Below are positions 1 through 64,000 of a stretch of 64,000 nt of DNA, piece after piece. Origin of the DNA: Knoellia sp. p5-6-4 (GTDB lineage Bacteria > Actinomycetota > Actinomycetes > Actinomycetales > Dermatophilaceae); the NCBI RefSeq assembly GCF_029222705.1, contig NZ_JARGZF010000002.1, forward strand, positions 124,001 through 188,000, given 5' to 3'. Under the pieces are notes generated by a model. It searched no databases. It had not been told where the DNA came from and was given only the letters and a program-made list of their open reading frames with translations. The translations under genes were made by a program, and so were the position numbers. Position 1 is the first letter of the stretch. Each line of letters begins with the position of its first letter.

Positions 1-221
1 GTCAGCATGGCGAGGTCCAGGCCCGCCGAGAACGCAGGACCGTCGGCGCGCAGCACCACGACCCGCACCTCCGGGTCGAGTGTGTCGGCGATCTCGGCGA
101 GGGCGAGCCAGAGGCTCGGCGTCTTGGCGTTGCGGCGGCCGGGGTTGCTCAGGCTGACGGTCAGCACCGCGCCGTCGCGGTCGACCCGCAGGTGGGGGTG
201 CGGCCTGGTCTGCTCAGTCAC
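1..221 (-). CDS. Enoyl-CoA hydratase/isomerase family protein (crotonase), N-terminal part, cut by window edge
   Basis: Only about the first 73 codons are inside the window. The visible part reads like the start of a crotonase: an N-terminal beta segment (VLTVSLSNPGRRNA, equivalent to the usual LNRPxxxNA motif) and the oxyanion-hole segment GPAFSAGLDL. Family members hydrate or isomerise acyl-CoA thioesters in the cytoplasm; the substrate cannot be read here. The GTG start shares a GTGA overlap with the stop of the sirohydrochlorin chelatase gene, so it appears to be the last visible gene of the sulfate/siroheme operon. A crotonase has no obvious role in sulfate reduction, so it may simply be co-transcribed. 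Confidence 0.8.
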   Translation of the reverse strand, partial: MTEQTRPHPHLRVDRDGAVLTVSLSNPGRRNAKTPSLWLALAEIADTLDPEVRVVVLRADGPAFSAGLDLAML

Positions 222-919
222 GCCCGCAGGCTATCGGCCCTCTCGAGCACCAGTGCGGCCGCTGCCGCGGTGTCGCCCAGCGCGCCGGGGACCAGCGGCA
301 CGCCGGCAGCCGCGCAGCGTTCTGCCATCCGGTCGCGCAGCACTCCCTCGGCCACCATGAACGCCACGGCCACGACCGCCCGCGCCTTCCCCTGCAGCTC
401 GTCCAGCACCTCGGGCAGGGCGCTGCCACCGTCGAGGGCGGCCACCCGCCAGGGCCCCCACCCCCCCGGCGCCCCGTGCGTGCGCAGCGTCTCCCCGATG
501 CTCGCGACTGCGGCGCTGTCGCTGGAGCCGGCGGCATACAGCACCACGGCGGTGCCGGGGTCGGCAGCGGTGCCCGCCCTCGCGAGGAGCTCGGCGGCGG
601 CGCGGAGCAGCAGCGGGTGCGGGCCCAGGGCCGGCGACACGGTGAACGGGCCGGCGCTCGCGTTCATCGCCGCCACGGCCTCCGGCACGTCGACCCGTGC
701 GTGGTAGGCGGGCGTGAGGAGCACGGGCACGACCACCCCGCTGAGGGCCCGCGCAGCCGCGTCCGCGGGCGTGGGCGGGTGGTGGTCGAGGTATGCCGTG
801 TGGACGCCCCGCCCCGGGGACGCCTCCCGGACCCGGTGGGCCAGGGCGTCGACCCCGTGACGGTGCCGTGGGTCCGGGGACCCGTGGGCCAGCAGGACGA
901 TGTCCGGTACGTCGCTCAT
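218..919 (-). CDS. sirB: Sirohydrochlorin chelatase (CbiX/SirB family)
   Basis: 233 residues, starting MSDVPDIVLLAHGSPDPRH. The early LLAHGSPD motif carries the metal-binding histidine typical of the CbiX/SirB chelatases, and the length fits the two-lobed form. The reaction is insertion of Fe2+ into sirohydrochlorin to give siroheme. Iron rather than cobalt is inferred because the operon also encodes the siroheme-dependent sulfite reductase and CysG, and no cobalamin genes are nearby. It follows cysG by an 11-bp gap and overlaps the downstream crotonase start by 4 nt. Codon usage is like the neighbours except for GCA-TAC and TAT-GCC at two copies of the recurrent 8-bp word. Confidence 0.85.
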   Translation of the reverse strand: MSDVPDIVLLAHGSPDPRHRHGVDALAHRVREASPGRGVHTAYLDHHPPTPADAAARALSGVVVPVLLTPAYHARVDVPEAVAAMNASAGPFTVSPALGPHPLLLRAAAELLARAGTAADPGTAVVLYAAGSSDSAAVASIGETLRTHGAPGGWGPWRVAALDGGSALPEVLDELQGKARAVVAVAFMVAEGVLRDRMAERCAAAGVPLVPGALGDTAAAAALVLERADSLRA

Positions 920-930
920 CTCGCCGCAGG

Positions 931-2205
931 CTACGCCGGCCTGCGCGCGAGGTCGCCGAGCTGCTCACGCACCCGCACCACGTCACCGACCACGACGATG
1001 GCCGGCGCGCGCACCCCGGCCGCCTCGGCGTCGCTCGCCGCGCGCTCGAGGGTCGTGACCGTGGTGCGCTGCCCCTCGGTCCACCCCGACTCGATGAGGG
1101 CGACGGGCGTGCCCGCAGGTCGGCCCGCGGCGATGAGGCCGGCAGCGGTGCTCCTCAGCCGGCTGACGCCCATGAGCAGGACCAGCGTGGCGTCGGCGGG
1201 GGCGTCCTTTAGCGCGGTCGTCACGACGTCGGCACCCTCGTGGGCCGACGCCACGACGAACGACGCGGTGATCCCGCGGTGGGTCACCGGGATGCCGGCC
1301 GCTGCGGGCACGGAGACGGCTGACGTCACGCCCGGCACCACCTCGACCGGTATGCCGTGCTGCGCGCAGAAGAGAGCCTCCTCACCACCCCGGCCGAGGA
1401 CGAAGGGGTCGCCACCCTTGAGGCGCACGACGTTCTTCCCGGCCCTCGCGTGGTGGACGAGGAGCTCGTTGATGCGGTCCTGGCCCACGGGGTGGTTGCC
1501 GGGGGTCTTGCCCACGTCGACCACCTCCACGTCGTCGGCGAGGTTCTCGAGCAGGCCCCGCGGGCCGAGGCGGTCGGTGACGACGACGTCGGCCGCGGCG
1601 AGCAGTGCCCGACCCCGCACGGTGACGAGGTCGTCGGCGCCGGGACCGCCACCGACGAGGGCGACCGAGCCGACGTGCGGCACGCCTTCCCGTGCGGCAG
1701 CGGGCCGGACCCGGCGCACCGGCAGGGTGCCGCTATCGAGCCCGGCGAGGACGGCGTCGCGCACGGCGGTCGCCCGGCGGGGGTCGCCGCCGGCCGTCAC
1801 GGCCACCGTGAGGCCCTCGGCGGGCGTGCGCTCGCTGCCGCGAGCGACGGCCGGCGTCCAGGCGGACGAGGCGGCCGCTTCGTCGGCGCGCACGCACCAG
1901 ATGTGCGCGGCCTCCGCGTGGGCGGCCACGGCCTGGTCGACCTCGCGGTCTCCGGTCGCGGTGTGCACCAGCCACGCCGGCTCGGGGTCGACGAGGTCGC
2001 CCACGAGGTAGTCGCGCTCGTGCCAGACCAGGCGCCCTGCGCCGGCCTCCTCGCGGAGGTCCTCGGTCACCCAGGGCGCGACGACCTCGACAGCCGCACC
2101 GGCCGCGAGCAGGCTCCTCGCCCGCCGGGTGGCCACGGGTCCCCCGCCCACGACGACGGCCCGACGACCGGTGAGGTCGAGGGAGATCGGGTACCCGGCG
2201 TCCAT
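931..2205 (-). CDS. cysG: Siroheme synthase: precorrin-2 dehydrogenase / uroporphyrinogen-III C-methyltransferase fusion
   Basis: 424 residues with two modules. Residues 1-150 hold a Rossmann fold with GGGPVATRRA, the NAD-binding loop of precorrin-2 dehydrogenase. Residues about 175-420 are the SAM-dependent methyltransferase, with VGGGPGADDLVTVRG, the RLKGGDPFVLGRGGEE motif and VVPGVTSAVSVPA. The protein methylates uroporphyrinogen III twice and oxidises precorrin-2; iron insertion is left to SirB next door. Its ATG overlaps the cysN stop by one base (TGATG), so translation is probably coupled. The fusion resembles enterobacterial CysG but is slightly shorter, and the chelatase function has probably moved to SirB. 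Confidence 0.9.
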   Translation of the reverse strand: MDAGYPISLDLTGRRAVVVGGGPVATRRARSLLAAGAAVEVVAPWVTEDLREEAGAGRLVWHERDYLVGDLVDPEPAWLVHTATGDREVDQAVAAHAEAAHIWCVRADEAAASSAWTPAVARGSERTPAEGLTVAVTAGGDPRRATAVRDAVLAGLDSGTLPVRRVRPAAAREGVPHVGSVALVGGGPGADDLVTVRGRALLAAADVVVTDRLGPRGLLENLADDVEVVDVGKTPGNHPVGQDRINELLVHHARAGKNVVRLKGGDPFVLGRGGEEALFCAQHGIPVEVVPGVTSAVSVPAAAGIPVTHRGITASFVVASAHEGADVVTTALKDAPADATLVLLMGVSRLRSTAAGLIAAGRPAGTPVALIESGWTEGQRTTVTTLERAASDAEAAGVRAPAIVVVGDVVRVREQLGDLARRPA

Positions 2206-3554
2206 CAGATGCCCTCGCCGGCGCTGCGGTCGGCTGCCTCGGCCATGCCTGCCGCCAGCGTCGCGCCGTCGGCCTCGTCGATGAGGAGGAACGCGCCGGT
2301 GCGGCGCAGCTCGCGGTAGTCGTCGATGGCGACCTCATCGGCCAGCCTCAACCGAACTCGGCCGATCGCGTTGAGCGAAAGCCCATCCGGGGCGGGGCGC
2401 TGCTCCATCGACTCGATGTCGAGCTGGTCGACGACATCCTCGACGATGGCACGCACGGTGCGGGTGCCGACCCGGAGCAGCACCCGGTCCCGGCTGCGCA
2501 GCACCCGCTCGGCCAGCACGGCGACCGTCCCGCTCAGGGAGCGGGTCGTCCGGCTGGGGCGGTCCGCTGCCGTGATGGTGTCCCCTCGGGAGATGTCGAT
2601 GTCGTCGGCCAGGCGCAGCACCACGCTCTGCGGCGCGAAGGCGACCTCCTCCTCGCGCACCGCGGCGTCGGGGCCGGCCCGGTCGATCCCCACCACCGTG
2701 GTGCGGCGTCCGGAGGGCAGCACGACCACCTCGTCGCCGGGGCGGACCACACCGGAGGCCAGCCGACCTGCGTAGCCGCGGTAGTCCGGGTGCTCAGGAG
2801 TACGCGGGCGCACGACGTGCTGCACGGGGAAGCGCAGCGGCTCGACGGCAGGGTTGGTCCCCACCGGCACCGACTCGAGGTGCTCGAGGAGGGTGGGTCC
2901 GACGTACCAGGGGGTGTTGGGCGACCGCTCGACGACGTTGTCCCCGAGCAGCGCCGACACCGGCACGGCGGCGATGTCGTCGATGCCGAAACGGCCGGCC
3001 AGCCGCGCGAACTCGCCGACGATGTCACCGAAGGTCTCGGCGTCCCAGCCCACGAGGTCCATCTTGTTGACGGCCAGGGCGACGTGCCGCACGCCGAGGA
3101 GGCCCGTGACCGCGAGGTGTCGCCGAGTCTGCTCGACGACCCCGTGCCGGGCGTCGACGAGGATCAGCGCCAGCTCGGCGGTGGACGCCCCGGTGACCAT
3201 GTTGCGGGTGTACTGCACGTGGCCCGGGGTGTCCGCGAGGACGTAGGAGCGGGTGGCCGTCGAGAAGTACCGGTAGGCGACGTCGATGGTGATGCCCTGC
3301 TCGCGCTCGGCGCGCAGGCCGTCGGTGAGCAGTGCGAGGTCGGCCGCCGCGAGGCCCCGGTCGCGGCTGACCCGCTCGACGGCGTCGAGCTGGTCGGTGA
3401 GCACCGACTTGGTGTCGTAGAGGAGGCGGCCCACCAGGGTGGACTTGCCGTCGTCGACGCTGCCGGCGGTCGCGAGCCGGAGCAGGTCGTGGCCCGCAGC
3501 AGTCGCAGCGGCCGACTGTGCCGCGGCGGCGGGTGCTGGAAGAGTGGTCGTCAT
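2205..3554 (-). CDS. cysN: Sulfate adenylyltransferase subunit 1 (GTPase subunit)
   Basis: 449 residues, translation-factor-type GTPase. The G boxes are clear: G1 GSVDDGKST (31-39), a G2-like GITIDVAYRYF (87-97), G3 DTPGH (108-112) and G4 NKMD (163-166), followed by two beta-barrel domains. With CysD it makes ATP sulfurylase, forming adenosine 5'-phosphosulfate from ATP and sulfate, driven by GTP hydrolysis. There is no C-terminal APS kinase (CysC) domain, which agrees with CysH being an APS-type reductase. Start and stop overlap the neighbours by one base each (TGATG). The alanine-rich first 25 residues look like an unconserved leader. Confidence 0.95.
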   Translation of the reverse strand: MTTTLPAPAAAAQSAAATAAGHDLLRLATAGSVDDGKSTLVGRLLYDTKSVLTDQLDAVERVSRDRGLAAADLALLTDGLRAEREQGITIDVAYRYFSTATRSYVLADTPGHVQYTRNMVTGASTAELALILVDARHGVVEQTRRHLAVTGLLGVRHVALAVNKMDLVGWDAETFGDIVGEFARLAGRFGIDDIAAVPVSALLGDNVVERSPNTPWYVGPTLLEHLESVPVGTNPAVEPLRFPVQHVVRPRTPEHPDYRGYAGRLASGVVRPGDEVVVLPSGRRTTVVGIDRAGPDAAVREEEVAFAPQSVVLRLADDIDISRGDTITAADRPSRTTRSLSGTVAVLAERVLRSRDRVLLRVGTRTVRAIVEDVVDQLDIESMEQRPAPDGLSLNAIGRVRLRLADEVAIDDYRELRRTGAFLLIDEADGATLAAGMAEAADRSAGEGI

Positions 3555-4471
3555 CAGAAGTACCCCTGTCGCTTGCGGTCCTCCATGGCGGCCTCCGACA
3601 GCCGGTCGTCGGCGCGGGTGGCGCCCCGCTCGGTGAGCCGGCTGGCGGCGACCTCACGGATCACGGCCTCGACGTCGGCGGCGTCGGAGTCGACGGCTCC
3701 CGTGCAGCTCATGTCGCCGACGGTGCGGTAGCGCACGAGGCGGCTCTCGGTCAGCTCGTGCTCGCGGGGTCCGCCCCACTCCCCCGGGGTCAGCCACATG
3801 CCGTCGCGTTGGAACACCTCGCGCTCGTGGGCGTAGTAGATCTCCGGCAGCTCGATGTCCTCGCGGGCGATGTACCGCCAGACGTCGAGCTCGGTCCAGT
3901 TCGACAGCGGGAAGACGCGCACGTGCTCGCCCGCCGTGTGGCGTCCGTTGTAGAGGTCCCAGAGCTCGGGCCGCTGGCGGCGCGGGTCCCAGGCCCCGAA
4001 CGCGTCACGCAGGCTGAACACGCGCTCCTTGGCCCGGGCCTTCTCCTCGTCGCGACGGCCCCCACCGAACACGGCGTCGAAACGGCTCGTCTCGATGGCG
4101 TCGAGCAGCGGCACGGTCTGCAGCGGGTTGCGCGTGCCGTCTGGGCGCTCGCGCAGCCGCCCGTCGTCGATGTAGTCCTGCACCCGGGCGACCACCAGGC
4201 GCGCGCCGATTCGCTCGACGGTGGCGTCGCGGTAGTCGAGCACCTCGGGGAAGTTGTGACCGGTGTCGACGTGCAGCAACGGGAACGGCAGCGGGGCCGG
4301 GGCGAAGGCCTTGCGGGCCAGGTGCACCATCACCACGGAGTCCTTGCCGCCGGAGAAGAGGATCACCGGCCGCTCGAACTCGCCCGCGACCTCGCGGAAG
4401 ATGTGGATCGCCTCCGACTCGAGGTGGTCGAGGTGGTCGAGGACGTAGTTGGCTGGCAGTGCCTGGGTCAT
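3554..4471 (-). CDS. cysD: Sulfate adenylyltransferase subunit 2
   Basis: 305 residues of the PP-loop ATP pyrophosphatase family. The PP-loop SGGKDS is at 40-45 and the family C-terminus ends in DRKRQGYF. CysD catalyses adenylyl transfer from ATP to sulfate and needs CysN. The start was placed at the ATG that overlaps the cysH stop as ATGA; an in-frame ATG five codons upstream (MRTAH...) is possible but would lengthen the overlap. Length and sequence are typical of actinobacterial CysD. Confidence 0.95.
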   Translation of the reverse strand: MTQALPANYVLDHLDHLESEAIHIFREVAGEFERPVILFSGGKDSVVMVHLARKAFAPAPLPFPLLHVDTGHNFPEVLDYRDATVERIGARLVVARVQDYIDDGRLRERPDGTRNPLQTVPLLDAIETSRFDAVFGGGRRDEEKARAKERVFSLRDAFGAWDPRRQRPELWDLYNGRHTAGEHVRVFPLSNWTELDVWRYIAREDIELPEIYYAHEREVFQRDGMWLTPGEWGGPREHELTESRLVRYRTVGDMSCTGAVDSDAADVEAVIREVAASRLTERGATRADDRLSEAAMEDRKRQGYF

Positions 4472-5232
4472 GTGTGCAGTCCGCATTCCGTCTTGTTCCT
4501 TCCGGCCCACCGGCCGGCTCTGGGGTCCTCTCCGTCGGCCACCGGCCGGGTGCAGGGCGCGCAGCCGATGGAGGCGAACCCGCTCTGCCGCAACGGGTTC
4601 AGGAACACGTCGTGCTCCGCGACATAGCGGTCGACGTCTGCCTGGGCCCAGAGGGCGATGGGGTTGAGCTTCACGATCTGCCGGCGGGCGTCCCACGCCA
4701 CGATGTCGACGTCCGTGCGGGTCGGCGCGTCCTCACGACGCATCCCGGTGACCCACGCGTCGTGCCCGGAGATGGCCTCCTCCAGCGGGGCCACCTTGCG
4801 CAGGGCGCAGCACAGGTCGGGGTTCCGCTCGTGCAGACGGGGTCCGTGCTGGGCGTCCTGCTCCGCCACGGTCTGCTGGGGCGTGACCGTGCGGACCCGC
4901 AGCGGGAGCATCGCGGCATACGCGTCACGGGTGCCGAGCGTCTCGGCGAAGTGGTAGCCGGTGTCGAGGAAGAAGACGTCGGCACCGGGGACGGTCGTGC
5001 CCAGCAGGTGCACCAGCACCTCGTCGCCCATGCTGCTCGCGGTGGTGAGGCGGTCGCCGAACGTCTCCGCAGCCCAGCGCAGGGCCTCCCGGGACTGCTC
5101 GACGACGACCTCGTGGGGGTCGTGCCCGGCCTCGGCGTGCCTCGCGGCTGCCTCGTCGGCGCGGGCTGCCCCGGCGGCGACGAGGGCACGCAGCTCGCTC
5201 GTGTCGCGCTTGGTTGGGGTGGTGGTGGTCAC
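4468..5232 (-). CDS. cysH: Adenylylsulfate (APS) reductase, 4Fe-4S type
   Basis: 254 residues, phosphoadenosine/adenosine phosphosulfate reductase family. Two cysteine pairs, CC at 141-142 and CxxC at 224-227 (GCAPC), are the 4Fe-4S ligands that mark APS-specific enzymes; the catalytic cysteine is C250 in the ECGLHT tail. It reduces APS to sulfite and AMP with thioredoxin. Absence of an APS kinase in this operon agrees with direct use of APS. The GTG start (VTTTTPTKRD) is chosen because it makes a GTGA overlap with the upstream Zn-ribbon gene; its stop overlaps cysD by 4 nt. Confidence 0.93.
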   Translation of the reverse strand: MTTTTPTKRDTSELRALVAAGAARADEAAARHAEAGHDPHEVVVEQSREALRWAAETFGDRLTTASSMGDEVLVHLLGTTVPGADVFFLDTGYHFAETLGTRDAYAAMLPLRVRTVTPQQTVAEQDAQHGPRLHERNPDLCCALRKVAPLEEAISGHDAWVTGMRREDAPTRTDVDIVAWDARRQIVKLNPIALWAQADVDRYVAEHDVFLNPLRQSGFASIGCAPCTRPVADGEDPRAGRWAGRNKTECGLHT

Positions 5233-5432
5233 GGCTGTCCTCCTCTCAGGGCCTGCTCCTCGGCCACGCGGCCGGGGATCTGGGTGGTGTCGACGGTGAC
5301 GAGCTCGACGGTGAAGACCCGGGCGCAGGCCTGGCACGCCCACGCACCGGCGGGCTCGGCGACGGGGCGCAGGTCCTCCTCGGCACAGAACGGGCAGTGG
5401 TAGATGGCGGTGGTCGCGCGGTGACGGGTCAT
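5229..5432 (-). CDS. Small zinc-ribbon protein of the sulfate operon
   Basis: 67 residues with two CxxC pairs (CPFC near 13-16 and CQAC near 33-36), the pattern of a zinc ribbon or other four-cysteine metal site. It is translationally locked between sir (ATGA overlap with the sir stop) and cysH (GTGA overlap), which argues that it is a real gene acting in sulfite/sulfate reduction. There is no DNA-binding or catalytic motif. It could be an electron carrier or assembly partner for Sir or CysH, but this is inference only. Confidence 0.75.
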   Translation of the reverse strand: MTRHRATTAIYHCPFCAEEDLRPVAEPAGAWACQACARVFTVELVTVDTTQIPGRVAEEQALRGGQP

Positions 5433-7126
5433 CTCAGGTCGTCCTCGTCGGCTCGGCGGGCCCACGCGGCGAACGACTCCCCCGCCTCGCGCTGCTCGAG
5501 GTAGCGCCCGGCGAGCCGCTCGACGTAGTCGGGCAGGTCGTCGGCACGGACCTTCAGCGCTCGGGTCTTGCGCGCCAGCGACGGCTCGCTGCCGAGGCTG
5601 CCGCCGAGGTGCACCTGGAAGACCTCGACGAGGTTGCCCTCATCGCCCTTCTGCACCATGCCCTTCAGGCCCACGTCGGCCACCTGGGTGCGCGCGCACG
5701 AGTTCGGGCAGCCGTTGACGTGGATCGAGAAGGGCACATCGAGGTCGGGCAGGCGGCGCTCCAGCTCGGCCACGACGGTCCGGGCGCGGGCCTTGGTCTC
5801 CACCAGTGCGAGCTTGCAGAACTCGATACCCGTGCAGGCCATCACGCCGCGCCGCCACTCGCTCGGAGCCGTGGGCAGGCCGAGGGCCTCCATCCCGTCG
5901 GCGACGGCCCGGGTCGCGTCCTCGGGCACATCGAGCACGAGGAGCTTCTGGTGGGCGGTGAGGCGCACGCGGGCCGAGCCGTGACGCTCGGCCAGCTCCG
6001 CCACGGCATACAGGGTGGTGCCGCTGACGCGGCCGGCGACCGGGGCGCCGCCGACCCAGAACCGGCCGTCCTTCTGCGGGTGGACGCCGACGTGGTCGCG
6101 CCGGTGTTCGCTCGGAAGCTCCGGCGCGGGGCCGTCGACGAGGGCGCGGCCGAGGTAGTCCTTCTCGAGCACCTCGCGGAACTTCTCGGGGCCCCAGTCG
6201 GCCATGAGGAACTTCAGCCGGGCCCGGTTGCGCAGCCGGCGGTAGCCGTGGTCGCGGAAGATGGAGACGACGCCCTTCCAGACCTCCGGCACCTCCGCGA
6301 GCGAGACCCAGGTGCCCAGTCGCTGGGCGAACATCGGGTTGGTGGAGAGACCACCGCCGACCCAGACGTCGAAGCCGGGGCCGAAGTCGGGGTGGTGCAC
6401 GCCGACGAAGGAGATGTCGTTGACCTCGTGGGCGACGTCCAGGCTCGGCGAGCCGGAGATCGCGGTCTTGAACTTGCGCGGGAGGTTGGAGAACTCGGGG
6501 CTGCCGATGTGCTTCTCCAGGATCTCCCGGATCGCCGGCGTGCCGTCGACCACCTCGTCGGCCGCGATGCCCGCGACCGGGGAGCCGAGGATCACGCGCG
6601 GGGTGTCACCGCATGCCTCGGCCGTGGTGAGGCCGACCGCTTCGAGGCGTCGCCAGATCTCGGGGACGTCCTCGACGCGGATCCAGTGCAGCTGGATGTT
6701 CTGCCGGTCGGTGACGTCGGCGGTGTCGCGGGCGAACTCGGTGCTGATGCCGGCGATGGTGCGCAGCTGCTCGGTGCTCAGGGCGCCGCCGTCACTGCGC
6801 ACGCGCAGCATGAAGTACTGGTCGTCGAGCTCGGCCGGGTCGAGCGAGGCGGTCTGGCCGCCGTCTATGCCGGGCTTGCGCTGGGTGTAGAGCCCCCACC
6901 AGCGCATCCGGCCGCGCAGGTCGTCCGGCGTGATCGAGGCGAAGCCCTCCTTGGCATAGACCTCCTCGATCCGTGCGCGCACGTTGAGGCCGTCATCGGC
7001 GGCCTTGAACTCCTCGTTGTGGTTCAGCGGTGTGCGGTCGCCCTCGGCCCAGGCGCCGGTGGCCTTGCCTGCCTGCCGGTTGGGGCGGGCGACGGGGGCG
7101 TGGCGCGGCGTCGTCTCGACTGACAC
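5429..7126 (-). CDS. sir: Ferredoxin-dependent sulfite reductase (siroheme, 4Fe-4S)
   Basis: 565 residues of the nitrite/sulfite reductase family. Siroheme/4Fe-4S ligands are C431, C437, C473 and C477 (CTGIEFC and CPNSC). Y80 and C172 are 92 residues apart, the same spacing as the Tyr-Cys crosslink known in the M. tuberculosis sulfite reductase NirA (Y69/C161), which supports sulfite rather than nitrite as substrate; so do the adjoining cysHDN genes. It reduces sulfite to sulfide with six electrons from ferredoxin. The GTG start has an AAGGA ribosome site seven bases upstream and is the first gene of the operon. Confidence 0.93.
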   Translation of the reverse strand: MSVETTPRHAPVARPNRQAGKATGAWAEGDRTPLNHNEEFKAADDGLNVRARIEEVYAKEGFASITPDDLRGRMRWWGLYTQRKPGIDGGQTASLDPAELDDQYFMLRVRSDGGALSTEQLRTIAGISTEFARDTADVTDRQNIQLHWIRVEDVPEIWRRLEAVGLTTAEACGDTPRVILGSPVAGIAADEVVDGTPAIREILEKHIGSPEFSNLPRKFKTAISGSPSLDVAHEVNDISFVGVHHPDFGPGFDVWVGGGLSTNPMFAQRLGTWVSLAEVPEVWKGVVSIFRDHGYRRLRNRARLKFLMADWGPEKFREVLEKDYLGRALVDGPAPELPSEHRRDHVGVHPQKDGRFWVGGAPVAGRVSGTTLYAVAELAERHGSARVRLTAHQKLLVLDVPEDATRAVADGMEALGLPTAPSEWRRGVMACTGIEFCKLALVETKARARTVVAELERRLPDLDVPFSIHVNGCPNSCARTQVADVGLKGMVQKGDEGNLVEVFQVHLGGSLGSEPSLARKTRALKVRADDLPDYVERLAGRYLEQREAGESFAAWARRADEDDLR

Positions 7127-7188
7127 GGGCGTTCCTTCGTATGCCGGGGGGCTGGAGCTGCGTGACGTTCAGTGTGCATCCGGATTCG

Positions 7189-7223
7189 TTATGCGATGCA
7201 TAACTGTCCATTATCTGATAATG
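7189..7223 (-). promoter_or_regulatory. Twin palindromic operator candidates upstream of the sulfate operon
   Basis: Two A+T-rich palindromes lie in an otherwise G+C-rich leader: TTATGCGATGCATAA (arms of 6 around 3 bases) and CATTATCTGATAATG (arms of 7 around 1 base). Both are 15 bp and their centres are 20 bp apart, about two helical turns, as expected for paired dimeric regulator sites. They lie 63-97 bp upstream of the sir start. The regulator is unknown; a sulfur- or iron-sulfur-responsive repressor is a guess from context. Confidence 0.55.
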
Positions 7224-7227
7224 CCGG

Positions 7228-7243
7228 CGGGGGTACTCCCCCG
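7228..7243. terminator. Short G/C hairpin between sir and the acyltransferase gene
   Basis: CGGGGG and CCCCCG pair across the loop TACT. There is no T-run. It lies between the divergently spaced leader of sir and the 3' end of the WS/DGAT gene, so it could end transcription arriving from the latter or simply be structural. Confidence 0.3.
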
Positions 7244-7288
7244 GCCGCCCCTGCCCCGTCCGGCCGGGCCTTCGCGACGGGCTGCGCC

Positions 7289-8680
7289 CTAGGACCGAGA
7301 CCGACCGAGCGCGGTCACGAGGTCGCCGAGCTCTCGTTCGACAGCGCCGATGAGGAGGTCGACGTCGGGCACGGCCTCACCGTCCGCCGTGATGCCGACC
7401 GTCAGCCTGCCCGCGTAGGTGACCATCGCCGCGCTGGCCCGGACCTCCTGCGCGGTGGGGACGTACGGCACCAGCTCGAGCAGCCGCCGGCCGGCGAGGT
7501 ACTGCGGCTCCACCGGACCGGGGATGTTGGACGCGACGACGTTGACCCGCCCCTGGCCCGAGCGCCCGTACGCCCGGGCCCCGTGGGCGACCAGTGCCGC
7601 GGGGATGTGGTCGGCCATCCGGACCACCGCTGCCGTGGCGTCGGCCACCTCACAAGCCTTCTGCTCGGCCGTCCGCGCGGCCACCGCAGCCAGCCGAGCC
7701 GCGGGGTCGGGCAGGTGCACGGGCAGCTCCACGAACATGGCCGAGGAGAGGTTTCCCAGCCTCCCGGGCTCTCCGGGCACCCGGCGCGACACCGGCACGA
7801 TCGCCCGGAGCACCATGCCGTCCAAGGCCTCCCCGCGGCCCAGCAGCCACCGCCGGTAGCCGCCCGTGAGCGCGGCGAGGAACACGTCGTTGACCGTGCA
7901 CCCCGCGGTCCGTGCGACCGCGGTGACATCGGCGAGGTCCGCCCCGGCCCAGCCCCAGACCCTCAGGGAGCTCAACGGGCCGTTGAGGATCGACGGCGGC
8001 AGGTCTGGCCGGAGCACCTGGGCCAGCCCGAACCGGAGCTGCTCGACACGGCGTCGCGCCCCCCGAGGGGCCAGGAGCGAACGCACGACCAGCCGAATCG
8101 CGCGAGGTGGCAGGAGGACCAGCCAGGCCAAGGAGTCGCCCGCCAACCCGAGGAGCGACGGGGTGGGCCGGGGGCCGTCGTCCACCGGCCGTGGTCGAGC
8201 TCCGCCAGGTGCATCGGCCAGAAGGGCCCGCACCAGGTCGACCCCCGACTTCCCGTCGACCATCGTGTGGTGTGCCTTGGCCACCACGGCCCAACGTCCC
8301 CCGGCCAGGCCATCGACCTGCCACACCTCCCAGAGCGGTCGGTCGGCGTCCAGGCGCGGTGCCATGAGGTGCGCCACCAGGCCACGCAGCTGGGAGTGGT
8401 CGCCAGGGGCAGGGAGCACGGCGTGGTGCACCTGCTCGGCAGGGTCGAAGCCTGTCGCGTCCACCCAGATCGGCCGGCCGAGGTCCAGCGGCATCCTGCG
8501 CACCCGTCGACGGAGGATCGGCACGGCCGCCACCCTCGTCGCGACGTGCTCACGGAACAGGGTGGGGTCCGGCGCGGGACCGTCGAGCACCAACACCGAC
8601 CCGACGTGCAGCGACTGGGTGGGGGTCTCCATCGGCAGGAAGATCGCGTCGAGGGCGCTGAGCCGGTCCGCGCGGGTCAC
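7289..8680 (-). CDS. Wax ester synthase/diacylglycerol acyltransferase (WS/DGAT) family protein
   Basis: 463 residues. The N-terminus RLSALDAIFLPMETPTQ and the catalytic HHTMVDG (137-143, HHxxxDG) are diagnostic of WS/DGAT; later NVVASNIPGP matches the family's C-terminal NxPGP element. Such enzymes join acyl-CoA to diacylglycerol or fatty alcohols at the membrane to form storage lipid. The GTG start is chosen because family proteins begin close to the SALD motif; a longer N-terminus would be unrelated sequence. It is divergent from the following MFS gene and sits alone. Confidence 0.85.
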   Translation of the reverse strand: MTRADRLSALDAIFLPMETPTQSLHVGSVLVLDGPAPDPTLFREHVATRVAAVPILRRRVRRMPLDLGRPIWVDATGFDPAEQVHHAVLPAPGDHSQLRGLVAHLMAPRLDADRPLWEVWQVDGLAGGRWAVVAKAHHTMVDGKSGVDLVRALLADAPGGARPRPVDDGPRPTPSLLGLAGDSLAWLVLLPPRAIRLVVRSLLAPRGARRRVEQLRFGLAQVLRPDLPPSILNGPLSSLRVWGWAGADLADVTAVARTAGCTVNDVFLAALTGGYRRWLLGRGEALDGMVLRAIVPVSRRVPGEPGRLGNLSSAMFVELPVHLPDPAARLAAVAARTAEQKACEVADATAAVVRMADHIPAALVAHGARAYGRSGQGRVNVVASNIPGPVEPQYLAGRRLLELVPYVPTAQEVRASAAMVTYAGRLTVGITADGEAVPDVDLLIGAVERELGDLVTALGRSRS

Positions 8681-8824
8681 CCGGGCAGTGTGGCACCGCC
8701 GCGCGTGCCACGGCGGTGACGGGACGTTGGTCCCTGCCGAGACGGTGGGGAGCACCACACCATCGAGGGGACGCGACGCGCACGGTCGTCGCCGGACCCG
8801 TGACCGACCGGAAGGCAGGGCACC

Positions 8825-10258
8825 ATGGCCGAGCACGCCGCCAGTGGACGACCGTCGAAGGCGCTCCGAAGGGTGCTCGTCCCCCTCGCCCTCGCTCAGT
8901 TCATCTGCAGCTTCGCCGGGTCGAACATGAACGTGATGATCAACGACATGAGCGAGGACCTCGACACCACCGTCCAGGGCATCCAGGTCGCCATCACCAT
9001 CTTCCTGCTCGTCATGGCGGCGCTCATGGTCCCCGGGGGGAAGCTGACCGACCGCTACGGCCGCAAGCGGCTGTTCACGCTGGGTCTCGTGGTCTACGGC
9101 ATCGGCGCGCTGCTGAGCGCGGCGGCGCCGGGTCTGGGCATCCTCATCCTCGGCAACTCCATCCTCGAGGGCGTCGGCACGGCGCTGCTGATCCCGCCGG
9201 TCTACATCCTCACGACGCTGCTGTTCACCGAGGTCACCTCGCGCGCCCGCGCGTTCGGGGCGATCAGCGCGGCGGGAGGCATCGGCGCAGCGGCAGGACC
9301 GCTCATCGGCGGCCTCATCACCTCAGCCATCAGCTGGCGCGCCGCCTTCGTCTTCCAGGCGCTGGTCATCGCGGTGATCGTCCTGTTGAGCCGCCATGTC
9401 GAGGACCCCCTGCCGCCGGACCCCACACGGCCCTTCGACACCGGCGGAGCGGTGCTGTCGTCCGTCGGCCTCATCCTGGTCGTCAGTGGCATCATGGCGA
9501 CCGACAACAACATCTGGCTGATGCTCGGCCTGGTGGCGGCCGGCTCACTCCTGCTGCTGTGGTTCTTCCTGTCGATGCGCGCCAAGGAGCGTGCTGGCAA
9601 GGAGGCCCTGCTGTCGACCGGCCTGTTCCGCAACCGCACGTCCAACCTCGGACTCATCACCCAGAACGCCCAGTGGCTGATGTTGATGGGTGTCTCGTTC
9701 ACGGTCGCGGCCTACCTGCAGGTGGTGCGCGGCTACGACGCGATCGAGACCGGCGTGATCTTCACGGCAGCCACGGTCGGCCTGCTGGCGTCGTCGCTCG
9801 GCGCCGAGCGGTTCGCGAAGCGGCGTGCGCAGCGGACCCTCATCATGGGGGGCTTCGTCCTCACGACGGTCGGGCTCGTCGTCTTCCTCGCCATGGTGTC
9901 CCTGGCCGTGTCGAAGGACGCCACGAGCGCCTGGGTCTTCGCGCCCGGACTCTTCCTGACCGGACTGGGAGTCGGTCTCATGCTGACGCCGTCGGTCAAC
10001 GTGGTGCAGTCGGCCTTCGGTGACGAGCTCCAGGGCGAGATCTCCGGACTGTCGCGCAGCGTGTCCAACCTGGGCTCGTCGCTCGGCACCGCTGTCGCCG
10101 GCACGATCCTCGTGGCGGGCATCACGACCACCCCGGAGCGCTCCTACGGGCTGGCCCTGGCCGTGCTGGCCGTCATCGGAGTCGCGGGAGTGGTGGCCTC
10201 GGCGATGCTGCCCCGTACTCCCGCTCCGGTCGCCGCGGCCCAGGAGGCAACGGCCTGA
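8825..10258 (+). CDS. MFS transporter, drug:H+ antiporter type
   Basis: 477 residues with about 12-14 hydrophobic segments. Motif A is seen as GGKLTDRYGRKRLF after the second segment, and an antiporter-like stretch GAAAGPLIGGLIT follows the fifth. This fits the DHA2/EmrB-QacA-like group of exporters, although the protein is on the short side for 14 segments. The ATG is preceded by GGAAGG. No regulator gene is adjacent, so the substrate cannot be inferred. Confidence 0.85.
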   Translation: MAEHAASGRPSKALRRVLVPLALAQFICSFAGSNMNVMINDMSEDLDTTVQGIQVAITIFLLVMAALMVPGGKLTDRYGRKRLFTLGLVVYGIGALLSAAAPGLGILILGNSILEGVGTALLIPPVYILTTLLFTEVTSRARAFGAISAAGGIGAAAGPLIGGLITSAISWRAAFVFQALVIAVIVLLSRHVEDPLPPDPTRPFDTGGAVLSSVGLILVVSGIMATDNNIWLMLGLVAAGSLLLLWFFLSMRAKERAGKEALLSTGLFRNRTSNLGLITQNAQWLMLMGVSFTVAAYLQVVRGYDAIETGVIFTAATVGLLASSLGAERFAKRRAQRTLIMGGFVLTTVGLVVFLAMVSLAVSKDATSAWVFAPGLFLTGLGVGLMLTPSVNVVQSAFGDELQGEISGLSRSVSNLGSSLGTAVAGTILVAGITTTPERSYGLALAVLAVIGVAGVVASAMLPRTPAPVAAAQEATA

Positions 10259-10291
10259 CCGGCCGGCGGGCACGCTGACCGGGTACCGGCG

Positions 10292-11893
<1,602 letters not shown>

Positions 11894-12048
11894 TACGTAA
11901 CTCCAGACATCGGTTCGGGTGCCACACTGCCCGCGCAAGGGCGGCAGGCGCTCGCATCAGTTGCGGTTGCGCCGCTGAGGGGCTGAGATCACTAGTCTAC
12001 GAGAGTGATCAGGGCGCGCCCGTCACGCCCAGTCCCCGCGGAGGTCCG

Positions 12049-12957
12049 ATGAGCTTCAACGACAACGTCCAGCTCGACACCTCGCAGGTGTCGTCCGGCG
12101 GGGGCGGTGGGCGAGGCGGCATGGTCGTCGGTGGGGGTCTCGGCGGCCTCATCCTGGTGATCATCCTCATGATCTTCGGCATCAACCCCGGCGACCTGCC
12201 CGGCACCGGCACCGACCCCGGTGGGAGCGGACAGGTCGAGCCGGGCGGCGAGCAGAGCGGCGACGCCTTCGCCGAGTGCAAGACCGGCGCCGACGCCAAC
12301 CGCAACGTGGAGTGCCGCGTCATCGGCACGGTGAACTCGGTGCAGGACTACTGGGCATCGGAGCTCCCCCGCTACGGCAAGGAGTACCCACCGGCCAAGA
12401 CCGTGCTCTACAAGGGCGCCACCCAGTCGGGCTGCGGTACCGCCTCCAACCAGGTCGGGCCGTTCTACTGCCCGCTCGACCAGCAGATCTACATCGACGC
12501 CGACTTCTTCTCCATCCTCGAGTCCCAGTTCGGCGCCGACGACGGCTCCCTCGCCCAGATGTACGTCGTGGCGCACGAGTACGGCCACCACCTGCAGAAC
12601 GTCCTCGGCCTGCTGGACCGGGCGCAGCAGGACCCCCAGGGCGCCGAGAGCGGGGCCGTGCGCGTCGAGCTGATGGCCGACTGCCTCGCCGGTGTCTGGG
12701 CCAACCACGCCGCCACCACCAAGGACGAGAAGGGCGTCACCTACCTCAAGCCGCTGACGCAGTCCGACATCGAGTCAGCCCTCTCAGCCGCCGCCGCCGT
12801 CGGCGACGACCGCATCCAGGAGAAGACCCAGGGCCGGGTGAACCCCGAGTCCTGGACCCACGGCTCGGCCGAGGCCCGCCAGAAGTGGTTCCTCACCGGC
12901 TACCAGAAGGGCAACCTCAACTCCTGCGACACCTTCGCCGTCGAGTCGGTCTACTGA
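12049..12957 (+). CDS. Neutral zinc metallopeptidase (YpfJ family), membrane-anchored
   Basis: 302 residues. After a glycine-rich N-terminus there is one membrane segment (about 25-43) and then an external domain with the zinc motif HEYGHH (176-181) and a downstream acidic ELMADCLAG that supplies the third ligand. This is the layout of the YpfJ/KPN_02809 neutral zinc metallopeptidases. Substrate unknown. A good GGAGGT ribosome site lies just before the ATG. The last seven bases (CTACTGA) carry the stop codons of both this gene and the opposite-strand gene. Confidence 0.88.
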   Translation: MSFNDNVQLDTSQVSSGGGGGRGGMVVGGGLGGLILVIILMIFGINPGDLPGTGTDPGGSGQVEPGGEQSGDAFAECKTGADANRNVECRVIGTVNSVQDYWASELPRYGKEYPPAKTVLYKGATQSGCGTASNQVGPFYCPLDQQIYIDADFFSILESQFGADDGSLAQMYVVAHEYGHHLQNVLGLLDRAQQDPQGAESGAVRVELMADCLAGVWANHAATTKDEKGVTYLKPLTQSDIESALSAAAAVGDDRIQEKTQGRVNPESWTHGSAEARQKWFLTGYQKGNLNSCDTFAVESVY

Positions 12958-13535
12958 GCCCGAGCGGCGTCCGGCTCGTCGAGGTCGACCCACACGGCGC
13001 GCCCCCGCCGCAGCGCATCCTGCAGCACCGCGAGCTTCGGGTCCGGCAGATCGTAGAGCTCCCGGCGGGGCAGCGCGTCCAGGTGCGCGAGGCGGGGGTC
13101 CGCCAGCACGTCGCGCACCAGCGCCCGGTCTCCCCCGACGACGATCCCCTGCAGCCCGGAACCCTGGGGCAGCAGGCGCAGCGCGTGCTCGGCCACCGCC
13201 CGCACGAGCTCGTCGGCCTGGTTGCCGCGGCGGCGCGCGAAGCGCTGCTGCGACCACCCGCCGGCCGCCGTGCGGGATTGGACGTACCGCGTACCGCACT
13301 TGTGCGCGGTGAGCCGATCCGCGTGGGCCAGCCCCACGGCATACCCGCCTCTGCGCACCAGCACGAGGCCGAGCGGGTCGTGCGGGAACGACGTGCACAC
13401 GGCCACCGCGCCGTCCCCGCCCTCGGCACGCACGACGGCGCCCTCCTCGGTGAGGAGGGCGCCGTCGTGACGCTCGGCGAAGCCGTCCAGCCAGCGGATG
13501 ACCCGCTCGGGGCCGACCTCGAGCCGCCTGGTCAC
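12951..13535 (-). CDS. acVLRF1-like peptidyl-tRNA hydrolase / release factor (Vms1-related)
   Basis: 194 residues. The segment 87-106 (SRTAAGGWSQQRFARRRGNQ) carries the glycine-rich loop with glutamine found in Vms1/ANKZF1-like release factors and in the actinobacterial acVLRF1 family, where the loop cleaves peptidyl-tRNA during ribosome quality control. No signal peptide or membrane segment is seen, in keeping with a cytosolic role. The GTG start gives the conserved N-terminus. It is the last gene before the suf genes but is 19 bp away from sufT and may have its own promoter. Confidence 0.75.
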   Translation of the reverse strand: MTRRLEVGPERVIRWLDGFAERHDGALLTEEGAVVRAEGGDGAVAVCTSFPHDPLGLVLVRRGGYAVGLAHADRLTAHKCGTRYVQSRTAAGGWSQQRFARRRGNQADELVRAVAEHALRLLPQGSGLQGIVVGGDRALVRDVLADPRLAHLDALPRRELYDLPDPKLAVLQDALRRGRAVWVDLDEPDAARAQ

Positions 13536-13554
13536 GGGCGTGGTCTCAGCGGGC

Positions 13555-13884
13555 TCAGAGGTTGAAGCCCAGGGCGCGGAGCTGCTCGCGGCCGTCGTCG
13601 GTGATCTTGTCCGGGCCCCACGGCGGCATCCAGACCCAGTTCACGCGGTAGGACGCGACGAGACCCTCCAGGGCCTGCTGCGTCTGGTCCTCGATGACGT
13701 CGGTCAGCGGGCAGGCGGCGCTGGTGAGCGTCATGTCGATGACGGCGTGGTTCTGGGCGTCGACGGTGATGCCGTAGACGAGGCCGAGGTCGACGACGTT
13801 GATCCCGAGCTCGGGGTCGACGACATCGCGCATGGCCTCCTCGACGTCGGCGACGTTCGCGGGCAGCTGCTGCGTGTCGGTCAT
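13555..13884 (-). CDS. sufT: SUF system metal-sulfur cluster assembly factor SufT (MIP18/DUF59)
   Basis: 109 residues of the DUF59 family: VVDPELGINVVDLGLVYG is the family's signature and SAACPLTD carries the conserved cysteine. Family members help load Fe-S clusters into target proteins. It is the last gene of the suf operon and its ATG overlaps the sufU stop as ATGA. Confidence 0.92.
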   Translation of the reverse strand: MTDTQQLPANVADVEEAMRDVVDPELGINVVDLGLVYGITVDAQNHAVIDMTLTSAACPLTDVIEDQTQQALEGLVASYRVNWVWMPPWGPDKITDDGREQLRALGFNL

Positions 13885-14368
13885 GCTGTCTCTCCTCTGG
13901 TCTCGGATGAGAGGTCTGTGGCTGTGGTGGTGTCGATGCCCGAGCGGTTCAACGCGTCAGTGAAGGCCATCCATCCCAGCAGGGCGCACTTCACGCGGGC
14001 CGGGTACTTCGCGACGCCGGCGAAGGCCACGCCGTCGCCGATGGCCTCCTCGTCGCCGGGGTCCGTGCCCCTCGACGTGAGCATGGCGCGCATCGCCTCG
14101 TGGGTGCGCAGAGCCTGCTCGACGGTGTGGCCCACGACCTCGTCGGTGAGCACCGAGGTCGACGCCGTGGAGATGGAGCAGCCGAGGGTGTCGTAGGAGA
14201 CGTCCTCGACGACGGCCTCACGGCCCGAGCCCGATAGGTGCACGCGGAGGGTCACCTCGTCGCCGCAGGTGGGGTTCACGTGGTGCACCTCGGCGTCGTA
14301 GGGCTCGCGCAGGCCGGCGTGGTGCGGTCGCTTGCTGTGCTCGAGGATGAGCTCCTGGTAGAGGTCCA

Positions 14369-14369
<1 letters not shown>
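13881..14369 (-). CDS. sufU: SUF sulfur relay protein SufU
   Basis: 162 residues, NifU-N/IscU-like. The zinc/sulfur acceptor cysteines appear as PTCGD, LGCSIS and KCALLGW, the SufU pattern. It takes persulfide sulfur from SufS. The start overlaps the sufS stop by one base (TGATG) and the stop overlaps sufT by 4 nt. Confidence 0.93.
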
Positions 14370-16466
<2,097 letters not shown>

Positions 16467-16470
16467 AGGT

Positions 16471-16830
16471 TCAGCTCTCCTTGGGAACGGCGACGTAGAC
16501 GTCGTCACCGTCGATCTTGACGGGGTAGACAGCGACAGGGACGGTGGCGGGCGGGCCGGAGGGCTCACCGGTGACGAGGTTGAACCGCGAGCCGTGCAGC
16601 CAGCACTCGAGGGTGCAGCCCTCGAGCTCGCCCTCGGACAGCGAGACGTTCGCGTGCGTGCAGGTGTCGTTGACGGCGTGCACGTGGCCGTTCTCGTCCC
16701 GGGCGATCGCGATGACCGTCCCGTTGACGTCGGCCGCGGCCACGCCCACCTCGGGCAGCTCGTCGAGCCGGCAGACACGCACGAAGTCGGCGTCGGTGAT
16801 CTCCTGCACGGCGGTGTTCTCGGCCGTCAT
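16471..16830 (-). CDS. Rieske [2Fe-2S] ferredoxin-like protein of the suf operon
   Basis: 119 residues. Ligands are C57-x-H59 (CTH) and C76-x-x-H79 (CWLH), as in soluble Rieske ferredoxins of non-heme dioxygenases. It sits between sufD (ATGA overlap) and sufC, so it may deliver electrons for cluster assembly or be one of its clients. No oxygenase gene is nearby. Such a gene in the suf operon is common in Actinobacteria as far as I know; function unproven. Confidence 0.9.
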   Translation of the reverse strand: MTAENTAVQEITDADFVRVCRLDELPEVGVAAADVNGTVIAIARDENGHVHAVNDTCTHANVSLSEGELEGCTLECWLHGSRFNLVTGEPSGPPATVPVAVYPVKIDGDDVYVAVPKES

Positions 16831-18035
16831 GCGGCGCCCTCGCTGCGCTCGGCGGACTCGATGCCGCCCAGCTCCGCGTCGATGGCGGCCATGAGGTGCT
16901 CCTGCACCTGGGGAACGCCGATGCGGCCGATGATGCTGGCGAAGAAGCCGCGCACCACGAGCCGACGGGCCGTCGCCTCGTCGATGCCACGGGACTGCAG
17001 GTAGAACAGCTGCTCGTCGTCGAAGCGGCCGGTCGCCGAGGCGTGGCCGGCGCCGACGATCTCGCCGGTCTCGATCTCGAGGTTGGGCACCGAGTCGGCG
17101 CGGGCGCCGTCGGTGAGGATGAGGTTGCGGTTCAGCTCGTAGGTGTCGGTGCCCTCGGCTGCCGCGCGGATCAGCACGTCGCCGACCCAGACGGTGTGGG
17201 CGGTCTCGCCCTGGAGAGCGCCCTTGTACTCGACGTTGGAGGTGCAGTGCGGCGCCTCGTGGTCGACGAACAGCCGGTGCTCCTGGTGCTGGCCGGCGTC
17301 GGCGAAGTAGACGCCGAGACCCTCGAACGAGCCGCCGGGACCGGAGTAGCGGGTGTTGGTCGACACGCGCACGATCTCGCCGCCGAGGGTGACCACCACG
17401 TGCTTGAGGTGGGCGTCGCGGCCGACGAGGGCGTCGTGCTGGGCGAGGTGGATCGCGTCGTCGGCCCACTCCTGGACGCTGACGACCGTCAGGTCGGCGC
17501 CGTCGCCCACCCGGATCTCCACGCCGGCGTTGTGCTGCACGGAGCCGGAGTGCTGGAGCACGACGGTCGCGCGGCTGTGCCGGCCCGCCTCGATGACGGT
17601 GTGGCCGTTGCCGCGGCCCGCGCCGGTGCCGGTGACTCGCACGAAGACCGGCGTCTCGAGCTCGGCCTCCTTGGCGATGCCCACGTAGAGCGCACGCTCG
17701 GTGCCCGCCCAGGCCGTGACCGCGGCACGGTCGGCCGGGCGGTAGGCGGTACCGACACGATCGTCGTCCATCGGCAGGCTGAGCAGCTCGACGCCCTCGG
17801 GCGCCTCCGAATCCACCGTGACGGCGCGCTCAGAGCTGCCCTCCTCGGCGAAGAGGCCGGAGAGCCGGTCCACGGGGGTGAAGCGCCAGTCCTCCTCACG
17901 GCCGCCGGGCACGGCGAAGTCCGCGACGGCATACGAGGTCCTGCGCTCGGCGCGGGACTGGTCCGGGACCATCGTCTCGGCCGAGTGCGTGTGCGCTCCC
18001 TCGGTGGGGCGGGGCTTGTCTGCCAGAAGGCTCAT
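16827..18035 (-). CDS. sufD: Fe-S cluster scaffold subunit SufD
   Basis: 402 residues of the SufB/SufD beta-helix family; the C-terminal part LYFLQSRGIDEATARRLVVRG matches the conserved SufBD tail. It pairs with SufB and SufC and is thought to help iron entry. The ATG overlaps the sufB stop by one base and the stop overlaps the Rieske start by four. Confidence 0.94.
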   Translation of the reverse strand: MSLLADKPRPTEGAHTHSAETMVPDQSRAERRTSYAVADFAVPGGREEDWRFTPVDRLSGLFAEEGSSERAVTVDSEAPEGVELLSLPMDDDRVGTAYRPADRAAVTAWAGTERALYVGIAKEAELETPVFVRVTGTGAGRGNGHTVIEAGRHSRATVVLQHSGSVQHNAGVEIRVGDGADLTVVSVQEWADDAIHLAQHDALVGRDAHLKHVVVTLGGEIVRVSTNTRYSGPGGSFEGLGVYFADAGQHQEHRLFVDHEAPHCTSNVEYKGALQGETAHTVWVGDVLIRAAAEGTDTYELNRNLILTDGARADSVPNLEIETGEIVGAGHASATGRFDDEQLFYLQSRGIDEATARRLVVRGFFASIIGRIGVPQVQEHLMAAIDAELGGIESAERSEGAA

Positions 18036-19453
18036 CAGCCGACGGCTCCTTCCATCTGCAGCTCGATCAGGCGGTTCAGCTCGAGGGCGTACTCCATGGG
18101 CAGCTCGCGCGCGATGGGCTCGACGAAGCCGCGCACGATCATGGCCATGGCCTCCTCCTCGGTGAGGCCGCGGGACATCAGGTAGAACAGCTGGTCCTCG
18201 GAGACCTTGGACACGGTCGCCTCGTGGCCCATCTTCACGTCGTCCTCGCGGATGTCGACGTAGGGGTAGGTGTCGGAGCGGCTGATGTTGTCGACCAGCA
18301 GCGCGTCGCAGACGACCGAGCTCTTCGAGCCGTGCGCGCCCTCCATGATCTGGACCAGGCCGCGGTAGGAGGTGCGGCCGCCGCCACGGGCCACCGACTT
18401 CGACACGATGGTCGAGGAGGTGTTGGGCGCGGCGTGGACCATCTTGGAGCCGGCGTCCTGGTGCTGGCCCTCGCCGGCGAAGGCGATCGACAGCGTCTCG
18501 CCCTTGGCGTGCTCGCCGAGCAGGAAGACGGCCGGGTACTTCATGGTGACCTTGGAGCCGATGTTGCCGTCGATCCACTCCATGGTGGCGCCCTCGGCGG
18601 CGGTGGCCCGCTTGGTGACGAGGTTGTACACGTTGTTCGACCAGTTCTGGATGGTCGTGTAGCGCACGCGGGCGTTCTTCTTCACGACGATCTCGACGAC
18701 CGCGGAGTGCAGCGAGTCGGACTTGTAGATCGGCGCGGTGCAGCCCTCGACGTAGTGCACGTAGGAGCCCTCGTCGGCGATGATCAGGGTCCGCTCGAAC
18801 TGGCCCATGTTCTCGGTGTTGATCCGGAAGTAGGCCTGCAGCGGGATGTCGACGTGCACGCCCGGCGGGACGTAGATGAACGAGCCACCCGACCAGACGG
18901 CGGTGTTGAGCGAGGCGAACTTGTTGTCGCCGGCCGGGATGACGCTGGCGAAGTACTCGCGGAACAGGTCCTCGTGCTCGCGCAGGCCGGTGTCGGTGTC
19001 GACGAAGATGACGCCCTTCTCCTCCAGGTCCTCGCGGATCTGGTGGTAGACGACCTCCGACTCGTACTGGGCGGCGACACCGGCGATGAGGCGCTGCTTC
19101 TCCGCCTCCGGGATGCCGAGCCTGTCGTAGGTGTTCTTGATGTCCTCGGGCAGCTCGTCCCAGGTGGTCGCCTGCTTCTCCGTCGACTTCACGAAGTACT
19201 TGATGTTCTGGAAGTCGATGCCCGACAGGTCCGAGCCCCAGTTGGGCATGGGCTTCTTGTCGAACAGGCGCAGCGACTTCAGGCGCAGCTTGAGCATCCA
19301 CTCGGGCTCGTTCTTGCGCGCCGAGATGTCGCGGACGACCTCCTCGTTGAGGCCACGCCGAGCGGAGGCCCCAGCGGTGTCGCTGTCAGCCCAGCCGTAC
19401 TCGTAGCGCCCGAGGTCCTTCAGACCCGGGTTCAGCTCTTCGATGGTGCTCAT
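18035..19453 (-). CDS. sufB: Fe-S cluster scaffold subunit SufB
   Basis: 472 residues, the major SUF scaffold. Conserved stretches include [27 protein letters not shown] with the cysteine implicated in sulfur acceptance, and the C-terminal [17 protein letters not shown]. No intein is present, unlike SufB of some mycobacteria. The ATG overlaps the sufR stop as ATGA. Confidence 0.96.
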
Positions 19454-20247
19454 CGCGTGGACCCTTTCGTGGTTTCTGCGGTGGGGGTGGTCGTGCTCAT
19501 GGCGCTGGGCCCGGGGGCGACATCGCCCCTGGGCGGGACAGTGGGGGTGGGAACGAAGGTGGTGCACACGTGGTCGCCGTGCGCCAGCGTCGCGAGCCGC
19601 TGCACGTGCACGCCGAGCAGCCGCGAGAACGCATCTGTTTCAGCGTCACAGAACTGGGGAAATTCCCGAGCCACGTGCTGCACGGGGCAGTGCCCCTGGC
19701 ACAGCTGTATGCCGGTGAGCGGGCCTGCGCTTCCGGCCGCCGCCCCCACGGGGCGTGCGGAGGCCGCGAAGCCGTCCCGGGTGAGGGCCTGCACCAGGGC
19801 CGCCGTACGGGCCTGCCGGTCCTCGCCCGCCTCGGCGAGCTCCGCGGCATACCGGGCCTCGAGCTCGGCGACCCGCTGCTGGGCGAAGCGCGTCACGGCG
19901 CCCTCCCCCGCGGCGTCCGCGAGGAAGCGCAGGGCGTCGGTGGCGAGGTGGTCGTAGTCGGACTCGAGGGCCTGGTGGCCGGCCTCCGCCATCACGTAGG
20001 CGCGCGCGGGGCGCCCGCGGCCACGGTGGCCGGTGACCGCCTCGCGGCTGCTGATCAGGCCGAGCTCGACGAGGTTGTCGAGGTGGCGGCGCACCGCCGC
20101 AGCGGTCAGGCCGAGCTGGTCTGCGAGGGACGCCGCGGTGATGGGTCCACTCTCGCTGATCGCCTGCAACACCCGGTCGCGCGTGCGCGACTCGAGGACC
20201 TGCGGCTGGGCCGCACCGTCCTGGCGTTCGTGTCCGGCGATAAACAC
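19450..20247 (-). CDS. sufR: SUF operon repressor SufR (Fe-S-sensing winged-helix)
   Basis: 265 residues. The N-terminus is a winged helix (about 22-66, with [19 protein letters not shown] as the recognition unit) followed by a G-R-G-R-P wing. The C-terminal cysteines C183, C187, C200 and C228 are the likely 2Fe-2S/4Fe-4S ligands; the C187-x12-C200 spacing matches known SufR proteins, while the expected third cysteine, about 14 residues on, is missing. It is the first gene of the operon. There is no ribosome site before the GTG, so a leaderless transcript is likely. Confidence 0.9.
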
Positions 20248-20283
20248 AACAGTGATGTTACGTAATTGCCGGGAGAGGGGAAA
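20248..20283 (-). promoter_or_regulatory. Likely leaderless promoter and operator of the suf operon
   Basis: On the minus strand TAACAT (a -10 hexamer) lies seven bases before the sufR GTG, with TTTCCC 17 bases farther upstream as a weak -35. AACAGTGATGTT, an inverted AACA/TGTT repeat, overlaps the -10 and would suit autorepression by SufR. TTACGTAA is nested in it. Start of transcription at or next to the GTG is inferred. Confidence 0.5.
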
Positions 20284-20284
20284 G

Positions 20285-20303
20285 GAAGGTCTGCCTAACC
20301 TCT
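20285..20303. promoter_or_regulatory. DtxR/IdeR-like iron box upstream of sufR
   Basis: GAAGGTCTGCCTAACCTCT matches about 14 of 19 positions of the known IdeR/DtxR consensus (TTAGGTTAGSCTAACCTAA), including the core GGT, GCCTAACCT. It lies just upstream of the suf -35, where an iron-dependent regulator could act. It could be a chance match: the left half-site is weak. Confidence 0.4.
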
Positions 20304-20319
20304 GCCGATCCCGCAGAAA

Positions 20320-23310
20320 TCAGTCGAGCAGGCCCCGCTGGCGGGCCACGGCCACGGCCTCACCGCGCCCGGTGGCGCCGAGCTTGGCCATGATGTTGGA
20401 GACGTGCACGCTGGCCGTTTTTGCGCTGATGAACAGCTGGGTGCCGATCTGCTTGTTGCTCCGGCCGAGGGCGACCAGCGAGAGGATCTCGTGCTCACGC
20501 GGTGTCAGGTGCTCCGCCGGGCGTGCCGCCGCGTCGCGCAGCGGGGGGCGGTGGCCGGTGAGGGGTCGCAGCTCGGCGAGCAGCGGACGGGCCCCGAGCC
20601 TGGTGGCCGTCTCGGTGGCAGCCGCAGCCTCGGCCTCGGCACGCGGGTCGCCGCCCGCGGAGAGCACCGCCGCGAGCCGGGCCCGGGACCGCGCGCCCTC
20701 GAACGCGTGGCCGTAACCCTCGAACCGCCGCACCGCCTCCGACCAGGCCCCCTCGAGGTCGGCCTGTCCGGGGTCCGCGCCAGTGAGCCATCGCAGCCGC
20801 AGCAGCTCGGCCTCCGCCCTGGCGGCCCAGGCGCTCGCCTCGGGGCCGCCGTTGCCCGAGGCGTCGGACTCCTGCCAGACCTCTCGGGCCACGGCCGCCA
20901 GCTCCTCACCACGCACCAGCAGCTCGTGGCGGGCCGCGCCGGCGGTGGTGGCGGCATGGCTGGCCAGCTGTCCCAGCAGCAGGGCGCTGAGGCGCACCCG
21001 GGCCTGGAACCGCGGGCGCCAGAGCCGGTTCAGCAGGGTGACGACCTCGTCGTGGGCTGCGACGGCGGCCGCCAGGTCTCCGGCGTCGCCGTGCAGGTCG
21101 ATCGCGGCACTGCCGCTCAGCAGCGCCACCAGTCCCTCGGTCTCCCACCAGCGACGGGTGCTCGGCACCACGTCGAGGGCGGCCGTGTCGCCGCGGCCGG
21201 CGGCGACGTAGAGCAGTGCGGCGTCGAGCAGGGCCCGGGCCATCAGCGGCGCATCGGCCCCGTCGTGGGCCAGGATCTCCTCGGCCTGGGCCCAGTCGCC
21301 GAGCTCGTACGCGGCGATGCCGCCGAGCAGCCGGCACTCGAGGGCGTACGGCGCCCACTCGCGCCCACCGGCCCTGGCCCGGGAGGCCCCGCGGCGGTAG
21401 ATCTCCAGCGCCTGAGACAGCCGCCCCGCCCGGTGGTGCAGCGACCCGAGGTGGTGCAGGGCGCGGCTCTCTGCGGGCGTCCCCTGCACCGCCGGGTCCT
21501 CGAGGATCCGCTCCAGCGCGTGCTGCGACTCCTCCGGGTTGCCGGTCCGCTCGCGGACCTTGGCCAGCACGACCCGCACCTCGTCGGCCACGTCCCGCAG
21601 CTCGAACTGCTCGGCGACGGCGATCGCGTCGTCGCCCGCCCGGGTCGCCTCGTCGTCGCGGCCGCGGTCGGCCAGCGCCTGGGCGTGGGCGCCGAGCAGG
21701 CGGGCGCGCAGGGGTCCCTGGTCCTCGGGCGGGAGCAGGCTGAGGGCCTCCTTGGTCACCGCAAGGGTGTCGACGGGGTTCTCCGTCAAGCGGGCCGTGG
21801 TCGCCACCGCACCGAGGAGCTCGGCCCGACCGGCGGCGTCGGCGAGCTGCGGCCGGCGGGTCAGCCTGTCCTGGAGCAGGTCGAGCGCCTTGTAGGCGCG
21901 ACCGGTGCTGGTGGCTGCCGCGGCGGCGCGCACGGTCAGGGAGTCGGCGGAGGGGTGGTCGTCGGCCAGCAGCGCCAGTGCCTGCTTGTAGTGGCGCCAG
22001 GCCTCCTCCGGCCCGCCCACGGCCATCGCCGCGTCGCCGGCGCGCGCACTGGCGTCGAGCGCCTCCTCGCGGTGTCCCGCGGCGAGGGCGTGGCGGGCCA
22101 GGTCCGCCCAGGTGCCGAGCGAGGGGTCCTCGGCGAACGCGGCGGCATACCGCTCGTGGGCCCGGACCCGCTCCCCCGGCAGCAGGTCGTCATAGACCGT
22201 CTCCGCCAGCAGGGCGTGGCGGAAGGCGTAGCCGCCGGTGTCGGTGGGGACGAGCACGTGGTGCTCGACGGCGTCGCGGATGGCGACGTCGAGCTCGGCG
22301 TCGGACAGGTCGACGACCTCGGACAGCAGCCGGTGCGAGACCTGGCGCCCCGCAGCGGCAGCCAGCCGTACGACCTGCTGGCCCGCGTCGCCGAGCTGTT
22401 CGAAGCGCACGAGCAGCAGGCGCGAGAGGTCCTCGGTCGAGCCCGGCCTGCCCAGCGCACTGGCCGCGGTGAGCTCCTCGGCGAAGAACGCGTTGCCCTC
22501 GGCACGCTCGACCACTGCCTGCACCTCGCGCTCCCCCAGCTCGCTGCCGCCGAGCCCGCGGACGATCTCGCGCACGTGCCGGTCGGCCAGCGGGGCGAGG
22601 TCGAGCCGCTGCACCGAAGCCAGACGAGCCCAGTGGGCCAGCGTCGCGCGCAGCGGGTGGCGGCGGTGCAGGTCGTCGCTGCGGTAGGAGGCGACCAGCG
22701 ACACCGGGCCGGCGAAGCCGCGCGTGAAGAGCAGGCTCAGCAGGTCGCGGGAGGACTGGTCGGCCCAGTGGACGTCCTCGACCACGACGAGCACCGGCCC
22801 CTGCTGGGCGAGGTCCTCGAGGGCGGCGTGCACCGCCTCGACGAGGTCGGCCCGGTCGAGGGCGCCGGCCTCGTCGGTCCCACCTCCGCGGCGACGGCTG
22901 GGGAACAGGCGGGCGAGGTGCGGATGGGCCCCGATGACCGCGTCGACCTGGTCGGGTGCCGTGGCCTCGAGCCGGCCGAGCATCTCCGTGAACGGCAGGT
23001 AGGGCAGCGAGCTGCCCACCTCTCCGAGGCAGTGGCCGGTGAGCACCAGCCACCCCTGCTCGCGGGCGTGCGCCGTGAGCTCGGTCAGCAGCCGGGTCTT
23101 GCCGATGCCCGCGTCGCCGGAGAGGACGACCATGCCGGTCCGGCCCGCCGCCGGGTCGAGACCCAGCAGGCGCGACAGGCGCTCGCAGTCGTCGTCGCGG
23201 CCCACGAAGAGGCCGCCAGCAGGGGCATCCAGTGGCACACCGCAGATTATGTCGGAGTGCTCTGACAATGCAGCCTGCTGGCGGCCGATTGGGACGAGCG
23301 TCGCGGTCAT
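20320..23310 (-). CDS. LuxR-type ATPase regulator (LAL/MalT-like, AAA + HTH)
   Basis: 996 residues. An N-terminal ATPase carries Walker A GDAGIGKTR (about 65-73) and Walker B VLVVVEDVHWAD; the middle is an all-helical, TPR-like region; the last ~60 residues form a LuxR helix-turn-helix (LTPREHEILSLVALGRSNKQ). This is the LAL layout of large inducible activators. The ATG (MTATLVPIGR) is the start nearest upstream of the ATPase and lies 20 bp after the micro-protein gene, so they may be co-transcribed; no strong ribosome site is seen. The target genes are unknown, but the two micro-protein promoters next door are the natural candidates. Confidence 0.85.
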   Translation of the reverse strand: MTATLVPIGRQQAALSEHSDIICGVPLDAPAGGLFVGRDDDCERLSRLLGLDPAAGRTGMVVLSGDAGIGKTRLLTELTAHAREQGWLVLTGHCLGEVGSSLPYLPFTEMLGRLEATAPDQVDAVIGAHPHLARLFPSRRRGGGTDEAGALDRADLVEAVHAALEDLAQQGPVLVVVEDVHWADQSSRDLLSLLFTRGFAGPVSLVASYRSDDLHRRHPLRATLAHWARLASVQRLDLAPLADRHVREIVRGLGGSELGEREVQAVVERAEGNAFFAEELTAASALGRPGSTEDLSRLLLVRFEQLGDAGQQVVRLAAAAGRQVSHRLLSEVVDLSDAELDVAIRDAVEHHVLVPTDTGGYAFRHALLAETVYDDLLPGERVRAHERYAAAFAEDPSLGTWADLARHALAAGHREEALDASARAGDAAMAVGGPEEAWRHYKQALALLADDHPSADSLTVRAAAAATSTGRAYKALDLLQDRLTRRPQLADAAGRAELLGAVATTARLTENPVDTLAVTKEALSLLPPEDQGPLRARLLGAHAQALADRGRDDEATRAGDDAIAVAEQFELRDVADEVRVVLAKVRERTGNPEESQHALERILEDPAVQGTPAESRALHHLGSLHHRAGRLSQALEIYRRGASRARAGGREWAPYALECRLLGGIAAYELGDWAQAEEILAHDGADAPLMARALLDAALLYVAAGRGDTAALDVVPSTRRWWETEGLVALLSGSAAIDLHGDAGDLAAAVAAHDEVVTLLNRLWRPRFQARVRLSALLLGQLASHAATTAGAARHELLVRGEELAAVAREVWQESDASGNGGPEASAWAARAEAELLRLRWLTGADPGQADLEGAWSEAVRRFEGYGHAFEGARSRARLAAVLSAGGDPRAEAEAAAATETATRLGARPLLAELRPLTGHRPPLRDAAARPAEHLTPREHEILSLVALGRSNKQIGTQLFISAKTASVHVSNIMAKLGATGRGEAVAVARQRGLLD

Positions 23311-23329
23311 CGCCGGGCCGCGCAGCCGG

Positions 23330-23497
23330 TCAGGCGGGCCGCACCTGCGTGGCGTGGCGGTGGTGCAGCCTGACGTGCAGCCGCTCGGCCCAGCGGTGGC
23401 CGTGGCGCCGGCTCGACGCGACCCGGCCCGAGCCGGCGGCGAAGAGCTGGCGACGGTAGTCGAGCTCGGCGTTGACGAACAGCGGGTCTCCATACAT
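23330..23497 (-). CDS. Micro-protein 1 (55 aa, basic, unknown)
   Basis: 55 residues, MYGDPLFVNAELDYRRQLFA at the start and ending in QVRPA, very rich in Arg and His. A strong ribosome site, AAGGAG, lies seven bases before the ATG, and the gene shows the same length, ribosome site and C-terminal RPA as the second micro-protein upstream, with a shared HPL/DPL-x-V-x-AEL-x-(W/Y)-(K/R)-R-(E/Q) motif near the N-terminus. It has no membrane segment or known domain. The region 23498-23693 between the two genes holds its promoter and no other gene. Confidence 0.7.
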   Translation of the reverse strand: MYGDPLFVNAELDYRRQLFAAGSGRVASSRRHGHRWAERLHVRLHHRHATQVRPA

Positions 23498-23548
23498 GGG
23501 GTGCTCCTTGTGCGGTGGCCCCGTCGTCGGGGCCTGGTCGGTGGTTCC

Positions 23549-23643
23549 TGGTGATGCTTCGACTGTGCTCGTCTGAGGTGGGTCGCCACATTGGGCTGCT
23601 GCCCTATCTCTGCGGGTCGGCCGCCTCAGACCGGCGCCTGAGG
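23549..23643 (-). promoter_or_regulatory. Promoter block of micro-protein 1 with CTGAGG words
   Basis: On the minus strand the block reads GGGCA, a short gap, CCCAATGTG, then CACCTCAG and a GCACAG...GAAGCATCACC stretch, which is also found upstream of micro-protein 2. Five CTGAGG/CCTCAG words fall here, two of them as an inverted pair (CCTCAG, 8 bases, CTGAGG at 23624-23643). The binding protein is probably the adjoining LuxR regulator, an inference. Confidence 0.45.
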
Positions 23644-23693
23644 GGGTCTGAGGCCGGCTGAGGTCGCTTGAGGACGGCCGTGGCGCTCTGGCC

Positions 23694-23861
23694 TCAGGCC
23701 GGGCGGAGGGTGCCGCTGGTGCGGCGGGGCCGGCTGGGGCGCCAGGTCGGCCACTGCAGCCGACGCTGCCGGCGCTGCGGCCGGAGCGAGGCACCCGAGA
23801 GGTTCTCGCGCTTCCAGCTGAGCTCGGCCGCCACGGTGAGGGGGTGGGCGATGAGGTTCAT
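23694..23861 (-). CDS. Micro-protein 2 (55 aa, basic, unknown)
   Basis: 55 residues, beginning MNLIAHPLTVAAELSWKREN and ending TLRPA, with a strongly basic tail (WRPSRPRRTSG). The ATG has GAAGGAGCAACC before it, so translation signals are excellent. It is the paralogue of the 55-residue protein downstream. Codon use is G+C-rich like the neighbourhood. Function unknown; a DNA- or RNA-binding or a peptide-effector role is possible. Confidence 0.7.
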   Translation of the reverse strand: MNLIAHPLTVAAELSWKRENLSGASLRPQRRQRRLQWPTWRPSRPRRTSGTLRPA

Positions 23862-23870
23862 GGTTGCTCC

Positions 23871-23985
23871 TTCGGTGGTGCCTCAACACTGCGCCCCTGA
23901 GGTGACCGGGCACATGGGGAAAGTGCCCACACCCTTGAACGGGTCCGGCACCTCAGGCGTGACCTGAGGCCCCCGCCCACCTCAG
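23871..23985 (-). promoter_or_regulatory. Promoter block of micro-protein 2 with CTGAGG words
   Basis: The core GGGCAC, 9 bases, GTGCCC (23911-23928 on the plus strand) is an inverted repeat, followed on the minus strand by CACCTCAG and a GTGTTGAGGCACCACC stretch that resembles the block upstream of micro-protein 1. Upstream lie CCTCAGG, five bases, CCTGAGG at 23951-23969, a perfect 7-bp inverted repeat, and another CCTCAG at 23980. The ABC gene starts at 24042 in the opposite direction, so this stretch could serve both. Confidence 0.45.
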
Positions 23986-24041
23986 GCGCTCGCTGCCGGG
24001 GCGACCTCCGGCGCACGAGCCCTGCGACCTAGACTCGCCGG

Positions 24042-24752
24042 GTGCCCGCAGCCGTCGTCGTGACCGACCTCCGCAAGCAGTTCGGGTCCGTGACCGCCCT
24101 CGACGGCGTCACCTGGCAGGCCGAGCCGGGACGGGTGACCGCCGTGCTCGGACCCAACGGCGCGGGCAAGACGACCATGGTGGAGTGCTGCGAGGGCCTG
24201 CGCCGCCCGGACTCCGGCACCGTGCGCGTGCTGGGCGCCGACCCGTGGCACGCCTCGGCCGAGCACCGGGCCAGGGTCGGCGTGATGCTGCAGGACGGTG
24301 GCCTGCCCAACGCCGCACGCCCGGTGGCGCTGCTGCGCCACCTCGCCCAGATGTATGCCGCGCCGCGACCGGTCGACGACCTCGCCGCCCAGCTGGGCAT
24401 CGATCGCTTCTCCGGCACGTCGGTGCGCCGCCTCTCCGGGGGCCAGCGGCAGCGGGTGGCCCTCGCCGCCGCCCTGGTCGGCGCCCCCGACGTGGTCTTC
24501 CTCGACGAGCCCAGCGCGGGACTCGACCCGCACGCCCGCCTCGACGTCTGGGACCTCGTGCGCTCGGTCGCCGCCGAGGGCACGGCCGTCGTGCTCACGA
24601 CCCACTCGTTCGAGGAGGCCGAGCGGATCGCCGACGAGATCGTCATCGTCGCCGACGGACGGGTCGTGGCCGAGGGCAGCCGCGAGGAGATCACGGCCGG
24701 GCGGTCCTTGGAGAACGTCTACTTCGAGCTGACCCGCAGGAGCCCGCGATGA
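24042..24752 (+). CDS. ABC transporter ATP-binding protein (beside ctaA)
   Basis: 236 residues with Walker A GPNGAGKTT, signature RLSGGQRQRVAL, Walker B VVFLDEPSAGLD and switch histidine in LTTHSF, of the CcmA/drug-exporter type. The GTG start has a TAGACT -10-like box six bases upstream, so a leaderless transcript is likely. It overlaps the permease as ATGA. The pair with ctaA matches the conserved Rv1458c-Rv1457c-Rv1456c neighbourhood of mycobacteria. Confidence 0.88.
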   Translation: MPAAVVVTDLRKQFGSVTALDGVTWQAEPGRVTAVLGPNGAGKTTMVECCEGLRRPDSGTVRVLGADPWHASAEHRARVGVMLQDGGLPNAARPVALLRHLAQMYAAPRPVDDLAAQLGIDRFSGTSVRRLSGGQRQRVALAAALVGAPDVVFLDEPSAGLDPHARLDVWDLVRSVAAEGTAVVLTTHSFEEAERIADEIVIVADGRVVAEGSREEITAGRSLENVYFELTRRSPR

Positions 24753-25510
24753 GCCAGCGGACCCTCGGCCGCGCTGCGCCGGCGCCCCAGCGCATCGCCG
24801 CCCAGGCCCGCTTCGAGACCCTCACCATGCTGCGCAACGGCGAGCAGCTGCTCGTCGCCATCGTGCTGCCGGCCATGGTGCTCGCCGGACTCGTGGCCAC
24901 CTCCTTCGTCCCGCTCGGAGCCGGGCGACGGGTCGACGTGGTGGTGCCGGGCGTGCTCGCCCTGTGCGTCATCTCCTCCGGCTTCACGGGCGTCGCGATC
25001 GCCACCGGCTTCGACCGCCGGTACGGCGTGCTGCGCCTGCTCGGCGCGAGCCCCCTGGGACGGCTGGGCCTGCTCGTGGGCAAGGCGGCAGCCGTGCTGA
25101 GCGTGGTCGCCGTGCAGTTCACCGTCATCGGAGGGCTGGGCCTTACCCTGGGCTGGGAGCCGCGCTGGTCCGGCACACCGGCTGCGCTGGTGTCGACCCT
25201 CCTCGGCACCTGGGCCTTCGTCGCGCTGGCCCTGCTCCTGGGCGGCACGGTGCGCGCCGAGGGCGTGCTGGCGCTGGCCAACCTCGTGTGGGTGCTGCTG
25301 CTGACCCTCGGTGGGGTGGTGGTCCCGACCAGCCGGTTGCCCGAGGGGCTGGCACGGCTCGTCGAGGTGCTCCCGTCGGCGGCCCTGGGCGACAGCCTGC
25401 GTGCCGCCCTCCTCCACGGCCAGGTGCCCCTCGGTGACTGGCTGGTGCTGGTGGTCTGGGCGGCGGCTGCGACCGCGCTCGCCTCCCGTTTCTTCCGGTG
25501 GAGCGACTGA
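24749..25510 (+). CDS. ABC-2 type transporter permease
   Basis: 253 residues, about six hydrophobic segments, with a positively charged N-terminus. It matches the ABC-2 permease layout (SGFTGVAIATGFDRRYGVLRLLGASPL between segments). Substrate unknown; the link to heme A synthesis in this neighbourhood has been noted in actinobacteria but is not explained by sequence. ATG shares the ATGA with the ATPase gene. Confidence 0.85.
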   Translation: MSQRTLGRAAPAPQRIAAQARFETLTMLRNGEQLLVAIVLPAMVLAGLVATSFVPLGAGRRVDVVVPGVLALCVISSGFTGVAIATGFDRRYGVLRLLGASPLGRLGLLVGKAAAVLSVVAVQFTVIGGLGLTLGWEPRWSGTPAALVSTLLGTWAFVALALLLGGTVRAEGVLALANLVWVLLLTLGGVVVPTSRLPEGLARLVEVLPSAALGDSLRAALLHGQVPLGDWLVLVVWAAAATALASRFFRWSD

Positions 25511-25604
25511 GCGCACCCGCTGCCGCAGACCGGTGGCACCGTGCCCGGGCGGCGGGTCCCGGGGCGAGCACAGGCGGGCCGTGGCCGCTGCGTACCCTCG
25601 TGTC

Positions 25605-26531
25605 GTGACCGCAGCACCCCCCGCCACCGCACTGGCCACGCGCGGCGTCGCCAGCTCGCCCTGGCTCTCGCGCATCCTCCTGGCCAACCTCGTCGTCGAG
25701 GTGCTCATCGTGGTCACCGGCGGCCTGGTGCGGCTCACGGGGAGCGGGCTCGGCTGCCCCACCTGGCCCGAGTGCGTGCCGGGGAGCTACGTGCCGGTCC
25801 GGGAGCAGGCGGAGGGCTTCCACCGCTACATCGAGTTCGGCAACCGCACCCTCACGGGCGCGGTCGGTCTCGCCGCGATCCTCGTCGTGTATGCCGTGTG
25901 GAGGTGGGCCGGTGCCCGGCGCGACCTCATGGTGCCCGCCTGGCTCGTGCTCGGCGGGGTCGTCACCCAGGCGGTGCTCGGCGGGGTCACCGTGCTCACG
26001 GGCCTGCACCCCGCCACGGTCGCAGCACACTTCCTCGTCTCGATGGTGCTCGTCGCCACCTCGGCCTTCATCGTGTTCCGGGCGCAGGAGCCGCCGGGAG
26101 CCCGCCCGCTCGCCGTGCACCCGCTCGTGGAGCGGCTCGCCTGGCTGGCCTGCGCGGTCGCCGGCGTCGTGCTCCTGCTCGGCACGGTCGTGACCGGCTC
26201 CGGACCGCACTCCGGCGACGCCGACGAGCCCGCCCGCTTCGGCTTCGACCCGCGCACGATTTCGTGGCTCCACGCCGACGCGGTGATGCTCTTCATCGGC
26301 CTCGTGGTCGCCGTCTGGGTCGCCGCCCGGCTCTCGGCCACCTCCCGCCGCGCCCCCGACGCCTGGCGCACGGTGCTGCTCGTCACGCTCGCCCAGGGCG
26401 TCGTCGGCTACGTGCAGTACCTCACCGACCTGCCCGAGGTGCTCGTCCTCACCCACATGCTGCTGGCGTCGCTGCTGGTCGTCGCCCTCACGGCGGGTGT
26501 GGTGCGACTGCGCTCCGGCCTGCCAGACTGA
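25605..26531 (+). CDS. ctaA: Heme A synthase CtaA (COX15 family)
   Basis: 308 residues with about eight membrane helices. TGSGLGCPTWPEC carries the paired cysteines of the first extracellular loop, and histidines in FHRYIEFGNRTLTG, TVAAHFL, WLHADAV and LTHMLL are the usual heme ligands. It oxidises the heme O methyl to heme A for cytochrome aa3. The GTG start is chosen because TACCCT stands six bases before it (leaderless pattern) and it gives the family N-terminus. Confidence 0.92.
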   Translation: MTAAPPATALATRGVASSPWLSRILLANLVVEVLIVVTGGLVRLTGSGLGCPTWPECVPGSYVPVREQAEGFHRYIEFGNRTLTGAVGLAAILVVYAVWRWAGARRDLMVPAWLVLGGVVTQAVLGGVTVLTGLHPATVAAHFLVSMVLVATSAFIVFRAQEPPGARPLAVHPLVERLAWLACAVAGVVLLLGTVVTGSGPHSGDADEPARFGFDPRTISWLHADAVMLFIGLVVAVWVAARLSATSRRAPDAWRTVLLVTLAQGVVGYVQYLTDLPEVLVLTHMLLASLLVVALTAGVVRLRSGLPD

Positions 26532-26535
26532 GCCC

Positions 26536-26715
26536 GTGCCGAAGGACTGGAGCCGCAGGACCCAGGTGAAGGTGGCCCTCGTGGCCGCCCTCCTCGGCGT
26601 GCTCGTGTGGGCGGACGCCCGCGTCCCGGAGTGCGCGTCCTACGGACAGACCCCGGGCGGTGTCGCCCTGCCCGGCGAGATGGCCGACCACGGCATCACC
26701 TGCACCGGCCGCTGA
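26536..26715 (+). CDS. Small membrane protein of unknown function downstream of ctaA
   Basis: 59 residues, MPKDWSRRTQVKVALVAALL at the start (GTG), one membrane segment (about 11-23) and an outside part with two cysteines (PECASYGQ and GITCTGR). It starts 4 bp after ctaA, so it is co-transcribed. No known domain; it could help heme A synthase or cytochrome oxidase assembly. Confidence 0.5.
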   Translation: MPKDWSRRTQVKVALVAALLGVLVWADARVPECASYGQTPGGVALPGEMADHGITCTGR

Positions 26716-26761
26716 GCAGCCGCTGGGCACTGGCGGCGCCGGTCGCCTTCGCCCCGAACCG

Positions 26762-27718
26762 TCAGGTGATCGGCAGGTACAGCAGGGGGTCGACCGCGAC
26801 GCCGAGGAAGAGGATGGCGACGTAGCTGATCGAGAAGTGGAACAGCCGCATCGGCCGCAGCACCTTGGGTCCCTCCCCCGCCTTCGCCGCCCGCAGCAGT
26901 CGGTGCGCCTCGGCGATGAACAGGCCTCCGGAGACCAGCGCCGTGACGAGGTAGATCCACCCCATCGGGGCGACCGGCACCAGCAGCAGCGACGTCGCGA
27001 CCATGGCCCAGGAGTACGCGACGATCTGCCTGGCGACGACGGTGAAGCGCTCCACCACCGGCAGCATCGGCACGTGCGCCGCGGCGTAGTCGTCCTTGAA
27101 CCGCATGGACAGCGGCCAGTAGTGCGGCGGCGTCCAGAAGAAGATGACCAGGAAGAGGATCACCGCCTCCCAGCCCACCGTGCCGGTGACCGCGGCCCAC
27201 CCGATGAGCACGGGCATGCAACCGGCCGCGCCGCCCCACACGATGTTCTGCGCGGTCCGGCGCTTGAGGATCATCGTGTAGCCCACGGCATACATCAGGA
27301 TCGCGCCGAGCGAGAGCGCGGCCGAGATCAGGTTGACCTGCCACGCGAACCAGAGGGTCGAGACCACGGTGAGCACCGCGCCGAAGACCAGCCCGTTGCG
27401 GGGCGTGACCTCGCCGGTGACCATCGGCCGGTTGCTGGTGCGGTGCATCTCGGCGTCGATGTCGCGGTCGTAGACGCAGTTGAACGTGTTGGCCGCGCCG
27501 GCGCTCAACGAGCCGCCGACGAGGGTGGCGACGATGAGCCACAGTGACGGGACGCCGCGCTCGGCCAGGAACATCACCGGCACCGTGGTGACCAGGAGGA
27601 GCTCGATGATGCGCGGCTTGGTCAGCGCGACGTAGGCGCCGACGGTACGCCTCCACCCGTGCTTCACCCCTGCGGCCGGGGACGCGGAGATCCGGGCAGA
27701 CGGATCGAGAGCGGTCAC
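26762..27718 (-). CDS. ctaB: Protoheme IX farnesyltransferase (heme O synthase)
   Basis: 318 residues with about nine hydrophobic segments. NCVYDRDID is the prenyl-diphosphate binding NxxxDxxxD motif, followed by the conserved RTSNRPM; a second motif appears as YTMILKRRT. It farnesylates heme B to heme O for CtaA. The GTG start has AAAGGA eight bases upstream. It is transcribed away from tkt and convergent to ctaA. Confidence 0.93.
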
Positions 27719-27911
27719 AGCGTCCTTTGCGGGTGGTGCGGTAGGTCAGGGAGCCCGGCCAGTCTAGCCCGCGACGCCCGGGGCCCCGCGGACGGCTCGT
27801 CCGCCACCCACCCGGTTGACCGGTGGTTGGTCCTGCGTGCGACGCAGGTCACGCCCGCCACTAGGCTCAGGGGCTGTTGCCAGTGCCCCTCTTCGAAGGA
27901 GACCTGTACCC

Positions 27912-30074
27912 GTGACCACCACACGCACCGCCAAGTCTGCGGCAGTCAGGGGGCGCGACGCCTCCCTGCCCAAGCCCGTCGCACGCAAGGCCGGGTGGTC
28001 CGACGTCGACATCCGGGCCGTCGACACGGTGCGGGTCCTCGCCGCGGACGCAGTGCAGAAGGTCGGCAACGGCCACCCGGGCACGGCCATGAGCCTGGCC
28101 CCCGCGGCCTACCTGCTCTACCAGCAGGTGATGCGCCACGACCCCGCCGACCCGCACTGGCTCGGGCGCGACCGGTTCGTGCTCTCCTGCGGGCACTCGA
28201 GCCTCACCCAGTACATCCAGCTCTTCCTCGCCGGCTACGGCGTCGAGCTCGACGACCTGAAGGCGCTGCGCACCTGGGGCTCGATCACCCCGGGCCACCC
28301 CGAGGTGCACCACACCCCCGGCGTCGAGATCACCACCGGCCCGCTCGGATCCGGCCTCGCCTCGGCCGTCGGCATGGCCTTCGCCCAGCGCCGCCAGCGC
28401 GGCCTGCTCGACCCCGACGCCAAGCCCGGTGAGAGCCCCTTCGACCACCACATCTGGGTGCTGGCCTCCGACGGCGACATCATGGAAGGCGTCTCCCACG
28501 AGGCCTGCTCGCTCGCCGGACACCAGGAGCTGGGCAACCTCACGGTCGTCTACGACGCCAACCAGATCTCCATCGAGGACGACACCGACATCTCGTTCTC
28601 CGAGGACGTGGGCAGGCGCTTCGAGGCCTACGGCTGGGACGTCGTCGACGTCGACTGGCGCAAGGACGGCGACGGCGAGACCTACGTCGAGGACGTCGAC
28701 GCGCTCCACGCCGCGCTCGAGAGGTCCAAGCGCTCGAAGCGCCCGACGCTGGTCGTCCTGCACACGATCATCGCCTGGCCCGCGCCGACCAAGCAGGACA
28801 CCGGCAAGTCGCACGGCTCCGCCCTCGGCGCCGACGAGATCGCCGCCACCAAGGAGCTGCTCGGGTTCAACCCGAAGAAGACCTTCGAGGTCGACCGCGC
28901 GGTGCTGACACACACCCGCAAGGCCAAGGCCCGCGGCAAGGCCGCCCGCAAGGCGTGGGACAAGACGTATGCCGCGTGGCGCAAGGCCAACACCGAGCGG
29001 GCCGAGCTGCTCGACCGCCTGGTGGCCGGTGACCTGCCGGCCGGCCTCGACAAGGCCCTGCCGGTCTTCCCCGCCGACAACGAGAAGGGCCTGGCCACCC
29101 GTGCCGCCTCGGGCAAGGTGCTCGGCGCGATCGCCGACGTCATGCCCGAGCTGTGGGGCGGCTCGGCCGACCTCGCCGAGTCGAACAACACCACCATGGA
29201 GGGCGCGGAGTCCTTCATCCCGACCGGCAAGCAGACCCGCGAGTGGAAGGGCGGCCCCTACGGCCGCACGCTCCACTTCGGCGTCCGCGAGCACGGGATG
29301 GGCATGATCCTCAACGGCATCGCGCTCGAGGGCCTCACCCGTCCGTACGGCGGCACGTTCCTCGTGTTCTCCGACTACATGCGTCCCGCCGTCCGCCTCG
29401 CCGCGATCCAGCAGCTGCCCGTGACGTTCGTGTGGACCCACGACTCGATCGGCCTCGGCGAGGACGGCCCGACCCACCAGCCCATCGAGCACCTGGCTGC
29501 ACTGCGGGCGATCCCCGGCCTCGACGTCATCCGTCCCGCGGACGCCAACGAGACCGCCGCCGCCTGGTTGGCGGTGCTGGGGAAGCGCGACCGCCCCGCG
29601 GCCCTCGCGCTGACCCGTCAGGCCGTGCCGGTCTACGACCGCAGGGAGTACGCCAGGGCCCGCAACGTGGCCAAGGGCGGCTACATCATGGCCGAGGCCT
29701 CCACGGGGACCCCCGACGTGATCCTCATCGCCACCGGCTCCGAGGTGCAGCTGGCGGTCGAGGCGCGGAAGACGCTGGAGAGGCAGGGTGTTGGCACTCG
29801 TGTGGTCTCCATGCCGTGCCGCGAGTGGTTCGACGAGCAGAGCGCGGCCTACCGCGAGAAGGTCCTGCCCCGCGCCGTGCGCGCCCGCGTGAGCGTGGAG
29901 GCCGGTGTGCCGCAGGGCTGGCGCGAGCTGGTCGGCGACGCCGGTGAGGTCATCGGCATCGACCACTACGGCGCCTCGGCCGACTTCGCCACGCTGTTCA
30001 AGGAGTTCGGCTTCACCACCGCGGCGGTCGTCGCGGCCGCCAAGAGGTCCATCAAGACCGCGAAGGGAAACTGA
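27912..30074 (+). CDS. tkt: Transketolase
   Basis: 720 residues, TPP-dependent. ASDGDIMEGVSHEACSLAG with VVYDANQIS is the TPP/Mg binding core and FGVREHGMG, SDYMRPAVRLAA are the second domain. Catalyses two-carbon transfer in the pentose phosphate pathway. A GAAGGAG ribosome site lies 12 bases upstream of the GTG, and TAGGCT (27862-27867) is a -10-like box about 45 bp upstream. First gene of the tkt-tal-pgi-zwf-opcA-pgl operon. Confidence 0.95.
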   Translation: MTTTRTAKSAAVRGRDASLPKPVARKAGWSDVDIRAVDTVRVLAADAVQKVGNGHPGTAMSLAPAAYLLYQQVMRHDPADPHWLGRDRFVLSCGHSSLTQYIQLFLAGYGVELDDLKALRTWGSITPGHPEVHHTPGVEITTGPLGSGLASAVGMAFAQRRQRGLLDPDAKPGESPFDHHIWVLASDGDIMEGVSHEACSLAGHQELGNLTVVYDANQISIEDDTDISFSEDVGRRFEAYGWDVVDVDWRKDGDGETYVEDVDALHAALERSKRSKRPTLVVLHTIIAWPAPTKQDTGKSHGSALGADEIAATKELLGFNPKKTFEVDRAVLTHTRKAKARGKAARKAWDKTYAAWRKANTERAELLDRLVAGDLPAGLDKALPVFPADNEKGLATRAASGKVLGAIADVMPELWGGSADLAESNNTTMEGAESFIPTGKQTREWKGGPYGRTLHFGVREHGMGMILNGIALEGLTRPYGGTFLVFSDYMRPAVRLAAIQQLPVTFVWTHDSIGLGEDGPTHQPIEHLAALRAIPGLDVIRPADANETAAAWLAVLGKRDRPAALALTRQAVPVYDRREYARARNVAKGGYIMAEASTGTPDVILIATGSEVQLAVEARKTLERQGVGTRVVSMPCREWFDEQSAAYREKVLPRAVRARVSVEAGVPQGWRELVGDAGEVIGIDHYGASADFATLFKEFGFTTAAVVAAAKRSIKTAKGN

Positions 30075-30077
30075 CGC

Positions 30078-31193
30078 ATGACCGACAACCCAGCCCTGAG
30101 GGCCCTCGCCGACAACGGCGTCTCCGTCTGGCTCGACGACCTCTCCCGCCAGCGCATCCAGAGCGGCAACCTGCAGGAGCTCATCGACACCAAGGGCGTC
30201 GTCGGCGTGACGACGAACCCGTCGATCTTCCAGCTGGCGCTCGCCGAGGGTGACGCCTACGACGAGCAGGTGGCCAAGCTCGCCGCCGAGGGCCGCACCG
30301 TCGACGACACCGTCTTCGTCCTGACGACTGAGGACGTCCGCAACGCCTGCGACATCATGCGTCCCGTCTACGACGCCACCGAGGGCGTCGACGGCCGGGT
30401 CTCCATCGAGGTCGACCCGCGGCTGGCCCACGACACCGCAGCCACCATCGAGGCGGCCCGCACGCTGTGGGCGACGGTCGACCGGCCCAATGTCTTCATC
30501 AAGATCCCCGCCACCGTGGAGGGCCTCCCGGCGATCTCGCAGGTCCTCTCGGAGGGCATCAGCGTCAACGTGACGCTGATCTTCTCCCTCGATCGCTACC
30601 GCGGCGTCATGAACGCCTTCCTCACCGGCCTCGAGCAGGCCCGCGAGGCCGGCCGCGACCTGCACGAGATCGACTCGGTCGCCTCGTTCTTCGTCTCCCG
30701 CGTCGACACCGAGGTCGACAAGCGGCTCGAGACCATCGGCAGCGAGGAGGCGCTCTCCCTGCGGGGCCGGGCCGGTGTCGCCAACGCGCAGCTGGCCTAC
30801 CAGGCGTTCGAGGAGGTCTTCTCCACACCGCGCTGGCAGAACCTCGCCGACGACGGCGCGCACGTGCAGCGTCCGCTGTGGGCCTCCACCGGCGTCAAGA
30901 ACCCCGACTACTCCGACACGCTCTACGTGACCGAGCTGGTGGCGCCGAACACCGTCAACACCATGCCGGAGAAGACGCTGGATGCCGTGATCGACCACGG
31001 CGAGGTCCGGGGCGACACGGTCACCGGCTCCTACACGCAGGCGGCCGAGATCCTCGACGCGCTCGAGCGGCTCGGCATCTCCTACGCCGACGTCACCGCC
31101 CAGCTCGAGAAGGAGGGCGTGGACAAGTTCGAGGCGTCGTGGGAGGAGCTGCTCAAGGGCGTGCGGTCCGAGCTCGACAGGCTGAGCGCGTGA
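30078..31193 (+). CDS. tal: Transaldolase
   Basis: 371 residues, the longer actinobacterial form. [13 protein letters not shown] contains the substrate-binding motif and VFIKIPAT the Schiff-base lysine. It lies 3 bp after tkt. Its stop overlaps pgi as GTGA. Confidence 0.95.
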
Positions 31194-32830
31194 GCGCCGT
31201 CGGCGTCGTCGCCTCGGGCCCCGCGGCCGACGCGATCGCCGCCCGGGTGCCCGAGCTCGTCGCCGAGCGCTTCGCGAGCCGCCTGTTCGCCCAGGACGCC
31301 ACGCTGTGGGGTCCCGAGGCCCGGTCCGAGGCGTCCGTCCGGCTCTCCTGGGTGGGCCTGCCCCGCTCGTCCCGCCCCCTCGTCGGCGAGGTTGCCGCCC
31401 TGCGCGAGCACTTCCGGGGCGAGGGCGTCGACCGCGTCGTGCTCTGCGGCATGGGCGGCTCGTCGCTCGCGCCCGAGGTGATCTGCGCCACGGCGGGGGT
31501 GCCGCTCGTGGTGCTCGACTCCTCGGACCCCGACATGGTCCGCTCGGCGCTGGTCGACCTCGAGCGCACCGTCGTCGTGGTCTCCAGCAAGTCCGGGTCC
31601 ACGGTCGAGACCGACTCGCAGCGGCGCGCCTTCCAGGCGGCCTTCTCCGAGGCGGGCATCGACCCCACCGGCCGCATCGTCGTGGTCACCGACCCCGGCA
31701 GCCCCCTGGACCGGGAGTCCCGCGAGGGCGGCTACCGCGTGGTCAACGCCGACCCGAACGTCGGCGGTCGCTACTCCGCACTGACCGCCTTCGGGCTGGT
31801 GCCCTCCGGCCTGGCCGGCGCCGACGTCGAGGCGATCCTCGACGACGCCGAGGCCGTCTCCGACGTGCTCGGCGCCGATGACGAGGGGAACCCGGCCCTG
31901 CGGCTCGGTGCGGCCATGGCCGGCACCAACCCGCTGCGCGACAAGCTCGTGCTGGTCGACGACGGCTCCGGCATCGTCGGCCTGCCCGACTGGGCCGAGC
32001 AGCTCATCGCCGAGAGCACCGGCAAGCGGGGCACCGGCATCCTGCCCGTGGTGGTCGCCGAGGAGGAGGAGTACGAGGTCGAGTGGCCTCCGGACGACGT
32101 CACTGTCCTGCGCCTGAAGGGCGACGCCGAGGACACCGACAGCCCGGACGAGCTCGTCCAGCCCGGCCGCTCCGACATCGAGGTCACGGGCTCGCTCGGC
32201 GCCCAGCTGCTGCTCTGGGAGGCCGCCACCGCCGTCGCGGGGAGGCTTCTCGGCATCAACCCCTTCGACCAGCCGGACGTCGAGAGCGCCAAGAAGGCGG
32301 CCCGCGGCCTGCTCGAGGACAGCGGCGGCCAGGTTCAGCCACCGGCGTTCACCGACGGCGCCGTGGAGGTCCGCGCCCTCGGCGGCGACTGGTTCGGTGA
32401 CGCGACGACGGTCGAGCAGGCCGTGGACGCCCTGCTGCGACGTCTTCGTCCCGACGGCTACGTCGCCGTGATGGCCTACCTCGACCGGCTCGCCGACGCC
32501 TCGCTGGCGGACGTCCGCCCTCGGCTGGCCGCGCACGTCCGGCGGCCGGTGACCTTCGGGTGGGGACCCCGCTTCCTCCACTCGACAGGCCAGTTCCACA
32601 AGGGAGGTCCGGACATCGGCGTCTACCTCCAGGTCACGGCGCAGCCGCGCGAGGACCTCGAGGTCCCCGGTCGCGACTTCACCTTCGGCGAGTTCATCGC
32701 CGCCCAGGCCGCGGGTGACGCGCAGGTGCTGGCCGAGATCGGCCGCCCGGTGCTCCGCCTGCACCTGACCGACCACGACGCCGGCCTCCGACAGGTCGTC
32801 GCCGCACTTTCGCGCCACACGCTGACGTAA
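31190..32830 (+). CDS. pgi: Glucose-6-phosphate isomerase
   Basis: 546 residues of the shorter, SIS-type isomerase found beside tal in Actinobacteria. The sugar phosphate-binding [12 protein letters not shown] and [14 protein letters not shown] match the family; the C-terminal part includes [12 protein letters not shown]. It interconverts glucose-6-P and fructose-6-P. Start at the GTG overlapping the tal stop. Confidence 0.9.
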
Positions 32831-32839
32831 GGGCACTGC

Positions 32840-34381
32840 ATGACTCCAGCCCGGGTGACCCAGGGCCACAACCCCCTCCGCGACCCCCGCGACAAGCGCC
32901 TCCCCCGCATCGCCGGCCCCTGCGGCCTGGTGCTGTTCGGCGTCACGGGCGACCTCGCGCGCAAGAAGCTGATGCCGGCGGTCTACGACCTGGCCAACCG
33001 CGGCCTGCTGCCGCCGGGCTTCTCGCTGGTCGGCTTCGCCCGACGCGACTGGGCCGACCAGGACTTCGGCAAGGTCGTCTACGAGGCGGTCAAGCAGCAC
33101 GCGCGCACGCCGTTCCGCGAGGACGTCTGGCGCAACCTCTCCGAGGGCTTCCGTTTCGTACCGGGCGTGTTCGACGACCCGGCGGCGTTCGACCTGCTGG
33201 CCGAGACCGTCCACTCGCTCGAGGCCGAGCGCGGCACCGGCGGCAACCAGGCGTTCTACCTCTCCATCCCGCCCGCGTTCTTCTCCACGGTCTGCGAGCA
33301 GCTCGAGCGCTGCGGGCTGACCAAGTCCACCGACGGGAGCTGGCGGCGGGTCGTGATCGAGAAGCCGTTCGGCCACGACCTGAAGAGCGCCCGCGAGCTC
33401 AACGACATCGTCGAGGGCGTCTTCCCGCCGGACTCGGTGTTCCGCATCGACCACTACCTCGGCAAGGAGACGGTGCAGAACCTGCTGGCGCTGCGCTTCG
33501 CCAACCAGCTGTTCGAGCCGGTCTGGAACGCCAACTACGTCGACCACGTGCAGATCACGATGGCCGAGGACATCGGCATCGCGGGCCGGGCCGGCTACTA
33601 CGACGGCATCGGCGCCGCCCGCGACGTCATCCAGAACCACCTCCTGCAGCTGCTCGCGCTGACCGCCATGGAGGAGCCGGTGTCGTTCGACGCCGAGCAC
33701 CTGCGCGCCGAGAAGGAGAAGGTGCTCTCTGCGGTGCGCCTGCCAGAGGACCTGTCCAAGGCCACGGCTCGCGGCCAGTACGCAGCCGGCTGGCAGGGCG
33801 GGGAGCAGGTCATCGGCTACCTCGACGAGGACGGCATCAAGGCCGACTCCACGACCGAGACGTATGCCGCGCTGAAGCTCGAGATCGACAGCCGCCGGTG
33901 GGCGGGGGTCCCCTTCTACCTGCGCACCGGCAAGCGGCTCGGCAAGCGGGTCACCGAGATCGCCGTGGTGTTCAAGCGGGCGCCGCACCTGCCGTTCGCC
34001 CAGACCGCGACGGAGGAGCTGGGCCAGAACGCCATCGTCATCCGCGTGCAGCCCGACGAGGGCATCACCATGCGCTTCGGCGCCAAGGTGCCCGGCGCGC
34101 AGATGGAGGTGCGCGACGTCTCCATGGACTTCGGCTACGGCCGCGCCTTCACCGAGTCCAGCCCCGAGGCCTACGAGCGGCTCATCCTCGACGTGCTCCT
34201 CGGCGATCCGCCGCTGTTCCCGCGGCACGAGGAGGTCGAGCTGTCCTGGAAGATCCTCGACCCGGTCGAGCGCTTCTGGGCCAGGCACGGACGGCCCGAC
34301 CCCTACCCCGCCGGCGGCTGGGGCCCCGAGTGCGCCGACGAGATGATGCGCCGCGACGGCCGTGTCTGGAGGATGCCGTGA
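32840..34381 (+). CDS. zwf: Glucose-6-phosphate 1-dehydrogenase
   Basis: 513 residues. The NADP fold is seen in VLFGVTGDLARKKL and the substrate motif RIDHYLGKETVQN holds the catalytic residues. First oxidative step of the pentose phosphate pathway. Starts 9 bp after pgi. The stop overlaps opcA as GTGA. Confidence 0.96.
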   Translation: MTPARVTQGHNPLRDPRDKRLPRIAGPCGLVLFGVTGDLARKKLMPAVYDLANRGLLPPGFSLVGFARRDWADQDFGKVVYEAVKQHARTPFREDVWRNLSEGFRFVPGVFDDPAAFDLLAETVHSLEAERGTGGNQAFYLSIPPAFFSTVCEQLERCGLTKSTDGSWRRVVIEKPFGHDLKSARELNDIVEGVFPPDSVFRIDHYLGKETVQNLLALRFANQLFEPVWNANYVDHVQITMAEDIGIAGRAGYYDGIGAARDVIQNHLLQLLALTAMEEPVSFDAEHLRAEKEKVLSAVRLPEDLSKATARGQYAAGWQGGEQVIGYLDEDGIKADSTTETYAALKLEIDSRRWAGVPFYLRTGKRLGKRVTEIAVVFKRAPHLPFAQTATEELGQNAIVIRVQPDEGITMRFGAKVPGAQMEVRDVSMDFGYGRAFTESSPEAYERLILDVLLGDPPLFPRHEEVELSWKILDPVERFWARHGRPDPYPAGGWGPECADEMMRRDGRVWRMP

Positions 34382-35595
34382 TCGTCGACCTGCCCAGCAC
34401 CACGACCAAGGAGATCAGCAAGAAGCTGGTGCGGCTGCGCCAGGACGTCGGCGCGATGGCCCTGAGCCGGGTGCTGACGCTCGTGCTGGTCGTCGACGAG
34501 CGGCACGCCGAGGACGCCATCCAGGTCGCCAACGACGCCAGCCACCAGCACCCGTGCCGCATCATCGCCGTCGTGACCGGCAACAAGCGGGGCGCCTCAC
34601 GCCTCGACGCCCAGATCCGGGTCGGCGGCGACGCCGGCGCGAGCGAGGTCGTGGTCCTGCGCCTCTACGGTCCGCTGACCCGCCACGGGCGCAGCGTGGT
34701 GATCCCGCTCCTGCTGCCCGACTCCCCCGTGGTCGCGTTGTGGCCCACCGCGGCCCCTCGACGGATCTCGGAGGACGCCATCGGCGCGATGGCCCAGCGC
34801 CGCATCACCGACGCCGCCGCGGCCAGGAACCCCCGGGCCGAGATGAAGCACCGGGCCGAGACCTACGCGCCGGGCGACACCGACCTGGCCTGGACCCGGA
34901 TCACCCTGTGGCGGGGCCTGCTCGCCGCCGCCCTCGACCAGCCGCCCTACGAGCCGGTGCTCTCCGCCACGGTGACCGGCGGCTCGGACTCCCCGTCGGC
35001 GGACCTGCTGGCGGCGTGGCTCGCGCAGTACCTCAAGTGCCCGGTCCGGCGCACCCGGTCCCGGGCGGGCACCGGCATCGTCAGCGTCCGGCTCGAGCGC
35101 CGCGCCGGCAACATCGACCTCGTGCGGCCCGAGGGCGACACGGCGACGTTGATCCAGCCCGGGCAGCCGGACCGCACCATCTCGCTGCCGCACCGCAGCG
35201 ACGCCGAGTGCCTGGCCGACGAGCTGCGCAGGCTCGACCCGGACGAGGTCTACCAGGAGGTCATGACCCGGGGCATGCCGCAGCTGGCCGCGCCCTCCAA
35301 GGGCAAGACCGCCAGCGAGGCGGTGGCCGACGGCGAGGCGCCCTCCGTGGTCGAGGCCGAGCGAACCCTGCGCCGGCTGCGCCGCGGTGCCCGCATCGAG
35401 AGCCGCAGCGCCATGGTGGAGGCGGCGCCCGAGCCAGAGGCACGCGCTGACACCGCAACCGTCAAGAAGGCTGCGGCCCGCAGGCTGGCCAGGGCCAAGG
35501 CAGGCACCGACTCCGACGCCGCACACGGCGACGAGTCCGGTGCCGGCGCCGATCCCGGCAGCGACGCCGGCAGCACGGCAGGGGCGGCGTCGTGA
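34378..35595 (+). CDS. opcA: Glucose-6-phosphate dehydrogenase assembly protein OpcA
   Basis: 405 residues. Family hallmarks include LSRVLTLVLVV, PCRIIAVVTGN, VIPLLLPDSPVVALW and TRSRAGTGIVSVRLERR. OpcA activates or assembles Zwf in Actinobacteria. The last 70 residues are a low-complexity Ala/Asp/Gly tail. Start at the GTG overlapping the zwf stop. Confidence 0.93.
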   Translation: MIVDLPSTTTKEISKKLVRLRQDVGAMALSRVLTLVLVVDERHAEDAIQVANDASHQHPCRIIAVVTGNKRGASRLDAQIRVGGDAGASEVVVLRLYGPLTRHGRSVVIPLLLPDSPVVALWPTAAPRRISEDAIGAMAQRRITDAAAARNPRAEMKHRAETYAPGDTDLAWTRITLWRGLLAAALDQPPYEPVLSATVTGGSDSPSADLLAAWLAQYLKCPVRRTRSRAGTGIVSVRLERRAGNIDLVRPEGDTATLIQPGQPDRTISLPHRSDAECLADELRRLDPDEVYQEVMTRGMPQLAAPSKGKTASEAVADGEAPSVVEAERTLRRLRRGARIESRSAMVEAAPEPEARADTATVKKAAARRLARAKAGTDSDAAHGDESGAGADPGSDAGSTAGAAS

Positions 35596-36371
35596 GCCGC
35601 CCGCCCCTGGTCGTCGTCCACCGCGACAAGCAGCTGCTCGCCGACGCGGCGGCCGCCCGGCTGGTGACGGCCATCGTCGACGCCCAGGCGTCGCGCGGCG
35701 AGGCCGACATCGTGCTCACCGGTGGCTCGATGGGCTCGGCGATCCTCGCCTCGCTCGGGGCGAGCCCCGCGTGCGACGCGATCGACTGGTCCCGCGTGAA
35801 CCTCTGGTGGGGTGACGAGCGCTACCTGCCCGCCGGCGACCCCGAGCGCAACGAGACCCAGGCGCGCGCGGCGCTGCTCGACGAGGTCGGGCTCGAGCCC
35901 GCGCGCGTTCATGCGATGCCCGCCTCCGACGGCCCCGAGGGTGCCCGCGTCGAGGACGCGGCCCGACGGTATGCCGCCGAGCTGGCCTCCGAGGCGGAGC
36001 TCGGTGAGGACGTGCCCCGCTTCGACGTGGTCATGCTGGGCGTGGGGCCGGACGCGCACGTCGCCTCGCTCTTCCCGGAGCACCCGGCGCTGCACGAGCA
36101 GGAGGCGACCGTCGTGGCGGTGCACGGCTCGCCGAAGCCTCCGCCCACGCGGATCTCGTTGACCTTCCGCGCCCTGTGCGCGGCGCGCGACGTGTGGTTC
36201 CTCGTCTCCGGTGACGACAAGGCGAAGGCGGTGGGCCTGGCGCTCTCCGGGGCGGGTCCGCGCCAGGCGCCGGCCGCCGGGGTGAGCGGCACCCGGTCCA
36301 CCACGTGGCTCATCGACCGAGCCGCGGCCACCCACGTGCCACGGGCGTTGGTGCGGATCAGCTCCCCCTGA
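35592..36371 (+). CDS. pgl: 6-phosphogluconolactonase
   Basis: 259 residues of the DevB family; WWGDERYLPAGDPERNETQA and MLGVGPDAHVASLFPEHPAL are conserved. It hydrolyses 6-phosphogluconolactone after Zwf. GTG start overlaps the opcA stop. Last gene of the operon, followed by a strong terminator. Confidence 0.94.
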   Translation: MSRPPLVVVHRDKQLLADAAAARLVTAIVDAQASRGEADIVLTGGSMGSAILASLGASPACDAIDWSRVNLWWGDERYLPAGDPERNETQARAALLDEVGLEPARVHAMPASDGPEGARVEDAARRYAAELASEAELGEDVPRFDVVMLGVGPDAHVASLFPEHPALHEQEATVVAVHGSPKPPPTRISLTFRALCAARDVWFLVSGDDKAKAVGLALSGAGPRQAPAAGVSGTRSTTWLIDRAAATHVPRALVRISSP

Positions 36372-36406
36372 CGTTCCTCCGACGCCCCTGCCCCCCTCGC
36401 GAAACG

Positions 36407-36450
36407 AAACCCACCGCGTGGCCCCGTATCCGGGGCCGTGCGGTGGGTTT
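36407..36450. terminator. Strong terminator between pgl and rbpA
   Basis: AAACCCACCGC pairs with GCGGTGGGTTT (11 bp) and, after a GT/GT bulge, GGCCCCG pairs with CGGGGCC. The outer AAA/TTT bases make a T-run on either strand, so it can end transcription from both pgl and, on the minus strand, rbpA. Confidence 0.85.
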
Positions 36451-36472
36451 TCGTCGGGGTGCGTCCCGGGTG

Positions 36473-36823
36473 CTACTGGATGAGCTTGCGCTCACGCAGC
36501 GTGGCCAGGGCCTCCTCGAGGATCGCCTTGCCGTCGGCGTCGGAGCGGCGCTCCTTCACGTAGGCCAGGTGCGTCTTGTAGGGCTCGACCCGCGGCGGGG
36601 CCGGCGGGTTCGCCTCGTCCTGGCCCGCTGGGAAGCCGCAGCGCGGGCAGTCCCACGTCTCGGGGATGCTCAGACCCGGCTCCTCGGCGAAGCTCGGGCG
36701 GGTCTGGTGGCCGTTGGCGCACCAGTAGGAGACGAAGACGCGGGGAGCGGCGTCGCCGCGCTCGGCCTCCCCCATGGGTCCGGCGCCGACTCGGCTGCCG
36801 CGGATTGCGTTGCCACCTGCCAT
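36473..36823 (-). CDS. rbpA: RNA polymerase-binding protein RbpA
   Basis: 116 residues, starting MAGGNAIRGSRVGAGPMGEA with the sigma-interacting N-terminal tail and a zinc region with CANGH and CPRCG. RbpA stabilises RNA polymerase with the principal sigma factor in Actinobacteria. It lies in opposite orientation to pgl, 42 bp downstream of secG on the minus strand. Confidence 0.95.
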   Translation of the reverse strand: MAGGNAIRGSRVGAGPMGEAERGDAAPRVFVSYWCANGHQTRPSFAEEPGLSIPETWDCPRCGFPAGQDEANPPAPPRVEPYKTHLAYVKERRSDADGKAILEEALATLRERKLIQ

Positions 36824-36865
36824 GGTCAGTTGTGCCTTTCAGCGTTCAGTTCAGTCAGCGTCACG

Positions 36866-37111
36866 TCAGGCGGAGAAGCGCTCGATGAGCCCGAGGCCCA
36901 CGATGCAGGCGAACCACACGACCGCCACGGCCACCGTGAAGCGGTCGAGGTTGCGCTCGGCCACGGAGGAGGAGCCCAGCGAGGTCGACATGCCGCCACC
37001 GAACATGTCCGACAGGCCGCCGCCCTTGCCCTTGTGCAGGAGGATCAGGAGGGTCAGGAACAGGCCCCCAATGACCAGCAGCACCTGCAGGCCAATCTTT
37101 ACGGCTTCCAC
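36866..37111 (-). CDS. secG: Preprotein translocase subunit SecG
   Basis: 81 residues. Two hydrophobic helices around the LLHKGKGGGLSDMFGG loop are the SecG layout. Accessory of the SecYEG channel. Start placed at GTG (VEAVKIGLQV) preceded by AAGGGA; the longer reading frame upstream is unrelated. Downstream of tpiA, as usual in Actinobacteria. Confidence 0.92.
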   Translation of the reverse strand: MEAVKIGLQVLLVIGGLFLTLLILLHKGKGGGLSDMFGGGMSTSLGSSSVAERNLDRFTVAVAVVWFACIVGLGLIERFSA

Positions 37112-37268
37112 GCGTTTCCCTTGTCCGTCGACGTCTGTGTCTCGCCGCACCACAAAGTGCAGCACGGGTCAGAATACCTGCTCGCTCCCGAGCGGCCGAA
37201 CCTCGGGCACCGGCGCGCCGGGCGCCCGTGCACCGACGTCAGCGCACCGGCGCCCGCACCCGCTCGGC

Positions 37269-38075
<807 letters not shown>

Positions 38076-38143
38076 GGGACTCCTTGTCGGTGTGGGTGCG
38101 GCAGCCGTGTGCGTACCGCGCTCGCGCTCTCGGTGTGCCTGTG

Positions 38144-38173
38144 GTGGGCCGGGCCGCGTGCGGCCCGGCCCAC
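38144..38173. terminator. Perfect hairpin between pgk and tpiA
   Basis: GTGGGCCGGGCCGC and GCGGCCCGGCCCAC are perfect 14-bp complements with a 2-base centre, in the 121-bp pgk-tpiA gap. No T-run. It may partly terminate or protect the upstream pgk message and so set relative levels. Confidence 0.5.
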
Positions 38174-38196
38174 CCGTCCTGGTCCAGCTGAGGCGC

Positions 38197-39399
38197 TCAG
38201 TCCTCGTCGAGGACGGTCAGGCCGGGCAGCTCCTTGCCCTCGAGGTACTCCAGGCTGGCGCCGCCACCGGTCGAGATGTGGCCGAACTGGTCGTCGTCGA
38301 AGCCGAGCTGGCGCACGGCGGCAGCCGAGTCGCCGCCGCCCACCACGGTGAGGGCGCCCTTCCGGGTCAGCTCGACGAGGGCCTCCGCCACGGCCGCCGT
38401 GCCCTCGGCATACGGGTCCATCTCGAACGCGCCCATCGGGCCGTTCCAGAAGACCGTCCTGCAGTGCTTGAGCTTCTCGGCGAACAGGAACCCGGACTCC
38501 GGTCCGATGTCCAGGCCCATCCGGTCGGCGGGGATGGCGCCTGCGGGCACCACCTGCGGGTCGGCGTCGGCCGAGAACTCGGTGGCCGCGACGATGTCGA
38601 CCGGCAGGACGATCTCGACGCCCCGCTCGTGGGCCTGGTCGAGGTAGCCCTTGACCACCTCGACCTGGTCGGCCTCCAGCAGGCTCTTGCCCACCTCGTA
38701 GCCCTGGGCCTTCAGGAAGGTGAAGACCATGCCGCCACCGATGAGGAGGCGGTCGGCGGTCTGGAGCAGGTTGTCGATGACACCGAGCTTGTCGGACACC
38801 TTCGCGCCACCCAGCACCACGGCATACGGACGCTCCGGGTCCTTGGTGAGGCGCTGCAGCACACCGACCTCGGTCTCCACCAGTCCACCCACGGCGTGCG
38901 GCAGTCGCCGCGCCACGTCGTAGACCGAGGCCTGCTTGCGGTGGACGACGCCGAAGCCGTCGGAGACGAAGACGTCTGCGAGAGAGGCGAGCTCGTCGGC
39001 GAAGGCGCCACGCTCGGCCTCGTCCTTGGAAGTCTCCCCTGCGTTGAAGCGCAGGTTCTCCAGCAGCACCACGTCGCCGTCACCGGAGGCCTCGACGGCC
39101 GCCTTGGCGGAGTCGCCCACGGTGTCCTCGGCGAACCGGACCTCGCGGCCGAGCACCTCGCCGAGCCGCTTCGCCACCGGAGCGAGCGAGTACTTCGGCT
39201 CTGGCGTGCCCTTCGGGCGGCCGAGGTGGGCGCACACGATGACGCGTGCGCCCGCCTCGCAGAGGGCCTGGATGGTCGGCGCCGACGCGCGGATGCGGCC
39301 GTCGTCGGTGATGGTCTGGCCGTCGAGCGGCACGTTGAGGTCGGACCGGACGAGCACCCGCCTGCCGCGGAGGTCGCCCAGGTCAGCGATCGTCTTCAC
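38197..39399 (-). CDS. pgk: Phosphoglycerate kinase
   Basis: 400 residues. [19 protein letters not shown] and GGGDSAAA are conserved. GTG start ([10 protein letters not shown]) chosen because it gives the family N-terminus, 17 bp after gap. Contains two TAT-GCC copies of the recurrent word. Confidence 0.95.
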
Positions 39400-39416
39400 G
39401 CTCGCCGCGTCCCGTG

Positions 39417-40589
<1,173 letters not shown>

Positions 40590-40640
40590 GCACCTTTATC
40601 GGGTCACCCGATAAAGGTGCGCTGACCCCGAGGTGGCACC
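40590..40640. repeat. Left inverted repeat of the gap-whiA element
   Basis: The first 31 bp are a perfect palindrome (15-bp arms around one base) and the inner part GCGCTGACCCC...GGTGGCACC is repeated inverted at the right end. Confidence 0.85.
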
Positions 40641-40732
40641 TCAGGTGAAGTGACCGTTCGTCGGGTGAAGGGGCTCGTGACCGACCGCACGACAGCTCGC
40701 ATGGGCGGAGGACGTCGTCGGGGCGGGGCAGT

Positions 40733-41471
40733 TCAGGCGGCCGAGGTCGCCTGCCGGATCCACGCAACGATGCGCTCCGGTCGCAGCAGATCGGCCCACG
40801 TGACGCGGATGACCGTGTAGCCCAGTCGACGCAGGCGGTCCTCCCGTCGCTTCTCCTGGAACAGCGTGTCGCCGTCGCCGTCCTGGTACTTGACCTTGCC
40901 GTCGAACTCCACCACCACCTTCGAGCCCTCGACCAGGAAGTCGACCCGGGCGACGAAGTCTCCGTCGTCGTCGAAGATCACGACCTGAGGGACCAGCGAC
41001 ACCCCCGCCAGCTGCAGGTGTACCCGCAGACGGGACTCACCAACCGACTCGGACCGCGCGTCCACCAGCGGCAGCATCGCTCGCACGCGTCCGGACCGCG
41101 GCCATCCGCGCACGGCGGCTGCCGCAGCGGCCAGCCCCTCCAGGTCGAACAGGCCTTCACGGAGCCCGTGGTCGCACGCGACGACTCCGGCCACGACCCC
41201 GGCGTCGAGGGCGAGCTGGACGACCGCCGTCGCAGCGGGGACCGCCGGGCGCGTCGGGATAGAGCTTCAGGCCGGCCTTGACGAGGCGCGGATGGCGTTC
41301 CTCGGCGGTGAGGTCCGGCAGGTGGGGCCCGTACACGCCCCGGCACACGTGGTCGATCTCGTGGCGGCGGACCAGGCCCTGGAGCACGCGACGGCCCAAG
41401 CCGGCGGCTCGCGCCTGAGCGGTGGTGTAGAGGCCGTCCTCGGTGCAGGGAATCACGGTGGTTGCACCCAT
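40733..41471 (-). pseudogene. DUF559 (Vsr-like endonuclease) / AbiEi-type protein, broken
   Basis: The C-terminal part (about 40733-41200) is intact and resembles DUF559: RVDFLVEGSKVVVEFDGKVKY has the D...E-x-D-x-x-K pattern of Vsr-like nucleases. The N-terminal part (from ATG at 41471) reads MGATTVIPCTEDGLYTTAQA, an AbiEi antitoxin-like winged helix, but it stays in another frame and the two parts do not join: compared with typical family members about 70-80 middle residues are missing. A frameshift plus internal deletion is the best reading. No partner toxin is adjacent. Confidence 0.65.
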
Positions 41472-41619
41472 GCGGTGAGGTTCGTGCGGCAGGTGCGGCC
41501 GCGGCATACCCGTCCTGGAAGCTGTGGACCGTGGGTGCGGGAGAGCCGCCCTGGGGACTGCGGGGGTATCCCGGCTCGGCCCACCCCGGCTTCACCCCGG
41601 AAGGGTGCGCATCCCGCGT

Positions 41620-41670
41620 GGTGCCACCTCGGGTCAGGCGCACCTTTATCGGGTCACCCGATAAAGGTGC
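41620..41670. repeat. Right inverted repeat of the gap-whiA element
   Basis: Mirror copy of the left repeat; 15 bp beyond the whiA stop, so the palindrome could also form a hairpin at the end of the whiA transcript. Confidence 0.85.
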
Positions 41671-41685
41671 AGGGAAACGCGGAGG

Positions 41686-42666
41686 TCAGGCGTCCAGCAT
41701 GTCGGCCGTGAGGTTGGCCTCCGTGCCCGGGATGCCGAGGTCCTGCGCCCGCTTGTCGGCCATCGCCAGGAGCCGGCGGATACGGCCCGCGACGGCGTCC
41801 TTGGTCATCGGGGGCTGGGCCAGCTGCCCGAGCTCCTCGAGGCTGGCCTGCTTGTGCTCCAGGCGCAGCGACCCGGCCTCGCGCAGGTGGTCGGGCACCT
41901 CCTCACCGAGGATCTCGAGCGCCCGCTGGACGCGCGCGCCCGCGGCCACCGCGGCACGGGCGGAACGGCGCAGGTTGGCGTCGTCGAAGTTGGCGAGCCG
42001 GTTCGCGGTCGCCCGCACCTCGCGCCGCATCCGGCGCTCCTCCCACGCGAGGACCGCGTCGTGCGCCCCCAGCCGCGTCAGCATCGCGCCGATGGCGTCG
42101 CCGTCGCGGATGACGACCCGGTCGACGCCGCGGACCTCACGGGCCTTGGCCTGGATGCCGAGCCGGCGGGCGGCACCGACGAGGGCCAGGGCGGCCTCGG
42201 GCCCGGGGCAGGTCACCTCGAGTGCCGAGGAGCGCCCGGGCTCGGTCAGCGAGCCGTGCGCCAGGAAGGCCCCCCGCCAGGCGGCCTCGGCGTCGCACGC
42301 CGCCGCGCTCACGACCTTGGGCGGCAGGCCCCGCACCGGTCGCCCGCGCACGTCGATGAGCCCGGTCTGGCGGGCCAGTGCCTCGCCGTCCTGCACCACC
42401 CGCACGACGTAGCGGCTGGTCTTGCGCAGACCACCGGCAGCCATCACCAGCACCTCGGTGGAGTGCCCGTAGAGCTCGGTGACGTCGCGGCGCAGCCGGC
42501 GCGCGGCGTTCGCCGTGTCGAGCTCGGCCTCGACGACGATCCGGCCGCCCACGATGTGCAGGCCGCCCGCGAAACGCAGGGTGGACGCGACCTCCGCCTT
42601 GCGGCAGCACGGCTTGGTCACCTCGAGCCTGCTCAGCTCGTCCTTCACCTTCGCGGTCATCGCCAT
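41686..42666 (-). CDS. whiA: DNA-binding protein WhiA
   Basis: 326 residues. [14 protein letters not shown] and [18 protein letters not shown] match the WhiA start; the N-terminal half is homing-endonuclease-like and the C-terminal [17 protein letters not shown] is the helix-turn-helix. It controls sporulation-type cell division genes in Actinobacteria. Starts at the ATG that gives the family N-terminus; a second ATG lies two codons on. Confidence 0.95.
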
Positions 42667-42741
42667 TGCGTCATCCTGTCACCCTTGTCCACTACGTCCG
42701 TTCCCCCGCATCCGCTGCTGTGCTCCCCGTGACCGACCCGC

Positions 42742-43680
42742 TCAGGCACCGAGGATGTCACGGTACGCCGCCGCCAGGCGGAGTGAGTCGTGGTGCCCCG
42801 GGTGGCGCCGCTTGGCCACCGGCGCCACGACGACGTCGGCCCCGAGCCGCGCGGCCGCCCTGCGCAGGGCGGCTTCGTCGTCGACCGCTCCCGGGTCCGC
42901 GAGCACCACGTCGAGGCGCAGCCTCGGCGCGTGGTCGGCCAGCGTCTCGAGGTGGTTGGCCGCGGAGAAGCCGGCCGTCTCCCCCGAGTGCTCCACGTTG
43001 AGCGTGAGCAGCCGGCGGGCACTGGTGTCGTGCAGTGCCGCGCGCAGCGCGGGCACCATCAGGTGCGGCATCACCGACGTGAACCACGAGCCGGGGCCCA
43101 GGATGACCCAGTCGGCGTCGCGCACGGCCTGCACCGTCGCCGGCGGTGCCGGCGGGTCGGCGGGCTCAAGCGCGATGCTGCGCACCCTTCCCGCGGTGCT
43201 GGCGACGGCGACCTGTCCCCGCACGGTCGTGACCTCGTCGGGCAGCGCCGCCTCGTGGCCCTGCACCACTGCGGTGATCTCGAGCGGCACCGCCGCCATC
43301 GGCAGCACGCGCCCGCGCGCGTTGAGCAGCCGGCCGACCAGGTCCAGGCCCGCCACGGGGTCGCGGTTGACCTCCCAGAGGGCGACGATCAGGAGGTTCC
43401 CGAGGGCATGGCCCCCGACCGGGCCGTCGCCGCGGAAACGGTGCTGCAGCACGTCGCGCCAGGTGTGGCCCCACTCCGAGTCCTCGCACAGGGCGCTCAG
43501 GGCCATCCGCAGGTCGCCCGGCGGGAGCACGTCGAACTCCTCGCGCAGCCGCCCGCTCGACCCGCCGTTGTCCGCCACCGTGACCACGGCGGTGATGTCG
43601 TCGCTCACCAGCTTCAGCGCCGACAACGACGCTGAGAGCCCGTGCCCGCCGCCGAGCGCAACGACCGCCGGGCCGCTCAC
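42742..43680 (-). CDS. yvcK: Gluconeogenesis factor YvcK
   Basis: 312 residues, with ALGGGHGLSASLSALK, TVADNGGSSGRLR and VILGPGSWFTSVMP of the CofD/YvcK family. Links carbon source to cell-wall building in Firmicutes and Mycobacteria. The GTG start overlaps the rapZ stop as GTGA. Nothing seen between yvcK and whiA (75 bp). Confidence 0.93.
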   Translation of the reverse strand: MSGPAVVALGGGHGLSASLSALKLVSDDITAVVTVADNGGSSGRLREEFDVLPPGDLRMALSALCEDSEWGHTWRDVLQHRFRGDGPVGGHALGNLLIVALWEVNRDPVAGLDLVGRLLNARGRVLPMAAVPLEITAVVQGHEAALPDEVTTVRGQVAVASTAGRVRSIALEPADPPAPPATVQAVRDADWVILGPGSWFTSVMPHLMVPALRAALHDTSARRLLTLNVEHSGETAGFSAANHLETLADHAPRLRLDVVLADPGAVDDEAALRRAAARLGADVVVAPVAKRRHPGHHDSLRLAAAYRDILGA

Positions 43681-44582
43681 TCCTGCCCCAGGTCGCGGTG
43701 CACCACGAACGTCGCGACGTCCGGGGAACCCAGTGCCACGGCCAGCGCCTCGGACATCGCGACCGAGCGGTGCTTGCCGCCCGTGCAGCCGATGCCGATG
43801 GTGACGTAGCGGCGCCCCTCGCGGATGTAGCCGGCCGTGACCGGTCGCATGAGCTCCACCACGCGGTCGATGAACTCCGGGGCGCCGTCCTGGGCCATGA
43901 CGAACTCCGCGACCGGGGTGTCCTTGCCGCTGAAGTTGCGCAGCTCCGGGATCCAGAAGGGGTTCGGCAGGAAGCGCATGTCGAAGACGAAGTCGGCATC
44001 GAGCGGCAGTCCGTACTTGAAACCGAACGACATGAGGGCGATCCGCACCTTGGGCCCGCCGGGCTCCGCGAAGACCTGGGTCATCTTCTTGGCCAGCTGG
44101 TGCACGTTGAGGCCCGAGGTGTCGACGACCACCTGGGCGTCGGCCCGCAGGTCCTGCAGCAGGTCTCGCTCGCGCACGATGCCGTCGAGCAGCCGGCCCT
44201 CGCCCTGGAGCGGGTGTGGCCGTCGCACGCTCTCGAAGCGCCGGACCAGGGCCTCGTCGCTCGCGTCGAGGAAGACGAGGTTGGGCTGCCACCCGCGCTC
44301 GCGCAGCTCGGCCAGCGACTCCTGCAGGTGGGTGAAGAACCCCCGCGCGCGCACGTCCACGACCGCCGCGATGCGCGTGATGGGCGTGGTGCGCTCGGAC
44401 GTCGACGCCAGCTCGGTCAGCGGCACGAGCAGGTGCGGCGGCAGGTTGTCCACGACGTACCAGCCGGAGTCCTCGAGCACGTTGGCGGCGGTGCTGCGCC
44501 CGGCCCCGCTCATCCCCGTGACGATGACGAGCTCGAGGGGTGTCGGGCTGGGCTGCGCGGGCTCGGCCTCTGCCTCAGGCAC
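43677..44582 (-). CDS. rapZ: RNase adapter protein RapZ
   Basis: 301 residues. A Walker-like P-loop [10 protein letters not shown] at the start and C-terminal [16 protein letters not shown]. RapZ binds RNA/sugars in other bacteria; in Actinobacteria it travels with yvcK and whiA. GTG start overlaps the uvrC stop by 8 nt. Confidence 0.93.
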
Positions 44583-46593
44583 TCGGCTGCTCCTCGTCGT
44601 CGTCCATGACCTCGCCGGTCATGAGGTTCACCGCGGGCGCGGCGGGGGATGTTTGGGACAACTGTGCCGCAATGGTGCCCGCCAGCGCAGGTCCGATGCC
44701 GGAAACGGCCTGGAGATCCTCCACGCTGGCGGCCCGGATCTTCTTCACCGAGCCGAAGTGCCGCAGCAGCGCCTTGCGCTTGGCCTCACCCAGGCCGGGT
44801 ATGCCGTCGAGCGCGCTCGTGGTCATGGCCTTGGACCGGCGCTGGCGGTGGAGCGTGATGGCGAAGCGGTGCGCCTCGTCGCGCACCCGCTGGAGCAGGT
44901 AGAGCCCCTCGCTCGTGCGCGGCAGGATGACCGGGAAGTCCTGGCCGGGAACCCAGACCTCCTCCAGCCGCTTGGCCAGTCCCACGACCGCGACGTCGTC
45001 GACGCCGAGGGCGTCGAGGGCCGCGCGGGCCGCGTTCACCTGCGGCAGGCCGCCGTCGACCACCACGAGGTTGGGTGGGTAGGCGAAGCGCCGCGGTCGC
45101 CCGGTGTCGGGGTCGACCCGCTCCCCCACCCCGCCGGAGGGCTCGCCGTTGTCGCGGTCCGGGCCCAGCTCGATGTCAGACGCCTGGTCGCGGTCCTCGA
45201 GGTAGCGCTGGAACCGGCGGGTCAGCACCTCGTGCATGGCCGCGGTGTCGTCGACCGTCCCGCCCTCGGTGGCACCGCGGACGATGAACCGGCGGTACTC
45301 GGACTTGCGGGCCAGGCCGTCCTCGAAGACGACCATGGAGGCCACCACCTGGGTGCCCTGCACGTGGCTGACGTCGAAGCACTCGATGCGCAACGGCGCC
45401 TCGCGCAGGTCGAGCGTCTCCTGGAGCTCCTGGAGCGCCTGGCTGCGGGCAGTCAGGTCACCGGCCCGCGCGAGCTTGTGGCGCGCGAGCGACTGCTCGG
45501 CGTTGCGCCTGACCGTCTCCATCAGGGTGCGTTTGTCGCCCCGCTGCGGCACCCGCAGCTGCACCTGGGAGCCCCGCAGGCCCGTCAGCCACTCCACGAC
45601 GGCCTCGAGGTCGGGCGGGAGCACCGGCACGAGCACCTCGCGGGGCACCCCCTCCCCCGACTCGCCGCCGTAGACCTGCTGCAGCAGGTGCTCGACGATC
45701 TCGGGCACCGACTCGGCGTCCTTCTCGGCCACCCAGCCGCGCTGGCCGCGCACCCGGCCGCCACGCACGTGGAACACCTGCACCGCCGCCTCGAGCTCGT
45801 CGTCGGCGAGGGCGAAGACGTCGGCGTCGGTGCCGTCGCCCAGCACCACCGCCGACTTCTCGAGGGCCTTGTTGAGCGCTCCGATGTCGTCACGCAGCCG
45901 CGCCGCCTGCTCGAACTCCAGTGCCGCCGAGGCCTCCTGCATCCGGCGCTCGAGCCGCTTGACGAACTTGGTGGTGTTCCCGGCCATGAAGTCGCAGAAG
46001 TCCTCGGCGATGGCGCGGTGCTCCTCGGGGCTGACCCGACCGACGCACGGTGCCGAGCACTTGTCGATGTACCCCAGCAGGCAGGGCCGGCCCACCTGGC
46101 CGGCCCGCTTGAACACCCCGGACGAGCAGGTGCGCATCGGGAAGACGCGCAGCATCAGGTCGAGGGTCTCCCGGATCGCCCAGGCGTGGGCGTACGGGCC
46201 GAAGTAGCGGGTGCCCTTGCGCTTGGCGCCGCGCAGGACCTGGGCGCGCGGGAACTGCTCGCCCAGGGTGACGGCGAGGTAGGGGTAGGACTTGTCGTCG
46301 CGGTACTTGACGTTGAACCGCGGGTCGAACTCCTTGATCCAGGAGTACTCGAGCTGCAGCGCCTCGACCTCGGTCGAGACCACCGTCCACTCGACGCTGG
46401 CGGCCGTGGTGACCATCGTCGCGGTGCGGGGGTGCAGCGCACTGAGGTCCTGGAAGTACGACGACAGGCGCGGCCGCAGCGACTTGGCCTTGCCGACGTA
46501 GATGACGCGGCCGTCGCGGTCCCGGAACCGGTAGACACCCGGGTCGACGGGGATCTCGCCCGGGGCGGGGCGGTAGGTCGACGGGTCAGCCAC
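44575..46593 (-). CDS. uvrC: Excinuclease ABC subunit UvrC
   Basis: 672 residues. GIY-YIG N-domain ([21 protein letters not shown]), a UVR helix near 210, the RNase-H-like domain in the middle and a C-terminal helix-hairpin-helix ([12 protein letters not shown]... [11 protein letters not shown]). It makes both cuts in nucleotide excision repair. GTG start at the only position with the full GIY domain. Confidence 0.96.
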
Positions 46594-46652
46594 GCCCCCA
46601 CTCTAGGAGGCCGCGCCGACGCTCCCGGCACGGCCTCCCCGCCCTCGGCGGG

Positions 46653-47123
46653 TCAGGAAACGGTGATGCCGTCCCCGGTCACCGACACGGTCTTGCGGGG
46701 AAGGGCCTTCTCGGCCGGGCCCTGCTTGACCTCTCCCGTCGCGATGTCGAACTTGCTGCCGTGGCAGCCGCAGTTGATGGTGCCGTCCGAGACGTTGGCG
46801 ACGGTGCAGCCCTTGTGCGTGCAGACCGCGGTGAACGCCTTGAAGTCCCCTTCGGTCGGCTGGGTGATGACGACCTTCTGGTCGGCCAGCACCTTCCCGC
46901 CGCCAACCGGGATCGTGGCCTTGGAGATGGCGTCCTTGATGGCGCTGGACGCGGCCGCCCCGGCGCTCGACGCGGCGTCGCTGGCGATGTCCTCCGCGGC
47001 ACCGCAGGCGGTCAGAGCGACGGCGCCGCCCGCGACGCCCGCGGACAGCAGCACGGCTCGGCGGCTGCAGCAGGCGGCGGCCCCCGCCTCGGTCTGGTTG
47101 TCTGGACTCATGGCCTCGGTCAT
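46653..47123 (-). CDS. Tat-exported Rieske [2Fe-2S] lipoprotein
   Basis: 156 residues. Residues 19-40 are SRRAVLLSAGVAGGAVALT with a twin-arginine and a lipobox LTAC, so the protein is exported folded with its cluster. The Rieske ligands are C101-x-H103 (CTHKGC) and C118-x-x-H121 (CGCH) with extra cysteines C106/C120 for a disulfide. An ATG 12 bp downstream is an alternative start. Probably an electron-transfer protein; its partner is not seen. Confidence 0.85.
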   Translation of the reverse strand: MTEAMSPDNQTEAGAAACCSRRAVLLSAGVAGGAVALTACGAAEDIASDAASSAGAAASSAIKDAISKATIPVGGGKVLADQKVVITQPTEGDFKAFTAVCTHKGCTVANVSDGTINCGCHGSKFDIATGEVKQGPAEKALPRKTVSVTGDGITVS

Positions 47124-47246
47124 GGCAGCGCGGACCTTTCGTCGGGGTGCGCCCTCATCAGTGGGCGCCGGTGCCCGCGAGTATGCCGTGTGCACCCTGA
47201 ACAGGACCTGTGACGGCGCCGCGGCGGGCCTGGTGGGTTGCCGGAG

Positions 47247-47270
47247 GAGCTGGCCGGAGAGCTGGCCGGA
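47247..47270. repeat. 12-bp tandem repeat upstream of livK
   Basis: GAGCTGGCCGGA is repeated twice head-to-tail. It lies in a 311-bp stretch (47124-47434) that also contains one recurrent-word copy and the likely livK promoter; no gene was seen there. A -10-like TAGTGT follows at 47360-47365. Confidence 0.6.
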
Positions 47271-47434
47271 GGGTCTCTGGCGGCGTCGTGACGACGGTTC
47301 GGGTAACGACACGGTCACCAATATTCCCCGGGTTCTTACGTCTGCCACTCCTGAGTGTCTAGTGTTCAAGTCACCCCCCGCGGGGTACCCAGTGTGTGCT
47401 GCGTGTGCGCACCCAAGTGACTTCAGGAGGAGTC

Positions 47435-48571
47435 TTGCGTTCCCTGATCAAGATTGGCGCGCCCGTCGTGGCCGCCGCATTCGCGCTGAGTGCCTGTGGT
47501 GGAACCACGACCTCCAGCGACAACGCTGCTGGTGGCGACAAGGCGTGTGACCTCAAGATCGGTTTCTTCGGCGCCCTCACCGGCGACGCAGCCAACCTCG
47601 GTATCAACATCAAGAACGGCGCCGACCTCGCCGTCAAGCAGTACAACGAGAAGAACGCGGACTGCAAGGTCCAGCTCGTGACCTTCGACAGCCAGGGCGA
47701 CCCCTCGGTCGCGCCGGGCCTGGCGCAGAAGGCCGTCACCGACAAGAAGCTCGTGGGCATCGTCGGCCCGGCCTTCTCCGGCGAGTCCAAGGCTGCCAAC
47801 CCGATCTTCGACAAGGCGGGCCTGAACATCATCACCGCCTCCGCGACCAACCCGGCGCTGTCCGAGAACGGCTGGAAGACCTTCCACCGCATCCTCGGCA
47901 ACGACGCCACCCAGGGCCCGGCCGCCGCGAAGTACATCAAGGAAATCCTGAAGGCCGAGAAGGCGTTCGTCATCGACGACTCCTCGGAGTACGGCAAGGG
48001 CCTCGCCGACATCGTCCGCAAGGACCTTGGTGGCCAGGTGGCCGGCAACGACGCCGTGCAGCAGAAGCAGACGGACTTCTCCGGCACCGTCACCAAGGTG
48101 ACCGCGTCGAAGGCGCCCGCCGTCTTCTTCGGCGGCTACTACGCCGAGGCCGCGCTGCTGGTCAAGCAGCTGCGCTCCGCCGGCTACAAGGGCACCTTCG
48201 TGGCCGCTGACGGCGTCAAGGACGACGGTTTCATCAAGGCCGCCGGCAGCGCTTCCGAGGGCGCGATCGTCACCTGCCCGTGCCTGCCCCCGGACAAGGC
48301 CGCCGAGTTCTCCACGGCCTTCGAGAAGGCCTACGGCTCCCCGCCCGCGACCTACTCCGCCGAGGCCTACGACGCGGCGAACGTCTTCCTCGCCGCGATC
48401 GCCGAGGGCAAGACCGCGTCCGAGGACATGACCGCCTTCATCAAGTCCTACGACAAGGCGGGCGTGACCAAGCAGGTCAAGTTCGACGAGAAGGGCGAGC
48501 CGGCCGAGATCTCCGTCTGGGCCTACAAGGTCGAGGGCGGCAAGATCGTTCCGGACCAGGAAGTCAAGTAG
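47435..48571 (+). CDS. livK: Branched-chain amino acid ABC transporter substrate-binding protein
   Basis: 378 residues. It starts at a TTG (MRSLIKIGAP) with AGGAGG directly upstream; a signal peptide with lipobox LSAC (C21) anchors it outside the membrane. The rest is a periplasmic type I binding fold (IGFFGALTGDAANLG, VGIVGPAFSGES). It captures leucine, isoleucine or valine for LivHMGF. The start was chosen for the lipobox position; upstream in-frame starts would break it. Confidence 0.9.
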   Translation: MRSLIKIGAPVVAAAFALSACGGTTTSSDNAAGGDKACDLKIGFFGALTGDAANLGINIKNGADLAVKQYNEKNADCKVQLVTFDSQGDPSVAPGLAQKAVTDKKLVGIVGPAFSGESKAANPIFDKAGLNIITASATNPALSENGWKTFHRILGNDATQGPAAAKYIKEILKAEKAFVIDDSSEYGKGLADIVRKDLGGQVAGNDAVQQKQTDFSGTVTKVTASKAPAVFFGGYYAEAALLVKQLRSAGYKGTFVAADGVKDDGFIKAAGSASEGAIVTCPCLPPDKAAEFSTAFEKAYGSPPATYSAEAYDAANVFLAAIAEGKTASEDMTAFIKSYDKAGVTKQVKFDEKGEPAEISVWAYKVEGGKIVPDQEVK

Positions 48572-48576
48572 TCGCC

Positions 48577-48622
48577 CGGTAGCGGCCAGGACCCTCACCG
48601 AGCAGGGTCCTGGCCGCTACCG
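48577..48622 (+). terminator. 19-bp hairpin between livK and livH
   Basis: A perfect 19-bp stem beginning CGGTAGCGGCCAGGACCCT with an 8-base loop stands 5 bp after the livK stop. It probably acts as a partial terminator or 3' stabiliser, so that the binding protein is made in excess over the permease, as in other solute-binding operons. No T-run is seen. Confidence 0.75.
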
Positions 48623-48681
48623 TGTTCCCGTTCGGGTGACGCCACCCTCACGGCGTCCCCCGCTCCCCCAACGGAGGTCAC

Positions 48682-49665
48682 ATGGATCTGCTGGCCAACC
48701 AGTTCTGGGCGCTGACGATCACCGGTCTGGCCATCGGTGCTGTGTACGCCCTGGTCGCCCTCGGCTACACCCTCGTCTACGGCGTGCTGCGCCTCATCAA
48801 CTTCGCCCACTCCGAGGTCTTCATGTGGGGCAGCTTCGCTGCCGTGTGGGTCCTCATGGCTGTGGGCGCCACGAACGCCTCCGGCCTGGGCGTCGTGGGC
48901 CTACTCGTGCTCGGCTTCGCCGCCGCCATGGCGGTCTCGGGCCTCATCGCGGTCGGGCTCGAGTTCTTCGCCTACCGGCCCCTGCGCAAACGCAACTCCC
49001 CACCCCTGATCGCCCTCATCTCCGCGATCGGCGCCTCGTTCGTGCTCTCGGAGGCCATGGGCCTTCGCGACAAGCCGTTCTCGGCGCTGGGCATCGAGGG
49101 CCTGCAGGAGTACGTCGGTCGCCCGCGCGAGAACCTGCCCCTGCCGCGGATCGTCGACACCGACCCCGTCTTCCCGGTCTTCAACTACAACGTGACGAAC
49201 GTCGACATCCTCGTGATCGTCTCCGCGCTCATCATGATGGTCGTGCTCGACCAGTTCATGCGGCGCTCGCGCCTCGGCCGCGGCATCCGCGCGGTGGCGC
49301 AGGACCCCGAGTCCGCCGCCCTGATGGGTGTCAACCGTGACCGCGTCATCCGCATCACGTTCCTCATCGGCGGCATCATGGCCGGCGGCGCCGCGATGCT
49401 GTACCTCCTCAAGATCGGGGTGACCCGCTACAACGCCGGCTTCATCCTCGGTGTGAAGGCGTTCACCGCCGCCGTGCTCGGCGGCATCGGCAACCTGCGT
49501 GGCGCCCTGCTCGGCGGCTTCATCCTCGGTGTCGCGGAGAACTACGGGTCCGCGATCTTCGGCACCGAGTGGAAGGACGTCGTCGCCTTCGTCCTCCTCG
49601 TCGTCATCCTGCTGTTCCGGCCCACCGGCCTGCTCGGTGAGTCCCTCGGGAAGGCCCGCGCATGA
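48682..49665 (+). CDS. livH: Branched-chain amino acid ABC transporter permease LivH
   Basis: 327 residues with about eight membrane helices, LINFAHSEVFMWGSFAA and NPE-like AVAQDPESAALMGVN plus ILGVKAFTAAVLGGIGNLRGAL, the LivH motif. ATG with CGGAGG upstream. Overlaps livM as ATGA. Confidence 0.92.
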   Translation: MDLLANQFWALTITGLAIGAVYALVALGYTLVYGVLRLINFAHSEVFMWGSFAAVWVLMAVGATNASGLGVVGLLVLGFAAAMAVSGLIAVGLEFFAYRPLRKRNSPPLIALISAIGASFVLSEAMGLRDKPFSALGIEGLQEYVGRPRENLPLPRIVDTDPVFPVFNYNVTNVDILVIVSALIMMVVLDQFMRRSRLGRGIRAVAQDPESAALMGVNRDRVIRITFLIGGIMAGGAAMLYLLKIGVTRYNAGFILGVKAFTAAVLGGIGNLRGALLGGFILGVAENYGSAIFGTEWKDVVAFVLLVVILLFRPTGLLGESLGKARA

Positions 49666-50792
49666 ACGCCGTCCGCAACTTCTTCCACTCGATCCGCGTC
49701 CGGCTCGGCAAGCTGCCCAAGTGGGCCCAGATCGTCCTCTGGGTACTCCTGGTCCTGCTGGTCTACCTGCTGCCGATCATCAACCCGCCGCTCATCACCA
49801 CGACCGACTCCGACTTCGCCTCCGTGCTCTTCTCGTGCGCGATGTACTCGCTCGTGGCCATCGGCCTCAACATCGTCATCGGCTACGCCGGCCTGCTCGA
49901 CCTCGGCTACGTCGGCTTCTTCGCCGTCGGTGCGTTCACGGTCGGCGTGCTGACCTCGGCCCACGGCACGGTGTCGCTGCTGCTCGCCTTCCCCGTCGCG
50001 ATGGCGGTCACGCTGATCTCCGGCGTGCTGCTCGGCGCCCCCACCCTCCGGGTGCGCGGTGACTACCTGGCCATCGTGACTCTCGGCTTCGGCGAGATCA
50101 TCCGCCTCGTGCTGCTCAACACCGAGTGGCTCGGTGGCGCGTCCGGCATCGCCAACATCCCCTCGCCGCCGAGCTGGGCGATCTTCGAGATCCCGCACAT
50201 CACCTGGCAGGGCTTGACGGCCTTCGTCGACCTCGAGACCACGACCACGTTCCTCGAGTTCAGCGTCGTCGACGCGGTGCCGTTCTACTGGCTCGCTCTG
50301 ACCCTCGTGCTCGTCGTGCTCTTCCTCGACTGGCTCATGCAGAACTCCCGCGTGGGTCGTGCCTGGGAGGCCACCCGCGAGGACGAGGACGCCGCCGAGC
50401 TCATGGGCGTGCCGACGTTCCGGTTCAAGCTGCTGGCGTTCGCCACCGGCGCGGCCATCGGCGGCCTGTCGGGCGCTCTCTTCGCCACCCGGCAGGGCTT
50501 CATCAACCCTGACAACTTCTCGATCATCTACTCGGTGCTCTTCGTCGCCATGGTCGTCGTCGGTGGTCAGGGCAACCGCTGGGGCGTCGTCGCGGCGGCC
50601 GTGCTGCTCATCTGGCTGCCCGAGAAGTTCCGCTTCCTCGCGGACGGCCGCTACCTGCTGTTCGGCCTCGCCCTGATGGCGCTGGCCATCTTCCGCCCCC
50701 AGGGCCTGCTGCCACCCAAGCGCAGCGTCCGGGCGAAGCAGGCCGAGGAAGAGGAAGCCGAGATCCTGGAGGAGGGACACGCCCATGCCTGA
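49662..50792 (+). CDS. livM: Branched-chain amino acid ABC transporter permease LivM
   Basis: 376 residues with about ten helices, GYAGLLDLGYVGFFAVGAF and REDEDAAELMGVPTFRFKL, the LivM pattern. The C-terminus ends with charged EEEEAEILEEGHAHA. It overlaps livG by 8 nt. Confidence 0.92.
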   Translation: MNAVRNFFHSIRVRLGKLPKWAQIVLWVLLVLLVYLLPIINPPLITTTDSDFASVLFSCAMYSLVAIGLNIVIGYAGLLDLGYVGFFAVGAFTVGVLTSAHGTVSLLLAFPVAMAVTLISGVLLGAPTLRVRGDYLAIVTLGFGEIIRLVLLNTEWLGGASGIANIPSPPSWAIFEIPHITWQGLTAFVDLETTTTFLEFSVVDAVPFYWLALTLVLVVLFLDWLMQNSRVGRAWEATREDEDAAELMGVPTFRFKLLAFATGAAIGGLSGALFATRQGFINPDNFSIIYSVLFVAMVVVGGQGNRWGVVAAAVLLIWLPEKFRFLADGRYLLFGLALMALAIFRPQGLLPPKRSVRAKQAEEEEAEILEEGHAHA

Positions 50793-51690
50793 GACCACGC
50801 CGGAGAACCCGGCCCCCCGTCACGACGGCCCCCTCGGCGCCACCCGGCCCGAGGACGTCAGCGAGACCCCCGACACGTCGGTCGACATCAGCGTCGAGGA
50901 GGTGGCGCACCTGCCCAAGGGCAAGATGCTCGAGGTCGACGACGTCACCCTCCGCTTCGGTGGCGTCACCGCCCTCGACGGCGTCTCGTTCCACATCAAC
51001 ACCGGTGAGATCCTCGGCCTGATCGGCCCGAACGGTGCCGGCAAGACCACCTGCTTCAACGTCATGACCGGCGTGTACCAGCCCACGTCGGGCGGGGTGC
51101 GCTTCATGAGCGAGCCGCTGGGCAGGCGCAAGAAGTTCCAGATCACCAAGCTGGGCATCGCGCGCACGTTCCAGAACATCCGCCTGTTCCACAACATGAC
51201 GGCCCTGGAGAACGTGCTCGTCGGCGCCGACGCGCACCACTCCACCGGCATCGGGTCCGCGCTGCTGCGGCTGCCGAAGCACCGGGCCGAGGAGGCCGAG
51301 GGCATGGAGCGCGCCCAGGAGCTGCTCAAGTTCATGGGCCTGGAGCGACGGGCCGACGAGCTGGCCCGCAACCTGCCCTACGGCGACCAGCGGCGGCTCG
51401 AGATCGCCCGGGCGCTCGCCACGAACCCCAAGCTCCTCTGCCTCGACGAGCCCGCGGCCGGCTTCAACCCGGCGGAGAAGGTCAAGCTCATGGAGCTGAT
51501 CCAGACCATCCGCGACCAGGGCTACACCGTGCTGCTCATCGAGCACGACATGAAGCTGGTCATGGGCGTCACCGACCGGATCGTCGTGCTGGAGTTCGGC
51601 AAGAAGATCGCCGAGGGCCTGCCAGCCGAGATCCGTGACAACCCTGCCGTGATCGCGGCCTACCTGGGAGTTGATGAGAGTGCTTCTTGA
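50785..51690 (+). CDS. livG: Branched-chain amino acid ABC transporter ATP-binding protein LivG
   Basis: 301 residues. Walker A GPNGAGKTT, signature LPYGDQRRLEIARAL and Walker B LLCLDEPAAGFNP, the LivG type. The first ~45 residues are an acidic extension not found in typical LivG. ATG overlapping livM by 8 nt. Confidence 0.9.
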   Translation: MPETTPENPAPRHDGPLGATRPEDVSETPDTSVDISVEEVAHLPKGKMLEVDDVTLRFGGVTALDGVSFHINTGEILGLIGPNGAGKTTCFNVMTGVYQPTSGGVRFMSEPLGRRKKFQITKLGIARTFQNIRLFHNMTALENVLVGADAHHSTGIGSALLRLPKHRAEEAEGMERAQELLKFMGLERRADELARNLPYGDQRRLEIARALATNPKLLCLDEPAAGFNPAEKVKLMELIQTIRDQGYTVLLIEHDMKLVMGVTDRIVVLEFGKKIAEGLPAEIRDNPAVIAAYLGVDESAS

Positions 51691-52399
51691 GGTTGACGAC
51701 CTCTGCGTCAACTACGGACGCATCGAGGCCATCCGCAACATCTCGTTCACGGTCGACGAGGGCGAGATCGTCACGCTGATCGGCGCCAACGGCGCCGGCA
51801 AGACGACCACGATGAAGACGGTGTCGGGCCTGCGCCCGGTGCGGCTGGGGTCGATCCGCTTCCAGGGCAAGGACATCACGAACATGCCCGCCCACGAGCG
51901 GCCCGTGCTCGGGATCGCCCAGTCCCCCGAGGGTCGCGGCTGCTTCGTCGGCATGACGGTCACCGAGAACCTCGACATGGGGGCCTACGCCCGCAAGGAC
52001 CGCAAGACGCCGAAGATCAACGAGGACCGCGACCGCGTCTTCGGGCTCTTCCCGCGCCTGGCGGAGCGGCGCTCCCAGGTGGCCGGCACCATGTCCGGCG
52101 GCGAGCAGCAGATGCTGGCGATCGGGAGGGCCCTCATGGCCAACCCGAAGCTGCTGCTGCTCGACGAGCCGTCGATGGGCCTCGCGCCCAAGCTCATCCA
52201 GCAGATCTTCGACATCATCACGGAGATCAACGAGCAGGGCACCACCGTGCTGCTCGTCGAGCAGAACGCCGCCCAGGCGCTCAAGCGGGCCCACCGCGCC
52301 TACATCCTCGAGACGGGCGAGATCGTCCGCGAGGGCACCGGCGCCGAGCTGGCCGCCGACCCGGCCGTGAAGGCGGCCTACCTCGGCGGCGACGCCTGA
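51674..52399 (+). CDS. livF: Branched-chain amino acid ABC transporter ATP-binding protein LivF
   Basis: 241 residues. Walker A GANGAGKTT, signature MSGGEQQMLAIGRAL, Walker B LLLLDEPSMGLAP. Last gene of the liv operon. The start is uncertain: TTG at 51671, ATG at 51674 and GTG at 51680 are all in frame; a GGGAG ribosome site sits 9 bases before the GTG. The gene begins inside livG, so translation is coupled. Confidence 0.9.
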   Translation: MRVLLEVDDLCVNYGRIEAIRNISFTVDEGEIVTLIGANGAGKTTTMKTVSGLRPVRLGSIRFQGKDITNMPAHERPVLGIAQSPEGRGCFVGMTVTENLDMGAYARKDRKTPKINEDRDRVFGLFPRLAERRSQVAGTMSGGEQQMLAIGRALMANPKLLLLDEPSMGLAPKLIQQIFDIITEINEQGTTVLLVEQNAAQALKRAHRAYILETGEIVREGTGAELAADPAVKAAYLGGDA

Positions 52400-52412
52400 C
52401 AGAACCAACCCC

Positions 52413-52436
52413 TGTATGCCGCGGGCACGGCATACA
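52413..52436. repeat. Convergent pair of the recurrent 8-bp word
   Basis: TGTATGCCG and CGGCATACA face each other across six bases, giving a perfect 9-bp inverted repeat. It stands beside the main livF/uvrA terminator. In Haemophilus and Neisseria such pairs of uptake words act as terminators, so the same may hold here. Confidence 0.75.
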
Positions 52437-52438
52437 AC

Positions 52439-52475
52439 GCGAAGGCCCCCGAGGTGCGTCCTCGGGGGCCTTCGC
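52439..52475. terminator. Bidirectional terminator between livF and uvrA
   Basis: GCGAAGGCCCCCGAGG pairs perfectly with CCTCGGGGGCCTTCGC (16 bp) over the 5-base loop TGCGT. It separates the convergent livF and uvrA genes. Confidence 0.85.
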
Positions 52476-52498
52476 GCTGGGTCGGCCTGCGCGCTGGG

Positions 52499-55594
<3,096 letters not shown>

Positions 55595-55694
55595 GCTATG
55601 TGCCCCCACCGACAGCCGCCGCATCACGGCCTGCGGGGCAGGACGTCGACGAGGTGCGGTGCCGCGGGCTCGGCCAGCAGATAGCGTCAGGCGC

Positions 55695-56426
55695 ATGAGT
55701 CATGCCTACCCCCTCGAGGGGGACCTCGCCCTTGTCGACGGGGCCACCCGTGCCCTGCTGCGCACCGCCGCCCGGCTGCGTGACGCCGACCTCGCCGTGC
55801 CGTCGCTCTGCGACGGCTGGACCCGGGGCCACGTGCTGGCCCACGTGGCGCGCAACGCCGAGGCCATCGGGCGGCTCGCGGACTGGGCGGTGACCGGCGA
55901 GCCCCAGGAGATGTACCCCGGCGGCACGGAGCGACGAGACGCGGACATCGAGGCCGGCGCCGACCGGGACGCCGACGAGCAGCTCCGCGACCTCGAGGAC
56001 ACGGCGCAGGCGTTGGCGCAGGTGCTCCCCCGGCTCGTCGACGGGATCGTCGCGTCCGAGGTCGAGATGCGCGGCGGCCACCTGGTGGCCTCACGCACGC
56101 TGCCGTTCCTGCGGCTGCGGGAGGTCGTGCTGCACCACGTCGACCTCGACGCGGGCTACACCCTCGCCGACGTCGACGGCGACGTGCTCGTGCGGCTCCT
56201 CGATGACGCGGTCGGCCGGCTGCGGCTGTCGCGCCGGGCGCCGTCCGTGACGCTTCGCACCGACGAGGGCGAGTCCTGGGAGGTCGGCCAGCCGGACGGA
56301 GAGGGCCCTGGGGCCACCGAGGTGACCGGCCCGCGGCACGGCCTGCTCCTCTGGCTCGCCCGCCGCATCGGCTCGGGTGTCACCAGCAGCAGCGGAGGGC
56401 TGCCCGACCTGCCGCGAGGCGCCTGA
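55695..56426 (+). CDS. Maleylpyruvate isomerase family mycothiol-dependent enzyme (DinB-like)
   Basis: 243 residues: N-terminal DinB/MDMPI four-helix domain with [21 protein letters not shown], the typical histidine H-x-A-R-N motif, and a C-terminal second domain. Family members use mycothiol as cofactor. The ATG is on the strand opposite to uvrA, about 100 bp away. Substrate unknown. Confidence 0.85.
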
Positions 56427-56431
56427 ACGCC

Positions 56432-57127
56432 TCAGCCTGCGTTGGCGCGCTTGTGGAGCCCCGAGGTGCCCTGCACCCCGGCGCGCCGGGCGATGGCGAC
56501 GGCCGCCAGCGCGGAGTGCACCTTCAGCTTGTGCAGGATGCTCTGCACGTGCGTGCGCACGGTGTTGGGCGAGACGTGCAGCAGCTCGCCGATCTCGTTG
56601 CGCGACATCCCCTCCACCAGGCAGCCGAGCACGTCGAGCTCGCGCTGGGTCAGGCTGCGGATGCCCTCCGCCTCCGACACCGACGCCTGCGGCTGGCCGG
56701 AGAGCGAGACCAGGACGTTGGTCAGCAGGGCCGCCGGGATGTGGGTCTCGCCGCGGGCCACGCCCCTCAGGGCGCCGGTCAGCGACTCGATGTTCGCCGT
56801 CTTGTTGACCCAGCCGCGGATGCCAGACTGCACCGCCTCGAGGACCATCTCTCCCCCCTCGGCGCCGGTGACCACGACGATCCCGGTCTGCGGCCACCGG
56901 CGGAGGATCTCGCGCCCGAGGGCGAGGCCGTCCTCCTCGCCCAGGATGAGGTCGAGGGTCACCACGTCGCACGGGGTGGTGGACAGCACCTCGAGCGCCT
57001 GCTCGGTGTTCATCGCCTTGCCGACCACCACGACATCGGGCTCGTCCGCGAGCCTGACGGCGAGCGCGTCCACGAACACCTGGTGGTCGTCGACGATGAC
57101 GACCCGAATGGGCTTCTCCATGTTCAT
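56432..57127 (-). CDS. NarL/FixJ-type response regulator 1
   Basis: 231 residues. Receiver domain with VIVDDHQ and phosphoacceptor near D59 (VVTLDLILGEEDG), then a LuxR-type helix-turn-helix (LTQRELDVLGCLVEGMSRNEIGELL). Start assigned to the ATG giving MNMEKPIRVVIV; GTG three bases up or an inner ATG are alternatives. It may share a histidine kinase with the gene downstream in the block. Confidence 0.87.
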   Translation of the reverse strand: MNMEKPIRVVIVDDHQVFVDALAVRLADEPDVVVVGKAMNTEQALEVLSTTPCDVVTLDLILGEEDGLALGREILRRWPQTGIVVVTGAEGGEMVLEAVQSGIRGWVNKTANIESLTGALRGVARGETHIPAALLTNVLVSLSGQPQASVSEAEGIRSLTQRELDVLGCLVEGMSRNEIGELLHVSPNTVRTHVQSILHKLKVHSALAAVAIARRAGVQGTSGLHKRANAG

Positions 57128-57204
57128 CACACTGCCGCCTACACGTCGTGTGCGGACCCCGCCTCGGTCCGATCTCCGTCTACGTCAATAGGATGAGCGG
57201 CTCG

Positions 57205-57855
57205 TCAGCGCATGTGCGCCGGCCAGGTCCCCTCCGAGGCGTGCGCGGCCATGAGCGCGGCCGCCTGCAGGCGGGAGTGCACGCCCAGCTTGGTCAGCAG
57301 GTTCTGCACGTGGGTGCGGGCCGTGCTGCGCTGCACGCCCAGCGTCTCGGCCATCTGCTCGGTGGTCTGGCCCTCCATGATGCAGCGCATGACCTCCCAC
57401 TCCCGGTCGGTCAGGAACTGAAGGGCCCAGAGCGGGTCGTCGCTCGGCTTCTGGGGCCGCAGCGCCTGCTGCAGGAGGGCGGGGTCGACCGCGACGTGGC
57501 CGTTGGCGGCCTGGCTGAGCTTGTCGACGATCTCGGCGATCGGCTTCTCCTTGCCGACGTAGCCCGACGCCCCCTCCGCGATGGCGCGCCCGACGACCGC
57601 GTGGTCCGACTCGGCCGAGAGCATGACCACCTTCGTCTCGGGACTGGCCTCCCGGATCCGCCGGATGGCGGTCAGCGAGGAGCCGTCCGGGAAGTTCACG
57701 TCGAGCAGCACCACGTCGGGTCGGTACTCGCCTGCAGCCTGGACGGCGTCGTCGGCGTTGGACACCAGCGCGACCACGTCATGCCCCCGCTCCCCCAGGG
57801 CCAGGCCCAGGGCTTCGAGCAGGAGTCGGTGGTCGTCGCAGACCACCAGCCTCAT
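57205..57855 (-). CDS. NarL/FixJ-type response regulator 2
   Basis: 216 residues. Receiver with CDDHRLLLEAL and D52 (VVLLDVNFPDG), and a LuxR helix-turn-helix (LTDREWEVMRCIMEGQTTEQM). The ATG overlaps the histidine kinase stop as ATGA, so it is the direct partner. Confidence 0.9.
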   Translation of the reverse strand: MRLVVCDDHRLLLEALGLALGERGHDVVALVSNADDAVQAAGEYRPDVVLLDVNFPDGSSLTAIRRIREASPETKVVMLSAESDHAVVGRAIAEGASGYVGKEKPIAEIVDKLSQAANGHVAVDPALLQQALRPQKPSDDPLWALQFLTDREWEVMRCIMEGQTTEQMAETLGVQRSTARTHVQNLLTKLGVHSRLQAAALMAAHASEGTWPAHMR

Positions 57856-58496
57856 GACGCGACCGACTCGGTGTGGCTGTGCGGGGCGACCGAGTGCAGG
57901 CAGATGTCTGCCTCCGCGCCGCCCGTCGCGCCGGCGCGGAGGTCGAAGGTGCCGTCGCAGGCGGCAACCATGGCACGGGTGGTCGTCAGCCCCAGCGACG
58001 TCCGCGAGGCGATCTTGCCCAGACCCGGTCCGTCGTCCGTGATCGTGAGGTGGACGCACTCGGGCTCCCCCTCGACGGCGACGCGAACGTGCCCCCCGGT
58101 GCCCGCGGCCCGGATCGCGTTGTCGAGCACGCACGACACGGCACGTCCCAGGGCCACTGGTCGAGCCCAGGCCTGCACGGTGTCCTCGACGTCGAGACTG
58201 ATGTCGCACCCGGCGGTCGGCTGTGCCCGGTGCACGGCGAGCGCGGCCAGCTCGGCCACGTCCACGGGCTGCACCGTGTCGGTTGCGGCGTCCGTGAGCA
58301 CGGTGTCGACGAGCTGGCTCAGCCAGCGCGCCTGGTCGGTGATGACCTCCATCTTCCGGTCGACGTCGCCGTTGCCGGAGTCGGACAGAAGGAGGATGGC
58401 GGCCAGTGGCTGGCGCAGGTCGTGACAAAGCGCGCGGATCGTGTCGATGTCCCTGGACGACGCGGCGCGAGACAAGCCTTCTACGAGAGCGGTCAT
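57852..58496 (-). CDS. Soluble sensor histidine kinase (short, no membrane segment)
   Basis: 214 residues. H-box LCHDLRQPLAAIL with H25, N-box LDNAIRAAG and G-boxes DDGPGLG and SLGLTTTRAM. No transmembrane or PAS sensor is visible, so it must receive its signal inside the cell or through another protein. FixL-like H-box suits the FixJ-type regulators next to it. Confidence 0.87.
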   Translation of the reverse strand: MTALVEGLSRAASSRDIDTIRALCHDLRQPLAAILLLSDSGNGDVDRKMEVITDQARWLSQLVDTVLTDAATDTVQPVDVAELAALAVHRAQPTAGCDISLDVEDTVQAWARPVALGRAVSCVLDNAIRAAGTGGHVRVAVEGEPECVHLTITDDGPGLGKIASRTSLGLTTTRAMVAACDGTFDLRAGATGGAEADICLHSVAPHSHTESVAS

Positions 58497-58668
58497 GTGC
58501 GTTCCTCACCCAATTTCACGACCGGTGCGCCAGCACCCCCTGCTGGCACTCCCCTGTCGTGACCGCTCCAACGTAGGTCCGTCGAAATACAGCGGACAAT
58601 AGTTATTCGGGACTAAGCCGCTGCCCGTAGCCCGGTCTGGTCACTCCGTCCATTGCAGGATGGGACCC

Positions 58669-59331
58669 ATGACGTACACCGGAGATGTGAAGCCCGGCGG
58701 CCCTGCCGCCGTACGAGAACTGGCACAGGCGACCATCCGCAAGCTCGCCGTCTCGGAGATGGCCAACAACGTCTACCTCCTCACCTCTCGGCGCACCGGT
58801 GCCCAGCTCCTGGTCGACGCGGCCGCCGACCCGGATGCCTGCCTGGCCCTGGTGCGCGACGGAGGCGGGCGTCTCGACCTCGTGGTGACCACCCACTCCC
58901 ACTGGGACCACCACCGCGCCCTCGCGGAGGTCGTCGCGGCGACAGGAGCGCCCACTGCGGCCGGGGTGGACGACGCCGACGAGCTGCCCGTGCACCCGGA
59001 CCGGCTGCTGCGCCACGGTGACCGGATCGAGGTCGGCGACCTGCTCCTCGACGTCGTCCACCTGCGCGGCCACACGCCCGGCTCGGTCGCGCTGGCCTAC
59101 CGCGACCCGGAGCGAGGCACCCACCTGTTCACCGGTGACTCGCTCTTCCCGGGTGGAGTGGGCAACACCGCGAACCCCGGGCAGAGCTTCGACGCCCTCA
59201 TCGAGGACGTCACCGCCCGGGTGTTCGACGTCTACGACGACGACACCTGGGTCTACCCGGGCCACGGCGGCGACACGACGCTGGGCGCCGAGCGGCCGCA
59301 CCTGCAGGAGTGGCGCGACCGGCGCTGGTAG
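58669..59331 (+). CDS. MBL-fold metallo-hydrolase
   Basis: 220 residues. THSHWDHH (about 75-82) is the H-x-H-x-D-H metal motif; later HLRGHTPGS and FTGDSLFPGGVG supply further metal ligands. Related to hydroxyacylglutathione hydrolases. The ATG with AGGATGGGA upstream is preferred to one nine bases earlier. The 172 bp between this gene and the kinase are divergent and hold no gene. Confidence 0.87.
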   Translation: MTYTGDVKPGGPAAVRELAQATIRKLAVSEMANNVYLLTSRRTGAQLLVDAAADPDACLALVRDGGGRLDLVVTTHSHWDHHRALAEVVAATGAPTAAGVDDADELPVHPDRLLRHGDRIEVGDLLLDVVHLRGHTPGSVALAYRDPERGTHLFTGDSLFPGGVGNTANPGQSFDALIEDVTARVFDVYDDDTWVYPGHGGDTTLGAERPHLQEWRDRRW

Positions 59332-59351
59332 CCACTCACTACGGTGGGCGG

Positions 59352-60227
59352 GTGCCTCCCGCCGCTGCCGTCCCCGCCCCTGTGCTGGTCCTGGCCGCCG
59401 TCGTGTCCGTGCAGTTCGGCGGGGCCCTGGCGGCGACGCTGGTCCCGCAGGTCGGGGCCCCGGGCTCGGTCACCCTGCGGCTGCTCTTCGCCGCGCTGGT
59501 TCTGGGCGCGGTGGCCCGGCCCCGCCTGCGCGGGCACACCCGTCGGGCCTGGCTGACGGTCGCGCTCTTCGGCCTCGCGATGGGCCTGATGAACCTCGCC
59601 TTCTACGCCTCGCTCGTTCGGCTGCCCATCGGCGTCGCCGTGACCATCGAGTTCCTCGGGCCGCTGACCCTGGCGACGGTGCTGTCGCGCCGCACCGTCG
59701 ACGTCCTCGCGGTCGTCGCCGCTGGGGCCGGGGTGACCCTGATCTCCGAGGCACTGACCGTCCCCCTCGCCGACCTGGACTGGCTCGGGCTGGGACTGGC
59801 TGCGACGGCGGGCGCCTGTTGGGCGGCATACATCATCCTCAGCCGCCGCACGGGGGCGCAGTTCGAGAGCCTGGACGGCCTCGCCCTCGCCATGGGGGTC
59901 GCCCTGCTCGTCGTGGCGCCGTTCGGGCTCGGCACCGTGCCCCTGTGGACCGCGGAGGTCGTGGCCAAGGGGCTGGGCATCGCGCTGCTGTCGTCGGTGC
60001 TGCCCTACTCCCTGGAGCTGCTCGCGCTGCGGCGGCTCAGCGCGCGCGTGTTCGGCATCCTGCTCAGCCTCGAGCCGGCGGCCGCGGCGCTGGCCGGCTG
60101 GCTGGTGCTGGGGCAGCGGCTGACCCCGACCCAGCTCACCGGCATGGCGCTGGTCGTGCTGGCCAGCGCGGTCGTGCTGGGCGCGAGCCGCCCCAGGGAG
60201 CCGGCTGCCATCGCCTCAGCCGGCTGA
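59352..60227 (+). CDS. EamA-type (RhtA-like) exporter
   Basis: 291 residues with about ten membrane helices and the two EamA repeats; EFLGPLTLATVLSRR and LLSSVLPYSLELLALRRL are typical of RhtA amino acid exporters. Start at the GTG giving MPPAAAVPAPVLVL. The stop lies inside the last codons of terC on the other strand. Confidence 0.85.
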   Translation: MPPAAAVPAPVLVLAAVVSVQFGGALAATLVPQVGAPGSVTLRLLFAALVLGAVARPRLRGHTRRAWLTVALFGLAMGLMNLAFYASLVRLPIGVAVTIEFLGPLTLATVLSRRTVDVLAVVAAGAGVTLISEALTVPLADLDWLGLGLAATAGACWAAYIILSRRTGAQFESLDGLALAMGVALLVVAPFGLGTVPLWTAEVVAKGLGIALLSSVLPYSLELLALRRLSARVFGILLSLEPAAAALAGWLVLGQRLTPTQLTGMALVVLASAVVLGASRPREPAAIASAG

Positions 60228-61205
60228 GGACTCCAGGCGGTTGTCCCGACGGGTCTTGAGCAGGCTCGCGACCGTGGTGACGCCGAGGATGAGCACGATG
60301 GCGCCCAGGGAGACCGAGATCGGCACCTCGGGCACCGGCACGTGCTGGCCCCCGTTGATGAACGGCAGCTCGTTCTCGTGCAGCGCGTGCAGGAGCAGCT
60401 TGACGCCGATGAAGGCGAGCAGCACGGCCAGCCCCAGGCTGAGGTAGACGAGGCGCTTGAGGAGTCCGCCGATGAGGAAGTACAGCTGGCGCAGCCCCAT
60501 GAGCGCGAAGAGGTTGGCCGTCAGCACGAGGTACGGCTCCTTGGTGAGCCCGTAGATCGCGGGGATCGAGTCGAGGGCGAACAGCAGGTCGGTGGTGCCG
60601 AGGGCGAGGATGACGAAGAACATCGGGGTCGCCAGCCGCTTGGCGTCGACCCGGGTGAAGAGCTTGGTGCCGTGGTAGTCCTGCGTCGCCGGGAACCGGT
60701 GCTCCATGTAGCGCATGAAGCGGTTCTCCTCGTACTCGTCGTCGTCGCTCTCCCCCTCCCTGGCGAGCTTGATGGCGGTGTAGATGAGGAAGGCGCCGAA
60801 CAGGTAGAAGACCCAGGAGAAGTTGTTGATCGCCGCGGCGCCGAGGGCGATGAAGATGCCGCGCAGCACGATGGCGATGACGATGCCGATCATCAGGGCC
60901 GACTGCTGGTACTTCTCCGGCACCGCGAACTTGGCCATGATCAGCAGGAAGATGAACAGGTTGTCGACCGACAGCGAGTACTCCGTCAGCCAACCCGCGT
61001 AGTACTGACCGGCATAGGTCGAGCCGGCGAAGTACCAGATGCCGAGACCGAAGAGGATGGCGGCGCCGACGTAGACGCCCAGGGCCGTGCCGACCTCGCG
61101 GGTGCTCGGGACGTGCGGCCTGCGCGCGATGACGAAGATGTCGACGGCGAAGACCGCCATGGCGAGCCCGATGGTGACGAGCCAGACCCAGGTGGGGACG
61201 TTCAC
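60216..61205 (-). CDS. TerC family integral membrane protein
   Basis: 329 residues with seven to nine helices and the conserved acidic residues in LTEYSLSVDNLFIFLLIMAKF and GTTDLLFALDSIPAIYG. TerC/Alx proteins are linked to metal, especially manganese, handling. GTG start with AAGGAACC upstream. Preceded by a candidate manganese riboswitch. Confidence 0.9.
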   Translation of the reverse strand: MNVPTWVWLVTIGLAMAVFAVDIFVIARRPHVPSTREVGTALGVYVGAAILFGLGIWYFAGSTYAGQYYAGWLTEYSLSVDNLFIFLLIMAKFAVPEKYQQSALMIGIVIAIVLRGIFIALGAAAINNFSWVFYLFGAFLIYTAIKLAREGESDDDEYEENRFMRYMEHRFPATQDYHGTKLFTRVDAKRLATPMFFVILALGTTDLLFALDSIPAIYGLTKEPYLVLTANLFALMGLRQLYFLIGGLLKRLVYLSLGLAVLLAFIGVKLLLHALHENELPFINGGQHVPVPEVPISVSLGAIVLILGVTTVASLLKTRRDNRLESSAG

Positions 61206-61218
61206 TGATTGGTTCCTT

Positions 61219-61385
61219 CCGGTCACGTGCGTGACCGGAGGTCTCTCCCGCCCACTGCTGGCGGACCGGCTCCCCGGGCCCACCCCTGGTATGCCGTGGG
61301 CAGCTGGTGTGCCGTGGCAGTGGTGGGCCGTGATGACGAGGACGCCGCGTGGGGATACTCCCCCCCGATCGGTCCCCGTGAGTGT
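61219..61385 (-). ncRNA. Candidate yybP-ykoY Mn2+ riboswitch upstream of terC
   Basis: On the minus strand GGGGAGTA (61363-61356) is followed 17 bases later by CGTCATCA (61338-61331); both are the conserved loops of the yybP-ykoY (manganese) riboswitch, which commonly stands before terC/alx genes. GACCG and CGGTC could close the outer stem. Nearer the gene a CCGGTCAC-GCAC-GTGACCGG hairpin (61219-61238) ends just before the ribosome site and could be the switch platform. The region 61206-61512 holds no gene. Confidence 0.5.
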
Positions 61386-61512
61386 CCCAGACAGGCACAG
61401 GGCGCTCAAATCCGGTCCCCTCGTGGTCGTCCCTGGGCGTGCGCCAGAGGGCGACCGCGGGTAGGAAGGAGGTGCCGAACACGTTCGCGCGTCCAGCCGA
61501 AGGGAGCACGAG

Positions 61513-61785
61513 ATGCCTGCCAAGAAGTCACACGGACCCAGCGTCAAGGACCCCGAGCTCTACGAGGAGCTCCGTGAGGACGGTGCCTCCAAGGAGAAGG
61601 CCGCCCGAATCGCGAACGCCGCCAGCCGGTCGTCCCGCTCCGAGGTGGGCCGCAAGGGCGGGAAGAGCGGCGACTACGAGGACTGGAACGTGACCGACCT
61701 GCGCAGGCGCGCCGGGGAGATCGGCATCGAGGGCCGCTCCCGCATGAAGAAGGACGAGCTCATCAAGGCCCTTCGCACCCACTAG
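61513..61785 (+). CDS. Small Rho N-terminal-like (DUF7218) protein
   Basis: 90 residues, charged. The C-terminus WNVTDLRRRAGEIGIEGRSRMKKDELIKALR is a Rho N-domain/SAP-like helix-extension. The rest is Lys/Arg-rich with GPSVKDPELYEELREDG. The family is common in Actinobacteria; function unknown. AGGGAGCACGAG precedes the ATG. Convergent with uvrB. Confidence 0.85.
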   Translation: MPAKKSHGPSVKDPELYEELREDGASKEKAARIANAASRSSRSEVGRKGGKSGDYEDWNVTDLRRRAGEIGIEGRSRMKKDELIKALRTH

Positions 61786-61808
61786 CCCGGCTCAGGCCGG
61801 CTCAGCCC

Positions 61809-61857
61809 GAGCACGCCCCGGCTCGGCGCGGGCGTGTTCCGGCTCGGCCCGGCGTGC

Positions 61858-61859
<2 letters not shown>
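61809..61859. terminator. Inverted repeat between the DUF7218 and uvrB genes
   Basis: GAGCACGCC and GGCGTGCTC pair over a 33-base loop that itself contains GCC/GGC-rich stems. The right arm overlaps the uvrB stop. Candidate two-way terminator; no T-run. Confidence 0.35.
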
Positions 61860-63975
<2,116 letters not shown>

Positions 63976-64000
63976 GCCACCACCGTAAGCCCCACCGCCG

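Follow-up and report, generated by a model that had tools for sequence, protein, structure and literature searches.

The livF-uvrA interval and its two hairpins

The 64-kb stretch of DNA analysed here (the window) includes livF, the final gene of a branched-chain amino-acid ABC transporter operon of the livJHMGF type, and a gene convergent to it that, from its encoded sequence, we take to be uvrA (Table 1). The name livF is based on the protein sequence and on relatives of it, the closest named one being the LivF protein of Terrabacter tumescens (84%). At the other side of the interval, the C-terminal tail of the UvrA protein (window 52499-52700) is long, rich in Ala, Lys and Thr, and probably DNA-binding.

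Two hairpins are predicted between these genes. The first is built from two copies of a word that face each other: the arm TGTATGCCG, the spacer CGGGCA and the arm CGGCATACA lie exactly at 52413-52436, beginning 13 nt 3′ of the livF stop codon, and as RNA they are predicted to form a 9-bp stem closed by a 6-nt loop (-14.1 kcal/mol, z -3.0). The second begins 1 base beyond the pair and is a 17-bp structure of -40.7 kcal/mol. An earlier note on this DNA had described the words facing each other over 6 bases as a perfect hairpin at an operon end, situated “beside” the livF terminator, and both statements are borne out: arms and spacer are exact, livF is the last gene, and the 17-bp hairpin adjoins the pair and exceeds it in strength. 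The window has 10 copies of the 9-mer TGTATGCCG where 0.11 would be expected, and the livF pair is the sole one in the genome with 9-mer arms and a gap of 3-12 bases; with 8-mer arms and a gap of 0-30 bases, it is one of 48.

Since the neighbouring hairpin is far stronger, the livF pair is unlikely to be the main terminator. The site varies among other family members: G074 has a longer pair, G022 and G062 have one word each, and others are wordless. These variants, together with the stronger neighbour, suggest that the 17-bp hairpin is probably a bidirectional terminator for livF and uvrA, with the pair as a word-bearing extra. The pair may thus mainly carry the word and perhaps add to the 3′-end structure. 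For this site only, a more integral role for the pair is possible although doubtful, namely as a functional attenuator or as the first half of a tandem terminator completed by the 17-bp hairpin. Such a role would fit the conservation of both hairpins in the congener G001, where the 6-base gap is kept and the loop letters have changed, but the pair is weak, has no T tract and is missing at the site in most family members examined, other hairpins being found there instead.

Table 1. Features of the livF-uvrA interval and the remaining copies of the word in the window
Feature	Position	Strand	Remark
livF	51671..52399	+	start TTG 51671 or GTG 51680
Left arm TGTATGCCG (8-mer GTATGCCG at 52414-52421)	52413..52421	+	intact in congener G001
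Spacer/loop CGGGCA, 6 bases	52422..52427		cgtgcg in congener G001
Right arm, TGTATGCCG on minus strand (8-mer at 52428-52435)	52428..52436	-	intact in congener G001
Separate 17-bp G+C-rich hairpin (arms 52438-52454, 52460-52476)	52438..52476		no T tract; conserved in G001
uvrA (presumed), convergent to livF	52499..55696	-	stop codon begins 52499; long Lys/Ala-rich C-terminal tail
GTATGCCG word	532..539	-	
GTATGCCG word	791..798	+	not intact in G001
GTATGCCG word	1350..1357	+	
GTATGCCG word	4914..4921	-	not intact in G001
GTATGCCG word	6004..6011	-	
GTATGCCG word	7139..7146	+	
GTATGCCG word	11494..11501	-	
GTATGCCG word	13337..13344	-	
GTATGCCG word	14444..14451	+	
GTATGCCG word	14803..14810	-	
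GTATGCCG word	17927..17934	-	
GTATGCCG word	19707..19714	+	
GTATGCCG word	19845..19852	-	
GTATGCCG word	22143..22150	-	
GTATGCCG word	24353..24360	+	
GTATGCCG word	25889..25896	+	
GTATGCCG word	27286..27293	-	
GTATGCCG word	28967..28974	+	
GTATGCCG word	33862..33869	+	
GTATGCCG word	35969..35976	+	not intact in G001
GTATGCCG word	38406..38413	-	
GTATGCCG word	38820..38827	-	
GTATGCCG word	41502..41509	-	no alignment in G001
GTATGCCG word	44799..44806	+	
GTATGCCG word	47181..47188	+	
GTATGCCG word	59824..59831	-	
GTATGCCG word	61289..61296	+	not intact in G001

A maintained word with genus dialects

The true unit of repetition is the 8-mer GTATGCCG, as GTATGCC is followed by G in all 29 cases in the window, where a second-order model would predict about 0.9 copies of the 8-mer. 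Throughout the genome (3.81 Mb in 9 contigs), there are 1,822 copies (898/924 by strand), as compared with 118 (61/57) for the reversed word, which served as the control. Totals for words and pairs come from the genome-wide search, while the finer detail comes from a 464-kb sample (the window and L002-L021) and from the neighbourhoods of all 48 pairs, with genes called by our own approximate caller, trained on a seed comprising the liv operon, uvrA and neighbouring genes.

In the 464-kb sample, 158 of 190 words (83%) lie inside genes, mostly as single copies, with G-TAT-GCC-G as the prevailing frame; of the 164 TAT tyrosine codons, 102 belong to a word. The 8-mer is the core of an extended form, GTATGCCG-Y-G-n-n-G, in whose tail (YGnnG) positions +8, +9 and +12 differ from frame-matched controls (P<1e-4). 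Over 400 contiguous kb the strands are balanced, with 77 plus and 84 minus copies. The spacing of the words was also inspected for evenness; none was found, and the spacing is indistinguishable from random.

Comparison with the congener G001, for which 62 kb could be aligned to the window at 87% identity, demonstrates that the word is maintained against mutation at orthologous sites. There, 24 of 28 aligned words are identical, as opposed to 45% of 8-mers with an equal number of A/T bases (P=1e-5). The same is evident at the level of codons: TAT was kept at 15 of 17 places within words and at 1 of 7 outside them (Fisher P=0.0013), with the codons lost outside words having mostly become TAC.

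The word is also family-restricted, with dialects that differ between genera. The family is taken to be Dermatophilaceae/Intrasporangiaceae, on the strength of the LivF match to Terrabacter tumescens. Approximately 20 of its 35 sampled genera are rich in GTATGCCG, the word stands at background in other families of the same order, and a scan of 297 genomes of the class found word-rich members in this family only. Two genera that are poor in GTATGCCG instead possess a dialect differing by one base, GGATGCCG, with 3,949 copies versus 289 controls in G027 and 3,816 versus 392 in G017. A third dialect, that of G016, is longer (CGTATGCCGCTG, with the fuller form CGTATGCCGCTGRGC). No obvious word was seen in 80 kb of G011 and G015.

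Several further observations were made on these dialects. In G027 and G017, GGATGCCG has a density of roughly 0.8-1 copy per kb (loci L202-L205, L215-L230), and the copies of G027 are often extended to CGGATGCCGG. Approximately 14 bases of CGTATGCCGCTGRGC are conserved in almost all copies of G016 (L206-L209), and the inverted pairs of this long form are near-identical to one another at the same loci. Finally, G055, from a different family of the same order, has 1,548 copies of GGATGCCG versus 184 controls, while GTATGCCG is not high; this may be an independent word.

Facing pairs at the ends of genes

The genome contains 48 facing pairs of the form GTATGCCG-N0-30-CGGCATAC, a 7-fold excess over the 6.75 expected if words are placed uniformly (P=7e-25). 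Pairs in the opposite orientation number 10, which is near chance (P=0.15), and the contrast between the two orientations is independent of the assumption of uniform placement. The facing pairs lie in codirectional gaps (28), convergent gaps (15), divergent gaps (2) and inside genes (3), such that 43 of the 45 intergenic pairs occupy a region with a 3′ end. Moreover, for 40 of these 45 a stop codon is at most 80 nt away, which is true of 27% of intergenic bases (P=5e-18), and the distance from pair to stop has a median of 20 nt. Of the 28 pairs in codirectional gaps, 24 are closer to the end of the upstream gene than to the start of the downstream one. Divergent locations, which hold 2 of 45 intergenic pairs, hold 14 of the 26 single intergenic words of the sample (P=3e-6); this clustering of single words could denote a role in promoter regions or simple tolerance. 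Only about 5% of words belong to pairs, and stems and loops vary from pair to pair, with nothing in common beyond the word and some of its tail.

In relatives, the enrichment of pairs is strong in G001, G016, G018, G022, G023, G031 and G034, weak in others, and absent in the word-rich genera G005, G012 and G019. Facing pairs of the dialect GGATGCCG are enriched 2.3-fold in G027 and G017, and several of the 16 pairs inspected in G027, G017 and G002 are at gene ends, while several others are within genes. The expectation in the earlier note that inverted pairs would be enriched at the 3′ ends of genes therefore holds for this genome and fails to extend to G005, G012 and G019.

The earlier note had also predicted a terminator role for the word, and here the evidence is divided. 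Most of the 48 pairs have long stems, and like Rho-independent terminators they place a G+C-rich stem soon after the stop codon, but they lack the T tract: the 10 nt 3′ of a pair contain 1.7 T, close to a background of about 1.3. The remaining gene-end hairpins in the sampled part of the genome are nearly as poor in T (2.0 in 10 nt, most of them likewise without a T tract), and the pairs thus resemble this organism’s ordinary hairpins. At 27 of 45 places no local hairpin is stronger than the pair, and the other 18 have a stronger one nearby; these 18 include livF, which shows the widest shortfall of all against its neighbour. Location at gene ends agrees with the prediction, the missing T tract and the far stronger hairpin beside the livF pair tell against it, and the pairs may act as terminators.

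Possible functions of the word and known systems

The density of the word, its presence on both strands, maintenance, clade restriction, dialects, tail and gene-end pairs together match the DNA uptake sequences (DUS) of Neisseriaceae and the uptake signal sequences (USS) of Pasteurellaceae, and these are several of the signs expected of such a sequence. With moderate confidence, we favour the reading that GTATGCCG is an uptake-sequence-like, family-specific, maintained word that has been partly recruited for gene-end hairpins; uptake itself is putative. Under this proposal, a surface DNA receptor, perhaps situated on a Flp/Tad-type pilus, would favour DNA that bears the word, ComEA and ComEC would then import it, and homologous recombination would continually spread and repair the word. 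Since two facing words form a G+C-rich stem, pairs just 3′ of stop codons could have been retained or recruited as 3′-end hairpins, as in Neisseria.

The gene content is compatible with this route. The genome has a ComEA gene adjoining a ComEC gene, along with genes for Flp pilin, T2SSF and a Tad-type ATPase; no match over the family cut-off was found in it for PilT. ComEC is near-universal among the genera, and since word-poor genera also possess ComEC and Tad-type ATPases, these do not explain the distribution of the word. As correlates of the word, PilT and ComEC were both rejected, the one having no match here and the other occurring nearly everywhere. Two pilus loci deserve mention in their own right. 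The first comprises two tandem, near-identical Flp pilin genes close to a Tad-type ATPase (L213:13911-14348), and the called genes at 3.6-18.7 kb of L213 are wordless, possibly reflecting acquired DNA. The second (L214:6861-10729) is another Flp/Tad-like cluster, with a T2SSE ATPase, two T2SSF proteins and a small pilin-like DUF4244 protein, and it is a candidate uptake pilus.

Among the other explanations for the word, the one that survives best, unlikely as we judge it, is a chromosome-wide site for a protein unconnected with uptake (acting in segregation, recombination or the nucleoid), with the gene-end pairs as a by-product. The spread of the word through the genome, its resistance to substitution and its restriction to the family would all fit such a site. 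However, the even division between strands departs from KOPS- or Chi-type motifs, and an oriented motif of that type was rejected on this ground; shifts of dialect and total absence from full genomes of relatives would also be odd for an essential chromosomal function. Less probable still is a neutral iterated word arising from mutational or repair bias, an origin that has been discussed for HIP1, with gene-end hairpins selected secondarily. HIP1 of cyanobacteria is a palindromic, highly iterated 8-mer of coding sequence, and GTATGCCG shares its length, iteration and coding location. Biased conversion could likewise spread words through coding sequence, and the predominance of one codon frame would suit it, but GTATGCCG differs from HIP1 in being non-palindromic and in having dialects, longer or altered in other genera, and a tail that is specific to its context. 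Finally, that the livF pair arose by chance or from a mobile REP- or MITE-like insertion is highly improbable, for although the genome has this single 9-mer pair, the pairs have dissimilar stems and loops and the sampled words are largely genic and mostly single. Chance was separately rejected for the pairs as a class on the 48 observed.

Returning to the uptake-like reading, sequence-specific DNA uptake is firmly known in two Gram-negative families. It is an evenly balanced proposition, in our estimation, that an actinobacterial family picks its own DNA by means of a dialected uptake word, a Flp/Tad-type pilus and ComEA/ComEC, which would constitute a third independent origin and the first in a Gram-positive (monoderm) lineage. 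If true, this third case would mean that the evolution of uptake words, and of their second use as hairpins, is a recurrent event; natural transformability would be expected in a family for which we found no such report, and the dialects would offer tractable pairs for tracing the receptor. Among transformable microbes, the neisserial case is an outlier according to a paper from 2025 (PMC12040237). In the open-access literature, we found no earlier report of uptake words in Actinobacteria, which is weak evidence given that scope, and the 8-mer GTATGCCG, searched for as text, returned only papers on other topics; nor did that literature yield a report of sequence specificity in the transformation of Micrococcus luteus.

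The DUS of Neisseriaceae resembles the present word in being genome-wide and restricted to a family, in having dialects that differ by a base or in the tail, and in forming inverted stem-loops at gene ends, where such pairs have been linked to terminators (PMC3630211). It differs in sequence, and the host here is a high-G+C actinobacterium with no PilT match over the cut-off, pairs without a T tract and uptake proposed by analogy. Similarly, genomes of Pasteurellaceae each carry USS copies in the hundreds to thousands, with a motif that extends beyond its core, with dialects, and with inverted repeats described as terminators (PMC12616744); in sequence and lineage the USS is unrelated to GTATGCCG, for which uptake is putative. 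As for the machinery, Micrococcus luteus, also an actinobacterium, is transformed via Flp pili and has comEA and comEC (PMC6370729), and the likeness here lies in the presence of comEA, comEC and Flp/Tad genes, whose part in uptake in the present organism is putative.
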